Positions 1 to 64,000 of a stretch of 64,000 nt of DNA are shown piece by piece. How positions within the stretch are numbered: position 1 is the first letter of the stretch; each line of letters starts with the position of its first letter. The translations under genes were made by a program, and so were the position numbers. The notes under the pieces were generated by a model. That model saw nothing but the letters and a program-made list of their open reading frames with translations, ran no database searches and was not told where the DNA came from. Origin of the DNA: Athripsodes cinereus (lineage: Eukaryota > Arthropoda > Insecta > Trichoptera > Leptoceridae); contig OX388322.1 in the NCBI GenBank assembly GCA_947579605.1, positions 5,084,001 through 5,148,000 on the forward strand, in the 5' to 3' direction.

Positions 1-540
1 GTAAAGAGTACATTTTATCTCTCTAATACCGTATCTGAAGTGCAAACAGTACACCATAAAGAGCAGTACACTGTATAAATACGTAGGTACTTAGTTCTCA
101 GTGTTTGAGTCGATCTTCTTACTTAGGCTTCTAAGAAGATACCTATTAGTTCACATTGCAGTGAGAACATTATTGCAAGACGGTAAATTTATTGATTACC
201 CTTTTAAACATAGGTGGTTTTTACTTTTTAAATCAAATTATGCTCGTGGACTCCCCGAAATAGAAATGATCCTTGCTCTTTTCTGTAATTTTTTGAATGT
301 CCAGTTAAAGACACGTAGGTGTTTGTAAAACTACGTCAACAACATATAATTAATATAATTAGAAACAGTTCAATAATAATAAAAACAATTACTAATAATG
401 AATTTGAAATAAAGATACTATTATGGTTGTGGTTGGGTTATATTTTGAGATTGCTCAATTATAGGTGAGCAAAAATAGCATCATTTTTTTAATCCAAGTT
501 TGTGTGTTCTCATTTATCTTTGTAAAGTGAACATTTGTCA
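1..540. other. AT-rich stretch without recognisable gene
   Basis: No coding signal, RNA gene or transposon end is recognisable. The short open frame at 101-328 has no domain-like composition and I treat it as chance. Confidence 0.5.
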
Positions 541-705
541 TAGCGACATCCCTAGGTCTTAAAATATCCAGGGGAAAGTGGTGGGAAACCCTTAATAAAC
601 GACATCTCTCACAGCTGGGGCAGCCCATGAACTAACCACGTGTAATGAACACGCCGCTCGTTCTCTAAGAACTTCAGAGTGGGTGGAATACCTCATCACT
701 GTTAT
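541..705 (+). repeat. Rep-A dispersed repeat, divergent copy
   Basis: It carries the family landmarks in order: a 'ctggggcagcc' block (elsewhere 'gtggggtagccagc'), a 'gtaatgaacac' block, and a 'gggtgg...cctcatcactg' block. The same arrangement recurs at about a dozen places in the window on both strands. The family is non-coding and I do not recognise it as a named element. Confidence 0.5.
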
Positions 706-1034
706 ATTGAAAATTTTATAGCCAACAATACCTTACTTTTATAGAACACGTCATTGTTTGTACTGACTTTGATATAAACATAGCGTTAAGTTGATATTGG
801 CTTTTTAATTCATGAAAGAAATCCATTATGACATTTCTATGATCTGATTTACAAAAAATATACCAAAGGAAATATTTATACAGGCGACCGAAAAAACAAA
901 TGGTCGACCAACAATGAACTGAATATTTGTGCGACAGAAAAACTAAGTACGCGACTAATATTGAGTGATAAAGCTTCATAACCAAGCTGCAAAAAAATCG
1001 TCTGTTAAAGTAGGTGAGCGACTGAAAACACTAA

Positions 1035-1573
1035 TGGGGTGTTCACATTTGGCGAATATCGCCAGGCGAATTTTAAAATATAACGCCAGGCAAAAAAACA
1101 AAATTCGCCGTACGCCCATTGATCGTCACACCTGTTCACACAGTCCACCGATATAGAAACGATCTGTCAGATGCGCTTTGATTTTGACATTATTTTCAAA
1201 ATGGCAGACGTCGAGATGGAGATCGCGAAGTGTTTATTTTTAGTCGAACATGTTATAGTGGAGGTTAAAGGTGCCTTTTAATTAAGGTAACAAATGCCAC
1301 AAACCAACAACAAAGATAACAGCTGTCATGAAGCGGGAAACATTACAAAATTTATAGGTTATAAAGTTTTTACCACAGATACGAACGCCGCGCACATCTG
1401 CGCATGCGCAAATCGTTCAATCGGGCGAAAAAGTTGGAAGGTGGTCAACTCGAGACGATATCGTTTCTACTGGTTTTTATCGTTTCAGACTAGCTGTCAT
1501 TTTGTTCACACGGTTCAAATGGCTGGCGATATTTTGGTGCTCTGGCGATTTTCGCCAAAGTGAGAACACCACA
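1035..1573. mobile_element. PIF/Harbinger-type MITE, 539 bp
   Basis: The element is bounded by terminal inverted repeats. The left end reads TGGGGTGTTCACATTTGG and the right end, reverse-complemented, reads TGTGGTGTTCTCACTTTGG; both continue into GGCGAA and a TCGCCAG block. A TAA trinucleotide flanks it on both sides (1032-1034 and 1574-1576). A 3-bp TAA/TWA target duplication is typical of the PIF/Harbinger superfamily. No transposase is encoded, so it is a non-autonomous copy. Open frames inside (965-1156, 1294-1563) are incidental. Confidence 0.8.
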
Positions 1574-1684
1574 TAAACGTGCAACATAATCAATAAAACA
1601 TCCATAGGAACAAAGAATTTCAAATTCTTATAATTTGTGTATTTATTACGCGCTCTTGTTAATCGTTATTTTGGGATAAATTGC

Positions 1685-1765
1685 TTCTATTTGGCATACT
1701 CTACAAGTGAGGTAGCCAGCATCATGTAATAAATACGCAAGCTTTCCTCACAGTGCCGAATGGTT
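1685..1765 (+). repeat. Rep-A fragment
   Basis: It contains 'ctacaagtgaggtagccagc' followed by 'atgtaataaatacgcaagc', matching the central part of the Rep-A consensus seen at 23489, 36740 and 44080. Confidence 0.55.
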
Positions 1766-2800
1766 TTATTAGCACGTCATCATTTATAAAATGCAGCTCG
1801 TTTTAAATGCATTGTTTGACAATTTCTATTTATTTTTTACTGTTAGCCTCGACACAATTTGAGGAAATTCATGAATTTGAATTTGAATTAGTATACCGCA
1901 ATGCTGTCATCAAAATGGTTATAATATGGTTGCACAAACTGTGTGAAGTGGTCGCTCACATATAGTCGCACATTCGGTAATTTTGGATTTTCTGTCACAC
2001 GTTTAAATACAATCCAAATATAAATACGAATATGAATTTATTTTAATACATTTACCTGCTTATCGGAATAGGTACTCGAGAAAAATATGCATTGTGAAAG
2101 ATTTAGGTAGGTACCTACTGAGAATCACAATAGTTGAAATTTTCATGATAATACCACCACGAGTTTTCAGATGATCAATAAATAATAATAATAATAATAA
2201 CAAACCAATCCAGAACTTGTGAAAGCAGCTTTTGTGGAAGTGGTGCGGGGATTAGAAGCGATGATGGAGCTTACAGCAAAGCCCCAGATCCACTCACACC
2301 CTTATTAACTTTCAGCCATAATCATCCCTCTCCATAATAATCTTTCGTGAGAAAAGTTCTTCAAGTGCGACGACTTACCTGAAATGAAAAGATATTTTTG
2401 ATATTAGAAATCTTAAATATTTTGAACTGCGATGTACTCATCTTTTTTCATTAAATATATATCTAACTACTTTCGTTTCAACACTTTCATTGTATGTATA
2501 GTTCTATATACATTCTTCTATATGAATCTATGAAAACAAAAGGACTTTTATAGATTGAATACAGTCAATAAGAGCTTCCCTATATTTTTTCTACTACTCA
2601 CTATATTCAAAGGATTTGATTAGTTTAAAAAAAATATGTAATATTGTCTATGTAATTTTCATTGGTCACACGAAAAATATGTTTTTTTATTATAGGTTTA
2701 AATAGGTTTTTTGTCATTTTTATGTATGTTTTTGAAAAAAAAAGGGAGCAGGTATTTGAATAAAAACGCATCTTGTAAGTTATAAGTCGTTAAAGTAATG
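1766..2800. other. AT-rich stretch with short (AAT)n microsatellite
   Basis: An (ATA)n run lies near 2180-2200. Nothing else is recognised; there is no long open frame and no conserved end. Confidence 0.5.
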
Positions 2801-2808
2801 CTCTAAGG

Positions 2809-3100
2809 CAGTGTTTCTTAATAACCTTTCTAGCGGATCGCACCCCTTTGAATCTGAAAACATATCTCCGCACCCCATTGAAAAATATATTTTAATTTTT
2901 TAGTCTAGAAAAATACATTTTTTGCGAAAGTTACTGTTTATCGAAAAACATTGTACATTTTATATAAATACAAAACAACATTATTTTATTAATAAATGAT
3001 ATTTAATCATTTTTATGGTTAGGTAGGGGCTTCTCCCGCATCCCCAAAAATACATTTCCGCACCCCCAGGGGTGCGGGCACTCCCGGTTAAGAACCACTG
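2809..3100. mobile_element. hAT-type MITE, 292 bp, perfect 8-bp TSD
   Basis: The left end CAGTGTTTCTTAATAACC and the right end GGTTAAGAACCACTG form imperfect terminal inverted repeats of the hAT type (CAGTG/CACTG). The element is flanked by an exact 8-bp direct repeat CTCTAAGG at 2801-2808 and 3101-3108, the usual hAT target-duplication length. The interior has a GC-rich 'gcaccccc' motif repeated near both ends. There is no coding capacity. Confidence 0.88.
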
Positions 3101-3355
3101 CTCTAAGGTTTTCACAATATGTTTATCACAGAAGCCTTATATTTTAAAGTTTAATTTAAACAGTTCATACAAAAAAAATAAGAATAAATAAACGACAACT
3201 ATATGGGCAATGATATAAATAAATGGAATGATATATGGACATTTCTAAATTGGACATTACATTGCATACTTAATGTTCGTGATTGTATAATAGTACTAAA
3301 TATGTAAGTATTTTATTTTTATTTTCTGTAGTTATTGACCGAAGATACTTGTTGG

Positions 3356-3441
3356 AAGTCCATTTCAAGGTGAATTGAAAAAGAGAACACAATATAGTTA
3401 TAAGTCCATTTCAAGGTGAATTGAATAAGAGAACACAATAT
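3356..3441. repeat. Two-copy 46-bp tandem repeat in a Penelope-tail-like sequence
   Basis: The block beginning 'aagtccatttcaaggtgaat' occurs at 3356 and again at 3402. It follows 'gttattgaccgaagatactt', a motif also seen reversed at 36310-36365 and 43780-43825, so the sequence belongs to a dispersed Penelope-like tail family. Confidence 0.65.
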
Positions 3442-3947
3442 TAATCTTAATCTCAATAGTTTTAATTCTTGATTATTATATATTTTTATAAATTCTATTG
3501 TAGTGTAATTTTAAGCTTCTCATTTTCACGAGGTTTGTTTTGATTTTTGCATTTGATATGGGTGGGGTGAGTTTGTGTTATAACTGTTAACTTGCAACTT
3601 TACTTGTTCGTCATACGCTTCGGTAATTTGCGGGACCTTGATTGTTTTCTGGAAGAATATGACTGTTTATATTTGTTAATTTGAACTGTTTGTGTCCTTT
3701 AAGAGAAATAAAATAAAATAAAAAAATAAAAATAAAAAATAGTTAGCATCCAAGTGACTTTATTATATACGCTTACCAGTTAGTATTCGGAGACTCTGGA
3801 CTCTTAAGGTGATTAGAAGAATAGTTTAAATATGTATTGTTTGTAATGTTCTGTCGACTTTAATAAAAAAATAAAAAAAGTAGTTTGCACTTTAAAGTTT
3901 CAATTTATTAATTAATATATCGTGCTTACTTTCGGTACGGTACTTTC

Positions 3948-4310
3948 TTGATGTTTTGTAGCGGCTTGCCTCGATGCAGGCACTCGCCTAGTAAGGTTGC
4001 TGCGGGTTATGACTGCATAGTCCTGATTAACTTGCTTGTTCCGGCGCGCACGCCCAGTCACGTTGTCTATTTTGGCTGCCTTTTATGCATGTTGGATTGG
4101 TGTTTTGTTGTTTTTTTCATTTTTTGTATAACTTTTGTAATAAATGACAAACTTGTGGGCTTGGCATTGTATAGCCAAGGGTTAAATCATGAGTGCGGGT
4201 TGGGTAGGATGATGCATTGTCTTTGCTTTGTGATTGTGTGTATTATTTCTGTCCATATGTATTTTCAAATGTTTTGTAATAATGATGATGAATAAATAAA
4301 TAAAATAGAT
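3948..4310 (+). mobile_element. LINE 3'-UTR-like fragment
   Basis: The segment with 'gcgggt..gactgcatagtc..ttgcttgttc.ggcgcgcac' matches, in reverse orientation, sequences at about 39440-39560 and 62760-62900. It ends with 'gatgatgaataaataaataa', a LINE-like A-rich tail. The 115-codon frame here (3948-4295) looks like a chance translation of this repeat rather than a gene. Confidence 0.45.
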
Positions 4311-4314
4311 AAAT

Positions 4315-4845
4315 ATCTACAATAAATTGCAAGTTTGAAAACGTGAATTATACTGACATACATAATAATATGGTACAAATGAATTCGAGACGAATACATT
4401 ACTGCAAGAATAATCAAATTGTATCTGAATATATTATAATTATCTTAAGCCTGGTGTTATAATTTCAAATTGATTCATTTCGACAATTATTGATAAATTA
4501 ATAATCCGATTACAAAACTGGTCAACAAGAAATCAAGGTAATAAATAATCAAATGCATCATCCAACATTGAACTAGTTCATTGATTCATTAATCAATCGA
4601 TTTATAATCACCTGTTAATCATTTCTACGAACACCATTGATCAAGCAAAATTATTGACGAATGAATATAAACAAAGATTATTGGATTGTGTGAAATAATT
4701 AACTAATCATTGTGAATTATTAATGCAGCAATCGTGAAGTGATTTATCGACGAGTATGTTTACGGTATATTTCACAATAAATAATTTTCGCAAAATGATT
4801 CAGTGGCCACTGATGCCAACGTCACTGGAACCTGACATGTCACGG
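4315..4845. other. AT-rich stretch, nothing recognised
   Basis: Low-complexity A/T sequence with no coding or repeat landmark that I recognise. Confidence 0.4.
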
Positions 4846-4904
4846 ACAGAATAAAAACTGAAGTAAAAATATTCGGCAGAATAAAAACTGAAGTAAAAAT
4901 ATAT
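4846..4904. repeat. Short tandem duplication, about 30 bp x2
   Basis: The string 'cagaataaaaactgaagtaa' occurs twice in succession immediately before the Penelope GIY-YIG fragment. Confidence 0.7.
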
Positions 4905-5236
4905 ATGAAGTATATAGGCCAAACGAGTAGAGCAATTAAAACTAGCATTCAGGAACATAACAGGGCGTTCAGGGGGTTATCCGGATACTCGGAGATGGCA
5001 GACCATTGTATACAACATGATTATTCTATTGACATGCAAGGTACTAAGGTCTTGCACTCCGAGTCTAAGATTAACAAATTAAAGTCCCCTTCAAGAGAAC
5101 TACAACAGGCCAACACCACTATGCATACAAAGGTGTGAAGTGGTATAACCAGTTAGATATAGAACATGGACGTGCTGATAATGTTGACCTACAGCAATTT
5201 AAAAAGTTTGTCAAAAGATATATTGAACGGGACTGA
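4905..5236 (+). pseudogene. Penelope-like element, GIY-YIG endonuclease tail (fragment)
   Basis: The translation contains the hallmark YIGQTSR followed by IQEH, an 'ADHCIQHDYSID' block and a Ser/Arg-Glu segment, which is the order found in the C-terminal GIY-YIG nuclease of Penelope-like retroelements. A stop after codon 77 (5136-5138) interrupts it. The next frame resumes a plausible tail, WYNQLDIEHGRAD..FKKFVKRYIERD, ending at 5236, so a frameshift has occurred near 5134. RT and N-terminal regions are absent. It is a 5'-truncated dead copy, distinct in sequence from the element at 15-17.5 kb. Confidence 0.8.
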
Positions 5237-5275
5237 ATACATGAATAATTATGGTATGACTCTTTGTTGATTTTT

Positions 5276-7324
5276 GTTTGTTTTTTTTTTTTTTTTTTTA
5301 TTTATTTTTTTTTATTTTATTTTAAGCAAACAAACAGTTAAACAGAATACATTACAAGATATAAGTTACATAATAAGTAAACCAAAACAGTTTGCAGTAA
5401 TATTACAAGTTTTTAGTTGACATATAATCTTAATTCTAAAAATGGAAAAGTGCTTTTATTTAAAGTTAGTATGTATGATTCTTAACAAGACTAAGTATCT
5501 TATATTTGTAGAGAAAAATTAAACCTACAATGGAGCGCTCATGAAGAAGGAAAAGGGAAGGAAAGGAAAACCATTACAGCAGAGTCATCCTCTGTTTAAA
5601 GTCTCAGATATTTGAGACTTAAATTTGGTCTTAGTATGTTGGTGGATATCCACCGCGCCAAAAAATGAGTCGTAACTACCACAAGCTCGTTGTATATACG
5701 AGTTTTGGCAGTAATTTGTGGTACACTGTGGAAGTCTAAATGTAGAACCAGTTCTCGTTCGTCTTGGGGGGCAGTTAAAGTGTATTTTATGGATAAGTTC
5801 AGTCGAGTCGATGACACCATTCAGGAGTTTATATAAGTACATCATGTCACTTACAGTTCGCCTGTTTTCCAAAGTTGCAACCCTATGGTGACGGGCAGAA
5901 AGTTTATAGTCGTCGAAAGATAACCTACATCTGAAATTAATATGTTTTAAAAATTTGTTTTGAACCCTTTCTATCCGATCTATGTATGTTATATATTGTG
6001 GGTTCCATACAACTGATGCAAATTCCAAACTACTCCGCACGTAACAGAAATACAACGCTTTCAAGGTATTGATAGACTTGAATGGCTTAGATACCCTCAA
6101 TATAAAACCCAACTGTTTGAATGCCCCATCTACTATTCGGTCTATGTGATTTTTATACGTCATTTTGCTGTCAAGTAATACACCTAGGTCTTTAACTTCG
6201 TTTACTCTTGCCAACTGCGCGCTATTCAGAACGTATCTCTTAGCAATTGGCTTCTTTGATCTTGTAAAGGTGATACAGTTACATTTTGAGACATTGAGGT
6301 AAAGTTGATTTTTTAGGCAGTAGCTAGAGAGTCTATCTAAGTCTAGTTGCAACTCTTCGCAGTCCCTAGCACTAGAAATGCTTCTATAGATTTTAATATC
6401 GTCTGCGTAAACCAGGTAGCTGGAAGTCTGAAAACAATGCTTTATATCGTTTATGTACAAGATAAAAAGGATAGGCCCCAGATGAGAGCCTTGTGGGACA
6501 CCTGAGGAACAATGTGAGTATTGAGAAACACAGTTGTTCACGGCGACTGCCTGTAATCTTCCCTCTATGTACGATGCTATCCACCTTAGTAGGTCACCAT
6601 GAATACCGTATCTCTCCAATTTGTGAACCAGTATATTGTGGCTAATCTTATCAAACGCCTTGGAAAAGTCCGTATATATAGCGTCCGTCTGTCCCCCACC
6701 CCCCATTGAATTTAGGATATAATCAGTGAACTGAATAAGATTAGACTCGACTGATCTTCCCGGGAAAAAGCCATGTTGATTCGGAATGATGAAGGATTTT
6801 ATTGCAGGAGTAAGTTGTTCAACTACAATTCTCTCCATCACTTTGCTCATCAAAGACAGTTTCGATATGGGCCTGTAGTTCTCAACATTGTGTTTGTCAC
6901 CAGATTTATATATAGGAGTAATTAGTGATCTCTTCCAGACGGATGGGAAGGAGCCGGCACGAAAAGATAGGTTGAATAAAATAGTAAGTGGCTCTGCAAG
7001 TTCATCAGCACATTTCACAATAAATATGGGTGGGATGCCATCCGGTCCCGCTCCCTTACTCAAGTCGAGACTTTTGAGTTTCTGTGATATGTCGGTCGTT
7101 TCGAAGTAAATTTTGTTAATATCCAGGCAGTTTGAGCAGAGCACGTCAGGCATACCTGAGGTGTCCGATTCAAACGCAGAATTGAAAAAATCACCAAACA
7201 TATCACATATCCTCTCCGTGTCGCTGGTAGTTTCACTTTTGTAACGCATGTTGTGCGGGAGGCCAGAGTGTGGTTTTTTCGATTTCAATTTTGGTATGAT
7301 TTTCTTGTATATTTCTGATTTGAT
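5276..7324 (-). mobile_element. 5'-truncated non-LTR retrotransposon (Jockey/CR1-like)
   Basis: The element comprises the RT open frame at 5585-7288, a short 3' UTR and a T-rich run at 5279-5325 that is the poly(A)-like tail on the minus strand. The coding frame stays open a little upstream of its first Met, to about 7322, where an in-frame stop appears. The endonuclease domain is missing, which is the usual 5' truncation of target-primed integration. Confidence 0.85.
5585..7288 (-). CDS. LINE reverse transcriptase, 567 codons, partial ORF2
   Basis: This is a reverse transcriptase of a non-LTR retrotransposon. Visible RT landmarks in order: AGPDGIPP near residues 80-87, YRPISKLS near 138-145, FSKAFD near 208-213 (first catalytic Asp), SGVPQGSHLGP near 262-272, and YADD near 294-297 (catalytic pair). 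After these come a 'VKDLGVLLD' thumb-type block and a C-terminal tail. The RT core is uninterrupted. The N-terminal apurinic endonuclease expected in Jockey/CR1 ORF2 proteins is absent, so the copy cannot move on its own. The small overlapping frames at 5596-5820 and 6393-6584 are shadows. Assignment to the Jockey/CR1 group is from overall motif style; the exact clade is uncertain. Confidence 0.88.
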   Translation of the reverse strand: MKSKKPHSGLPHNMRYKSETTSDTERICDMFGDFFNSAFESDTSGMPDVLCSNCLDINKIYFETTDISQKLKSLDLSKGAGPDGIPPIFIVKCADELAEPLTILFNLSFRAGSFPSVWKRSLITPIYKSGDKHNVENYRPISKLSLMSKVMERIVVEQLTPAIKSFIIPNQHGFFPGRSVESNLIQFTDYILNSMGGGGQTDAIYTDFSKAFDKISHNILVHKLERYGIHGDLLRWIASYIEGRLQAVAVNNCVSQYSHCSSGVPQGSHLGPILFILYINDIKHCFQTSSYLVYADDIKIYRSISSARDCEELQLDLDRLSSYCLKNQLYLNVSKCNCITFTRSKKPIAKRYVLNSAQLARVNEVKDLGVLLDSKMTYKNHIDRIVDGAFKQLGFILRVSKPFKSINTLKALYFCYVRSSLEFASVVWNPQYITYIDRIERVQNKFLKHINFRCRLSFDDYKLSARHHRVATLENRRTVSDMMYLYKLLNGVIDSTELIHKIHFNCPPRRTRTGSTFRLPQCTTNYCQNSYIQRACGSYDSFFGAVDIHQHTKTKFKSQISETLNRG

Positions 7325-7770
7325 CTATATGCTATGATTAAACTTGTTAAGTGGAACTTCTAGTCGGAACATTATGACTGTATGTGTATGTCTTTTTTCT
7401 GATTGCTATTTTTTTTAATTTTAATTGCTTATATAGTATAAAATAATTCTCCCTAAAGCACGAGCTACGCTCAATTTTGGGGAGTAATTGTATTAGGAAA
7501 AGAAATGTTTTATTTTATTGTTCAATTATTAAAAAAAATATATATTTATATATATTGAAAAAAAAAAAAAATGAAATCCATAAAAATAAGAACAATTCGG
7601 TGAATATCCAAATACCATATGCATCTCCTTTGTTGATATACCCATCTCCTTCCCTCTTATCAAACGCCCTCAACTCCACCCTTTCTCCCCCACCTTCAAA
7701 CTCCCCCCCCACCCCTAGTATAAGTTAGTAATAGAAAACAGAATCACTACATATGAACTTAAACTAATTA
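7325..7770. other. Non-genic stretch; T/A runs and C-rich tract
   Basis: It contains a poly(A) run near 7556-7571 and a CT/C-rich tract near 7625-7710. The open frames on both strands here reflect this low complexity. It may be the 5' part of the Penelope-tail remnant whose ribozyme-like motif begins at 7773. Confidence 0.4.
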
Positions 7771-7772
7771 GT

Positions 7773-7819
7773 CCTCCTGATGATGCCAAGTGCAATACCC
7801 TTGGCGAAAACAATTGAGG
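7773..7819 (+). ncRNA. Hammerhead-ribozyme-like fold with canonical core
   Basis: Stem I strand CCUC (7773-7776) is followed by the exact core CUGAUGA (7777-7783) and one extra U. Stem II is GCCAAG/CUUGGC (7785-7790 and 7800-7805), six perfect pairs. GAA (806-808 of that kilobase) and a minimal stem III (A7809..U7814) follow. The predicted cleavage nucleotide is U7815, then GAGG (7816-7819) pairs with the first strand. This is the minimal type I layout known from Penelope-like elements. The downstream 'gaataaatttaatttgg' resembles a Penelope-like tail. Activity is inferred, not shown. Confidence 0.6.
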
Positions 7820-7964
7820 TGAATAAATTTAATTTGGAAATTATAGTGTTTTAAAATCATTTTAATTATAATGAATTTCCAGAGTGTTAACACAAAAACA
7901 TTTCATTAATTAAAAATATTCTTAACTTTTTAAATATGACAGTTAATAATAGAATGAGTTACAA

Positions 7965-8335
7965 TCCATCGCATTGGTCTGCAACGAGTTTGAATTTTCT
8001 TCTCCATTCCTTCCTATTTTCAGCTAGTCTCTTTAGTTCTAAGTGCGTGTCACAGTTCATGTCCTTCTTCAGTTGGTCCATATAGGTGTCTCATGGTCGG
8101 CCTCTACCATTTCTGCCTTCAGTATTGCCCTCCGCAACGGTGATGAGCAGGCCTGGGTGTCTGATGTTGTGGCCAATCCAGTTAGCTCGTTATTAGCTAA
8201 TTATTTTAAAGAGTCGTTTTCTTTCGCTTACCCTGATTAACACCTCTTCGTTTTCGATGAGTTCGGACCAATGAATCTTCAGCATGCGTCTGTAGTACCA
8301 GATCTCAAAGCCCGCCAAAGACAACGTATTTCTTT
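7965..8335 (-). pseudogene. LINE C-terminal fragment
   Basis: The minus-strand translation reads GFEIWYYRRMLKIHWSELIE and then NEEVL, the 'E.W.yRRML.i.W...NeeVL' pattern of LINE ORF2 C-termini. Further on come ANWIGHNIRHPGLL and KRLAENRKEWRRKFKLVADQ, ending near 7965. Stops are present, for example after GRGRP and in the region at 8190-8210, so it is a decayed copy. The plus-strand frame at 8043-8240 is a shadow. Confidence 0.75.
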
Positions 8336-8339
8336 AACA

Positions 8340-8885
8340 GTGCGATTATTATAAAGTATATTTCACTTTTAGTTGTATTCCTAATCATGATATAAATATA
8401 CCAAAATTACAAAAATGTCGATTTCTCGAATATAAGACATTTCTGGTAGACGAGTTGTAGAACTGGACAGTCAAATTAATATCACTATGAGAGTTTCACA
8501 TAGACTTAAAACAAAATTGATTTGAAGCACATTATGACATATTACCATATTACTATTCTATTCTATTATATGTAAAATTTTAGATATTATCACAACCATA
8601 ATATAAATATTGATTAAACATTATTAGTATTATTACTATTATACATAGGTCGTATAATCATAATATATAGTACCTAATATATAATAGAGGCATCAGTGGC
8701 AGTAACTTGAGATATATATTATATTATAGTACATACATATATATTCGTACATAGTTACACAGTAATATAGTATGGTAGATTGTGATTGATCTCATACCGA
8801 CATCATTTGCATTCGATTTCCGAATGTACTGACTCATCCAAAAGGGTCCTTTTGTACAAAGCAAGAGTAGAATACACAAACAGCC
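8340..8885. other. AT-rich stretch, nothing recognised
   Basis: TA-rich sequence with short purine/pyrimidine alternations; no coding or transposon signal seen. Confidence 0.4.
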
Positions 8886-8904
8886 TTAGATTATATTTTG
8901 GTCA

Positions 8905-9235
8905 GTAGAGTTTGATTTTTTTTCCGTGGAGCACCCGCCAAGGAAATGATTTCCCGTATTTTTTGTAAGTTTTCGAATGTCATGTAAAAGGCAGGTGTTC
9001 GAAAAAATACAGACGTTTTCATCCTAAATTCAGCAATGAGGTTTGCCACCCATCCTAAATATCTTACTTTTTGGAAGGCACAGAGAGGACAGCCTGCATA
9101 TTTACGAGTATTGGAAATTTGAAATAAAGACCTATGTTGGTTCAAATAGACTGAAAAGTTTTTAATCCTTAAGAAGTTTTTCAAAACCGAATTACCCAGG
9201 GTAAAGGTGGATTTTCTATGCAAAGTTTAAACCAC
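8905..9235 (-). repeat. Rep-A copy, reverse orientation
   Basis: It contains 'gtaagttttcgaatgtcatg', 'ggcaggtgttcgaaaaaatac', 'cagcaatgaggtttgccacc' and 'catcctaaat...tt', the ordered blocks of the Rep-A 3' half. The minus-strand frame 8891-9223 is incidental. Confidence 0.65.
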
Positions 9236-9239
9236 ATTA

Positions 9240-10125
9240 AAGCCAGCGCAAAAATATTATTTTTGTGAAAAATGAATCGACATGCCTTAGCATTTTGACC
9301 CTATCTATATGATCTTTTATTTTCCAAATTTTTTATTCACAAAATGATTTTGCAACAATTTCTCTTGGAGTACGAAAAGTTACTCAATATTCATCTCGAA
9401 GGAATATCTTATTACACATTCATGTAGATAGCAAATTATACTATCTTCCTTCAAATAATCTATAAAACATATACCTATATTATCGAATTATATAGGCATA
9501 ATGATAATAATATTATATCATTCAATATATTATTAACCTAGCCTAGCGTTATCATTAAACAGAACAGTCAGCAAATGAATACTATTGAGAGGTTTTCCCA
9601 CCACTTACCCCTGGATTTTTCAAGGGCAGATTTCCTTTTATAATCCAGACTCGACGAAACAATTTTCTTTTCTAAAGGACAGATCAAGGTTTGGCAGAAG
9701 GGCTACTCGCGACATAATTAACCCCAAAATTACAGAACCTTAATTAATTCATCTATAATTTTTTTTTTTAAAACAAACAGGTTAAATTTGACGTTGAATA
9801 ATAAAAATAAACAATAGAAACAATCAATATGTCTGCTTATAAATAGTATAATGGGGAAAATGTCTCATTTATTTCAAGTCATTGTTGTCATTGTATTGAA
9901 AACCATTTCAATTATTGAGTACCTAACTAAATAGTTTAAGAATGAAACGTGAAAACCGTAAAACTGCTGAAAGTGTAAAAGCTGTGAAAACGCTTTCAAG
10001 AACTTTCGTTGTTTTCATCAGGCTGACGTAAAATGACGCTAAAAGGTGTCACACTTTAAACAACGAATATATTTGATTATGTAATTTGAAACAAGTGTTT
10101 CTTTCAACTATAGATTATTGATTCC
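9240..10125. other. Non-genic AT-rich stretch
   Basis: A short 'ccaccacttacccctgg' motif at 9598-9614 resembles, in reverse, part of the Rep-A copy at 570. Otherwise nothing is recognised. Confidence 0.4.
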
Positions 10126-10172
10126 GAGAGAGACGTCTTTCGACTTATCAGGTCATTATCAATCATTATCAG
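10125..10172 (-). ncRNA. Degenerate hammerhead-like motif, U3/A8 family
   Basis: Read on the minus strand: core UUGAUAA (10156-10162), extra U, stem II GAC..GUC (3 bp, loop CUGAUAA), GAA, stem III AGACGUCU, then C. Stem I is weak here. The same motif recurs at 29392-29449, 32317-32357, 38402-38470 and 45425-45495. Compared with the canonical CUGAUGA, positions 3 and 8 are U and A. Confidence 0.4.
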
Positions 10173-10250
10173 ATAGAGGGGGAAGGCTGTAGCAATGTTT
10201 TTTAATTAAGTAAAAAGATTCAGTGCCTACCCCCGATGTACATATACATA

Positions 10251-10772
10251 TATATCGTTGCCGTGGAAGTGATGTAACTAAGGGTGATAAAATTATGCTG
10301 TCGCATCCGCCAATACTAATCTGACTATAACTAAGTTATTTTTGCATAGATTTCGCTAAAATTTTTACACATTATTCCTGATCACATATTCCACTAATAC
10401 AAATAACAAAATATTAAAGAATTAAAACCAATTTATCACTTGGGTTATTTCACCACTGCAGCTGAGAAAGATCCACCTGTAGGAAAGTTGTTGGAAAGTT
10501 ACGCGCTATGCGGCTTGGATCTTTTCACTTCTATAATTTAATTGAACTATTTATTCCTATCTGCGTTAGTGAAATGCTCTAACACACACTTGAAATGATG
10601 TAAAAACACTAAACATCTCTTCACAATTTTCCAAAAATGCCCTTTAGGAATATCAAATCACTTATTTCTTTCACCACTATGTTTTCCGTGGTTTCCTGAA
10701 CCAAACTGCATACTTAACTCATTTTTCAAAAAAGTGTGGCTTGGATCACTTCACCTCCACGGCAGCGATATA
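10251..10772. mobile_element. Candidate MITE, about 520 bp, with terminal inverted repeats
   Basis: The left end reads TATATCGTTGCCGTGGAAGT. The right end, reverse-complemented, reads TATATCGCTGCCGTGGAGGT. The interior has no coding capacity and contains a second partial copy of the 'ggcttggatc.cttcac' end sequence at about 10510-10540. The target duplication is unclear (possibly TA). Confidence 0.55.
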
Positions 10773-11035
10773 ATAAATACCTAGTAAATTAATAAAAATA
10801 AAACACTTATATTTAATACTTCGTCATTGACTTTTAATGAAGTCGATGTGAAAGTACTAAATATCTAAGAAAAAAAATTATTGATTTTTATTGAATTGAA
10901 TATTGAAAATTATAAACTTTCACCAAGTACCATCGGTCGACAATTCTAATAAGTAGTTGTGACACTTTTGAACTTAACGTTTAGTGCTAATAACTACACT
11001 AATCGTGCAAAGTGTTTGTTGAAGAAAACCGTTGA

Positions 11036-11340
11036 GTCCCTCGTAAAGAATAGGTCTAATCCTTTTTTTGAAGTTTTTGAGTGTCTTGTAACAGGCAAGT
11101 GTTCGAAAAACCGCACAAGACAATTATTAACATTTAGCATTCAGTGATGAGACTTACTACCGATCCCAAATGTCTTATAATTCAGTGATAAGGCTTACCA
11201 CCGATCCCAAATGTCTAATAATTCAGTGATAAGGCTTACCACCGATCCCAAATGTCTTATAATTCAGTGATAAGGCTTACCACCGATCCCAAATGTCTTA
11301 TAATTGTACTCACAAGTGGAGTTGCCAGCTGACCAGCTAC
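11036..11340 (-). repeat. Rep-A copy with an internal 41-bp x4 array
   Basis: The copy includes 'gagtgtcttgtaacaggcaa', then four tandem 41-bp units (11139-11302), then 'actcacaagtggagttgccagc'. The array arose by amplification of one internal Rep-A segment (the 'ttcagtgat..ggcttaccacc' block). Confidence 0.75.
11139..11302. repeat. 41-bp tandem repeat, 4 units
   Basis: Each unit begins 'attcagtgataaggcttacc' and ends 'aaatgtcttata'. Units 2 to 4 are almost identical and unit 1 differs at three positions. The array lies inside a Rep-A copy. Confidence 0.9.
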
Positions 11341-11344
11341 TAAT

Positions 11345-13555
11345 CTATAACTTTAATATAAAAGAGTCTAAACCTTTTGGTATTTCACTTATTTTCTCTA
11401 TTTATCCATCCCCTTACTTTAAATTTCTTGCGGAGTAGACAGAGAAAATGGAACGCAAATTTGACCTGTCCTTGCACTTTTTTTTGCTTCATTCTCAAAT
11501 ATTCAGTTCCCCACACATGAACGCCAATTTTAACTCTCCATTTGAAGTTTTTATAATATCATAATAATATTTTTTACAGCCTTAAATATAGCATTTTAAC
11601 AATTTAAATTCATATTTGTAAACTTAATACTACCTCACTGGATTTGCACCCGTATCGAGGCAATATTTAATGTAACAAATATAATAAAAAAAAAATGTCG
11701 TAAGACCTAATTGACTGGCTTTCAGAACAAGAAAATTTGGTGGTCACATAACGTTACAAATAAAGCTCATTTCGCTTTCAAGAAATATTTACAATCTAGT
11801 ATTTAACAAATATCAAATTAATATACTAGAAAATAAATCAGCGATTCTAACTTAGTCGACATTCCAACTAAATATCTTCTAAGTCGTAAAACTACACACT
11901 TTTGTATGATACTCTTACTCTTAAGATTAGACATTCTATTTTCATGAGAAGGTTTGAATTTTATGTTTCTAAAATACTTGATTAAGATTGAATGTGCTCC
12001 AAGACCACGTCAGTAGTAGTTCTCATGAGAAACAATAGAGAAAGAATATTATATACGCCAGAAAAGCAGAATGAGAAATCCGTCAAGATAATGAAAAAAC
12101 TCTCTGGAAGTTTTACACTTTATAATATTATATACATAGATAAGGTTTTAAAGTTGTTAATTAGTTTTATTCCTAGGCGAACTTTGTTTTTGAAATATAA
12201 GAACTTAAAGTTCTGTTTGGAACGCACGAACAATTTTTTTTATATAATGACAAGCCTGGGACACTTAAGTAAATGTATATATTCTATAAAGTTCTCCGTT
12301 GGACAAAAGCTCGATTTGGAAACTTAAAGTGGAAACAGGTCGTCTATTTCATACATAGCGCTCATTTACTGATTTATTTATTTTATTTATTAAATCTTTC
12401 AAGGAATAAACCGTCGACGCAGTAAATATTACAAGAATTGGTGTTACATAAAATATAGACCACAAGAGCCTCCTATATTACCACAACATATAAATTCGAA
12501 GCATCTAAAAACAAGGAAATAAATTATAATTACAATAACAGCAGATTAAGTAGAATTGAGTACCTACTCCTTTTATATTTTTTTTAAATATATTATGGAA
12601 GATAAGAACTAGGAGAACCGACCCCAAGTAAATGAGATAAAAGCGAGGGCGAAGGAGAAGAAGAAGATTGTCAAAAAAACGATGTATTGCAAAGAAAGAA
12701 GGCTTTGGATGTCGTTTGATTATCATCTTATGCATGTTTCTATTTACCTCCTGAAGTTCTTGAAGTTTTCATAAAAGACTGCTGTGATTAACACAGAGTC
12801 GTCTTCTGAATACAGAAAGCTTGTTTTTTAAACTATTCTCACGAGGAACTTTAACGGGATAAAGAAGAAACTAATGGGATGCCCAAAAAAATAGAACAAG
12901 AAATTTAGGGATAAAATAATAAAAATCTAAAAAAAAACTCGGATTAGAATAATCTGAAAACGGCAATAAACAAGATTCTTAAAATGAAATACCAAAGTCT
13001 TCAACCCTCTTAAGACAACAAGAAAAAGACATAATACGAGTATGTATATACTACGTGTGTAAAAACAGCAGCTTTTTGACATAGATTTTTTACATGATAA
13101 ACAAAATCCAAAAGTCTCTTGGGGTGGTGAAATGATCAAGTTGTATAAGTCACTTTCAGAAATCTCATCACCTTTCAATCAGACTTTAAAAATTCTGGAA
13201 ACTGATTTAAATCGCAGTTTGATAAATTAATTATGTTCTCCCTATCGTGACAATCCCCAGCGACGAAAGTAATTTCATTTATTTACGAAGTGTCTTCTAG
13301 AACTTGTCTCAGAAGTTTGAGACGATTCTATTGAGCGTGATCCTCATTTAAGACACCTTAACCGGGTTAGTTGGAAGACGTCGCATTTTAGCGATAAACT
13401 CACCCTCTGTACATTGAATTGTATAGCTGATATTTTCAATATTATAATTTTGTATTATTGTAAACAATGTAGTGATGAATAAAATAAATAAATAAAATAA
13501 AACAAAATATATTATTTTAAACTTAGACACTCCAAAACAAAACATAGGTTCCACG
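11345..13555. other. Long non-genic stretch; possible LINE tail near 12365-12480
   Basis: At 12365-12400 a (TTTA)n-rich run is followed by 'tcaaggaataaaccgtcgac', similar in style to LINE minus-strand 3' ends at 5276, 18300, 27735 and 63176. The open frames at 11992-12327, 12505-12735, 12927-13178 and 13348-13635 are AT-driven, lack domain features, and I do not call them genes. Confidence 0.4.
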
Positions 13556-13559
13556 GAGT

Positions 13560-13745
13560 CCAAGCAAAGAATGAGACCAGCCACAAAGTAAGTTTTTGAT
13601 TGTCCTGTAAAATCCCCAGGTTCGTAAAATTTCACGTAAAAGATAATAAAGATCTACAATTCATGGGTCGATGTAGATGAGGCATGCCACCCATGTTGAT
13701 TTTTTCATTATTAATTGGCACTTAGGATGAGGTAGCCAGCACTTT
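13560..13745 (-). repeat. Rep-A copy, reverse orientation
   Basis: It carries 'taagtttttgattgtcctgt', 'aggttcgtaaaa', 'gatgaggcatgccacccatg' and 'ggatgaggtagccagcac', in the order of the other reverse copies. Confidence 0.6.
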
Positions 13746-13925
13746 CAATGTATGTTAAAATTCATTCATTCATTCATCGCCCTCAACGCTCCTCTCGGAA
13801 GCACAGGGCAAAAACCAGCCTCCTCCATTCAGAGCGTCTCTGCGCCAGTTGCGTCACCTCTTTTCACGACATTCTCCGCGCTTTGATGTCGTTGTCATAG
13901 GAACGGTGTATTGTAAAAGAGGGAC
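13746..13925 (-). pseudogene. LINE 3' end (C-terminal codons plus TGAA tail)
   Basis: The minus strand translates as RKEVTQLAQRRSEWRRLVFA followed by LCFREER and a stop, typical of the extreme C-terminus of RTE/BovB-like or related LINE proteins. It ends in a short (TGAA)n run (plus strand 'cattcattcattcatcg' at 13764-13780). A second copy of the same 3' end lies at 24606-24715. Confidence 0.65.
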
Positions 13926-13974
13926 TCCAGGGCCGACGGAACCCTTGCGGACGGAAGAACAGTTTTAATTAACA

Positions 13975-14170
13975 AATCAGTTTTCCTCTCTGTGCCAAAA
14001 AAAGTTTAAAAAAATAGGATGGGTAGCATTGCACATAGCTCAGTGAAAGATGTTGACTATCTTTTTTACGTAATATTTTACTTTTTACAAGACATTTGCA
14101 TGTTTATCTCTTGCAGTTAGTCCGCTGACTACCCCACTTGTGGTATATACCGCGATGGTATAGTAGTAGT
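13975..14170 (-). repeat. Rep-A copy, reverse orientation
   Basis: It contains 'cctctctgtgccaaaaaaag', 'ggatgggtagcattgcac', 'tttacaagacatttgcatg' and, at the end, 'actaccccacttgtgg' with 'ccgcgatggtatagtagtag'. The orientation is mosaic, suggesting two joined fragments. Confidence 0.6.
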
Positions 14171-14507
14171 TTATTTGTTTCGACAACAAAATTCAATATT
14201 GAAATCAAGTAACAACATATTGATTCATTCATCAACCTTTATTGTATAGAATAGATAATTTATAGAAAAAAATTGTTATGCGACCAGACCCATCAGTGAT
14301 TTGAGACCTAAAGGAAAATAATTATTATTTATTAATCAAGTAACGGAAGTGCATTGTAGAATACTCAAAACATTCAAAATATTTTGAAGCTGTTACATGG
14401 TTGATCCTTCCAAAATAAATGATAATTATGCTATGATTTTTTTGACACAATTGGATGTCGGGAACTGGATTTTACTTACTATTATAGAAATGAAGATGTT
14501 AATTATA

Positions 14508-14770
14508 AATTTTGAACCACTCTAGATTAATCATTTCAAATTGATCATACTCACCGCTAGTCAACCTATTTGAATAGGTATTAACTAGGTAGGTATGTTG
14601 TATATGATACACATCCATATGTGAACTTTAGGAGTATTACATATATACTTCCATTTATATGGGTGTGTAATATATACAAAATACCTACCTAGTTAATACC
14701 TATTCGAATAGGTTAACTATTTGTGAGTGTGATCAATTTGGAATGATAAATCTTGAGTGGTTCAAAATAT
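14508..14770. mobile_element. Foldback MITE with long inverted arms
   Basis: The left arm starts TTTTGAACCACTCTAGATTA and the right arm ends with the complement (GAGTGGTTCAAAA). The arms continue through 'gtcaacctatttgaataggt', and an inner palindromic spacer holds 'tacctacctagttaatacc'. A related copy lies at 38632-38880 inside the intron of peptide gene 1. Confidence 0.75.
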
Positions 14771-15080
14771 GATAAATAAATTATAAGGTTTTCTAAATTT
14801 TAAACATTGCTCATATTTTCCATCATGTTTATTCGTTAATTTATATAAATTATTTTCATGTATTAACTCATTGTTGCTATTAAAGTATTAGGCTATTATA
14901 ATATGTTACAAATTCAAGGGAAGAAAAATTACGTAGAGAATTATTTACGCCATACATTTTTATTTCAATAAATATGCTATATAGAGAATTATACGAAATC
15001 AATGATTTATAGAATAATTATTGTAAATTAAAAAATTAATAAGTAAAAAATACTTAAGAGTTTTAAATTTCTTTATTTAT

Positions 15081-15121
15081 CAGTTACACGTGTTTCGGGT
15101 TGCAAGCCCATATTCATACTG
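15081..15121 (-). ncRNA. Hammerhead-like fold in left Penelope arm (A3-U8 core)
   Basis: This is the mirror copy of the motif at 17441-17481, in the sense orientation of the long Penelope ORF and downstream of its stop. See that entry for the stems. Confidence 0.55.
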
Positions 15122-15229
15122 ATTTATTGTTAGTTGGTATTACAATGATTAAGTGTACAGGTATAAGATGTATGTATGTTTCTAGGAAGTGATCTATTGT
15201 TTGGGTTGGTGTTATAGGGTGACTATGAG

Positions 15230-17197
15230 TTATGGAAGTGTAGGGTGTCCATGTGTTGTAGTGTTTGTGTTATTCTGGTATTTAAAGATGTCTAGGATGG
15301 GAGAGTGAATTAGGTGTATTTGTTCGTTTATTAATGTGTGTGCTCTTTTGTTAACTTCTATTTGTTCTAGTATGTTGAGTTTTTGACCTTTCTTGTGGCA
15401 GTGTAGTACTATTGGTTTGTCTTGTGGTGTGACGGTGTGATTGTGTTCGATGAGATGTTTTGCGAATTGTGATTTTTGTGGATGATTATTGCGCCAGTGT
15501 GATATGTGTTCTGTATGTCTTTCGGCTATGCTTCGTCCTGTCTGTCCGATATATTGCAAATTACAGCTGCCACATTTGAGTTCATATATGCCACTGTTTT
15601 TTATTTTTTCTATTTTGTCTTTTGTGTTTTTTAGTTGTGTGCCAATATTTTGTGTTTTGTATGCAGTGTTTATTCCTACTTTTTTCATTTCTTTTGATAT
15701 TTTTGTCGACACCGATTCGTAAAAGGTTATCGAGGTGAAGTACTTGTTTTCATTTGTGCTTGTTATAGGATATACGAGGTTTAATATTTTCTTGTGTTTG
15801 TGTTTTTCATGTAGTCTATCTATCGTTTGTTTTTTGTATCCATTATTTATTGCAATTGAGGTTATGGTGTTAAGTTCTTGTTTGTAGTTTATGTCGTTCA
15901 TAGGTGTGTTTATTAATCTGTGGATCATTGAGTTGTAAGCAGCTAGTTTGTGTGTCCAGGGGTGCATTGAGTTCATGTGTATTGTTGTGTCACAGTATGT
16001 CGGTTTTCTGTATATGCTGAATGAGTGTTTGTTGTTAGATCGTTCAATGGTAATGTCTAAAAAGTTTATTTTATTGTGTTCTTCTATTTCTAGTGTGAAT
16101 TCTATGTTTTTATGTAGTGTGTTTGCAGTGTTCAATAGTTGGGTTATTTGTCTTTCTGTTCCTTTGAAGGCTATGAGGATGTCGTCTACGTAGCGTTTGT
16201 AGTATATGATGTGTTTTTTTGCTATCTCTGTGTTGAGAAGTTTTTCTTCTAGTTTTTCCATAAATGCATCTGCTATTAGGTTACTGAGTGGTAATCCCAT
16301 TGGGAGACCTTCATTTTGTTGATATATTTTATTATTGTATTGGAAGTAGTTGGTTTTGGTGCAAATGTCTATAGTTTGTTTTATTTCTTCGGCTATTATA
16401 GGTTGTTTTTTCTTCTTTTGTAGTATTTCATCGATATATTGGAGACTTTCTTGTAAAGGAACGTTCGTAAATAAGTTTTTTACGTCTAGTGAGATAAGTT
16501 TGCAGTTATCTATGTTTTTATCTTTTATTGAGTGTATGAGTTCTGTGGAGTTCATTACAGTGTGTTTGGGTTTGTATTGTGTCATCATGTAAAATGTATT
16601 GTTGATGTTGCGTGCTAGTTTGTATGTTGGAGCGTTAACAAATGAGACGACGGGTCTGATAGGATGTCCAGGTTTGTGAATTTTCGGTTGTCCGTAGAGT
16701 AATGGTGCTTTTGGATTCATTTCGATCTGTCGGTATTTTTGTGATGTTTTTGGGAATAAAGCGTTGCATGAGTCGACTAGTTTCCGTACTTCTTTTGTCA
16801 ATTTCTTTGTAGGGTCTTTCTGTAGTATGGTAAAATCAGTAGGCTTCAGAAAGTCATTGACTTTATTATGATAATCATTATGTGTAAGGATAACTGTTGA
16901 GTTTCCTTTATCGGCTTTGGTTATGATAAGGTTTTCTTCTTTTACTTTTTTCTTTATGTTTTGTAGTGTTTTTTGTTCATTATTTTGAAATCTTTTGTAT
17001 TGTTGTTGTTTTATGGTTTCTGTTTTTATAATATTTGCGATGTTGTGTTTTGTTGTTATGGTGTTTTTTACGTTACTAAGGGCATTTTCGCAGTCTGTTG
17101 CTAAGATTTCTATTTGTTTGTTGGAGATTTGTTTTGTTGGGATGTTGTATTTGAATCCTTTGTTGAGTAGTTCTAGTTCTTGTTTCGAGAATACCAT
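15230..17197 (-). CDS. Penelope-like RT/GIY-YIG polyprotein, about 655 codons
   Basis: This is a retroelement replicase joining reverse transcriptase to a GIY-YIG endonuclease. Landmarks from N to C: ITKADKGNSTVIL, LLYGQPKIHKPGHPIRPVVS, LISLDVKNLFTNVPL (first catalytic Asp), GLPMGLPLSNLIADAFMEKL, YKRYVDDILIAF (catalytic YVDD), then near the C-terminus GIYELKCGSCNLQYIGQTGR with ERHTEH and FAKHLIEHNH. The frame is open with no internal stop. It can be extended 16 codons upstream to 17245, but that stretch crosses the junction with the sister copy, so I start at the Met at 17195-17197. Complete Penelope proteins are usually somewhat longer at the N-terminus, so a small 5' truncation is likely. 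The several plus-strand frames across it are shadows. Confidence 0.9.
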   Translation of the reverse strand: MVFSKQELELLNKGFKYNIPTKQISNKQIEILATDCENALSNVKNTITTKHNIANIIKTETIKQQQYKRFQNNEQKTLQNIKKKVKEENLIITKADKGNSTVILTHNDYHNKVNDFLKPTDFTILQKDPTKKLTKEVRKLVDSCNALFPKTSQKYRQIEMNPKAPLLYGQPKIHKPGHPIRPVVSFVNAPTYKLARNINNTFYMMTQYKPKHTVMNSTELIHSIKDKNIDNCKLISLDVKNLFTNVPLQESLQYIDEILQKKKKQPIIAEEIKQTIDICTKTNYFQYNNKIYQQNEGLPMGLPLSNLIADAFMEKLEEKLLNTEIAKKHIIYYKRYVDDILIAFKGTERQITQLLNTANTLHKNIEFTLEIEEHNKINFLDITIERSNNKHSFSIYRKPTYCDTTIHMNSMHPWTHKLAAYNSMIHRLINTPMNDINYKQELNTITSIAINNGYKKQTIDRLHEKHKHKKILNLVYPITSTNENKYFTSITFYESVSTKISKEMKKVGINTAYKTQNIGTQLKNTKDKIEKIKNSGIYELKCGSCNLQYIGQTGRSIAERHTEHISHWRNNHPQKSQFAKHLIEHNHTVTPQDKPIVLHCHKKGQKLNILEQIEVNKRAHTLINEQIHLIHSPILDIFKYQNNTNTTTHGHPTLP

Positions 17198-17232
17198 TTC
17201 TACCAAAAAACAATAAACCTCACAAATACCAC

Positions 17233-17334
17233 ATTCTCGAAACAAGAACTAGAACTACTCAACATCCTAGACATCTTTAAATACCAGAATAACACAAACA
17301 CTACAACACATGGACACCCTACACTTCCATAACT
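17233..17334 (+). pseudogene. Internally deleted Penelope sister copy
   Basis: The plus strand encodes FSKQELELLN fused in frame to ILDIFKYQNNTNTTTHGHP and a stop shortly after. Both segments match the two ends of the minus-strand protein exactly, so about 1.9 kb was lost between them. The 28-bp N-terminal segment forms a tight inverted repeat with 17165-17192. A template jump during reverse transcription would explain both the deletion and the head-to-head order. Confidence 0.8.
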
Positions 17335-17440
17335 TATAGTCACCCTATAACACCAACCAAAACAATAGATCACTTCCTAGAAACATACATACATCTTATA
17401 CCTGTACACTTAATCATTGTAATACCAACTAACAATAAAT

Positions 17441-17481
17441 CAGTATGAATATGGGCTTGCAACCCGAAACACGTGTAACTG
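17441..17481 (+). ncRNA. Hammerhead-like fold in right Penelope arm (A3-U8 core)
   Basis: Stem I CAGU (17441-17444) pairs with ACUG (17478-17481). The core reads AUGAAUA (17445-17451) and is followed by an extra U. Stem II is GGG/CCC with loop CUUGCAA. GAA follows at 17466-17468. Stem III begins A17469-U17476, C17470-G17475. The predicted cleavage nucleotide is A17477. Relative to canonical CUGAUGA, positions 3 and 8 are A and U, which can still form a Watson-Crick pair. Confidence 0.55.
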
Positions 17482-17539
17482 ATAAATAAAGAAATTTAAA
17501 ACTCTTTAAGTATTTTTTACTTATTAATTTTTTAATTTA

Positions 17540-18300
17540 AAAATGGAGTTTTACTCATTTAGTGAAAACAAAATTAGTGAAATTATTGTAAACATTTTCA
17601 AATTAGAATCGTTATCCATACAATAGGTATCTACCTAAAAAATAAATTAGTACCTACATAATTATATTACGTACAGTAGATAATTTACAAACAAATCTGA
17701 GTTAAGTTTAATTGTTCAACATAAATGAATTATATTTTTTTATACTATACGATGACACACTTGGACAATCACGGGAGTTTGTAAAGAGGTTAAAAATATT
17801 AATCATTCAATGATTGTTTGGCGGTACGAAGTTCGCTGGGTCAGCTAGTATTTTATAATGTGTAATCCTAACTTATAAAAGGCCAATTGGTTGATGACTT
17901 AATATATTTTTTTGAGAAAATCAGAAATTCGTGTTGCTAGTCTATACCACAAAGGTCATTGTTTATACCGGTAAATGCGAATAAGAAAAAAATAAAATAA
18001 GATAAAATATACACAAGAACAGAATATTGCTGACTACATTATGAATTATAAAATAATACACGAGAAACAATAATAAAACGGAAACCTTTTTAAAGGTAAA
18101 GAGTTTTTTCGGAGATATAAAATAAAACATCGCATTTTCTCTTCAGAAAACATGACCGAAAATTACTTCGGCAAGAGAATATCGGTGCACACAATAATAA
18201 TAAAAGTAATCCTGAATTTATCTCATTTGATCGAATAGCGCCGAATCATTTTCGCCAAGAATTTTATAGAATATTGGTTGTTGTCTTTATCACAGAATGT
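17540..18300. other. AT-rich non-genic stretch
   Basis: A 'aaattattgtaaa' string follows the Penelope element and may be shared with its left flank. No gene or transposon end is recognised. Confidence 0.4.
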
Positions 18301-18560
18301 TTTATTTATTTATTTTTATTTATTTACACTTTTACACGACGCAGGCAGAGCTTTTTATATGTCAAATTAGAAAAAAAAAAAAACAAACAACAACAATTTG
18401 ACAGACGATGACAAAAATACAGCTTGTAGCAGCGTTCACATAAATTGATGAAGAAAATTATACAAGTATTCCTGAATAAAACGTTATTTGTAGGTCCAAA
18501 AAGAAAATTAAGTTTAAAATGAATATTCAAACAAAAATGAAAAATAATAAAATGAGTCAG
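18300..18560 (-). mobile_element. Probable LINE 3' tail fragment
   Basis: A (TTTA)n-type run at 18302-18325 precedes 'cgacgcaggcagagcttttt' and 'atgtcaaatt'. A similar layout is present at 49535-49640 ('ggccagagccttttatatgt'). This fits the A-rich tail and 3' UTR of minus-strand LINE copies. Confidence 0.45.
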
Positions 18561-18817
18561 TCATACTAATAATAAATAATCAATTGAAAATGTCAGTTAC
18601 GGTTTTTGAGTCAAGAAATAATTAAGTTGCATAATATGTCGAAATTGTTCAAGACTTGTATTATTGCTTGTAAATTAGATTACATATTTTTTGTTTTTGT
18701 TTTGTGATAGATAGGGTTGTGTTCTATTAATCGTGCATTTGTTTTTATAACTTTTTTGTCAAAGGCTTTCAGCCGTATGATAATAATATAAACGTTCCTC
18801 AAGGCCTTCTCAATCGT

Positions 18818-19201
18818 TTGCAGCTGGCGTTCAACAGTGCTGCGCGGCTCATTTTCCGTAAGGGCAAAAGATGCCACATCACTCCCCTCTTAGAACGACT
18901 ACACTGGTTGAGGGTCGAGGAAAGGGTGACATTTAAGGTGTGCCTTTTGGTCTACAAGGTTATTAACAAAATGGCACCATCGTGCCTCACAGAGCTTTGT
19001 CCCCTTGACTGGACCACTAGAAGACCTCTGCGCTCTATGGAACTGGCCGTGAATAGACTTACTGAGCCCAATAGAGCCGGTAAGTCCAACTTCTACGAGA
19101 GGGCCTTTGGTGTTGTAGGACCAGTTATGTGGAATCGCCTACCGGTACTGCTGAGAGATGGTCAGACGGTCACTAGCTTCAGAGGCAAATTAAAAACTTA
19201 A
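18818..19201 (+). pseudogene. LINE ORF2 C-terminal fragment (CR1/L2-like)
   Basis: The translation contains FNSAARLIFRKGKRCHITPL, LLERLHWLRVEERVTFKVC, LLVYKVINKMAPSCLTELC and VMWNRLPVLLR, ending in FRGKLKT. This is the recognisable 'qnsAARli...hiTplL..LHWLpv..Ri.fKi..l.yk...g.aP.yl' post-RT region of CR1/L2/Daphne-like LINEs. The frame is open but covers only the last 127 codons; RT and endonuclease are missing. The downstream 'tcataaataaaataaaatg' and 'catcatcatc' simple repeats look like its 3' tail (to about 19290). Confidence 0.85.
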
Positions 19202-19309
19202 CTCTTCACTGGCGCCCTTGAGACGGTCTAGAGACTGTAAAACGGCGTCATAAATAAAATAAAATGATCCAAAATCATCATCATCAAATAAAAAACCGCA
19301 GAATCTCCA

Positions 19310-19580
19310 GTGAAGAATAAGTCTCCAAGTTTAACTGTTAGTTATCGAGTTTTCTGTAAGAGGAAGATATTCGTAAAATATCAAGTGTAAGGCATTGAAC
19401 ATTTTCAGTTTCAATAAGGTACGCCACCCTTTGTGAATATCTCCAAATATAACCTTTTCAATATTCTGAAAATATTATATTGAACTGCATTATAATAAAA
19501 TGAATAAATTCATATTTCCTTTATATAACTATACAATGACAGCAAATTCCACAAATGGGGTAAACAGAGGACCAGCGGTA
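19310..19580 (-). repeat. Rep-A copy, degenerate
   Basis: It has 'gttatcgagttttctgtaag', 'gaagatattcgtaaaata', 'caataaggtacgccaccc' and, downstream, 'caaatggggtaaacagag', in the order of the reverse copies but strongly diverged. Confidence 0.45.
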
Positions 19581-20590
19581 TGTAATACTCTCCTTGCCAA
19601 TATATAATCAAGACATTCAGGTTGAGTAACAAAACTCATCGGTGAATTTAAGACGAAAAGTGAAAAGACCAATAATTTGGCGTGTTAAAATTTCAATCAA
19701 AAATATTGGTTTTGCTGTTAGTTACTCAATAAGTAAATAAACATTCTGAATTGACGCAAATATGTTCACCGCAAAAAAGCACAAAAGGACTTTGAAGTTA
19801 CAACAATCTTTAAAATAGAAGAAAATGAAAACAGGGTGCGAATGTTTTTTGTTCCGTTTTGAAAGATATTTGTTAACAATAATAAAAGCATAAGTAAAGA
19901 TAGGAGTGCGTAGTCTCATACAACAACATCGAGAAATAACTGCGCGGTTTCCATATCCGATAAACCATTACGCACTTAAGCATCTTTGAAACTTTCTGTT
20001 CGATTTTTTTTTTGTTTTAATTGCCACGGAGCTTTTCTCTTTTATCCACAATGGAGTTTAAAAAAATAAATAACGACAAAATGCTCTATGTCACACATTC
20101 TAAATGTTTTCAACTTTATTTGGCATGGAGATAACGATTTGTACATTTCATTTTCTATTAATAAAATGGGCGACACATCTCACCACTGAATTATTGAGGT
20201 TGAAAATTAATGTCAAATGTGGGTTAGGTGCTTAGGTACCATAAAATATTAAAAAAATAATATTCATAATAAAAAAACTACTAAATCGAAAGATCGATGT
20301 TTTCAATTACAAAAAACCATCGACTTTTCGAAACATTTCTTCCATTATAGAAGTGATGGAAAAAATTATATCTCACTTTTTTATACTTTTATTATCATCA
20401 TCATTCTCTATGTACTGTGGGAAATGAAAATGGTATTCCCTGAAGAGGAAATGTGGAGAGAAGACGGTGAATGTAATATAAGACTCCAAACAGTAATGTT
20501 GTAGTGGTGGTAAGGTTGGTGGGAAGAAATAATAATAAAATAATATAAAGACTAAAAAACTTTCAAGGTTCTACTTAAGGAAGAAAGGAA
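19581..20590. other. Non-genic stretch
   Basis: No coding, RNA or repeat landmark was recognised; the short frames are AT-driven. Confidence 0.4.
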
Positions 20591-20654
20591 AACGAAGAAG
20601 TGGTATTAATATACTAGATTTATACCGTGTTACAAACAAACGAAAACTGGGGTG

Positions 20655-20870
20655 TGTAGGTACAGCTTGCCATGGAGAGACGAATGCTAGGCATTAGCTT
20701 GAGAGAAAAAATAAGAAATGAAACCATTCGACAAAAGACAAAAAAAGTCGACATTGTTGATAAAGTCTCCAAGCTGAAATGGTCAAGTGGGAGGACGAGA
20801 GGATGGCAATTGTCCAGATGAAGGGAAAACTGTGGTATCGTGTTGCACGAAATAGGAAAGTGTTGAAAAG
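20655..20870 (+). pseudogene. LINE C-terminal fragment
   Basis: The plus strand reads QLAMERRMLGISLREKIRNE and then TIRQKTKKVDIVDKVSKLKW, the widespread 'qramERrMLgisl.DrirNe.IR..tkv.Di......lkW.waGH' motif after the RT domain of RTE/Jockey-like LINEs. The following GH motif is disrupted. The frame has decayed at both ends. The minus-strand frame at 20694-20888 is a shadow. Confidence 0.75.
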
Positions 20871-21118
20871 TTTTGAAGAGGCATACATATATTCAGCAGT
20901 GGAGAGATAAGACGGCTATCAGTAGGTACCTAAGTAAGTTACTGAAGAAACAATCATCAAGTTGTCCAAAAACATCATTGTACATAGATGCCATCATTTT
21001 TATTTTCTGTTCGTACCTTTCTAGTATGGGATAAATCTGGATTTGGAATAAATTCTAAGACAATCCAGACACCCTCACATCAAGCAATATGCGTGTGTTG
21101 TGAAGATAAAAGGAGACG

Positions 21119-21195
21119 GAATCGAGTGAAATCGAACCCGGGTATCGTTCCAATTGAAGGCCCGAGACTCTTAAGGCTACCGACCACTTCAAAAT
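21119..21195 (-). repeat. Degenerate copy of the tRNA-derived SINE head
   Basis: On the minus strand, 'cggtagccttaagagtctcg' (box A region) is followed by 'gggttcgattt' (box B region), parallel to the intact copies at 27265, 36510 and 61911. The tail is not preserved. Confidence 0.5.
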
Positions 21196-21199
21196 AAGA

Positions 21200-23485
21200 A
21201 TAATGTTAGGTGAAAAAATATATATAAATCAATTTATAAATGAAAAAATAAATCACATCGTGAAATTTGTTCTTTTCGTTATAATAAAAAAAAAATTAGA
21301 TAATAAAAAAAAAAATTAGATACCTGACAATATTTAAAAAAAAATAAAGATAATTGTGACAATCTGATTATTACTTTTCACAATAAATTCATAAAGATGT
21401 AGGTTCGTGCAGACGTAATTAGTTTTTCTATTAAGGATGCACTCAAGATTGATTCTAAGAGAAGATACATTGTTCAGCTTAACTCAAACCAGATGACAGA
21501 AAAAATGGTACTCCTAAACGCCGAATTACTTTGAATTTGACTTCTAGAGGAATGGGGAAGGGGTACTTCCCGTTCTAAACTTTTTTTTAATCATTAATTT
21601 TTCCATACTTTTACCACAATTATTGCAATTAGTTTTATACTACTTCGGTAAAACCCCTAAGAAATTTGCTTGTCACCTAACGCTTGTGACTACCTGAAGT
21701 AATTATTCTGAAAATCTGAAAACTGAAATACACACAAATATGAAAACAGGTAGATATATAAACAATTGCACAAACATACTAACGAACTAAATTATTTTAA
21801 CAAGAATTGAGAGAATAAAAGAAATTGAAAAGTGGTTTTCTTTCTCTCTATCTTTCACACGTAAGTAAGTACATAAGAATGTGAGAAGGTATAATAATAT
21901 AACTACATTTATTTTTATATGCTTTTGTTCAAATTCACGGGTCCGTATTGAAAAATCTTCCCGGGTAATTGAATTTCAAAAGTCTGCGGCGAGTAATTAT
22001 TTTTTATTGTCGTCGTTGTTATCGCGGGAAAATTTTGGTTTTATATAAAAAAACATTAAATAAATTAAACTTAATACATCCTTAAATATGTTTTAACACC
22101 AGATTTAAAGGGAGAAAATAATATGTGGTATTTTTTTATGATTGTTGAAATCACGGGTCGTTTAATTTTGTGACCTCTTTCAAACTAAGTTCAACTTCTT
22201 TTGCACTTACATGCTCCTTCCAGGACCACAGAATATAAGTTATAAGATTTTAAATTAATAAAAATAAAACATTTTTATTCAGTTCTTTCTCATTGACTTA
22301 ATTAATCGCTAGCCGGCTTTCAGGAGCTTCTGCTTACTTTCATTTATATGACTGGCTACTCCATAAGTGACAGATATTGTGATGAAATAAACTGATAAAG
22401 AGTCGTTTAAGAAAACTATTTTTTAATGAAAATTCGTATAGAAGGTATTTTTTTGCGAAAAAATGACTAAAAATTTTTCCCACGTACAATCAATAAAAAG
22501 TTTATTTTTGTAGGTAAGTTGATATTTAGGAGTCAACGGCGTAACACGATCTTTGCTATAAGTCATATTTCGTATTTTATTGTTTCTTATTTTCGCGATT
22601 GGTTTACGAATCATAAAAATAGCTGACTGATCAAATTTTCATAACGAAATGATCAATTTTGTCAATTGTATAAAGAATTTCAAAACATTCCCAAGTTTTT
22701 CAAAATAAATTATAGAGTCAAAAAAAATCTAAATATTATGAAACTTATATTACACCCTAAGGTTTTCCCTACATTGCTCTCCATGGGAAACCTATGGGAT
22801 ATCGTCCGCTCAGAAAACCAACAAAGAGATGGATGTTCAGTCAGTAAACCACGTCACCTCTGCAAATAAAGACACTGGGGTCTATATGCAGAGACAAAAA
22901 TAAAGATGTTAGTTTCAAGAAATAATGCAGCCATGCACGGAATTTTTAAGAAATATGTTAATGCTTTTTATGCATAAACTACTCTTGCATGCCAATGCGG
23001 TATTGTTGTTTTTTTTTGCATGTATGGAAAGTAAGCCACTGCTGGAAGAAGTACGAGTATTAAAGAGATAGCTATTAAAACAACTACTACATATAAAAGA
23101 TAAGAGCGAGTTTATTTTAAGTAGAAATGGTAGATAATGTATATGTATTTGGTATGTGTGTGTTGTAAATGTATTATCATTAACACTACTAAAATGTACC
23201 TCATAAAAATAGAAGGGTAAAATATATAATAATAGGTCAATTTTTTTTAAATTGTTGGAGGTTTCAAATAAACCCATATATCCCCTAAACGCCTTTACTG
23301 TGAGAAACATAGTTTTGTCGTGAAGGTGTAATAGTTGGCAATGGGATGAATCTAAACCGTGATTTTTCGATTGAAAATCCGAGATTGTACCATCAGGCTG
23401 TTAAACACGTCATTTTTGGACAATTGTATATGAGAAATTAAATGTAATGTCTACTAGGCACTTACTAAATACTACAATATTATCA
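21200..23485. other. Non-genic stretch; Penelope-tail-like remnant near 22270-22345
   Basis: At 22285-22330, 'cattgacttaattaatcgct' and 'agccggctttcaggagcttc' match the degenerate Penelope tail at 31030-31080. Two short tandem copies of 'ataataaaaaaaaaattag' occur at 21280-21320. No gene was recognised; the frame at 22915-23310 has no convincing features. Confidence 0.4.
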
Positions 23486-23685
23486 TCACGGCATAATTCA
23501 GAAGTGGGGTAGCCAGCAGACCAGCTGCATATAATAAACATGCAAGCTGTCGTCTACGTGATTAAGAGATTCAAGATGGATGGCAAACATAGCAACTGAA
23601 CTAAAGATGTAAAATATCCCTATTTTTCCGAACACCTGACTAACAAAACATTCAAAATGTAGTGTTTTCTTCATGTAACAGACAT
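23486..23685 (+). repeat. Rep-A copy, forward orientation, well preserved
   Basis: 'atcatcacggcataattcag', 'aagtggggtagccagcagac', 'cagctgcatataataaacat', 'gcaagctgtcgtc', 'caagatggatggcaaac' and 'tccgaacacctgac' occur in order. This is one of the best references for the family. Confidence 0.75.
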
Positions 23686-24600
23686 TAATTCAATGCTCTT
23701 TCACTCTCTTCGGTTTCAATCCTGTGGATTAGTATGCAGCAACGCCCTGCATCTTTCTTTTCATTACGCTCTATCTTGTCTGATCCTCTTCAGCTCTTCG
23801 TACGATCCAAAGTTCAAATCTTTTTGTATTCAATGGTCAAGGTATATTCGGCGTGGGCGCTGTAATCCCCTTAGCCATTCCTTCGACTATTTCTTGTATA
23901 AAGTTTTCGTGACACATCCATCTGGTAATGGTGGAATATTTAGTAAAATACTTAATCCGTGGTCAATCATTACACTATTTACTCTACTTACAGAATAAAA
24001 GAAATAAAAGAAAAGCAAAACAAAAGTGCGATTTATGTATTGGTATATATTGTCAAGTAAAGTAATAAAAATAATAATAAGGGTGAAAAAACTTCAGTAA
24101 TTTACGTGATTAAAAAAGTAGTAGAGATGAATAAGCAGAAGAAAAAGAAGAATAACACTTAAGAAAAATAATAATTTATAAAAAAAACCGGGAAATGTTT
24201 TTTTCAATTCACCCACCTTTAAATTTAACATACTTATCGATTTCTACTCCCATTTTGAATATTTGTAAAAAAAAATATTTTTCTTATCTCGTTCGTACAT
24301 ATTTTGTCGATTTCGCGAAAAAAAACTAAGATAAGCATTTTTTACTCCGCAAAATTTCAGATAGTGTACGATAAAGCAACACCTGGAATTCCAGAAATAG
24401 AATTCGTTTTCCACTTATTTATGAAAAAGTTTTTTTTTTAATTAAAGGGAAAAATTTACTAAAAAATATTTGAAAAGGACACTTTTCACTCGCCCTCTGT
24501 TTATAGGTTCTATTTAATATGAATGTTTTTCTTTGAACAATTGCTTGTAATCAATGTTCGACTCGGATAAAAACAACAAAAAATAAGGCAAAATCATAAT
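23686..24600. other. Non-genic stretch, possibly decayed LINE at 23700-23900
   Basis: The frame at 23693-23998 has higher GC than its flanks. The reverse strand contains FELWIVRRAEEDQTR, which faintly recalls LINE C-termini, but stops are frequent and I cannot classify it. Confidence 0.3.
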
Positions 24601-24605
24601 TTTCA

Positions 24606-24715
24606 TCATCATTTTGCACTCCAACGCTCCTCTTCGGAGCAGCCTCCTCTATTCAGAGCATCTCTGCGCCAAATGAGTCACCTCTTCCTACGACATTCTG
24701 ATTTTGGATTTATTG
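24606..24715 (-). pseudogene. LINE 3' end fragment
   Basis: The minus strand reads SRKEVTHLAQRCSE, then a stop, then RRLLRRGALECK. It is the same C-terminal block as at 13746-13925 and lies beside a Rep-A fragment (24720-24800) that includes 'ctgcatgtaataaacacagc'. Confidence 0.6.
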
Positions 24716-25544
24716 GTTACTGCATGTAATAAACACAGCCATCCTTTCTGTGACAATAAAAAGCAAGGCATTCAAAATGGTTAACACACCTTATTTCTGA
24801 ATTTTCAATGTTTCATTGTCGATGTTTCACGAATATCTGCTTTTTACAGGGTTGGAATATAGAAAAATAGAGGAAGACCTATTTTTTGTCGACTTTTTCT
24901 CATGTGAAGTACCTAAATACTCTTGTGACCTTGATTTGTATCTGCCATCGCAAAAATCTTCTTCTCCGTGTATCGTGTCTAATCCCTATCGACATTAGAC
25001 ATCACTAGCGAGAATGTGCCCCTATCATGGACAGCCCGAAACAGCTTCAATAATGCTTTTCTAAAACCAAAATGATTCGAAAATCGTTCATCTGTAATGC
25101 AATTTCAAAGAAAGTCAAACAAATAACGCGAATTTAATATATTTCTTTTCCTCTTTGAACACAATATTAATTAAAGATCGATTTTATTAATATTTTAATA
25201 TCAACGAACCATCAAACCGCAATCTTCTCAATTCAAGTTTTTAAGTGCCTACTTACTCATTGTGCTTTTGCAAACTTTTCATAATAATAATAATAACCGA
25301 TGACTAATTTCTTTTGAACTTCTTAGAAAATTATTATTATTGTTTCGCTTGATTTGATGCGGGAGCAATTAAATACTTTAGAAAATCGCTCATCGAAACG
25401 AACCGCTTATTATTGAGTTTTAACATTATATTGTAATGGATATTATTAATCATTAGAAAACTCTTGACTTGGAGAAAGACTCATGTTCTTGGAAATTATC
25501 AATCGTATATGAGAAATTGGAGCATCCGGCAAATAATTGGTATC

Positions 25545-25700
25545 TTATTCATTTCCGTAAGTTTTTGAGTGTTCTGAAAATGGCAACTGTTCGAATGAAT
25601 AAGGAAAATTTATATCTTAAATTCAGCAATGAGGTTTGCCACCCATGCTAAACATTTATTTATCTTGTTGGCACGAAGGGAACACCTTGTTTGAACACTA
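25545..25700 (-). repeat. Rep-A copy, reverse orientation
   Basis: It contains 'ccgtaagtttttgagtgttc', 'ggcaactgttcgaatgaat', 'ttcagcaatgaggtttgcca' and 'cccatgctaaacat'. Confidence 0.65.
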
Positions 25701-26860
25701 AACAGACAACTTATCTGCACAATCAACAGAGTATGCTTACTCCCTTCAGTAGGAAACAGGAAAGGTGTTCCAATGCTTACGAATCGTCTTAAGCTGGTTT
25801 TAGTGCACTTTAGCTATAGTACGTCCACCAATCTCATTTACATATATTTGCACAATCTGCTAATTGTGCAGATGGGTTGTCTTTTGAGTACTATTCTTAA
25901 TTCCTTCACTCATGCAGGTGATTTTTTTTTTGTCAAAATCCTATGTCTTTTACAAGACAGATATTTGTTGTTACACTAGTACATGTTTTTAGAAAATGTC
26001 AAGAGCTAAAAACGTTAAAAAATAGACTAAAAAAAAGGTAAAATATGGTTTCACTGGAGATCCTTAAAACCACATAGACACAAACACTTCAAATATATTT
26101 CCATTCCTCGAACTCATTTCAAAATGTTTTTGTCACTTAACCTTTGCAAAACACGTGAAAGATATTACCTCCATAATCGTCTACATTGTTATACTGTGAC
26201 ATTGTATACTTACTGAACAATACTAAAGGATAAAATAAGCTAGTAACAAAATAATATATGCACGATAAAAAATGTTTCTGTACTGAGTTTATCGTTGATT
26301 GTAAATTGCTATGTATTTCAACACACAGAAACTAAGCATTCATTACCCACTAAATCAAACTGCCAAAGCTCGATTGCCATTTCCCAGTTTCTAACTTTAA
26401 ACATAGAAATGACATAGGAAAGTTAATAATGAGTGGTATTTTTTTAAATAAAATTTCTGACATCTTGCTATATTTTGTTCCCCTTTCTCGTAGATTCAAA
26501 TTTGAAGTACCTACTGAAGAATCGAAAATTTGCACCGATTCGGGAAACTCCCATCTTTAGATGTTCAAAAATAGTACCAAGCTGAGGAAAAAAACATAAA
26601 ATCTGCCATTCCTATAAAAAATGGACTTGAATGTTTGGATTTAGAGATATCAACATTTGTCACACAAATTGTTATCAGAAGCTCGACTGAACCGTGGAAA
26701 ATTTCATCATAGTAGCCCAATGAAAAAAATTGGCACGCCATTAATTATTGACATGCCATTACTTTTCAATTTAAATTTCGGCTTTTGGCCACAGTGTGTG
26801 GGCCAATATCGAATATACTCGAATTAGTATCATGATATATTTTTAAATAATACGTAGGTA
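25701..26860. other. Non-genic stretch
   Basis: A short imperfect inverted repeat involving 'tgcacaatc' and 'cagatgggttgtc' lies near 25715-25880. No gene was recognised. Confidence 0.35.
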
Positions 26861-26865
26861 AAAGT

Positions 26866-27093
26866 ATGTTCTACTTTCGGCTACTTATCCACTCTTACTC
26901 ACCGTCGACGTCGGCTGACTTTGTTGGTATTCGACGGTCGGTGGAGCGGGTGTCCCCTAAGGTATTACAAAACATTTTGAAAATGGCAACAGACAAAGCG
27001 GCGTGGGGCGTTCGTATATACTTAATACCAGGAACACGCCAAGGCTGCTGTGGATGTTTTGCATCCCGTGAGGATATTATTACGAATTCATGA
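26866..27093 (+). other. Unassigned short open frame in a GC-richer patch
   Basis: A 75-codon frame sits in a patch that is less AT-rich than its surroundings. It contains ILKMATDKAAWGVRIYLIPG and CCGCFASRED. The minus strand is also open over the same patch (26895-27119), so it may be a transposon 5' region rather than a gene. No domain is recognised on either strand. Confidence 0.2.
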
Positions 27094-27264
27094 GCGAAAA
27101 AGCCTTTTCGTATCCACACATTTGTTACGTGATTTTACGATCAACCTGTATTTTTTGAATGTATGTAGTATCTGTGTGTCGGAGATAAACTACTCTATTT
27201 AGATTTTTGACCAAAATAATTTTTACTTTTAGTTGTGTACATAGTACAGATACATTTTTTGTAA

Positions 27265-27435
27265 AAAAAAAGAAGATATATCTGGGTTTGGTTATAAACC
27301 CAAATACAACCTTATACACCTTTCAGACTAAGCTAAGAGCATGTGCTGTGAAAGGGGAATTTGCCGGCACCTGGGATCGAACCACGGACTCCTTGTTCCG
27401 GAGGCCGAGACTCTACCTCCAGGCTACCGACGAAC
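27265..27435 (-). mobile_element. tRNA-derived SINE
   Basis: Read on the minus strand: a head GTTCGTCGGTAGCCTGGAGG, box A-like 'tagcctggaggtagagtctc', box B 'tggttcgatcccagg', a body ending 'gggtttataacc..acccag', then 'atatatctt' and an A-rich tail. The same element occurs at 36510-36689 and 61911-62095. The internal RNA polymerase III promoter boxes mark it as tRNA-derived. Confidence 0.85.
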
Positions 27436-27732
27436 TCTACGACGAACATATTATTATTAGTTTGGGACCATTTCGCTAATGAGTAAGTTGGAAGATATCG
27501 TGCTGATATGGGTGGTTTACCTTATCGCAGATGTTAGTAAATGCTATACACGTGATTTTTTTATAGGCATATGTATGCATAGTCTAATACTGAACAGACT
27601 AAGGGTCGGAGTAATTAGGTGCAAAAGTAACCAGGAGAGGTGGGACTTTTGGATGTGGAGGTCACGAGCGGTCAAACTGCGGGGTGGTGAGTGAGAGTGA
27701 TGCACACTTATAACAATGCCCAATGATAATTT

Positions 27733-28030
27733 ATTTATTTATTTATAGCTATAATAAACATAAAGTCAGTCAAGAAAAAAAAAGATATCATCACAAAAAG
27801 ACAATCAAAGGAGAATCTCTATCCTGGCGATAAAGTCATTGTATGTTATGTTGAAAATATCGACATGAACATTCAAATTATTAAACAATTTTATAGCCTT
27901 TCCGACAGGAGAGTTTGGTATACCTAATGTTTGTTCTGCTACCAGGGTAGTAAAAAAGTAAATACTGTCGAGAACGATTGAACGATACTGGGACGTAGAT
28001 ACAAAACTCACTCAAAATCATTAATGAATC
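27733..28030 (-). mobile_element. LINE 3' end fragment
   Basis: The plus strand shows a (TTTA)n run at 27733-27750, i.e. an A-rich tail on the minus strand. The minus-strand frame (28011-27805) includes SPVGKAIKLFNNLNVHVDIF and DFIARIEILL, resembling the final codons of LINE ORF2 proteins ('.gkklyN.lp..ik....'). Confidence 0.55.
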
Positions 28031-28184
28031 CATGCGCATAGTGCGCATGACCTAAGGATGGCAAACGATAAAGTGATATATTTTGCTGCATACTGGAGTG
28101 GCAAGATCTGAAGTCCTGACCCGAAAAGTAATAGAAAATGTCAAAAAAAATCAGCCTACTGAAAAAATGATGTCACGTGATAAA

Positions 28185-28311
28185 GTTTAATTTATCGACC
28201 GACGGTTCTTGGTGGAAGTTCATATTAATAATTTTTAAAATGAAACACAATATGTAGTTATTCCACTATTGTATAGTGGAATAACTACATATTGTGTTTC
28301 ATTTTAAAAAC
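28185..28311. repeat. Perfect 38-bp inverted repeat in a Penelope-tail-like sequence
   Basis: Arms 28232-28269 and 28273-28310 are exact reverse complements separated by 3 nt. The preceding 'atcgaccgacggttcttgg' belongs to the dispersed tail family with 'accttcggtcaata'. The arm contains 'aaacacaatatgtagttat', comparable to 'gaacacaatatagttat' at 3386. Confidence 0.85.
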
Positions 28312-28735
28312 TATTGATGTCACGTGACATACTATTGTTTTCCTTTCGCATTTTGTATATAGGTACATATATAATATGTAAATATATGTATATTTCATAT
28401 ATGTATCTGTTACGTTTGAAGTGTTATATACTTATATGAAATCATATTGTATTAATACTGCATTAGCCTTACGTTTCCCTTGTGCTGTTGAGCGTAATCA
28501 TTTAGGGAAGAGGAATGTAAAATGTGTAGGTATGTAAAATTGGAATAGTTGGAAGATATTGTGCTTCTACGACAAACTCACCTATTGCATTAAATTATTT
28601 GTTCTTTACTATATTCTCGTTTGGTTTGTTTTTCACTGTATGTATTTATTTCACTGCATAAATGGCAAAGCCTTTGACAATATAAATAAACAAACATTCG
28701 TTCAAAAATAACAGACTTTTTTTTTACGCAGCGGC
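28312..28735. other. Non-genic AT-rich stretch
   Basis: Repeated 'tatatgtatatttcatatatg'-like strings; no gene recognised. Confidence 0.35.
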
Positions 28736-28739
28736 AAAA

Positions 28740-28930
28740 TTGCCATCCACACTTCTCAGCATTTTACAACCAGATAGATCTTCATATTATGATCAGACAT
28801 GACCACACAAAAACTTAACAATATAATGCCGGGAAAAATTCAACTATCCAGATATAACATAATATAACATACATAGACAATTCACACAGATCGAGCTAGT
28901 CCCAAACTAGGATGAATCTTGTATTATGGG
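28740..28930 (-). repeat. Dispersed repeat Rep-B
   Basis: On the minus strand, 'agtacccataatacaagatt', 'ctagtttgggactagctcga' and 'tgtgtgaattgtctatg' match plus-strand sequence at 40540-40640, 35000-35080 and 33620-33680. It is probably the 3' UTR of an unidentified LINE. Confidence 0.5.
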
Positions 28931-29194
28931 TACTATACATGATATCAAAGGATTATTATCGGGTTCAAAATAAAAGCATTGTGCCCGAAATATATCTGTA
29001 TTGAAAAACTTTCTTACAATATAACAAGTGTTTGAATTTTTATGAATTTAACCGGTAAATCTAATACTTGTAAACTATTTAGTAAAGATTTTAAAGTAAT
29101 CCCGGTAGCTAAAATTGCAAATGATGAAAATTGCAAATAAAATCAATAAGCCCTGTTTAGAAGTCACCGATAAAGAAGATATCTCCTACTCATT

Positions 29195-29345
29195 TCTGTC
29201 AGTTTTCGAGTGTCCTGTAAGAGGTAGGTTTTCGTAAAATATCATGCTTTAAAACATTTAACATCTTCAGTTCAGCGATGAGGCTTGCGACCCGTCCTGA
29301 ATGGAATTACTCTAATTGGTTCACTGTGTCGGTATATAGGTAGTA
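29195..29345 (-). repeat. Rep-A copy, reverse orientation
   Basis: It contains 'gtcagttttcgagtgtcctg', 'gtaagaggtaggttttcgta', 'ttcagcgatgaggcttgcga' and 'cccgtcctgaatg'. Confidence 0.6.
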
Positions 29346-29354
29346 GAATTCCAT

Positions 29355-29490
29355 ATCGAAATAAATAAAACAAGCATTTTATTCTACTATTGATTTATTC
29401 GACGAGAGACGTCTCTCGTCTTACTAGGACATTTTCAATCGAATAAATCAATAGTAGAATAAAACACTTACTTATTTATTTCGATACTCT
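29355..29490. mobile_element. Foldback element enclosing a hammerhead-like motif
   Basis: The arms 'cgaaataaataaaacaagca' and 'cacttacttatttatttcg' with 'attctactattgatttattc' form an imperfect inverted repeat. Its apex (29392-29449, minus strand) is a hammerhead-like fold. Stem I is an 11-bp duplex (GAUUUAUUCGA/UCGAAUAAAUC). The core is UUGAAAA plus U, stem II GUC/GAC, then GAG (canonical GAA mutated), stem III AGACGUCU and C. Confidence 0.6.
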
Positions 29491-30960
29491 AATTGGTACA
29501 GTGAGGGCATCTTCTCTTGCATGCTTTTCGCGTGCAGTTGGTACCATGAAAATAAAATATTCTGTGAGTAATGTTCTGATTTGAACGGGATTAACTTTAA
29601 TCTCAGACTAACTGACTAGGGTTTAAAATTCAAATAATATTTTTGTAAGAACGGATAAATAATTTTATATATAAAAAAACAGAATCTTTATTTTTCTTCC
29701 GCAAGGACGACGATGCTTTCAAAAATTACAATTTTACCTTTGAATATTTTTATTGTGAAAAAATCTCAAGTTCAAAGGGTAAATCGTGTAGTCGTCGACC
29801 CTTTTTATTCTTATTCTTATTATAATAAATAACAAACATAAACAAATACAAAAGGACGAGTTACGGTATCAGCGAAACATATCTTTTGATGTGGAAATTT
29901 AACAATACAAAAGATAACATGAAAGTTGAGAGAGTAAAGACGAAAAAGTTTCAGGTACACAATTTGGTTTTTCATCTTTTTTATTTTATTTTAAGCACTG
30001 ATTTGAGAGATCATTAAAAAATGAAAAGGTTATAAAGAGCATGAATAAATAACAAACTAAAACATATACATTTAAATTGTATTTATAATGTTCTTGACTG
30101 TTTCTCCTAAGCAATAAACTAAGTAAAAAAAAAACTATTTTTCAAATAAAAGTAAAAACCTACCTTTCAATTAACTATCATTTTTTTTAAATACTTTGTG
30201 TGTCTCAATTCTTTTTTTAAAATATCGACTTCGCAAAACATATTGTTCTAATTATATTTGCTTTTTTTTATCGGTAGTGTACACATTTTGAAAAAAGAAC
30301 CACGCCTCGATGTCTTTTGTTTGTTTTGAACATTCCAAACTCATTCACGTAAGAAGAAGATAAATAATGACAATTTATACATATATTTATATATACAGGA
30401 TAATATATGAAAAAAGAGGCTTCAAAGGAAAATGGCAAGAATTACTTAGGTTAAGAGTACATTATAAGTATTGTTGTCAAAATATAATAACTTTACGTAT
30501 GTTAATGAACTTACCCTATGAAATCCGACCTTGGTCGGATGAGGTAGGATTATTAATTTATAAAATAATGATTGATTATTGATATATATTTTTTTTCTAT
30601 GTTAAAAGGCATGTTGAGACCTAAACATGGAAGAAAAATAGTAGTCAGACAAACCCTATACGTAACAATCGGAAATATCAGACTTAAGTCAGAAATGTAG
30701 GATTGGTGAGATGTATCTGATTTGCTGTTGAATATGAATTGCATCTATATTAATTTATTTTATACGATTGTAATTAAAAATTAATCTGATATAAAACAAT
30801 TTATTATATAATATAATCATAATGTTCACACATTTTTGCCATCGGCCAAAATGTCTTACAAAACTCTGTCAGATTGTCAGATGCAAGTATTACGTGACGC
30901 TCGGCATTAAATTATCACACCAACCTAATTTCTAGACGATGGAAAAAATAAGTATAACTT
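29491..30960. other. AT-rich non-genic stretch
   Basis: No supported gene. At 30360-30600 a 71-codon frame is AT-driven. The string 'caccaacctaatttctagac' at 30920-30939 recurs at about 39930 downstream of peptide gene 1. Confidence 0.35.
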
Positions 30961-31210
30961 ATTAAAATTCTCGACCGACGGTACATGGTGGAATTTCATG
31001 TTAAATTACACTCATATTTAGTACTTCCACATTGACTTTATTAATCTTGAGCCGACTTTCAAGAGCTTTTGCTCTCATCATCAGGCTTTTCTAAAGTCAA
31101 GAAAGTTACTCACAGAGTTACTCATTTTACTTTAGCCTAATGATGAGTAATAATATAAAGTCAATGTGGAAGTACTAAATATAAGAGTGTTTTATTTTTA
31201 TTAGAAAATA
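30961..31210. mobile_element. Foldback Penelope-tail pair with degenerate hammerhead motif
   Basis: The inverted arms include 'agtacttccacattgacttt' (31020-31040) and 'aagtcaatgtggaagtacta' (31160-31180). Minus strand 31050-31084 gives CUGAUGA, U, GAGAGC(AAAA)GCUCUU, GAA and AGUCGGCU. Stem I does not pair, so this copy looks inactive. The flank 'ctcgaccgacggtacatgg' belongs to the dispersed Penelope tail family. Confidence 0.6.
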
Positions 31211-31233
31211 TAATGTATCCAGCATGTCAATGA

Positions 31234-31440
31234 GTCGGATATGTCGGATTAGGGAACCGTCGGATTTCATATAATTGAAATAAAAATATTAATAATATGA
31301 TACTCAATTAACATTGCGTGTTTGTGATGTATTTTAAACGTGTCGGATATGTCGGATTAGCAAACCGTCGGATTTCATATAATTGAAATAATAATATTAA
31401 TATTATGATACTAAATTAACATTGCGTGTTTGTGATATAT
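31234..31440. repeat. 108-bp tandem duplication
   Basis: The unit starting 'gtcggatatgtcggattag' at 31234 is repeated from 31342 with a few substitutions ('gggaaccg' versus 'gcaaaccg', 'aaaaatatt' versus 'aataatatt'). Confidence 0.85.
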
Positions 31441-31444
31441 TTCA

Positions 31445-32085
31445 ATAGAGAAATGTTTTATCTTACCGTCTGATACAGGAGAATAAAGGTTAAAATAATA
31501 ATAAAATAGGTATTATCAAAATAATAAAATGAGTAGATAATATGGATGTTATATGGAGAATTGCCGTGATTAAAGGAAATGTCGAAAATAAAATCGACTT
31601 CTTAATATTTTAGTGTGTTCTCAAGTATGCAAATGTTTTTTATATATACCTACTACCTAATGTGGAAATGGGGTTCTTCCGAATACGACTGTGGAGCTTA
31701 GTCCCAAACAATCCAAGATCTGGTGGAGGAGTGTCAAGGAAGAAAGTATAAGAGAGACTGGATGGTCATCCATAGGTCGACCCAAAAGGCGGTGTAGTGG
31801 CTTTCTGGACGTGAACTAAGGATTTGATTTGGAATGATTATTAGTTCAAGCCGAAGTCATACAAAAAGAAAAGTTAGTATACCTATACCTGGGAGGACGG
31901 TGGGTCATCTTTGATGGTAGCCCCAATTCTCTTCAAATATAGACAGGTAAATAGACTTCACATTGTTGTAATGAAAAATGAAAAATTACTATTTTTCTTA
32001 CAAATGATCTTTATTTATTTTCACCATAATATGGTTATCTAACTGTCTTTCTCCTCCGGAGTTCCATAGAACACTAGGCAAGGAA
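31445..32085. other. Non-genic stretch
   Basis: A slightly GC-richer patch at 31670-31860 shows no clear reading frame. Nothing is assigned. Confidence 0.35.
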
Positions 32086-32089
32086 TAGG

Positions 32090-32395
32090 TCGTCCACTCT
32101 TTTCCGTAAGTTTTTGAGCGTCCTGTAAAATGAAGGTGGTCAAAAAAGAACTGTACCAGTATAAAGACAGCTTTGAAATCATTTTCCCAACAGATTTACT
32201 ACTTGCTGTGTATATGTTATTCATGCATTAATTTTTTCACTGTGTTGGTGTTAAGGTAATAGAATTCCATAGCGAAATTAATAAAACAAGTTTTTTATTC
32301 TACTATTGATTTATTCGAAGAGAGAGACGTCTTTCGTCTTATTAGGACATTGTCAATTATTGTTCTATTTATTTCGCCATGCATTAATTCATACC
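32090..32395 (-). repeat. Rep-A fragment interrupted by the hammerhead-like foldback
   Basis: 'ccgtaagtttttgagcgtcc' and 'gaaggtggtcaaaaaag' mark Rep-A at 32100-32150. From 32265, 'cgaaattaataaaacaag' begins the foldback also seen at 29355. Its minus-strand motif has UUGACAA plus U, stem II GUC(CUAAUAA)GAC, GAA, AGACGUCU and C. Confidence 0.55.
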
Positions 32396-32745
32396 ATCAC
32401 GGAGCCTGCCTTATACAGGATACTCGAAACTTAAAACAACGAGTAGCAGATTTATTTTCTACTGGAAATGTTAAATATGTATTCTGAATTTAAACTTTTG
32501 ACAATTTGTTGTTAATTTCCTGAGTAAATCTAGGTTAAGACACACTAGTAAAATAATAAATTATTTCTTGTGATTCAAAGCTCCGGCGTAGGTAAATTAC
32601 TTCAGAATGAAATTAGACTCCTGGAAACGAACTAATTCCATATCGAGTTTTTAAAAATAACATAGCCTCTTTTTAGTGATCTCATTTTATTGAGTTTACT
32701 CTCTCAAGTTACTTCTCTAATGTGGTAAATTATTTTATGCATTCA
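32396..32745. other. Non-genic AT-rich stretch
   Basis: Nothing is recognised apart from a Rep-A-like 'ataccatcacggagcctgcc' string at its beginning. Confidence 0.35.
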
Positions 32746-32747
32746 CT

Positions 32748-33125
32748 CATACTATCACGGCATTTTTCACAACTGGGGTAGCCAGAGCATTAATTACATG
32801 TAATGAAAATACAACTCATCATCTCCGCGCCAATAAAAGTTATGACATTCAGAATGGGCGACAAACCTCAATAATGAATTGAAGGCAATATATGACTTAC
32901 TGCTACTGCTATCATCATGGCGACTCCATCAAGAAAGGTAGCCAGCAAACGTACCGTGTGTGATAAACGTTCATGTGGTCTTCATTGTGCCATAATGAAA
33001 AAAGTCATTCAGGATGGATGCCATATCTCATGTGCCATAACACATAAATACCACTCAAAGGACAGATACCTGCGGGAGAGCACCATGCCCCAAATGTGAT
33101 AGAGTGTGCCTGTCTCGAATAGCCA
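32748..33125 (+). repeat. Two successive Rep-A copies
   Basis: The first copy (32748-32890) has 'actatcacggcatttttcac', 'aactggggtagccagagc' and 'gaatgggcgacaaacctc'. The second (32908-33045) has 'atcatcatggcgactcc', 'aaaggtagccagcaaacg' and 'caggatggatgccatatc'. The 60-codon frame 32917-33099 lies within the second and is incidental. Confidence 0.55.
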
Positions 33126-33478
33126 TCAGAGAAAACATAGCAAAATGGATGCTGCACAGCCGGATCCACCGTGAACTTTCAGCGCTCACAATACTTGCCC
33201 TAGTGAAATGTTGACGTGGAGATATATTTCGTCACTGAATCAAAGACATTGCCAACCTCAATAACGATGTTCTACGAATCGAAAATTTAGGCAAAAAGTG
33301 GGAAACTTTATACATACCGGTCCTCTCAAACCATTTCAACTGAAAAAAGATACTTAAGCTTTCTTAACAACTGGTGTGGCAAAGAGGTAACGCTCTTGCC
33401 TGGATGTGAGGTGAATATCCCTACAATGTCCTGGGTCTGGATGTCACAAGTATAATTATGTTCTGTGCATTAGGTATA

Positions 33479-33730
33479 TTTATATGTATCGTAGCGTTAG
33501 TACCAATAATTTATGTATTCAAACAAAATTTAACAAAATTATTATAAAAATAAATACACATTTCATAAACCACATACAACTCTTATCAGTTGTAGAATCA
33601 ATAAGTAATATTCAAAATAAAATATTTAATAGTACAAGATTCACATCTGAGTTTTGGACTAGCTCGATTTGTAGGAATTGTCATAAATGCTCAATGTTGT
33701 ATTTTCTTTTTAATTATATTTTCAAAAAAC
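33479..33730 (+). repeat. Rep-B copy
   Basis: 'tatgtatcgtagcgttagta' and 'tggactagctcgatttgtag' match sequences at 34990-35070 and 40510-40600. The 88-codon frame here is AT-rich and not convincing as a gene. Confidence 0.4.
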
Positions 33731-33951
33731 TAAGAGATCAAAGGACGTAACAAAATCATATAGAAATATTTATAACTGGGGAGATCCATAAGTATATGTT
33801 CAATATATAATATGTATGAAAACAAAATGTAATTTTATCTGAATATTATTTGCTTTATTTTTTATTCATTTTGTTTGTTTCTTCTCTCTTCTTAGTCATT
33901 TTATTTTTATAATTTATTTCGTTATTTATTGACCTTTTATGAATCAATGTA

Positions 33952-34210
33952 CACTGAGAAAAATACTAACGAAATTTCACAACGAATCATTGGTACGTAC
34001 TATCAGATTAGGACCAGAGATCGTACAAACGATTCATTAGTACGAATCTATAATATTAACTCTTCGCAAACAAGTTGTTGGTAAATTTACCAATGATTTG
34101 TTTGCGAAGAGTTAATATTATAGATTTATACCAATGAATCGTTTGTACGATCTCTGGTCCTAATCTGATAGTACCGTACCAATGATTCGTTTTGAGTATT
34201 TTTCTCAGTG
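33952..34210. mobile_element. Foldback MITE, TA-flanked (mariner-like), copy 1
   Basis: The ends CACTGAGAAAAATACT and AGTATTTTTCTCAGTG are perfect inverted repeats. The whole element folds back around 'acaagttgttggtaaattta'. TA dinucleotides flank it (33950-33951 and 34211-34212). Further copies lie at 35153-35375 and from 63845 to beyond the window end. A TA target duplication is compatible with Tc1/mariner mobilisation. Confidence 0.85.
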
Positions 34211-34599
34211 TACTGACTTATTTTGTCCATGTTCTCATTCTGTCTACTTATCACGCCTTCTCTTATAATATTTTAATAATTTTAATTGATTTGTTCTATC
34301 AATTTTATTTGAAAGTCTGATTCATTGATAATTAACATCAACAATTCAGTGATGAGGCATACCACCAATACTAATGAAGACGGAGAGTATGTCGATGTGG
34401 TAAAAAGGAAAATTTGAAAAACTCAAGTTTGTCATTTACCTGAGGAACGGCGCCGATAACGAAGACCCTAAAAACGATGGAACAGCAGCTGGGCTTTCAC
34501 ATAGGAAGAGGATCTTCCTGAATGAACAGAATTTAGAGCCTTACAAAAGATTAAGACTAGGAAATAGACTATACGAGCAAAGTTAGGATTTAAGCTTGT

Positions 34600-34760
34600 A
34601 TGACGACTGAAGACCGAGGATGCAAAGAGCATTGCCGCTGACAGGAAGAGCTGGTCAGAACTGGTTCAAGACCCACGGGGGGCACCCACTGCCGCATATA
34701 GGCTCCGTCCACGTGCACAACCTTATGCAGCAAGGGCTCCATAAAAGAGAGAAGAGAGAG
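34600..34760 (+). pseudogene. LINE C-terminal fragment, present only in unit A
   Basis: The plus strand reads LKTEDAKSIAADRKSWSELV and then QDPRGAP, the 'A.dR..W..lv.dP' pattern at the C-terminus of several LINE proteins. It is absent between the matching flanks in unit B (about 40280). Confidence 0.45.
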
Positions 34761-35152
34761 AAGCTAGTATAAGCGAATGAGTAAGTTTAGTATCGGTATT
34801 CCCAAGGTATTGACAACTCAAGTTGTCCATTTTTCATTCTGAAAAACAACAATTTGTTTCAAAGTTATATAAAACGTTACAAACTCCCATAAGTTAAATA
34901 TAGACAACTGAACTTTTATTCCAAAGGGTTCTGGGAAAGAAAAAGTGTCTTGAGTCTGATTGTAACATGTATATGTATTAAGTACATTGTACATATTTAT
35001 GTGCATCGTAGTGTTAGTACCTACCCATAATACAAGATTCTTATTATCTTAGTTTGAGACAGGCTCGATATGCGTGAATTATAAAAACAACTATGACTCA
35101 GATATAATTTTGTATTGGAGTGTTAAAAATTAACAAAGTGTGCCGATGCACA

Positions 35153-35375
35153 CACTGAGAAAAACACTAACGAAATTTCACAACGAATCATTGGTACGTA
35201 CTATCAGATTAGGACCAGAGATCGTACAAACGATTCATTAGTACGAATCTATAATATTAACTCTTCGCAAACAAGTTGTTGGTAAATTTACCAATGATTT
35301 GTTTGCGAAGAGTTAACATTATAGATAAGAAGAGTTAATAGTACCAATGATTCGTTTTGAGTATTTTTCTCAGTG
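35153..35375. mobile_element. Foldback MITE copy 2, with empty site in unit B
   Basis: It has the same ends and interior as the element at 33952 but an internal rearrangement near 35320-35340. It is flanked by CA dinucleotides. Unit B at about 40690 reads 'gccgatgcaaatacatataa' with no element, giving a paralogous empty site. Confidence 0.85.
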
Positions 35376-35749
35376 CATACATATAACTAAATCAAATAAA
35401 AAAAAATTAATAAAAGGATTTAAGTTATTTCATAGAAAGTATTTAACATTCAAACATCTTGGATCATTGAAAGGGGTTGAAAAAAAATTGATACAAAATT
35501 AGGACACCGATAATCACAAAATAGATTTTAATTCAAGATGTGAATAAAAAATATCTAATAAAGTAAGTACAGCTGTGAGAAATGACTATAAAATCATGAA
35601 TAAATACAGACAACGATTAAACACACTCAAAATCAATACAAGTGTTTAGCACGTGTTTTCTTGTGTCTGAAACTATACATATAATTAAACTTCTATCTAT
35701 CTATATATAGCCTCACGCCTTGTCCCAGGAGGGGTAGGCAGATTTGATC

Positions 35750-35985
35750 CACGTGCTCAAGCTACGTGCTTCTTGGCCGTCCGCGCTTCCTCACACCTCC
35801 TCTTTCAGAAAAATACATCCTCTTCGTCATTCTTTCATCTTGCATTCACTCAACATGTCCAAACCATCGTAATTTATTTACACGCATTCTATCCACAACA
35901 CTCTTCTCGCATCCGCTCATTCTCCTGATATCCTCATTTTTCACTCTATCCCGCAATGTTTTACCAACCATTCTTCTTTAATTAA
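35750..35985 (-). pseudogene. LINE ORF2 C-terminal fragment
   Basis: The minus strand reads MVGKTLRDRVKNEDIRRMSG, then CEKSVVDRMRVNKLRWFGHV, a stop, and MTKRMYFSERGGVRKRGRPR. This is the 'mlg..l.Dr.rNedIr...g......iR..rLRWyGHv.RM...r..kr....gkr.rGRPr' module common after the RT in RTE-like LINEs. It is specific to unit A. Confidence 0.8.
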
Positions 35986-36104
35986 CCTTCGTTTCCACAA
36001 ATCAGTAACCAGTGGTCATGCTGCATATACATAATCGATACTACTACTACTACTATACCATCACGGCATATCCCACAAGTGGGGTAGCCAGCAGACCAGC
36101 TGCA

Positions 36105-36106
<2 letters not shown>

Positions 36107-36152
<46 letters not shown>
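36107..36152. repeat. (TA)n microsatellite
   Basis: An uninterrupted TA dinucleotide run of about 46 nt directly follows a Rep-A fragment (36057-36106, 'cccacaagtggggtagccag'). Confidence 0.95.
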
Positions 36153-36158
<6 letters not shown>

Positions 36159-36509
36159 TCGTGTGAGTTACACCATTTATAACTCAAGAATGGCTGTACC
36201 GATTTGAATGATCTCTGATTTGATAGATTCTTCTCCGTCCGGAATACTAGTAAGCGAAGTTAATAAGTCATTTGGCAGTTAACTACATACTTACTGTGTT
36301 TTTTTTTAATTTATCTTGAAATGGACTTCCAACAAGTACCTTCGGTCAATAACATCGAAATAAAAAAATAATTTATGTATAAATGCAAACCTGATTAGTA
36401 TTTATATCATCCATTCAGTCATTCTCCTAAAATCGCTGATGGAATTTAAGAGACGGTCCAAGAAATAATAAAATAGTAAATTATTAAAACATACATTATT
36501 AAAACATAG

Positions 36510-36689
36510 GTTCGTCGGTAGCCTGGGGGTAGAGTCTCGGCCTTCAGAACAAGGGGTCCGTGGTTCGATCCCAGGTGCCGGCAAACTTCCCTTTCACGGC
36601 ACAAGCTTTTAGCTTAGTGTGAAAGGTGTATAAGGTTGTATTTGGGTTTATAACAAAACCCAGATATATCTTTTTTTAAAAAAAAAAAT
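36510..36689 (+). mobile_element. tRNA-derived SINE, with empty site in unit B
   Basis: The head is GTTCGTCGGTAGCCTGGGGG, with box A-like 'tagcctgggggtagagtctc', box B 'tggttcgatcccagg', a body with 'gtgaaaggtgtataaggttg', and an A-rich tail. In unit B (43880-43905) the flanks 'aaaatat' and 'atgcgttgctgaag' are contiguous, so the insertion followed the segmental duplication. Confidence 0.88.
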
Positions 36690-36739
36690 ATGCGCTGCTG
36701 AAGGAATGTCCCTTTTCTGTTTGTGTTATATCTATCTTG

Positions 36740-36915
36740 TGGGGTAGCCAGCATAACCCACAAGTGGGGTAGCCAGCAGACCAGCTGTGTGTAACAAATA
36801 TGAAAGCCGTCCTCTCGCTTCCAAAAAAAATAAGACATTTAGGATGGGTGGCTAACTAGATAGCTTAATTTAAAACAAGAAATTTTCTTATTTTTTTAAC
36901 ACCTGAATTTAACAG
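36740..36915 (+). repeat. Rep-A copy shared by both duplication units
   Basis: 'cccacaagtggggtagccag', 'gaccagctgtgtgtaacaaa', 'tatgaaagccgtcctct', 'acatttaggatgggtggct' and 'aacacctgaatttaacaggg' are present. The matching copy in unit B is at 44085-44240. Confidence 0.75.
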
Positions 36916-38150
36916 GGCACTCGAAAAGAATGGTTAAACGCTTACTTTATTATGAATATCACAGCACAAGATTGTTTAAGGTAGTCAATGCCTCCGAATT
37001 TAATAGATGGTTGTGAGGCAAACAGTTCATGAAAAGATCGTGCCAATATGCAGGTATTTCAATGTCATACATACCTTAACATTTCAGGGTTATTGCCCCC
37101 CACAATAAAAAAAATAAGTCATATTAAATATTAACGTTGTGCACCATTATGGTAAACATATTATTTAACCAATAAAATAAACATATCATGGGCGCACCCA
37201 ACATTTTTCCTGTGGAGGAGGGGACAGTCGCCTTAGCAAATCTCTATGATTTTGTTTTAAATATTTTTATTGAAAATAAAATACCTAATAACATCATTAA
37301 ATAAAACGTGATGACAATATTATCATTAAGTAATCTTGTATCTTGCTGTTTTTGCCTCCTTTAAAAGCTCACTTGTGTAAAAGAGGGGGGCAGAATATAT
37401 TTAATATACATATTTTTGTTTGTTTCACAATCTCCCAATTTTTATTAAATAAAATTTAAGAACCACATTATATTTTTATTTTCATTTATAATTTTAGACA
37501 CACATTCCAGGGTAGTTTCCTACTTCACTGCCAAATACAATGTATGGCATATACTATTTCTATACTTCAGTACTCATTAATAATAGTCATATATTATGTC
37601 ACCGTATTATATATTATACTGATGCTGTTGTTGATAATATCCAAATTCTTAATTTGCATATATATGTTTTTTTACCGTAAATGTACTTTTGTTTTCATTG
37701 TTATTGTGGAATATAATTTATTGTATAACTTACTTTTTTTTCACAAAAGAATTTTCTTCTTTAACCGCATAACAGCTATAGACCATTAAAGGATGACGTC
37801 ACAGAAAAAAGTTTGCAGGACAACAACGGAACACAAACTAAACAAAAAAATGTGGTGTTTCTTTTTAACTGAGCAGTTCTAAAACAAAAACAAAACAAAC
37901 AAAAAGGTGGTATCTCTTTCTAACTGCGCAGTTCTAACTATGCGTGAAAAAGAGAGTACCATAACACATGCTATCTCACATAGTAAATTATTTCAAAGAA
38001 GAGCGTTGTCATGTAGGTATTATCCTGTTTTTGAGATCTTTAACAGGCAGGGGGGGGGGCAATTGCCCTTTTTGCCTCCTACGCTACGCCCTTGTTACAC
38101 AAAATAAAATATTCGCATATTTTTACAGAGCACATTATTCACCAGAATCA
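36916..38150. other. Upstream region of peptide gene 1
   Basis: No other gene is seen. 'cgcttactttattatgaata' and 'tttaatagatggttgtgagg' (36940-37020) are conserved with 44420-44500 in unit B. The frames 37544-37789 and 37907-38171 are not conserved in unit B as coding sequence. Regulatory sequence beyond the TATA box cannot be defined from the sequence alone. Confidence 0.4.
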
Positions 38151-38162
38151 ATAATCTATTCG

Positions 38163-38170
38163 TATAAATA
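38163..38170 (+). promoter_or_regulatory. TATA box of tryptophan-rich peptide gene 1
   Basis: TATAAATA lies 76 nt before the ATG in a block conserved with unit B ('aataatctattcgtataaat', 'aggggacacttttcaagata'). The spacing predicts transcription starting about 30 nt downstream, leaving a 5' UTR of roughly 45 nt. Confidence 0.75.
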
Positions 38171-38238
38171 GGGGACACTTTTCAAGATAGTTTGTGTTTC
38201 TTTCTTTATTCACATTAATCGTGACACATAGATTCAAA

Positions 38239-39663
38239 ATGAAGTTCGTTGCATTGTCTTTGGTCTTGGCTGCCTTGATTGTGGCAGCATATGCGGAGGG
38301 TAAGATTTTTTTATTTATTAGATAATTTATTTTATAGTTATCAAATTTTTATTTGTGATTTGCAAAAAAAAATGTAATTTGAAACAAATGTTTCTTTCTA
38401 CTATAAGTAATTGATCACGAGAGAGACGTCTTTCATCTTATCAAGTCATTATTGGATTATCAGAAGATTGATCAATAACTTATTTATATAAGAAGCAGGA
38501 AACGCTTGTTTCATATTATCTTATATGGAATTTTACTACGTGTGCACCAACACAATTAATAATTGCAAAAAATATTTGTTTTAAGTTATTTTCAAATTCA
38601 TTTCTGAAAACTATTCCTATTTTAAATATATTTTTGAACCACTTCAGATTAATCATTCCAATTGATCACATTCATCCAAAGTCAACCTATTTGAATAGGT
38701 ATTAAACAGGTAACGATTCATAAACGTCGAAACTCTGTGTTGTGGATTCCTTAAGGAAGTTCACAATATATGTATGTGTATCATATAAAACATACCACCT
38801 AGTTAAAACCTATTCAAATAGGTTGACTATGGATGAGTGTGATCAGTTGGAATGATTAATCTGAAGTGGTTCAAAAATATGTTTGACATCTACACTTCTA
38901 GTAAGTAAAAAATCCAGTTCCCGACATCCCAATTGTGTTATAAAATTCATAACATATATTCCTTTTTTTAGTTAGGTATGCTTTTACAACTTAAAATTCA
39001 AAATGATAGATCTTAAAACATACAAAAGCCACTCATAACGTTTCTGTAGTGTACTGTTGATGCTTAATAAATAAATAAAATAAATAAATAACATATGCGT
39101 TCCTTTTACGGACAATTCAGAAATGGATTTTGCCGAATATTTCCTACATCCATATTGATTGAGATAACATTACTGATTCGTTTCGCTATTATACTTTAAT
39201 TGTTTCAAAATTAGTTGCAACTGTTCTTACTCTATATAAATTTGTATTTTTTATGTAAGTAGATATGTTTCAATAAAAAAACAATAATGTTTTAATAGTT
39301 GAAGAAGATATGAAGGTACAATTGATATCTTAGAACAAAACAATTCGAAAAACACTGGGAAACACTGATCTTAGAATAAAACGATTCGAAAACATTTTTT
39401 TATTTACAAAGAATAAAATTAGAATAATCTTCCTCAACAATTTGTAATTGGACATAGCCAGACCGATAACAAGGGTGTACATGCGCGCCCGAACAAGCAA
39501 GGAAACAGTGACTATGCATTCGACACCCGCATAAGTTTCACCAGCAAAATGCCAGTATCCAAGAATTAATTCCATCTATGAAATTGTTGATATTAATTCA
39601 TTTTGCAAACGTTTTTTTTCAGCTGCCAACTGGCGTAAATGGAATAATTGGAAGGGATGGTAA
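38239..39663 (+). CDS. Tryptophan-rich secreted peptide gene 1 (two exons, 33 aa)
   Basis: Exon 1 is 38239-38299 and exon 2 is 39623-39663; a 1323-nt phase-1 intron (GTAAGA...ttttttttcAG) splits codon 21. Exon 1 encodes MKFVALSLVLAALIVAAYA then Glu: a basic start, a hydrophobic core and an A-Y-A motif, i.e. a classical signal peptide. Exon 2 completes Ala and adds ANWRKWNNWKGW, stop. Cleavage after AYA would release EAANWRKWNNWKGW, 14 residues, net positive, with Trp at every third position (W24, W27, W30, W33). A TATA box, strong splice sites, a poly(A) signal and a close paralogue support a real gene. The size and composition suggest an antimicrobial, venom-like or signalling peptide, but I do not recognise the family and assign no function. 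Expression has not been tested. Confidence 0.75.
38385..38480 (-). repeat. Hammerhead-like foldback remnant inside intron (gene 1)
   Basis: 'taattgatcacgagagagac' and 'gattgatcaataac' pair as an outer stem around a minus-strand motif containing AGACGUC, a mutated GAA region and 'aagtcattatt'. It corresponds to the copy at 45415-45505 in gene 2, so it predates the segmental duplication. Confidence 0.5.
38632..38880. mobile_element. Foldback MITE in intron of gene 1
   Basis: The arms 'ttgaaccacttcagattaat' and 'attaatctgaagtggttcaa' are near-perfect inverted repeats. The element is a relative of 14508-14770. No equivalent was noticed in the gene 2 intron. Confidence 0.75.
39335..39590 (-). mobile_element. 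Old LINE 3'-UTR/hAT remnant in intron, shared with gene 2
   Basis: 'gggaaacactgatcttagaa' and 'agccagaccgataacaaggg..gcgcgcccgaacaag' recur at 62670-62820 in the gene 2 intron. The last part matches, in reverse, the LINE-like repeat at 3985-4070. The minus-strand 81-codon frame is incidental. Sharing this block ties the distant second exon of gene 2 to the same duplicated gene. Confidence 0.65.
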
Positions 39664-39751
39664 CGGCCATATTATACTTTTGATGACGAAAGTTCACACA
39701 ATCGACAAAATAATTTGGGACCGATACTAAAATTACTGTTTCTCATGTACC

Positions 39752-39757
39752 AATAAA
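39752..39757 (+). terminator. Poly(A) signal of peptide gene 1
   Basis: AATAAA lies 89 nt after the stop codon, followed by 'aggatgaaagattaacaatc', and is conserved at the same relative place in gene 2. Confidence 0.7.
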
Positions 39758-40479
39758 AGGATGAAAGATTAACAATCATTATGTTTTTAACTAAGAATAT
39801 CCCAATTTTCCACCACTAATTAATGTTCTAAAATATTTTGCACATGACAAACATTTCATGAACCTCATTATTTATAATAAGTATAAAGTATTGGGTGACT
39901 CTATAGTTATTAAATTAATTATGACACCAACCTGATTTCTAGACGATAAAAAAAAAAAAAATACAATCCACTTGGTAAAATTTCAAGAAATTTTTTTTAA
40001 AATATATTTCTTCATTAAGTACTTCCACATTGTACTAATGAAGACGGAGCCCACCCATAATAATGAAGACGTATAATTTGTCGATGTGGTAAAAAGGAAA
40101 ATTCAACAAACTCAAGTTTGTCATTTACCTGAGGAACGGCGCCGATAACGAAGACCCTAAAAACGATGGAACAGCAGCTGGGCTTTCACATAGGAAGAGG
40201 ATCTTCCTGAATGAACAGAATTTAGAGCCTTACAAAAGATTAAGACTAGGAAATACACTATACAAGGAAAGTTAGGATTTAAGCTAGAATAAACGTATGA
40301 GAAAGTTTAGTACCGGTATTCCCAAGGCATTGACAACTGAAGTTGTCCATTTTTCATTGTGAAAAACAACAGTTTGTTTCAAAGTTTCACAAAACGTAAC
40401 AAACTCCCATAAGTTAAATAAAGACAACTGAACTTTTATTCCAAAGGGTTCTGGAGAAGAAGTCCTTAGTCTGATTGTT

Positions 40480-40720
40480 ACATGTATGTATGTTTATGTG
40501 TTAAGTACATTGTATACATGTGCATCGTAATGTTAGTACCTACCCATAATACAAGATTCAAAATATTACCTTAGTTTGGGATTAGCTCGATATTTGTGAA
40601 TTTATTGTCTATGCATGTTATGCTATAAAAACAACTATGACTCAGATATAATATTGTGTATTAGAGTGATAAAAATCAACAAAGTGTGCCGATGCAAATA
40701 CATATAACTAAATCAAATAA
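40480..40720 (+). repeat. Rep-B copy in unit B
   Basis: 'gttagtacctacccataata', 'agtttgggattagctcgata' and 'gtctatgcatgttatgctat' match 34990-35150 in unit A and, reversed, 28740-28930. Confidence 0.6.
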
Positions 40721-40721
40721 A

Positions 40722-41523
40722 CAGTCGTGGTACTTGGGGCCTTAAGGCGCGGACTGTGCGTACCATTTATCGGGCGACGTATGTGGCTCAGGTCACTTAT
40801 GGTGCTCGTGTTTGGTCGCACCGTCTTGCTGTTGGTTCTGTGTCCGCGGCGGTCTTGAGGGGACAGAGACTCCCCCTGCTCGCCGTCACCGGTGCGTATA
40901 GAACGGCCGCTAGCGATGGCCTTCCTGTCATCGCTGGTGTGCTGCCCGCGGATTTAGAAATTTTAGATTGTGTAGCCAGGCGTAAGCTCAAGGCTGACGG
41001 CAATGTTGAACATCTCGGAATCTCCGTTCATGCGGAGCCCGGGACTAGAGGGCTCAGTAGGGCAATCGGCATAATCCGAAAGAGAACTTTGGAGGTCTGG
41101 CAAGATAGGTGGGATCGGGGGAGAACTGCTAGATTGGTCTACAGTTTTCTCCCTGACGTATGTGAGAGAATGAAAAGGCGATTCCTTTCCCTCAATCACC
41201 ATGCCGTCCAGCTTGTGACGGGACACGGTGATCTAAAGGGCAGGTTATATGACCTTGGCCTAGCGGAGAACCCGTGGTGTGTTTGTGGGTTGGGGGCGCA
41301 GTATGCTGGGCACATCCTTTGGGAGTGCTCCGTGATGAATGATGCTAGAGATGCAATGATAGATGATATGAGTGAGAGCACTCCCAGACCAATTTGGTTT
41401 GGGGAGGTTCTGCAATGCCCGAGGAACCTTAAAGCATTTTTGGTGTTTGTGGATGTATGGGTATCTCGTTGGGAGCTTCTGCGTCAGCCGGGTTCACCCC
41501 CGCCTGACGCGGGAGAGTCTTAG
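40722..41523 (+). pseudogene. R1-clade LINE ORF2 C-terminal region, about 267 codons
   Basis: Post-RT module: VTGAYRTAASDGLPVIAGVL with PADLEI, then LNHHAVQLVTGHGDLKGRL, then a Cys/His knuckle in CVCGLGAQYAGHILWEC (C-x-C...H-x4-C), as in the C-terminal zinc-binding region of R1/TRAS/Waldo-type proteins. No stop codon interrupts it. RT and endonuclease are missing through 5' truncation, so it is not functional. R1 itself is rDNA-specific, but the flanks here are not rDNA, so this is a dispersed member of the clade or a stray insertion. Confidence 0.85.
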
Positions 41524-42046
41524 GGTTGGTTTTTGCCCTTTGTGGCGTTGGCGCGATAGTGAACTCGTTTTCTCGTTGTATCGTCCTGTCTCCCTTGGTG
41601 GAGAGTAGGTTTGGGAGGTATGTCCCTTTTGGGAGGGTTTAATGTTTTCACACCATTCGGCACTGGTGATTCTCGGGCTCGCGCCTTCTGAACGCCAAAT
41701 AACAAGTTTCTGGACACCTCACTTCGGCTTTTGTTACTCAGCAATTTTTATATATCATATTTACTCGATGTTATCTACCTTATATTAATTGTACTTTATT
41801 TTGTCCTGTTTTATGGTTTTTTTATATAATTTTGTATTTTTTTTTATTCAATAAAATAAACATACTTTCAAAAAGGGCATTGAAGAGAGTGTAGTTTAAA
41901 AGATTGCCACGACGGCGGTTTTAGCCGGTCGGTCCTTCAGACCTGCCCAATGGCCCGCCCGTGAGGACAATTTTGGTTTGAATGTGCGGATAAATAGGAG
42001 TCTATGACTCCTGAAATATCCGGGTGTGAGGTGGGTCTCTCTTCAA
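40722..42046 (+). mobile_element. R1-type LINE, 5'-truncated, 1325 bp, with 13-bp TSD
   Basis: The element is inserted into unit B between exact 13-bp direct repeats TAAATCAAATAAA (40709-40721 and 42047-42059). Unit A at about 35385 has the uninterrupted target. It is markedly GC-richer than its surroundings. The coding frame is open from the left junction, so truncation lies inside the ORF. About 520 bp of 3' UTR follow the stop. Confidence 0.9.
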
Positions 42047-42059
42047 TAAATCAAATAAA

Positions 42060-44080
42060 AAAAATTAATAAAAGGATTTAAGTTATTTCATAGAAAGTAT
42101 TTTACATTCAAATATCGTGGATCATTGAAAGGGGTTGAAAAATATAAATTGATACAAAATTAGGACACCGATAATCACAAAATAGATTTTAATTCAAGAT
42201 GTGAGTTTCTTACTACTTATATTTCCAACAAAAACGACAAAATGTAATACTTTTTCGTTCTTACTTCCAATGGATGGATATCTCCTGTAGGGCTTTTGCC
42301 TCCAAAACGATTACTATCCAAGTCCTTCTTTCTTGAGCAATGATAGATTGCCATTTGTTTTTAGCATTCAACTCTTTCAGATCTCGATTAAAAGGCAATA
42401 TCTAATCAAAAATAAAATATTGATTACAAAATAATTTTATTAGGTATGTAAAAAATATTGTATCAGGTGTTTTACCAGACATTTGTTTATTTATTGCACA
42501 CGATAAAAAGTTAATAAACATTTGATAATATAAAAATACCTATATAATTATAATTAAAAGAAAATCTAATAAAGTACATAAATTAACATGTTTGTATACC
42601 TGCCCTATTCTTACTCTGGAAATCTCTGTTGATTGTCGCTTCTAAGATTTCTGGGCAACTCAGTCTTAGTTTTTCAACACATATTTGTCATTCGATTTTG
42701 TCAACTTCTTCTAGGGCGGCGTCAATAGCTTTACCAATTACCAACATAATATTTAATATTAACTGTTAAATATTTATATTTTATAAATGTAAATTAAAAA
42801 AAACCTACTGTTTTATCTTCAGAACAGTTAGGGTTCTGAAGATGAAACAGTAACTGTAAAACGAAGATATTGTTTTCAAATTTTCATGATTTTTTTTAAT
42901 CAGTTTTAACGAGTAGAAATAGAACCTTTTATTATGAATTTTTGGGTCGGAGGTGTGTCATTTATTTTATTTATAAAAAATAAGCGTTAGTTTTAGACAA
43001 TCCATCTTTTTATTACTCAGATTACTAAAAAATATTTATTCTCAAAAAAAAAAAAAATCAATGGTGAATCTTACTTTTTTCAATTTAAAATCTCGTTTCA
43101 AGTAACTTTTTTCATATGACATATATAATGACCTCGGGATGAAGTTTTGGTATTTATTAAAATATATAATAGAATATCAATCTGATGATTTGTTACAGAA
43201 GTTTCAGGTAACAAAAGCCTGTAGAGGTAGTTACACGTAAAAAAAAATCATTTTACTATCTGCCTGAAAATAAATTGCTAGTCAATGTTGATCAACTGTT
43301 TATTACGAGTATAAATAAAATATCATTGCACGTATGTACAGCTGTGAGAAATAATTATCAAATCATTAATAAATACAGACAATGATTAAACACACTCAAA
43401 ATCAATACAAGTGTTTAGCACGTGTTTTCTTATGTCTGAAACTATACATTATAATATAATTCAACCTCTTTTCCACAAATCAGTACTCAGCGGACATGCT
43501 GCATATACATAATCAATATTGTAAAAATAATTCTCTGCGAGTTACAAAAAAGATTTTCAGCATGGGTTGTAGCTATAATTAATAAAATTAAGATAAATTG
43601 ATAAAAAAAAACAGTATGTTATTAATTTCCAAATGACCATATTTACTTCGCGAACTAGTATTCGCAGACTCTAGACTCCATCATCAGGCGATATGTAAAA
43701 AGTTTTTACTAGTAAGCGAAGTTAATAAAGGTCATTTGGAAGTTAACTACATACCTACTGCGTTTTTTTTCAATTTATCTTGAAATGGACTTCCAACAAG
43801 TACCTTCGGTCAATAACATCGAAATAAAAAAATAATTAATGTATAAATGCAAACCTGATTAGTATTTATATCATCCATTCAGTCAAAATATTAAAATATA
43901 TGCGTTGCTGAAGTAACTCCCTTTTTCTGTTTGTGTTATATTTATCTTGACTGAGAGTTCCACAGAGGATGAAGTTCAAAATCGTGTGTTACGGTCTACG
44001 AGGCCATTAGAGCCACGCCATCCTCATACTTACCTTGAGTTATGAACAAACTTCTTTAACTACTAGTATATCATCACAGC
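42060..44080. other. Unit B sequence without gene
   Basis: 42060-42200 and 43333-43445 match unit A. 42200-43330 has no counterpart in unit A and no recognisable gene. A small inverted repeat 'tactgttttatcttcagaac' / 'gttctgaagatgaaacagta' lies at 42807-42851. 43649-43690 (minus) is a degraded hammerhead-like motif with CUGAUGA but mismatches in stems II and III. Confidence 0.4.
43649..43690 (-). ncRNA. Degenerate hammerhead-like motif
   Basis: Minus strand: CGC, CUGAUGA, U, GGAGUC(UAGA)GUCUGC with two mismatches, GAA, UACUAGUU, C, GCG. It is the same family as the better copy at 61773-61814; the stem mismatches argue that this one is dead. Confidence 0.45.
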
Positions 44081-44084
44081 ATAT

Positions 44085-44240
44085 CCCACAAGTGGGGTAG
44101 CCAGCAGACAAGCCGTGTGTAACAAATATGAAAGCCGTCCTCTTCCTTCAAAAAATAAATAAGACATTTAGGATGGGTGGCTATCCAGAGGCTGAATTTA
44201 AAATAAGAAATTTCCTTATTTTTTGACACCTGCATATAAC
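44085..44240 (+). repeat. Rep-A copy in unit B
   Basis: 'cccacaagtggggtagccag', 'cagacaagccgtgtgtaaca' and 'acatttaggatgggtggcta' are present. It corresponds to 36740-36915 in unit A. Confidence 0.75.
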
Positions 44241-44242
44241 AG

Positions 44243-44392
44243 TAGCCCTAGTCAAAACACATTTTTAAGCGTTACGTTTTCGTTCGAATGTTGACGACGT
44301 TGCGAGAACTCGTCAATTTTCGTAGCTTAAATACACAAGTTGAACGAAAACGAAACGAAAACGTAACGCTAAAATGTGTTTTGACTAGGCCC
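44243..44392. mobile_element. 150-bp MITE with about 50-bp TIRs and empty site in unit A
   Basis: The left end 'ccctagtcaaaacacatttt' and right end 'aaaatgtgttttgactaggc' are inverted repeats that continue through 'agcgttacgttttcgttc'. A direct repeat ACAG flanks it (44239-44242 and 44393-44396). In unit A the site reads 'gaatttaacagggcactcg' without insertion. The 69-codon frame across its right half is incidental. Confidence 0.85.
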
Positions 44393-45224
44393 ACAGGGCA
44401 CTCGAAAAGAATGGTAAAACGCTTACTTTATTATGAATATCACAGCACAAGATTGTTTAAGATAGTCGATGCCACCAAATTTAATAGATGGTTATGAGGC
44501 AAACAAAGGATGCGAAGATCATGACAATATGCACGTATTTCAATGTCATACGTACCTAAACATCTCAAGATGTTTTGCCCCCCACAATAAAACAAATACA
44601 GAAATCGTATTTAATATTGATTTACGTTGTGGACAGTGGTAAACATATTATTTAAATAATAAAATATTTTTATGGATAGGCGCACCCAACATTTTCTCTG
44701 TGTGGGAAGGGACAGCAGCCTTAGCAAATCTTTATAGGAATTTGATTCTTTTTAAACAATATAATTGAACATAAAATAATAACATCACGACATAAAACTT
44801 TATTACAATATCATATTCAGTAATCTTGTATCTTGCTGTTTTGAGCCTCCTTAAAAATTTAACTTGTGTTAAGCAGGGGGGGCAGAATATATTTTATAAA
44901 CTACCTATATGTTTGTTTTACAATCACCTTATTTTCGAAAAATAATATTTTTAGGATAGCGTATTTAAAATTCATGAAACAAATAAACATAGAAATTCAA
45001 GTAAAAATAAAAATTAAAATGTCTATAAATTGTTAGATAGTTAATCCCTCTAAAATAAGGCAATAAATACTTTTTTTGTGATACGACTGTTTTTGTGATA
45101 CTCAACAGACAGGAAGGAGCGACTGCCCCCTTTTTCCCCCCTACGCTACGCCCATGTTACACAGAATAAATTATTCGTATATTTTTACAGAGTACAATAT
45201 TCACCAGAATCAATAATCTATTCG

Positions 45225-45232
45225 TATAAATA
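45225..45232 (+). promoter_or_regulatory. TATA box of tryptophan-rich peptide gene 2
   Basis: TATAAATA is exactly 76 nt before the ATG, as in gene 1, within a nearly identical promoter block ('aataatctattcgtataaat', 'aggggacacttttcaagata'). Conservation of the promoter suggests the two genes share regulation. Confidence 0.75.
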
Positions 45233-45300
45233 GGGGACACTTTTCAAGATAGTTTGTGTTTATTTCATTATTCACATTGGACGCAATACATAGATTCAAA

Positions 45301-48300
45301 ATGAAGTTCGCTACATTGTCTTTGGTCTTGGCTGCCTTGATTTTGGCAGCATATGCGGAGGGTAAGATTCTTTATATCAATTTGTAATTTGCAAAAAAGG
45401 TAATTTGAATAAGTGTTTCCTTCTACAATAAGTAATTGATCACGAGAGAGACGTCTTTCGACTTATCATGACATTATTGGATTATCAGACGATTGATCAA
45501 TAACTAATTTATTTATTTATTTATTAAATTAATTAAAAAAAAAAAACTTATACTTTTTTATACACACTTATATTTTTATTTTTATTTTTGTAGACAATAT
45601 TGTTTCGTCTCTTAATGAGACATTATCAATACTAAACTATGCAAAACAAATAATATTCAATTAAGGTGAAAGTACAGTGGTAGTGGTAGAGGGGGGAACA
45701 ATGGAGGTATGAGGGTATGAAACAAGTGGGAATATTCTGAGAATTGGGGATGCATTGGGTATTGTTGTTTTATTGACTAAATTATTTACACTATTAATAT
45801 TTTTATGAATTTCCAATGTTTCTCTTAGTAATAATCTTCTATAACTACTATTATTAAAATTCAATATTTTAAAAGGCTCCTTTTGGTTTATGCTATGGTT
45901 TTCTTCTATTAAGTGGTTGGCAAATTCAGAGAATCCCGTATTTTTTAGACAATTTTTTTAGACAATTACCAGCCAACCACTTAATAGAAGAAAACCATAG
46001 CATAAACCAAAAGGAGCCTTTTAAAATATTGAATTTTAATAATAGTAGTTATAGAAGATTATTACTAAGAGAAACATTGGAAATTCATAAAAATATTAAT
46101 AGTGTAAATAATTTAGTCAATAAAACAACAATACCCAATGCATCCCCAATTCTCAGAATATTCCCACTTGTTTCATACCCTCATACCTCCATTGTTCCCC
46201 CCTCTACCACTACCACTGTACTTTCACCTTAATTGAATATTATTTGTTTTGCATAGTTTAGTATTGATAATGTCTCATTAAGAGACGAAACAATATTGTC
46301 TACAAAAATAAAAATAAAAATATAAGTGTGTATAAAAAAGTATAAGTTTTTTTTTTAATTAATTTAATATGGATACACAAAAAGTGACGGATTACATTGA
46401 AAATATTATTTATTTATTCTTTTTGCACATCATCATTACATAACAGTGTTATCAAAATAATATAAATTTAAGAAACTAGGACGATGTGCAGTGGCGAGAT
46501 TATCACTATAAAGTGATTTCTTCCATCTAACCACGACACATTGACATGAAACTAGTAAAAACAAATTTACTTACAAAAAAAAACATACAAAATATCAAAA
46601 CACAACAAAAGAAAAAAAAAACAAAATTTAAAATAATATATTTGACACACACCCAACATGTGGTAGGGTTTATGGATCAGAGGGGGGGGGGGGCGCTAGG
46701 GAACGGATACTGAGTTAGAAGATAGCATTTTTTCCTTAACATAAGATTTAAAGACATTGAACGATTGTGAAACTCTATGCGAAGAAGGAAGATTATTCCA
46801 ACAACGAGCACCATAAACTGAGAATGATTTCGAGAAATAATTGGTACTGTGTGTAGGAATTGCCAGAAGACGCTCGTTATTGGATCGCAATGGTAGGCCA
46901 TGGCTCGCTAAATACTCGAAATTATCTTTTAAATAATAGGGAGAAGACGTGGAATAGAGTATTTTGTAAACAAGTGATAGAATATGAAGTTCACGTCTTT
47001 GATGCACAGTTAGCCACTTAAGATTGACTCGATACTGGGAGATATGATCAGACCTCTTGAGATTGAAAATAAATCGGATACCATAATTCTAAAGTCTCTC
47101 AAGTTTATTTGACAGGTCTTGGTTGATATCGAGATATACTGCATTAGCATAATCTATGAGAGGCAGCAGCAGAGATTGAACAAGTAAGGTTTCGATTTTA
47201 GTTGGAAGGAACATTTGATATATTTTAAGAGAATGCAGTGAATAGAAAAAATTTCGTCGGATTGTATTCATATGCTGCTGCCAAGTTAGTTTTTGGTCCA
47301 TAATCACACCAAGGTTCTTCACTGTTGCTGAATAAGGGATTATATCTGAGTTCATTGTTGTATTGGGCACGGTCATGGATTTGAGTTTTGAAATGTGATA
47401 ATGACTGCCGAGGAAAATTGATTGAGATTTTGTAGGATTTATGATAAGTCCATGATTCGTTGCCCAAACTAATGTATATAAGAGGGAAACGCTTGTTTTA
47501 TATTACCTTATTATGGAATTCTACTACGTGTGCACCAACACAATTCATAGGGGAGACTTGTCCAAAATGATCCCCTTAAGGGAGAATCAAATTTTCATAC
47601 CCTAAAAAGTGATTTTTTAAGATTATCTATTTTTTTCTAACAGTTCAATTATTTTACTATCTACCATTATCGATTAAATTATGCTTTTAATCACAATTAA
47701 ATATAAAATGTGATTTTAGAAAAACTCCCCACTGCGTGTACAAAATGATCCCCTGGGATCATTATACCTACCCCTAATGAAAGTCAGATTTGAACAAAAT
47801 AATATATTTGTTAAATAAATCAAGGAAGAATGAAAAAATATAATTGAGTAATAAATTTATTTACTGAAGAAAGTTTGTAATGAAAAAAAAATAGTAAATT
47901 AGTAGGTACATAAAATAAAAAAAGCCTTTGACAATAATTTTTTTAAGCTTTAATATTGATTGATATTTTCTTGTATTAGACAAAGGTGACACTTGAAAAA
48001 ATCCTCATCATCATCGCCTACCCCCGCACATTCTTCATGCCCCCATTTCAAGCACGATGAACACCTAATCCAGCCGTCACCTGCTTTACTTTTCGAAAAA
48101 TTTTATTGACAAAAAAAGCATGTTGTGTCATCATTCTCGTCTGAGGATGCAGACCTTTCCCTTTTATTACGGTTTACCTTTTACCTTTTTTAACCATTGA
48201 TTTTTTCACATTACGTGATTTTTGTTTCATTTCTTGTTCAATTTTTTTCTTTTTTTCTTCTTCTAATTTTTTTTTGTATGGGCTGCTTGTTAAAATGACC

Positions 48301-51300
48301 GGACTTCCTTTGGCTCTTTTCGTAACGTTTCTTTTTCCTTTAATTTTAGGAGCCTTTGTAAATTTGTTTGATGATGCATTAAGAAATGTACCTAAAGAAC
48401 CAATGGAACCTTTTATAGTGTTACGGATGAGCAACAAAACTTTAGACAATTCACTTGGACTTTGAGTGTGAATTTCATAAAGATTGGACGATACAATAGG
48501 CACGGACGGAGCTGACCTTGAAGGTAAATCTATTGATACGTTGTCGAAAGACTGTGAATTTTCGATTTCTTGTTCTGTTGTTGCAGCAGCTATGAAATCC
48601 AAATCTGTGAAAACATCCGGATCGAAGGGAACTATTCCACACACACAACCATTTATCGCATTTAATGGTGTTGCAGCTTTCAAATATGCTTCCCCAAAAA
48701 CTTTGCTCAGTTGGAAAACGGTCACAACCCTGCCAGGGTAATTATTCATCCACTTTTCTAAAGCCTGATTGTGATAAAGGCTAAGAGGATACATAACTCC
48801 AACATCTAACGGTTGAAGTTTGAGTACAATGGGGAGGCAAACACAGCATTGTTACATAATTTTCCCGCGCCTTCATAAAAAAATTCAAATTTTTGGTGTG
48901 TGATAGATGACCATCCAAAATAAGAAGTGCTGGATCTTCAGCATTTGGTTTTGTGTGTGCAAGAAAATGTTCGAACCATTTTTCACAAACTTCTACGTTC
49001 ATCCAGCCAGAGCTATTGCAGGCGTAAGTGGAACCAGATGGTGCACCGTCCATGAGTTCTTCATTCATCCTAACACTTTTAAAAATCAACATCGGTGGAA
49101 TGAAATTTCCAGAAGCTGACATGCACAGTACCGCAGTAGTTGTGTCACCTCTTTCGGCAGAGGTGATTCTGGCTACTTGTTTACGATCAGTCAATTTAGA
49201 TTTGGGAAACCGTATTATATTTATGCCATCTATACTATAAAGGCATTCCTTAAAAGTGAGGTGCTCATTTATAATATTATATTTTTAGATTGTCATTTAT
49301 TATTCAGCGATTAGGTTTTCCAACTAAATTGAATGCTAGTTTATTACACGCGGTTGGTCTGCTGGCTATCCCACTTGTGGATTATGCCGTGATAGTGCGC
49401 ACTGTATAGTAGTAGTAGTAGTAATAGCAAATTGTCATAGTATCTAGTTCAATACAGTATAATAGAGTTATATTATTTATATGTATTCATTGGACTAATT
49501 TTCATATGAATAACCATGTAACAGTGGAGAGAGATTTTATTTATTTTTTTATTTTACAAATATTTACGGCCAGAGCCTTTTATATGTTAAACCTCTGTAT
49601 ACCTACATACAAAACATGTATACAAAGGAACGATCTGTTACAAAAAAGACACAAAACAATTAGACCAAAAACGAGATTTTTTCCCCATTTCGCAATAAGG
49701 TAAATGCCGGAGAAGTTAGATATTTATATTTTTCTTAAATTATTCTCTCGTGAATCCGTCCACAGCGGAACACATTCCAATAGTTTTTTATCACTGAATT
49801 ATAGTGACTTTCTTAACAACACGGGCTTCTCCCAACTTTCTTTTGTTCAAATCCATTTCGCAATAAGGTAAATGCCGGAGAAGTTAGATATTTATATTTT
49901 TCTTAAATTATTCTCTCGTGAATCCGTCCACAGCGGATCACATTCCGATAGTTTTTTATCACTGAATTATAGTGACTTTCTTAACAACACGGTGCTACGC
50001 ATTAAAATATTCAACGCGTAATACGTTCATATTCGCTGCTATGCCTATAATTAGTAGTTGTCCTTTGTCGTCACTCAATAATAATAATAACAATAATATT
50101 ATTTTCTCTACACCTTGTCGGTAATCCTCGGGTATCCTCGTGCATACGAATGGTGCACTCATCACCACTAACACGTGATGTCCATAGAATGTTCTTTTTT
50201 TTTAACGTCTTTTCGAAGTCCGTTATGACGAAACAGTTTCTCCTTTACGATGGGTTAGTCCACACGTATAGGGTGGCCCAGTGCCCACTCTGTCCTCGCG
50301 GCGGACAGTCACCGTAGTAATTACGACAAGTTAATAGTATTGGTAGATAATTAGAGGCAATCTTCATAACAGTGGAATGATCAATCTTGTTGTCCTCCTG
50401 CGTTCATAAAATAATTCTTGTTGTGTGCCGTGTAATAATGTACTTTAAAACAACCTGTGTCAATTGTTATGCGCGTGGACGGATTTACCGCCAACATTAG
50501 TGTACTATAAAACCATTCTTATTAATAATCAATAGTAATCAATAAACCAAATAATATCGTGAACAGGCTTGAGTATCCTTTGTGTCATATAGATTACGTT
50601 GTCGAAGTGATATTAAGATAACATTTGGAGTTTTTTTTGAGTGATGTAGCATTTGTATGATTTTGGGCGTGGTTTTTTTGCTGTTGCCGCCATTTTACAT
50701 ATCCGTGCGAAATGAGACATCCCATGGTTCTGGACAACTATTCAATGTTGGGATTCGTAAAAAATCACTTAAACAATTCTTTGTACTGTCCCAGCGATAT
50801 AAATTTAATTAAAACGTGAATGAGTTCCGAGGTCGGCAACAAACACCTCTTCAACACGGGAGTCTGTATGTTGCGCATCAGTGAATTATCGATGAACACT
50901 CGTTCCTACGAGAACGTGAAGATCCTCTCTTAGCTTTTCCGGTCGCGACCTTTGTTATGAGAGTGATTAAATAATCATCCGTTTATGCTTGGACAGACTA
51001 TGGAAATAGTGACGCCTTCTTCCTTTGACACTGAGAATAGTGTAGAAACGTATAATATTGCTCTTATCACTTGAGAAGTAGTGATCTCTTCGTCCTGAGG
51101 ACAGGAACTATCTGATTCTGACACCACCACACCCCTGTACGTCCTGGAGTATAACCAGCGACCGCCATAGAAGCATCAGGGTATGTTTCTTTCACGATCC
51201 TGCCATCTTCCGTCTATGAGTGCAAAATACGTTAACAATAACATACTTGTCTTTGTGTTATTCTTGTCCTGCTCACCAGTCTATCTGTAAGTGACTATAT

Positions 51301-54300
51301 TACTACTGAGTTTGATGTATATATATTGATAATTTATTCATAACTAAGTTCATATAATCGTTAAACTATCTATATATTAATTTCCTTTGTATAATAATAT
51401 AAGATCTTGAGTATGAGTGAAGAATGAATGATTCAAATTACATTTTATAGACCCCACGATAATCCAGGTATTGATTTATATTTGTAATACCAAGGTTGGT
51501 GTCTTTAATAATTACCATTGTGTGTTTTACTGTCTCTATCCAAATATGGCAATACTTTCATAATTTTGCGTATTGTATGGAATAGTATTCCCTACAGATT
51601 TACTTTGAAAGTAACTGTCTTGTTATGTAATGTATATGTTTACACAATAAATGTAAATCACTTACCATCCGATATCTTTCTATTGAAATTCATTTTGTAT
51701 ACCCACCAGTAGATTCAATACTCTTAATAATACTAAAGTACATCTCTCCGCCTCCTTGTATATAATCTTCCAATAACCTAGTTTATACTCGGAGTAGTTA
51801 TGTACCAAAGGTTCGAATCCTGGACCAACCCTTGGGAGGAAGACCATATTAACTCACTATGAAGGCAACCAAGAGCTAAATTAAAGGCTCCATTGATAGA
51901 AATGAAACAGCCTCTTTCTTTGAAGGGTATGAAGTACTTTTTGATAATCTTAGTTTCACATGATATATATATAATTTTGTTGTTTACATGGATATGTCTA
52001 TAAATTTACTTTGCTACATAATATGAAGATTCTATTCAATAAGTTATAAATGGTATACTGAAGGAGTAAGGTGTTCCTGGTAACCTGACTGCTTGTGGAC
52101 TTAGGGGTAAGCATGACACAGAGGCCTCTCTCGCCCAGAGCCAAGTAAAAAAGGGCCCTATACACTTGTAAGAAACCCCTAGACATAAACACGAGTATAG
52201 ACCTTTTACTTTTTAATATCTCTAGACTACTTAACGAGCATATAGGTCTATATTTATAACAGTATTACTCTACAGAATATGTATTTTGCTTCTTATAGTT
52301 CAGTTTGAAACTTTGTTCATTGTTCTAATTTTGCTTTTGTAATAAATTGTGTGTTCGACCGTTGGACGAAGCATAATTTACTTGTTATGTGAGAGCGTGG
52401 TTAATGGAAACCACACACGTAGCAATTTGGGTGCTCGTCTCCCACGTAGCAATTTGTGGGCTCGTTGTCCGGGATAATATCAAAAAGAAGACGAATAAAT
52501 TGTGAATTCGTTTCTCGGATATACAGTAATTCGAATAATTACAAACTTGAAAAAATCTGTGTCATGACTACGCTTGGGTTTACATGTTGCTTTTAATGCC
52601 ATTTGTGATAAATTTTATGTACAATTGATATGTCTTGTAGCAATCATGTGTAATGCAAATATGTGTGTGAAGTGATAACTGTTAAATCTCACGAGTAAAT
52701 CGCCGCGCGACTGGTTGGAATATAGCGTAGTGTGAAAACCGACTTTTGTTAAGATTTGGTGGGAACACAAGTTTCCCGCGAAATATTGAATGTATTACGT
52801 TTCGCGCGGGAATTTCCGTAGATACGAAGTATAAACAAAGTATAATTGGTAAGTACGCACTTTCTCAAACTGTGCGCGAGTAAATAATCGTAAGAAATTT
52901 TATTTATTTATTAAATAGATCTCGTGATCAGAATTTTGTTTTGTTAACGATTGATTACTCATTGTGTAATCAGATTTAATCCGAATTGGGTGGTGGCGAT
53001 AAACTTCTTTTATCTACCAGAGCACCGAGTCCCTCCCTAGTGTCGAAAGACACGTTTAAGAAACTAGTTTGTAAGAATAGAAAAAGCGTAGGAGAGTGTG
53101 AAAATAATTTTAGTTATTTATAAAACATAAAATAAAACATTGAAGCGTCGGAATATAGTAACATTGTCAGCACAACCAAATATCTCTTGAACCTTTGTCA
53201 TTCAAAGATGAATTTTCGTGTGTAACTTAAAAGTTTTTGAGCATCTAAAGTTTTAGAACCTTTGTCATACTTTCTTTATAATAATGTCTCGATTTGAACC
53301 ATTGTTATTTTTGGGTCCAATTCCCAATGTAGACAAAGCTAACGGTGCTACACTAAAGAAAGCTTTATCTGAAAGAGGAGTTATACCGAAACGTTCAATT
53401 CCTAGTTTGAGAAGGCAAGCGTTAGAATATAATAAACAAAATCTGGAAGTAGAATTCGAACAAGTTGCTCCACAATCGCGTATGAATGCTCAAATATCTC
53501 TTGATATGGAACCACCTTGTACATCCGTGTCTAGCAATGTGAACGTTGTTGCTGTAGAAGAGTCGGCATCTATCGAGAAATCCTTCGATAATGCTTTAAG
53601 TCTTAGTAAAACCTCACAGCTTTTGAATGTAAATTTTGGATCTTGGCCAGTAAAACCTTTTGATGGTCTCGGTGATGTAAGAAACTTTTTTACGCGGTTG
53701 GAAGAAATTGCAAGGGCTAGGAGGTTCCCAAATAAACAATTGGTATACGTTTTGCCTGAATTTCTGAAGGATCGAGCGCTTACACACTTTCGAATAATTT
53801 TTAAAGAGGAAATGACTTGGGAAGCTATCAAGGCACTCTTTTACCACCGTTTTGAAGCCCCTGGATTTATGATAGATAGAAAATTACGTATTTGGTCGTC
53901 GATACAAAACAATTACGAAACTTCAGCAGACTATATTGCCCGAATAATAGAAATGAATAGCTCCCTTGATGAGAAACTGACTGAGAATGAATTGTTGGAA
54001 GTCTTCAAACGCGGGTTACATCAGAGATATGTCTCTCTTTTGGCTAGTTCTCACATTTCGTCAGTAAGTGAACTGGAAAGAATGGTCTCCAACTTCGATC
54101 GTCTGACCAAAGGCCACACTTCTTCTTCTTCTAGACCTACTGCCATGAGAGTTAATGCAGTAGAGAATCGTCCCAAACCAGTCATACGATGCTTTTCTTG
54201 CGGACATGTTGGACACATTTCTAAGGAATGTAAAAACAGAGTTAGACATTTTACACCCCGTCGTTCACCCAGGAATAGATATAACAATGCCATGCGTGAA

Positions 54301-57300
54301 CAGAAACCTGCATCGCTGATGCCGGATACTTCTAGACCACCCCCGTCGTTTTCAAAAAACTAATTTCTCCCTCGTTAAGACATCCTTCCGATACGATAGC
54401 TCGTTCTTCATCATCAGATGTAATATCGTCAGACGGAAACTCACGGTATAATTACCGAGGGGTAACCAGAAATTTATGCACAACTCGTGTTGTTAGAAAA
54501 GAAAATGATGGCCGACCTTACGTTAATATTAAAATTCATTCTGTAATCTGTCTCTCACTATTGGATAGTGGGGCGGTGATATCAATTCTAGGAAAGAATT
54601 CTCATGTCCAATTTTTGAACTTAGGATATCCTCTTGTACCTTGTGAAACTCGTGTACTCACTGCGGATGGGAATGGTCAATCTGTTTTAGGAACCTTAAC
54701 GTTACCTGTACAGTATCAGGGTATTGAAAAATGTATCACGTTTTTAGTTGTTCCATCTATAACGTCATCTTACTTGTTAGGAATTGACTTTTGGAAAGGA
54801 TTTAATATCTGTCCTGAACTTTTTCCTGTGTCTGTTTGTACAATACCTCCTGTATTACATTTAAATGCTGTAACCCAAATAGATGAACGTATTTTTTCTG
54901 CTGGTCTCACTCCTGAACCGCCTGTTGTAACCAAAGGATTGATTGGTCCGACCAATTTAACCTCGGAACAAGTTGTTATTATCAATGATATCAAGCGATC
55001 CTATGAAGATGTTTCATATGAAAAGAAAGGATTGGGCCGCTTGAAAGGAATTTTTCATAAGATTGAAACCATGGGAGATCCTGTTAGGCAGAGACATTAC
55101 CCTATTCCTCATGCAAAGAAAGAAATCATGAACAAAGAAATTGATAAGATGTTACAATTAGGAGTCATAGAACCTGCTTCTTCTTCTTGGCAGTCGCCTG
55201 CGTTGATAGTTAATAAAAAGAATGGAGAACCTCGCTTCTGTTTGGACAGTCGTGGCCTGAACAAAGTAACTAAACCAAACTCGTATTGCTTACCTTGGAT
55301 TGATCGTATCTTGGACAGTTTGCGTGATGCCAAGTTTCTAACTGCTCTGGACCTGTCCAAGGCTTTCTGGCAACTTCCATTATCGCCTGAATCTAAGGAG
55401 AAAACCGCCTTCTTCATTGATGGGCGTGGCTCTTACCAATTCTCTGTGTGCCCGTTTGGTCTACGTAATATTCCTAGTCACATGCAAATGATTGCTGACA
55501 AACTGTTCAGTCACCGCTTTCCCGGTCGTGTACATTGTTATCTTGACGATATCCTGATTGTAAGTGAAACCTTTGAACAACACTGTAATGACCTAAGACT
55601 TGTACAATCTATCTTGAAGGAAAATGGTCTCACTATCAATATGACTAAGTCTGAATTTTGTAAATCATCTCTGCGTTACTTGGGTTATATTGTAGATGGC
55701 GAAGGGTTAAGAACTGATGAACTCAAAATAGAAGCCATGAAAAAATTTCCCACTCCTACTACCCCGAAACAGGTAAAATCTTTCTTGGGTATGTGTTCTT
55801 ATTACCGAAAATTCATACAAAACTTCGCACATATAGCTGCCCCTTTGAGTGCCCTTACGTCTAGAAAAAACAAAAAGTTTGTATGGAACGAAGAAGCTGA
55901 AAATGCGTTCCACAGTTTAAAATTAGCCTTACAATCTGCACCTGTTTTAGTTCAACCTGATTATACGAAAGAATTTTATTTACACACTGACTGTTCGGAT
56001 CTTGCTATGTCAGGAATTTTGATGCAAAAACTGGAAGATGGTGAACATCCGATTGCATATTTTTCACGTAAGCTCACCGGTCCTGAAAAAAATTACTCCA
56101 TTTGTGAAAAGGAACTGTTGGCAGCTCTGTGTTCTATAACTCACTTCCGTAATTATTTAGATGGTGTACGTTTTCACTTGATCACTGATAACTCTTCTTT
56201 GCAGTGGTTGCACAAGTTACAGAATCCAACAGGAAGATTAGCTCGCTGGTCGACTCGTTTGAGTGCTTTTGATTTTGATGTAACTCATCGACCAGGTAAA
56301 TTAAATGTTGTACCTGATTGCCTTAGTCGTGTGGAAATTGGAACTTTGACGTTGCCTACAGAAATCACTGATACCTGTGATGCAGTGTATAACAAGCTTA
56401 AGAAAGGTTGTGAAAATTACCCACAAGCTTACCCGAATTATCAGATTATGGAAGGAAAATTGTATAGATATACCAAATCTTCTAACACTTTATTGTCACC
56501 TCATGAATGGAAATTAGTATTGCCAAAACTCGATGCTTTAAAAATGATTCAAGAATATCATTGTAGTGGCGATTCTTGTCATGAAGGTACTTATAAAACG
56601 TACAAACATTTACGACGATATTTCTATTGGCCAAACATGCATCTTTCAGTCGCTAGATTTGTAAACAACTGTGAAATCTGTAAAACTCATAAAATTGCTA
56701 CTTCTGGACCACGTGGTATTATGGGAAAACCTAAATTGGTGTCCATGCCTTTACAGACTCTATCAATTGATATAATTGGTCCTTTTGTCAAAAGTGTTGA
56801 AGGATACGTTTATATATTATCTGTGGTATGTGTTTTTACTAAGTTTGTTTGGATTTTTCCATTGCGAAAATGTACCTCTGCCATAATTCAGAAATGCCTA
56901 GAGGAAAGAATTTTCTTACCATATTCTGTGCCGAAATGTATTTTATTGGATAATGCCACCTATTTTTGTTCCCGTTCATTCAAATCATTTTTAGAATCGT
57001 ATGGGATAGAAAAGATTTTGTATTCAGCATATTATGCTCCACAATCTAATACAGTTGAAAGGTACAATCAAACCATTGGTACCGCTCTTTCGATTTTGGT
57101 TGATAATAATCATAGAATTTGGAGTAAGAAATTACCCATAGTACAAGCCAGTTTGAATAATAATGTATCTTTTGCGACGGGATATTCACCCCATTTTCTT
57201 ATGCATGGATTTGAAAGCGTGCAACATGCTTCATTTTTCAAAAGTTTGAGTTCTAATGTAGATGAAAATCCTTCGGATGAACTGAAGAACTCTTACAAAC

Positions 57301-60300
57301 AAAAATTGGATGTATTGTACGATGTATATAATGAGGTTACTGACATGCTGACTGAATCATATAAAAAATCTGCCTCTCGTTACAATCTTCGTCGAAAACG
57401 AGTAGATTATCGTCCTGGTGATGTAGTCTATCGTAGAAATTTTGTAAAATCCAATGCAGCTGCGGAATTCATGTCTAAATTGGCCCCTCGTTTTGTGAAA
57501 AATCGTATTAGGTCAAAGTTGTCAGATAACGTGTATCTTTTAGAGTCAATGGATGGTGTTTATAGTGGAAAGTTTCACGTGAAGGATATTCTGAAAGATG
57601 AAAAGTATTGAATATCCCTGTTATGTATTGTGACTTATGCAAATTTTAGTATAAATAAAATATTATATGTAGCGAATTGTGTGTTGTATCGTCTTGTTGA
57701 GGAATGGAATGTAAAGTACAATAGAGTAGACATAGGTACAAGCGCCAACGACACTGGTCCATGGATTATATAATGATGACAATTATCGATTAAATATAAA
57801 TTCCTCGAACCCTTCATTTTCTATCCTGTCTTTCGATATTGGTGACAATTGTATGTAGTATGATGTATGCATGTGAGTGTGACTGTGTGAGCCCTGAATG
57901 AGGAATTATAGATGATGTATGTAGTATGATGAATGTAAAATATCGAATACCCCAGACAGAGATTCTCTTTAATAATAACCCCCACGAATGTTGTAGTCTT
58001 CTGTCGTCATTGTGTATACTTTGTGTCCACATCGATATCGTTTTGTAAGTGGAGCACTTGTAAAATTTTAATACTCATATTGTATATATATGGAATGTCG
58101 TATGATGTATAGCAGTAGACGTCCTGGCTGTACATTATATGAGACAAGCGTATGTGTAAATTGTATTGTTCGCATTTATATTGTAAAATTAAATTGAAAT
58201 TTTTATGTGTTATAGAGTCCTACGAGGAATGCCTCTGTGGTTGTAATTGAAAAGAAAAATACTGACCTAATCCGTATGTACGAGCGCGAATTAGAGTCTA
58301 AACGTATATTGATCAAAGCCGTGAGAATATTATGTGACCATATGTATATGAAAATCGTTATATGTAAATATTTATTTTGTTCTTATAATGTCTTGCTATA
58401 TGATTCGTCTATAGTACATGACGTATGTTATATTTAATTGTGAGTGTCTTTCATATCGGATGGGTAAACACGTATAAAATGAGACATCTCTAACTTGTAT
58501 GTATATTAAATTCTTCGTAATATTAATGTTGTGTAAAGCCGCGAACTACTAATGCCGGGACACTTGTGTCGGTACATTGTGCGTTGCGTGGTGGTTATAG
58601 ACCAACTACTCTTGTCGTTGGATATTTCTAATTTAATTAAACTATCCGATTTTATTATAATTATTAGTATGTATAAATTCCATTAGCTACAGAACCTCAT
58701 ACACATATATTGTAAATTTTATTGATATATTGTACATGTTATTAATATAAGGTAATTGTTATATAAATGTTATAAAGAATGTTGAATGTTGTAATTGTTG
58801 TTATTATTTAATTATGTTTGCTTAGGAGCCCTGTCTTATAAATAATATAGAGTTACTTGAGTGAAGTGAAATTTAACTGGAGGAAATATCAGTGCGCCAA
58901 AATTCCTTCAGCATGGCCTGTAATCGCGTGTGTTTAAAATAAGTAAATGTTGGGCTATAGGATTGTTGCTTATTTATAAGAAAATTTAATTGTTGTTTGA
59001 TATGTATGTAGTATTCATAGTGTTGTCCCTTTCTATATGTAATAATATGTCGCGTCACTTACGGATGAGAGGGGCGTGTCTTTGACAGGACTGGCAGAGC
59101 AAGGAGGACGTACTATCTCTTGTATATAACCAGTGGTTCTCAACTTTTTTTTTTTTTTTTTTTTTAACTTTGTGTTCTCTTTGAAAATTTGTCGTTTCAC
59201 TTCAAATTTTCAAAAAGGGGGCGCAGACGGAGAATGCTACGCATTAAAATATTCAACGCGTAATACGTTCATATTCGCTGCTATGCCTATAATTAGTAGT
59301 TGTCCTTTGTCGTCACTCAATAATAATAATAACAATAATATTATTTTCTCTACACCTTGTCGGTAATCCTCGGGTATCCTCGTGCATACGAATGGTGCAC
59401 TCATCACCACTAACACGTGATGTCCATAGAATGTTCTTTTTTTTTAACGTCTTTTCGAAGTCCGTTATGACGAAACAGTTTCTCCTTTACGATGGGTTAG
59501 TCCACACGTATAGGGTGGCCCAGTGCCCACTCTGTCCTCGCGGCGGACAGTCACCGTAGTAATTACGACAAGTTAATAGTATTGGTAGATAATTAGAGGC
59601 AATCTTCATAACAGTGGAATGATCAATCTTGTTGTCCTCCTGCGTTCATAAAATAATTCTTGTTGTGTGCCGTGTAATAATGTACTTTAAAACAACCTGT
59701 GTCAATTGTTATGCGCGTGGACGGATTTACCGCCAACATTAGTGTACTATAAAACCATTCTTATTAATAATCAATAGTAATCAATAAACCAAATAATATC
59801 GTGAACAGGCTTGAGTATCCTTTGTGTCATATAGATTACGTTGTCGAAGTGATATTAAGATAACATTTGGAGTTTTTTTTGAGTGATGTAGCATTTGTAT
59901 GATTTTGGGCGTGGTTTTTTTGCTGTTGCCGCCATTTTACATATCCGTGCGAAATGAGACATCCCATGGTTCTGGACAACTATTCAATGTTGGGATTCGT
60001 AAAAAATCACTTAAACAATTCTTTGTACTGTCCCAGCGATATAAATTTAATTAAAACGTGAATGAGTTCCGAGGTCGGCAACAAACACCTCTTCAACACG
60101 GGAGTCTGTATGTTGCGCATCAGTGAATTATCGATGAACACTCGTTCCTACGAGAACGTGAAGATCCTCTCTTAGCTTTTCCGGTCGCGACCTTTGTTAT
60201 GAGAGTGATTAAATAATCATCCGTTTATGCTTGGACAGACTATGGAAATAGTGACGCCTTCTTCCTTTGACACTGAGAATAGTGTAGAAACGTATAATAT

Positions 60301-63300
60301 TGCTCTTATCACTTGAGAAGTAGTGATCTCTTCGTCCTGAGGACAGGAACTATCTGATTCTGACACCACCACACCCCTGTACGTCCTGGAGTATAACCAG
60401 CGACCGCCATAGAAGCATCAGGGTATGTTTCTTTCACGATCCTGCCATCTTCCGTCTATGAGTGCAAAATACGTTAACAATAACATACTTGTCTTTGTGT
60501 TATTCTTGTCCTGCTCACCAGTCTATCTGTAAGTGACTATATTACTACTGAGTTTGATGTATATATATTGATAATTTATTCATAACTAAGTTCATATAAT
60601 CGTTAAACTATCTATATATTAATTTCCTTTGTATAATAATATAAGATCTTGAGTATGAGTGAAGAATGAATGATTCAAATTACATTTTATAGACCCCACG
60701 ATAATCCAGGTATTGATTTATATTTGTAATACCAAGGTTGGTGTCTTTAATAATTACCATTGTGTGTTTTACTGTCTCTATCCAAATATGGCAATACTTT
60801 CATAATTTTGCGTATTGTATGGAATAGTATTCCCTACAGATTTACTTTGAAAGTAACTGTCTTGTTATGTAATGTATATGTTTACACAATAAATGTAAAT
60901 CACTTACCATCCGATATCTTTCTATTGAAATTCATTTTGTATACCCACCAGTAGATTCAATACTCTTAATAATACTAAAGTACATCTCTCCGCCTCCTTG
61001 TATATAATCTTCCAATAACCTAGTTTATACTCGGAGTAGTTATGTACCAAAGGTTCGAATCCTGGACCAACCCTTGGGAGGAAGACCATATTAACTCACT
61101 ATGAAGGCAACCAAGAGCTAAATTAAAGGCTCCATTGATAGAAATGAAACAGCCTCTTTCTTTGAAGGGTATGAAGTACTTTTTGATAATCTTAGTTTCA
61201 CATGATATATATATAATTTTGTTGTTTACATGGATATGTCTATAAATTTACTTTGCTACATAATATGAAGATTCTATTCAATAAGTTATAAATGGTATAC
61301 TGAAGGAGTAAGGTGTTCCTGGTAACCTGACTGCTTGTGGACTTAGGGGTAAGCATGACACAGAGGCCTCTCTCGCCCAGAGCCAAGTAAAAAAGGGCCC
61401 TATACACTTGTAAGAAACCCCTAGACATAAACACGAGTATAGACCTTTTACTTTTTAATATCTCTAGACTACTTAACGAGCATATAGGTCTATATTTATA
61501 ACAGTATTACTCTACAGAATATGTATTTTGCTTCTTATAGTTCAGTTTGAAACTTTGTTCATTGTTCTAATTTTGCTTTTGTAATAAATTGTGTGTTCGA
61601 CCGTTGGACGAAGCATAATTTACTTGTTATGTGAGAGCGTGGTTAATGGAAACCACACACGTAGCAATTTGGGTGCTCGTCTCCCACGTAGCAACGGGCT
61701 TCTCCCAACTTTCTTTTGTTCAAATCCTATAAATACTGTTTGTCTCTGTATCTTATTTCACTTTTTAATAATCGCCTGATGATGGAGACGAGAGTCTCCG
61801 AATACTAGTACGCGAAATAATAAAAGTCAATTGGAAGTTAACTAAATATTGTGTTTTTTTCAATTATCTCAAAAACGAGAGTTTAACAGACAATATAACA
61901 TAAATCATGAGTTCGTCGGTAGCCTGGAGGTAGAGTCTCGGCCTCGTGAACATGGGGTCCGTGGTTCGATACCAGGTGCCGGAAAACTCCCCTTTCACGA
62001 CACAAGCTTTTAGTAGCTTACTGTGAAAGGTGTATAAGGTTGTATTTGGGTTTATAACAAAAACCCAGATATATCTTTTTTAAAAAAAAAGAAAAATTAT
62101 AATTCTAAAATAAAGTACAAAATTGTTAAAATTTTTTGGTCAAGACATTACAAAGAGAAATCAAAGTGGTATGAAAATGTCAAATATAGTTAAAAGTCCA
62201 TTAGTTAAAATTCATAAGTCAATAAAAAATTGATGTTTATAATTTTTATAATATAAAGTATTCCTGCTGTCCGTTAGGTACTTGAAACTACGCCATCGAC
62301 GGTTAAGTTGATACGAAGATGGCGTAGGTTTGCCGAAATCGACCGTGATTTCAAAAGTCAAATAAAAGATTACCATCTGTGACTATTAGAATACCTACTT
62401 ATATTTTTATAGATTATAAATATATTTTTTTACTGAGCAATCCATATCACATCCACTGGAGAGTCTTGATCTCTAAATAATTATCTTAGAACAGTGATTC
62501 CCAACCTTCTCTATGCCATGCTCCAATGTAGTCTTTTCAAAAGTCATTTGCCCCACGAGCCTTTTTTTAATAAAACAAACGTTGGTAGGTAAATTTTCAA
62601 TAATATGTGGAAGCGCGGTGCCTCATCTCCGAGGCGTGATGACCCACCGGTGGGGCGTACGCCTCACCTTGGGAAACACTGATCTTAGAATAAAACAACT
62701 CGAAAACATTTTTTATAAAACAACACAAAGAATAAAATGAGAATGATTTTCCATAACAGTTTACAATTCGATATAGCCAGACCGATAATGTGGGTAAAAA
62801 TGCGCGCCCGAACAAGTTTGGAATCAGTGACTATTTATTTTTATTTTTTATTTATTTATTCTTTAATGTACTATGCATTCGACATTCGCATAAGCCTCAC
62901 CAGCACAATAATAATAATAAATCAAAGATATGTGGAGAACACCAACCACAATCATCATCCCTATAGTGTTTTCTGTGAATGGTTTAATACCTTAGAGTCT
63001 GTCAAGTACTATCAGATAACTGAGAGTAGATGACAGGCTCAAATACAGCATGCAGAAGGTTGTTCTTCTATCATCTTCCAGGATAGTTAGAGTGTTTTTG
63101 TCTCTGTAGCTCTGTAAGTGATCTTCCATGATTTTACTATTTTCATAGGAATTCATGGAAGAATCAACTCGAATAATTTATTTATTCATTCTTTACTGTA
63201 CATTGATAACAAACAATTACATAAAAGGTATACATTCAAATAAAATACAATCAATATACCTACAGAGGGTTTATCGCAAAGGCGCGATCTCTTCCAACCA

Positions 63301-63649
63301 ACTCAAATAATGATGGGGTTGTACATTTTGAATATAAATTTATTTTAATATTTTATTCTTTTTATTATTTAATGTTATATTTAAATTTTATTATGATGCT
63401 TATATTGTGTTCAAAAATGCAGATTCTAATGTTTCTTTTTTTAAAATAAATGAGATATGAATAATAATAACTTTGTTTAATGACATATCATATGAAACAA
63501 ATTTTCTATTGAGGCATTGCCTGTACTGAGGTAGTGTTATGAAATGTCAATATCGAAGCATTAATTACATCTATTAATTTTGGATTTTATTTCATTTTGT
63601 TAACATTTTTTTAGCTTCCCGTAGTTGGTGGTCTTGGAATTCATGGTAA
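45301..63649 (+). CDS. Tryptophan-rich secreted peptide gene 2 (two exons, 31 aa)
   Basis: Exon 1 is 45301-45361 and exon 2 is 63615-63649, joined in phase 1 across an intron of about 18.25 kb. Exon 1 encodes MKFATLSLVLAALILAAYA and Glu, differing from gene 1 at three nucleotides, all amino-acid changing. Exon 2 (acceptor 'aacatttttttag') completes Ala and adds SRSWWSWNSW, stop. Aligned with gene 1, two codons are missing and the pattern R-x-W-x-x-W-x-x-W is kept. Intron blocks at 45362-45512, 47471-47550 and 62685-62910, plus the 3' UTR, are collinear with gene 1, which ties the distant exons together. Splicing must skip a complete LTR element with its own promoter and poly(A) signals, so it may be poorly expressed or silenced. 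Confidence 0.6.
45592..45634 (-). ncRNA. Hammerhead-like fold in left arm (U3-A8 core)
   Basis: Mirror copy of 46261-46303, downstream of the minus-strand coding fragment; see that entry. Confidence 0.55.
45661..45918 (-). pseudogene. Penelope-like GIY-YIG C-terminal fragment
   Basis: It reads NHLIEENHSINQKEPFKILN, then FNNSSYRRLLLRETLEIHKN, then INSVNNLVNKTTI and a Ser/Thr/Pro-rich end. The 'a.HL.e.nHsi...' and 'RrllREtlEIhk' pattern is the tail of the Penelope endonuclease region. The catalytic GIY-YIG start is missing. Confidence 0.75.
45975..46232 (+). pseudogene. Penelope-like GIY-YIG C-terminal fragment, inverted twin
   Basis: It encodes the same protein fragment as 45661-45918 on the other strand. 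The translated parts I compared are identical (67 of 67 residues from the NFNNSS block on). Confidence 0.75.
46261..46303 (+). ncRNA. Hammerhead-like fold in right arm (U3-A8 core)
   Basis: Stem I GUA (46261-46263) pairs with UAC (46301-46303). Core UUGAUAA (46264-46270), extra U, stem II GUCUC/GAGAC (five pairs, loop AUUAA), GAA (46287-46289), stem III ACAA/UUGU, predicted cleavage nucleotide C46300. Positions 3 and 8 are U and A, forming a pair in place of C-G. Confidence 0.6.
46372..47470 (-). mobile_element. LINE fragment in intron of gene 2
   Basis: The minus strand from 47470 reads ATNHGLIINPTKSQSIFLGS, then AVKNLGVIMDQKLTWQQHM-like codons, a TAG stop at 47089-47091, then NYGIRFIFNLKRSDHISQYR in the same frame, to SSHRVSQSFNVFKSYVKEKM. 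This is the region after the YADD box of Jockey/I-like ORF2 proteins ('GL.iN..KS......LGv..D..L.w..H'). The element is 5'-truncated with an A-rich 3' side near 46400-46430. Confidence 0.8.
46696..47470 (-). pseudogene. LINE ORF2 post-RT fragment with one stop
   Basis: About 258 codons remain in one frame except for the TAG at 47089-47091. The two separate open frames seen here (47089-47376 and 46696-47007) are the two halves. The block 'ARCWNNLPSSHR' corresponds to the conserved 'lWN.LP..ir' motif. Confidence 0.78.
47471..47550 (+). other. Remnant of original intron of peptide gene 2
   Basis: 'tatataagagggaaacgctt' and 'ctactacgtgtgcaccaaca' match 38483-38560 in the gene 1 intron, bracketing the Penelope pair and LINE as one compound insertion into the gene 2 intron. 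Confidence 0.75.
47551..47985. other. Non-genic stretch
   Basis: 'gatccccttaagggagaatc' and 'aaaatgatcccctgggatca' near 47560-47765 could be part of the pogo-like transposon end. Termini were not resolved. Confidence 0.35.
47985..49265 (-). pseudogene. pogo/Tigger-like DDE transposase relic with C-terminal PHD-like finger
   Basis: DDE_1-type transposase from about residue 200 of the family onward. The frame 49265-48781 gives KECLYSIDGINIIRFPKSKL, then TDRKQVARITSAERGDTTTA, ASGNFIPPMLIFKS, and LLILDGHLSHTKN (second acidic residue). A one-base frameshift near 48820 switches to the frame holding KLQPLDVGVMYPLS (third acidic residue) and the C-terminal frame 48794-48174 with a Lys/Glu-rich coiled region. 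Past its stop, minus-strand codons near 48130-47990 give CFFCQ, WIRCSSCLKWGHEECAG and DDEDFFKCHLC, a PHD-like zinc finger seen at the C-terminus of several insect pogo transposases. The N-terminal DNA-binding domain is absent. Confidence 0.8.
49266..49685. other. Non-genic stretch with Rep-A and LINE-tail fragments
   Basis: 49340-49400 is a reverse Rep-A piece ('tctgctggctatcccacttg', 'tgccgtgatagtgcg') followed by a (TAG)n run. 49530-49640 has a T-rich run and 'ggccagagccttttatatgt' like the LINE tail at 18300. Confidence 0.5.
49686..49992. repeat. 168-bp tandem duplication interrupted by the LTR element
   Basis: Unit 1 is 49686-49853. Unit 2 runs 49854-49992 and resumes after the LTR element at 61698-61726. 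The units differ at a few positions ('gcggaacacattccaatag' versus 'gcggatcacattccgatag'). The LTR element therefore inserted after the duplication. Confidence 0.88.
49993..52451 (+). repeat. 5' LTR
   Basis: TG...CA termini with inverted heptamers TGCTACG/CGTAGCA. A TATAAAA at 50509-50515 and AATAAA at about 50543 could mark the promoter and a poly(A) signal; another AATAAA is near 52341. The small frames at 51518-51712 and 51998-52192 recur identically in the 3' LTR and have no recognised product. A GGTTCGAATCC string at 51810-51820 matches a tRNA box B. Confidence 0.93.
52452..52475 (+). promoter_or_regulatory. Primer-binding-site-like sequence (tRNA-Pro-like)
   Basis: Immediately after the LTR comes 'tttgtgggctcgttgtccgg' and 'gat', resembling a tRNA-Pro-complementary site but with a mismatch and a two-base insertion. 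A related string 'tttgggtgctcgtctcc' sits just inside the LTR end, forming an imperfect tandem repeat across the LTR/leader boundary. Confidence 0.45.
53284..54363 (+). CDS. gag: Gag protein, 359 aa
   Basis: Structural nucleocapsid precursor of the LTR element. An N-terminal segment with a SAP-like TLKKALSERGVIPKRSIPSL stretch is followed by a retrotransposon Gag core (about residues 115-275, including FDGLGDVRNFFTRLEEIA and TWEAIKALFYHRF). A single zinc knuckle CFSCGHVGHISKEC (C-x2-C-x4-H-x4-C, 54190-54231) and a basic C-terminus come next. An 832-nt leader separates it from the 5' LTR. The frame closes at TAA 54361-54363 directly after a slippery heptamer. Minus-strand frames across it are shadows. 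Confidence 0.92.
   Translation: MSRFEPLLFLGPIPNVDKANGATLKKALSERGVIPKRSIPSLRRQALEYNKQNLEVEFEQVAPQSRMNAQISLDMEPPCTSVSSNVNVVAVEESASIEKSFDNALSLSKTSQLLNVNFGSWPVKPFDGLGDVRNFFTRLEEIARARRFPNKQLVYVLPEFLKDRALTHFRIIFKEEMTWEAIKALFYHRFEAPGFMIDRKLRIWSSIQNNYETSADYIARIIEMNSSLDEKLTENELLEVFKRGLHQRYVSLLASSHISSVSELERMVSNFDRLTKGHTSSSSRPTAMRVNAVENRPKPVIRCFSCGHVGHISKECKNRVRHFTPRRSPRNRYNNAMREQKPASLMPDTSRPPPSFSKN
54336..57611 (+). CDS. pol: Pol polyprotein (PR-RT-RNaseH-IN), about 1084 aa after frameshift
   Basis: The frame lacks an initiating ATG near the protease and overlaps the gag end, so it is expected as a Gag-Pol fusion. Protease: LLDSGA with the catalytic Asp at codon 54564. RT: KKNGEPRFCLDSRGLNKVTK, LTALDLSKAFWQLPL, VCPFGLRN, and YLDD at 55539-55550. 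RNase H: LHTDCSDLAMSGILMQ, ending LNVVPDCLSR. Integrase: His/Cys zinc region (HEGTYKTYKH..CEIC), then D (56769), D (56949) and E (57057) with the canonical 35 residues between the last two. 'FGLRNIPSHMQ' departs from the usual 'FGL.NAPxxFQ'. No stop or frameshift interrupts it, so it looks functional. Confidence 0.93.
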   Translation, partial: TTPVVFKKLISPSLRHPSDTIARSSSSDVISSDGNSRYNYRGVTRNLCTTRVVRKENDGRPYVNIKIHSVICLSLLDSGAVISILGKNSHVQFLNLGYPLVPCETRVLTADGNGQSVLGTLTLPVQYQGIEKCITFLVVPSITSSYLLGIDFWKGFNICPELFPVSVCTIPPVLHLNAVTQIDERIFSAGLTPEPPVVTKGLIGPTNLTSEQVVIINDIKRSYEDVSYEKKGLGRLKGIFHKIETMGDPVRQRHYPIPHAKKEIMNKEIDKMLQLGVIEPASSSWQSPALIVNKKNGEPRFCLDSRGLNKVTKPNSYCLPWIDRILDSLRDAKFLTALDLSKAFWQLPLSPESKEKTAFFIDGRGSYQFSVCPFGLRNIPSHMQMIADKLFSHRFPGRVHCYLDDILIVSETFEQHCNDLRLVQSILKENGLTINMTKSEFCKSSLRYLGYIVDGEGLRTDELKIEAMKKFPTPTTPKQVKSFLGMCSYYRKFIQNFAHIAAPLSALTSRKNKKFVWNEEAENAFHSLKLALQSAPVLVQPDYTKEFYLHTDCSDLAMSGILMQKLEDGEHPIAYFSRKLTGPEKNYSICEKELLAALCSITHFRNYLDGVRFHLITDNSSLQWLHKLQNPTGRLARWSTRLSAFDFDVTHRPGKLNVVPDCLSRVEIGTLTLPTEITDTCDAVYNKLKKGCENYPQAYPNYQIMEGKLYRYTKSSNTLLSPHEWKLVLPKLDALKMIQEYHCSGDSCHEGTYKTYKHLRRYFYWPNMHLSVARFVNNCEICKTHKIATSGPRGIMGKPKLVSMPLQTLSIDIIGPFVKSVEGYVYILSVVCVFTKFVWIFPLRKCTSAIIQKCLEERIFLPYSVPKCILLDNATYFCSRSFKSFLESYGIEKILYSAYYAPQSNTVERYNQTIGTALSILVDNNHRIWSKKLPIVQASLNNNVSFATGYSPHFLMHGFESVQHASFFKSLSSNVDENPSDELKNSYKQKLDVLYDVYNEVTDMLTESYKKSASRYNLRRKRVDYRPGDVVYRRNFVKSNAAAEFMSKLAPRFVKNRIRSKLSDNVYLLESMDGVYSGKFHVKDILKDEKY
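54354..54360 (+). promoter_or_regulatory. Candidate -1 ribosomal frameshift site between gag and pol
   Basis: The heptamer A AAA AAC lies in the correct phase relative to the Gag codons (tcA AAA AAC) and is followed at once by the Gag stop TAA. The pol frame is -1 to gag and is open from 54336, so slippage here would continue directly into K-L-I-S-P and the protease. The downstream structure was not folded. Confidence 0.75.
57612..59234 (+). other. 3' non-coding region of the LTR element
   Basis: 1.6 kb between pol and the 3' LTR without an env-like frame. It ends in 'caaaaagggggcgcagacgg' 'agaa' just before the LTR, the candidate polypurine tract. 'accagtggttctcaac' plus a T20 run at 59128-59165 resembles a hAT-type terminus, but no second end was found. 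Confidence 0.6.
59235..61693 (+). repeat. 3' LTR
   Basis: Same length as the 5' LTR with identical termini, embedded frames and box B-like string (61052-61062). Followed by the ACGG target duplication. Confidence 0.93.
61773..61814 (+). ncRNA. Hammerhead-ribozyme-like fold, canonical CUGAUGA core
   Basis: Stem I CGC (61773-61775) pairs with GCG (61812-61814). Core CUGAUGA (61776-61782), extra U, stem II GGAGAC/GUCUCC with GAGA tetraloop, GAA (61800-61802), stem III UAC(UA)GUA, predicted cleavage nucleotide C61811. The usual A15.1-U16.1 pair is a U-A pair. The following 'gcgaaataataaaagtcaat' and 'tggaagttaacta' match Penelope-like tails at 36255 and 43730. Confidence 0.6.
61911..62095 (+). 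mobile_element. tRNA-derived SINE
   Basis: Head GTTCGTCGGTAGCCTGGAGG, box B-like 'tggttcgataccagg', body and A-rich tail as in the copies at 36510 and 27265. It lies in the gene 2 intron, downstream of the LTR element. Confidence 0.85.
62100..62485. other. Intron sequence without feature
   Basis: A weak inverted repeat 'gaaactacgccatcgacggt'/'gatggcgtagg' lies at 62284-62330. Nothing else is recognised. Confidence 0.35.
62495..62687. mobile_element. hAT-type MITE in gene 2 intron
   Basis: The ends CAGTGATTCCCAACCTT and CCTTGGGAAACACTG are inverted repeats. ATCTTAGAA flanks both sides, consistent with an 8-bp target duplication plus a chance base. A deleted relic with 'gggaaacactgatcttag' is at 39356 in gene 1, so the insertion predates the duplication. 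Confidence 0.8.
62690..63610. other. Rest of gene 2 intron: old LINE-UTR remnant and LINE tail
   Basis: 62690-62910 matches the gene 1 intron ('agccagaccgataatgtggg', 'gcgcgcccgaacaag'). 63176-63300 has a 'tttatttattcattcttta' run and 'cgcaaaggcgcgatctcttc', the 3' end of a minus-strand LINE. No gene is seen; the frame 62737-63033 is composite. Confidence 0.5.
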
Positions 63650-63742
63650 CTGGCTTATTACACTTGTTACGACGGAAGTATGTACACAATCAACAAAACA
63701 ATTTGGAACCTTTAATAAAATTACTGTTTTTATGTACTAATT

Positions 63743-63748
63743 AATAAA
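63743..63748 (+). terminator. Poly(A) signal of peptide gene 2
   Basis: AATAAA, 94 nt after the stop, with the conserved downstream 'aggatgaaagattaacaatc' as in gene 1. Confidence 0.7.
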
Positions 63749-63844
63749 AGGATGAAAGATTAACAATCATTATGTTTTTAACTATTAATATCCCATTATT
63801 CCACTACTAACACGTGGAAAACTTTTCATGAACCTCATTACATA

Positions 63845-64000
63845 CACTGAGAAAATACTTACGTAAGTTTACAACGAATCATTGGTACGTACTATCAGAT
63901 TAGGACCAGAGATAGTACAAATGATTCATTAGTACGAATCTATAATATAAACTTTTCGCATAAAAATGTTGGTAAATTTACTAACAATTTGTTTTGCGAT
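63845..64000. mobile_element. Foldback MITE copy 3, cut by window end
   Basis: It begins CACTGAGAAAATACTTACG after TA and continues 'ttggtacgtactatcagatt'. It matches copies at 33952 and 35153, and the right half lies beyond the window. Confidence 0.8.

Follow-up and report, generated by a model that had tools for sequence, protein, structure and literature searches.

We have described here two copies, A and B, of a putative split gene of very small size that lie on the forward strand of the window (the whole 64-kb stretch of Athripsodes cinereus DNA that was analysed). The exon and intron layout of copy A is confirmed from the DNA at the coordinates given in a preliminary description of this locus, and re-reading of the spliced 102 bases also bears out the phase-1 intron with consensus ends and the tryptophan at every third residue that it had reported. 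Splicing from the GT at 38300 to the AG ending at 39622 joins exon 1 (38239-38299) to exon 2 (39623-39663) in phase 1 and gives MKFVALSLVLAALIVAAYAE-A-ANWRKWNNWKGW-stop; the joined coding sequence of 102 bases reads MKFVALSLVLAALIVAAYAEAANWRKWNNWKGW followed by a stop, with the tryptophans at positions 24, 27, 30, and 33 of the precursor. The TATA box and poly(A) signal are likewise present as described, the former at 38163 within a sequence CGTATAAATAGG that starts at 38161 and the latter, AATAAA, starting at 39752. The paralogue had been mentioned without a location, and we place it at 45301-45361 (exon 1) and 63615-63649 (exon 2), where splicing across an 18.25-kb transposon-filled intron yields MKFATLSLVLAALILAAYAEA-SRSWWSWNSW-stop, the full product being MKFATLSLVLAALILAAYAEASRSWWSWNSW. 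The first exons of the two copies are identical at 58 of 61 positions, the donors are the same (AGG/GTAAGAT), and the acceptors are TTTTTTTTCAG and TTTTTTTAG.

Table 1. Positions of the gene features of copies A and B within the window.
Feature	Positions	Strand	Remarks
Copy A core promoter	38136..38199	+	shares 64 identical bp with copy B; TATAAATA starts at 38163
Copy A exon 1	38239..38299	+	61 coding bases; predicted signal peptide MKFVALSLVLAALIVAAYA, followed by E and base 1 of codon 21
Copy A intron	38300..39622	+	phase 1, 1323 bases, GTAAG...CAG; foldback repeat inside
Copy A exon 2	39623..39663	+	41 bases including the stop; remainder of A21, then ANWRKWNNWKGW and stop
Copy A poly(A) signal AATAAA	39752-39757	+	opens the 42 bp (39752..39793) that match copy B without a difference
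Copy B exon 1	45301..45361	+	coding: MKFATLSLVLAALILAAYAE plus one base
Copy B intron	45362..63614	+	phase 1, 18253 bases, GTAAG...TAG; LTR element with identical repeats inside
Copy B exon 2	63615..63649	+	coding: remainder of A21, then SRSWWSWNSW and stop
Copy B poly(A) signal AATAAA	63743..63748	+	aligns with the copy A poly(A) signal; second AATAAA at 63714

Blocks upstream of the two copies (36912-37457 for A and 44393-44950 for B) are 86% identical, suggesting that the duplication extends well past the gene itself. The LTR-retrotransposon-like element in the copy B intron (49993-61694) has direct repeats of 2460 bp each (49993-52452 and 59235-61694), with gag-like and pol-like ORFs between them; the repeats are 100% identical, so that the insertion looks very recent, and no simple target duplication of 4-6 bases flanks the repeats where their ends were called. 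The foldback (inverted-repeat) element in the copy A intron spans 38624-38884 and has relatives at 14427-14771 on both strands, and copy A is flanked by a repeat pair (34362-35150 and 40051-40696) that aligns in two pieces, 95% and 81% identical. The window also contains, both on the minus strand, an open frame of 671 aa that includes a reverse transcriptase domain and is Penelope-like by inspection (15230-17245), and a DDE_1 transposase fragment (48784-49194). Among the transposon-protein matches listed, the four that carry an organism name are all from moths (Plutella, Mythimna), at 42-47% identity, and the closest matches, at 49% and 61-62%, are not among these four; two scans for relatives of transposon proteins returned none.

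The 64-bp run in the core promoter is the longest identical stretch on the 5' side, it takes in the expected start of transcription as well as the TATA box, and its length was reached in 0 of 5000 column shuffles. On the 3' side the longest identical stretch is the 42-bp run at the poly(A) signal, a length that a fraction of 0.0004 of 5000 column shuffles attained. Both of these blocks are more conserved than exon 2. Between the TATA box and the ATG the copies agree at 70 of 78 positions, and neither copy has a further ATG in this interval. Neither copy has a stop within the 15 in-frame codons that precede the ATG (38194-38238 in A and 45256-45300 in B), so that an ORF caller working on the spliced mRNA could begin 5' of the start codon. 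Neither has a match to the strict kB pattern GGGRNNYYCC in its 600 upstream bases. Relaxed kB matches lie right after the TATA box in both copies (38172 and 45234), with an extra one at 45048 in B, and GATA-like sites occur in A at 38185 and 37976 and in B at 45035 and 45247; being uncontrolled by shuffling, these relaxed and GATA-like sites are given no weight.

The regular tryptophan spacing is rare in this DNA. The pattern TGG-N6-TGG-N6-TGG-N6-TGG occurs once in the 64-kb window and in 0 of 100 shuffles, and the corresponding three-TGG pattern is observed three times against 0.16 expected, a count that none of 100 shuffles reached; all three occurrences fall inside the second exons of A and B, two of them overlapping in copy A. 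A blind exon scan required an ATG, an early basic residue, a 12-mer of strong hydrophobicity, and a GTRAG donor in phase 1, with thresholds picked after copy A had been seen; it found two exons in the window and still two in 264 kb on both strands, these being the first exons of A and B. At the same thresholds there are no additional copies within 100 kb on each side.

The divergence between the two copies provides a background against which the preservation of the exons can be judged. Outside the exons, 168 of 1195 columns in six aligned segments differ (14.1%, a rate that excludes the TATA-to-ATG stretch), and of 29 gap events 25 are not multiples of three; despite this divergence neither frame is broken and each of the four splice sites is kept. 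In a neutral simulation that starts from A and places the whole divergence on one copy, a fraction of 0.029 keep the frame and splice sites and 0.7% additionally end in WxxWxxW. Over 18 settings of rate and starting copy these values range over 0.015-0.137 and 0.3%-6.6% respectively, so that the test supports selection without being overwhelming, and is modest at low rates.

The two exons differ in how they have changed. Exon 1 carries three differences in 61 bases (binomial 0.021), all of them replacements, and in exon 2 the copies are identical at 24 of 35 aligned bases and separated by a gap of six bases, or two codons, which keeps the frame. A protein-only alignment with the DNA flanks left out puts this gap elsewhere, and we use the two-codon placement because the DNA flanks back it. 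With this placement none of the 15 bases encoding R, W, W, W, and the stop has changed, as against 10 of 15 in the five spacer codons (Fisher 2e-4), and there is one more change in codon 22. When the same Trp/spacer mask, picked after the sequences had been seen, is passed over 1021 noncoding 30-column windows, none reaches a contrast of 10 (the maximum is 8), and three of the 1021 have at least 10 mismatches overall. All nine substituted codons (14 base changes) are replacements, and zero synonymous-only codons would be expected in 9% of random placements. These changes are consistent with fast-evolving spacer residues, although with two sequences a single compound mutation could explain part of the spacer change.

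We count in favor of a coding gene that frame and splice sites have survived, that the promoter and 3' blocks are identical, and that the tryptophans are kept amid spacer change. It is very probable that the two-copy split gene is real and coding; it seems to be kept up by selection, and it is most likely a fast-changing gene for a secreted peptide. The preliminary description had proposed a secreted tryptophan-rich peptide of an unrecognised family, and this is supported in part: these three observations speak for the peptide, the lack of a Pfam, NCBIfam, or protein match fits an unrecognised family, and secretion stands as a prediction.

Searches for relatives returned little beyond the two copies. 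Pfam and NCBIfam gave no family for either peptide at E up to 10, in a search whose HMMER filters may miss queries of 31-33 aa, and the PDB gave no match with copy A as query. Among about 5.8 billion proteins there were six word-sharing candidates and none scoring E up to 10; the query was lengthened by the 15 upstream codons to satisfy the length minimum, and the search reaches exact-word sharers only. Across the 716-Mb genome a promoter/exon-1 DNA query found two places, which are A and B, so that the further members allowed for in the preliminary description did not appear at the DNA level; this is a lower bound, since more diverged members would be missed. A protein query of the same genome gave no matches, and with a query both short and split by an intron this empty result is uninformative. 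The exact 22-base exon-1 pattern has no matches in viral contigs and none in prokaryote contigs, as expected for animal DNA, and in the literature searched we recognised no paper describing the tryptophan-ladder peptide of copies A and B.

Three further candidates were considered at the locus. A weak nhmmer match at 33411-33440 (E 0.5) overlies an open hydrophobic stretch in one frame, but we do not count it as a third copy because it is unlike the family signal peptide, is uncalled by the blind scan, and has no exon-2 profile match nearby. An extra exon in the intron block at 39356-39515 was rejected; the block is 84.9% identical to 62670-62834, in line with the neutral flanks, and copy A has stops there in all three forward frames. 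Intron retention would give products of 28 residues including the signal peptide, ending in GKIFLFIR (A) or GKILYINL (B), and is not favored given that exon 2 is preserved in frame.

Our preferred reading is of a functional micro-gene that was duplicated once nearby and encodes a secreted linear peptide, with host defence as a guess at its role, and for this reading as a whole we would put the probability at roughly 0.5. A spliced mRNA of about 250 nt would be translated, signal peptidase would cleave after AYA and leave EA ahead of the peptide, and a dipeptidyl peptidase would trim the leading Glu-Ala to release peptides of 10 to 12 amino acids, ANWRKWNNWKGW from A and SRSWWSWNSW from B. Dipeptides of the X-Ala type are substrates for such removal too. 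X-Pro dipeptides precede insect defence peptides, and a signal peptide, a dipeptide, and a short mature peptide is the arrangement of many of them (PMC12882233); the nasonins of Nasonia are reported to have a phase-1 intron behind the signal peptide (PMC2853521). Selection would hold W-x-x-W-x-x-W at the C-terminus and leave the spacer residues free to shift quickly, and a backbone with three residues per turn (3-10 or polyproline-II) would align the tryptophans along one face, which in the host-defence version would sit in microbial membranes or envelopes.

The calculated properties of the two peptides bear on this role. At pH 7 the trimmed peptides carry charges of +2.79 (the A 12-mer) and +0.46 (the B 10-mer), or +1.83 and -0.16 with Glu-Ala retained. 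Their calculated monoisotopic masses are 1644.81 (A 12-mer) and 1380.60 (B 10-mer), or 1844.89 (A 14-mer) and 1580.68 (B 12-mer) with Glu-Ala. For the hydrophobic moment at 120 degrees the shuffle fraction is 0.036 in A, where the moment is high, and 0.168 in B, where it is not significant; these are two of eight uncorrected tests at four angles for two peptides. Since A and B differ in charge and amphipathicity, the feature they have in common is the tryptophan spacing and not charge, and for this reason host defence is put forward tentatively, as the leading guess and a little short of an even chance; the low charge of copy B argues against a simple cationic antimicrobial.

The same gene could instead make a signalling peptide or one secreted by a gland (seminal, venom, salivary, or otherwise lineage-specific), with the spacer change reflecting recognition of a receptor or partner. 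A short, linear product with predicted secretion, two diverged paralogues, replacement-only codon changes, and the absence of the strict kB motif upstream would all suit such a role; however, by inspection neither peptide ends in a Gly that could be amidated or has a dibasic site at which a sub-peptide would be released, the sole RK pair lying inside the tryptophan ladder of A, and we regard it as somewhat unlikely. Tryptophan can stack on sugar rings, and another use of the same gene would have the tryptophan row act as a sugar-stacking strip for chitin or glycan, or as a C-mannosylated WxxW, and not as a membrane anchor. That the copies share tryptophan spacing and not charge is in keeping with this, and the predicted secreted chains contain by inspection three overlapping WxxW sequons in A and two in B; this motif is the consensus for C-mannosylation, a modification that has been reported in insects (PMC12990085). 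The same review, however, has the C-mannosylation enzymes requiring a small side chain at +1, whereas three of the five WxxW sites have R, K, or W there and the other two have N, and Drosophila S2 cells are naturally C-mannose-negative (PMC6954052); we consider this use unlikely. A bolder proposal, which we hold to be distinctly improbable, is of a secreted peptide family in which the tryptophan ladder (R-x-W-x-x-W-x-x-W-COOH) by itself makes up the whole mature product and diversifying selection acts on the spacers, forming a minimal aromatic strip for glycans, chitin, or membranes or carrying several C-mannoses, and that there is a layer of split micro-genes missed by annotation. Finally, the exons could be untranslated, arising by chance or as a relic and owing their conservation to a noncoding RNA or to gene conversion that was local and recent, as might be argued from promoter and 3'-end blocks more identical than coding exon 2, from only two copies in a transposon-rich stretch, and from the lack of a match in the protein-collection search, but this is very unlikely given that frame, phase, and splice sites are preserved with a two-codon gap in exon 2, that the tryptophan codons are retained amid spacer change, and that A and B are the only two signal-peptide-plus-donor exons called in 264 kb.

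If expressed, the duplicated gene that we favor would be a very small split gene for a secreted peptide with an unusually regular tryptophan pattern and without a match in the family libraries or the protein collection searched. Neither coding exon exceeds 61 bases, so ORF-based annotation may miss genes of this kind, and a signal-peptide exon with a phase-1 donor together with conserved paralogous flanks offers a recipe by which micro-genes could be sought. The two copies, with constant tryptophans and changing spacers, also constitute a small natural test of the role of the tryptophan ladder.

Several known peptides resemble the predicted products in part. The Trp-rich antimicrobials indolicidin, tritrpticin, and their relatives are likewise short, linear, without Cys, and about one third tryptophan (PMC6017362), tryptophan making up four of 12 residues in A and four of 10 in B, so that both are Trp-rich short linear peptides; as in those antimicrobials A contains Arg and Lys, whereas B is nearly uncharged. 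The natural examples described there are mammalian or wheat-derived, and unlike them A and B have a tryptophan at every third residue, no Pro, and a precursor of only signal peptide, dipeptide, and peptide (PMC6017362). The short-form bomanins of Drosophila share tiny secreted precursors and clustered paralogues, are restricted to one genus, and have mature peptides of 16-17 aa after N-terminal trimming, but they are built on a 16-aa motif with a CXXC bend and A and B are without Cys (PMC4411088). In flies, Ibin and Mibin also place a short peptide after the signal peptide, in Mibins often with an X-Pro dipeptide between where A and B have Glu-Ala, and the KNHEEWXG motif of the Ibins, which are 23-24 aa long, is absent from A and B by inspection (PMC12882233). 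The myticalins and modiocalins of mussels, likened here by description only, combine a conserved signal peptide, a hypervariable linear mature region, and a phase-1 intron, but differ in being Arg- and often Pro-rich, in having a C-terminal propeptide and dibasic site, and in belonging to another phylum (PMC5577615). Thrombospondin repeats and the hormone of the stick insect Carausius carry C-mannosylated WxxW, and A and B likewise have overlapping WxxW motifs with predicted secretion, but unlike thrombospondin repeats they lack the TSR cysteines and their +1 residues are mostly unfavourable (PMC12990085). The best reading, taken from the DNA, is that A and B encode a short secreted peptide of an insect type already known, and that the tryptophan ladder is its unusual part.
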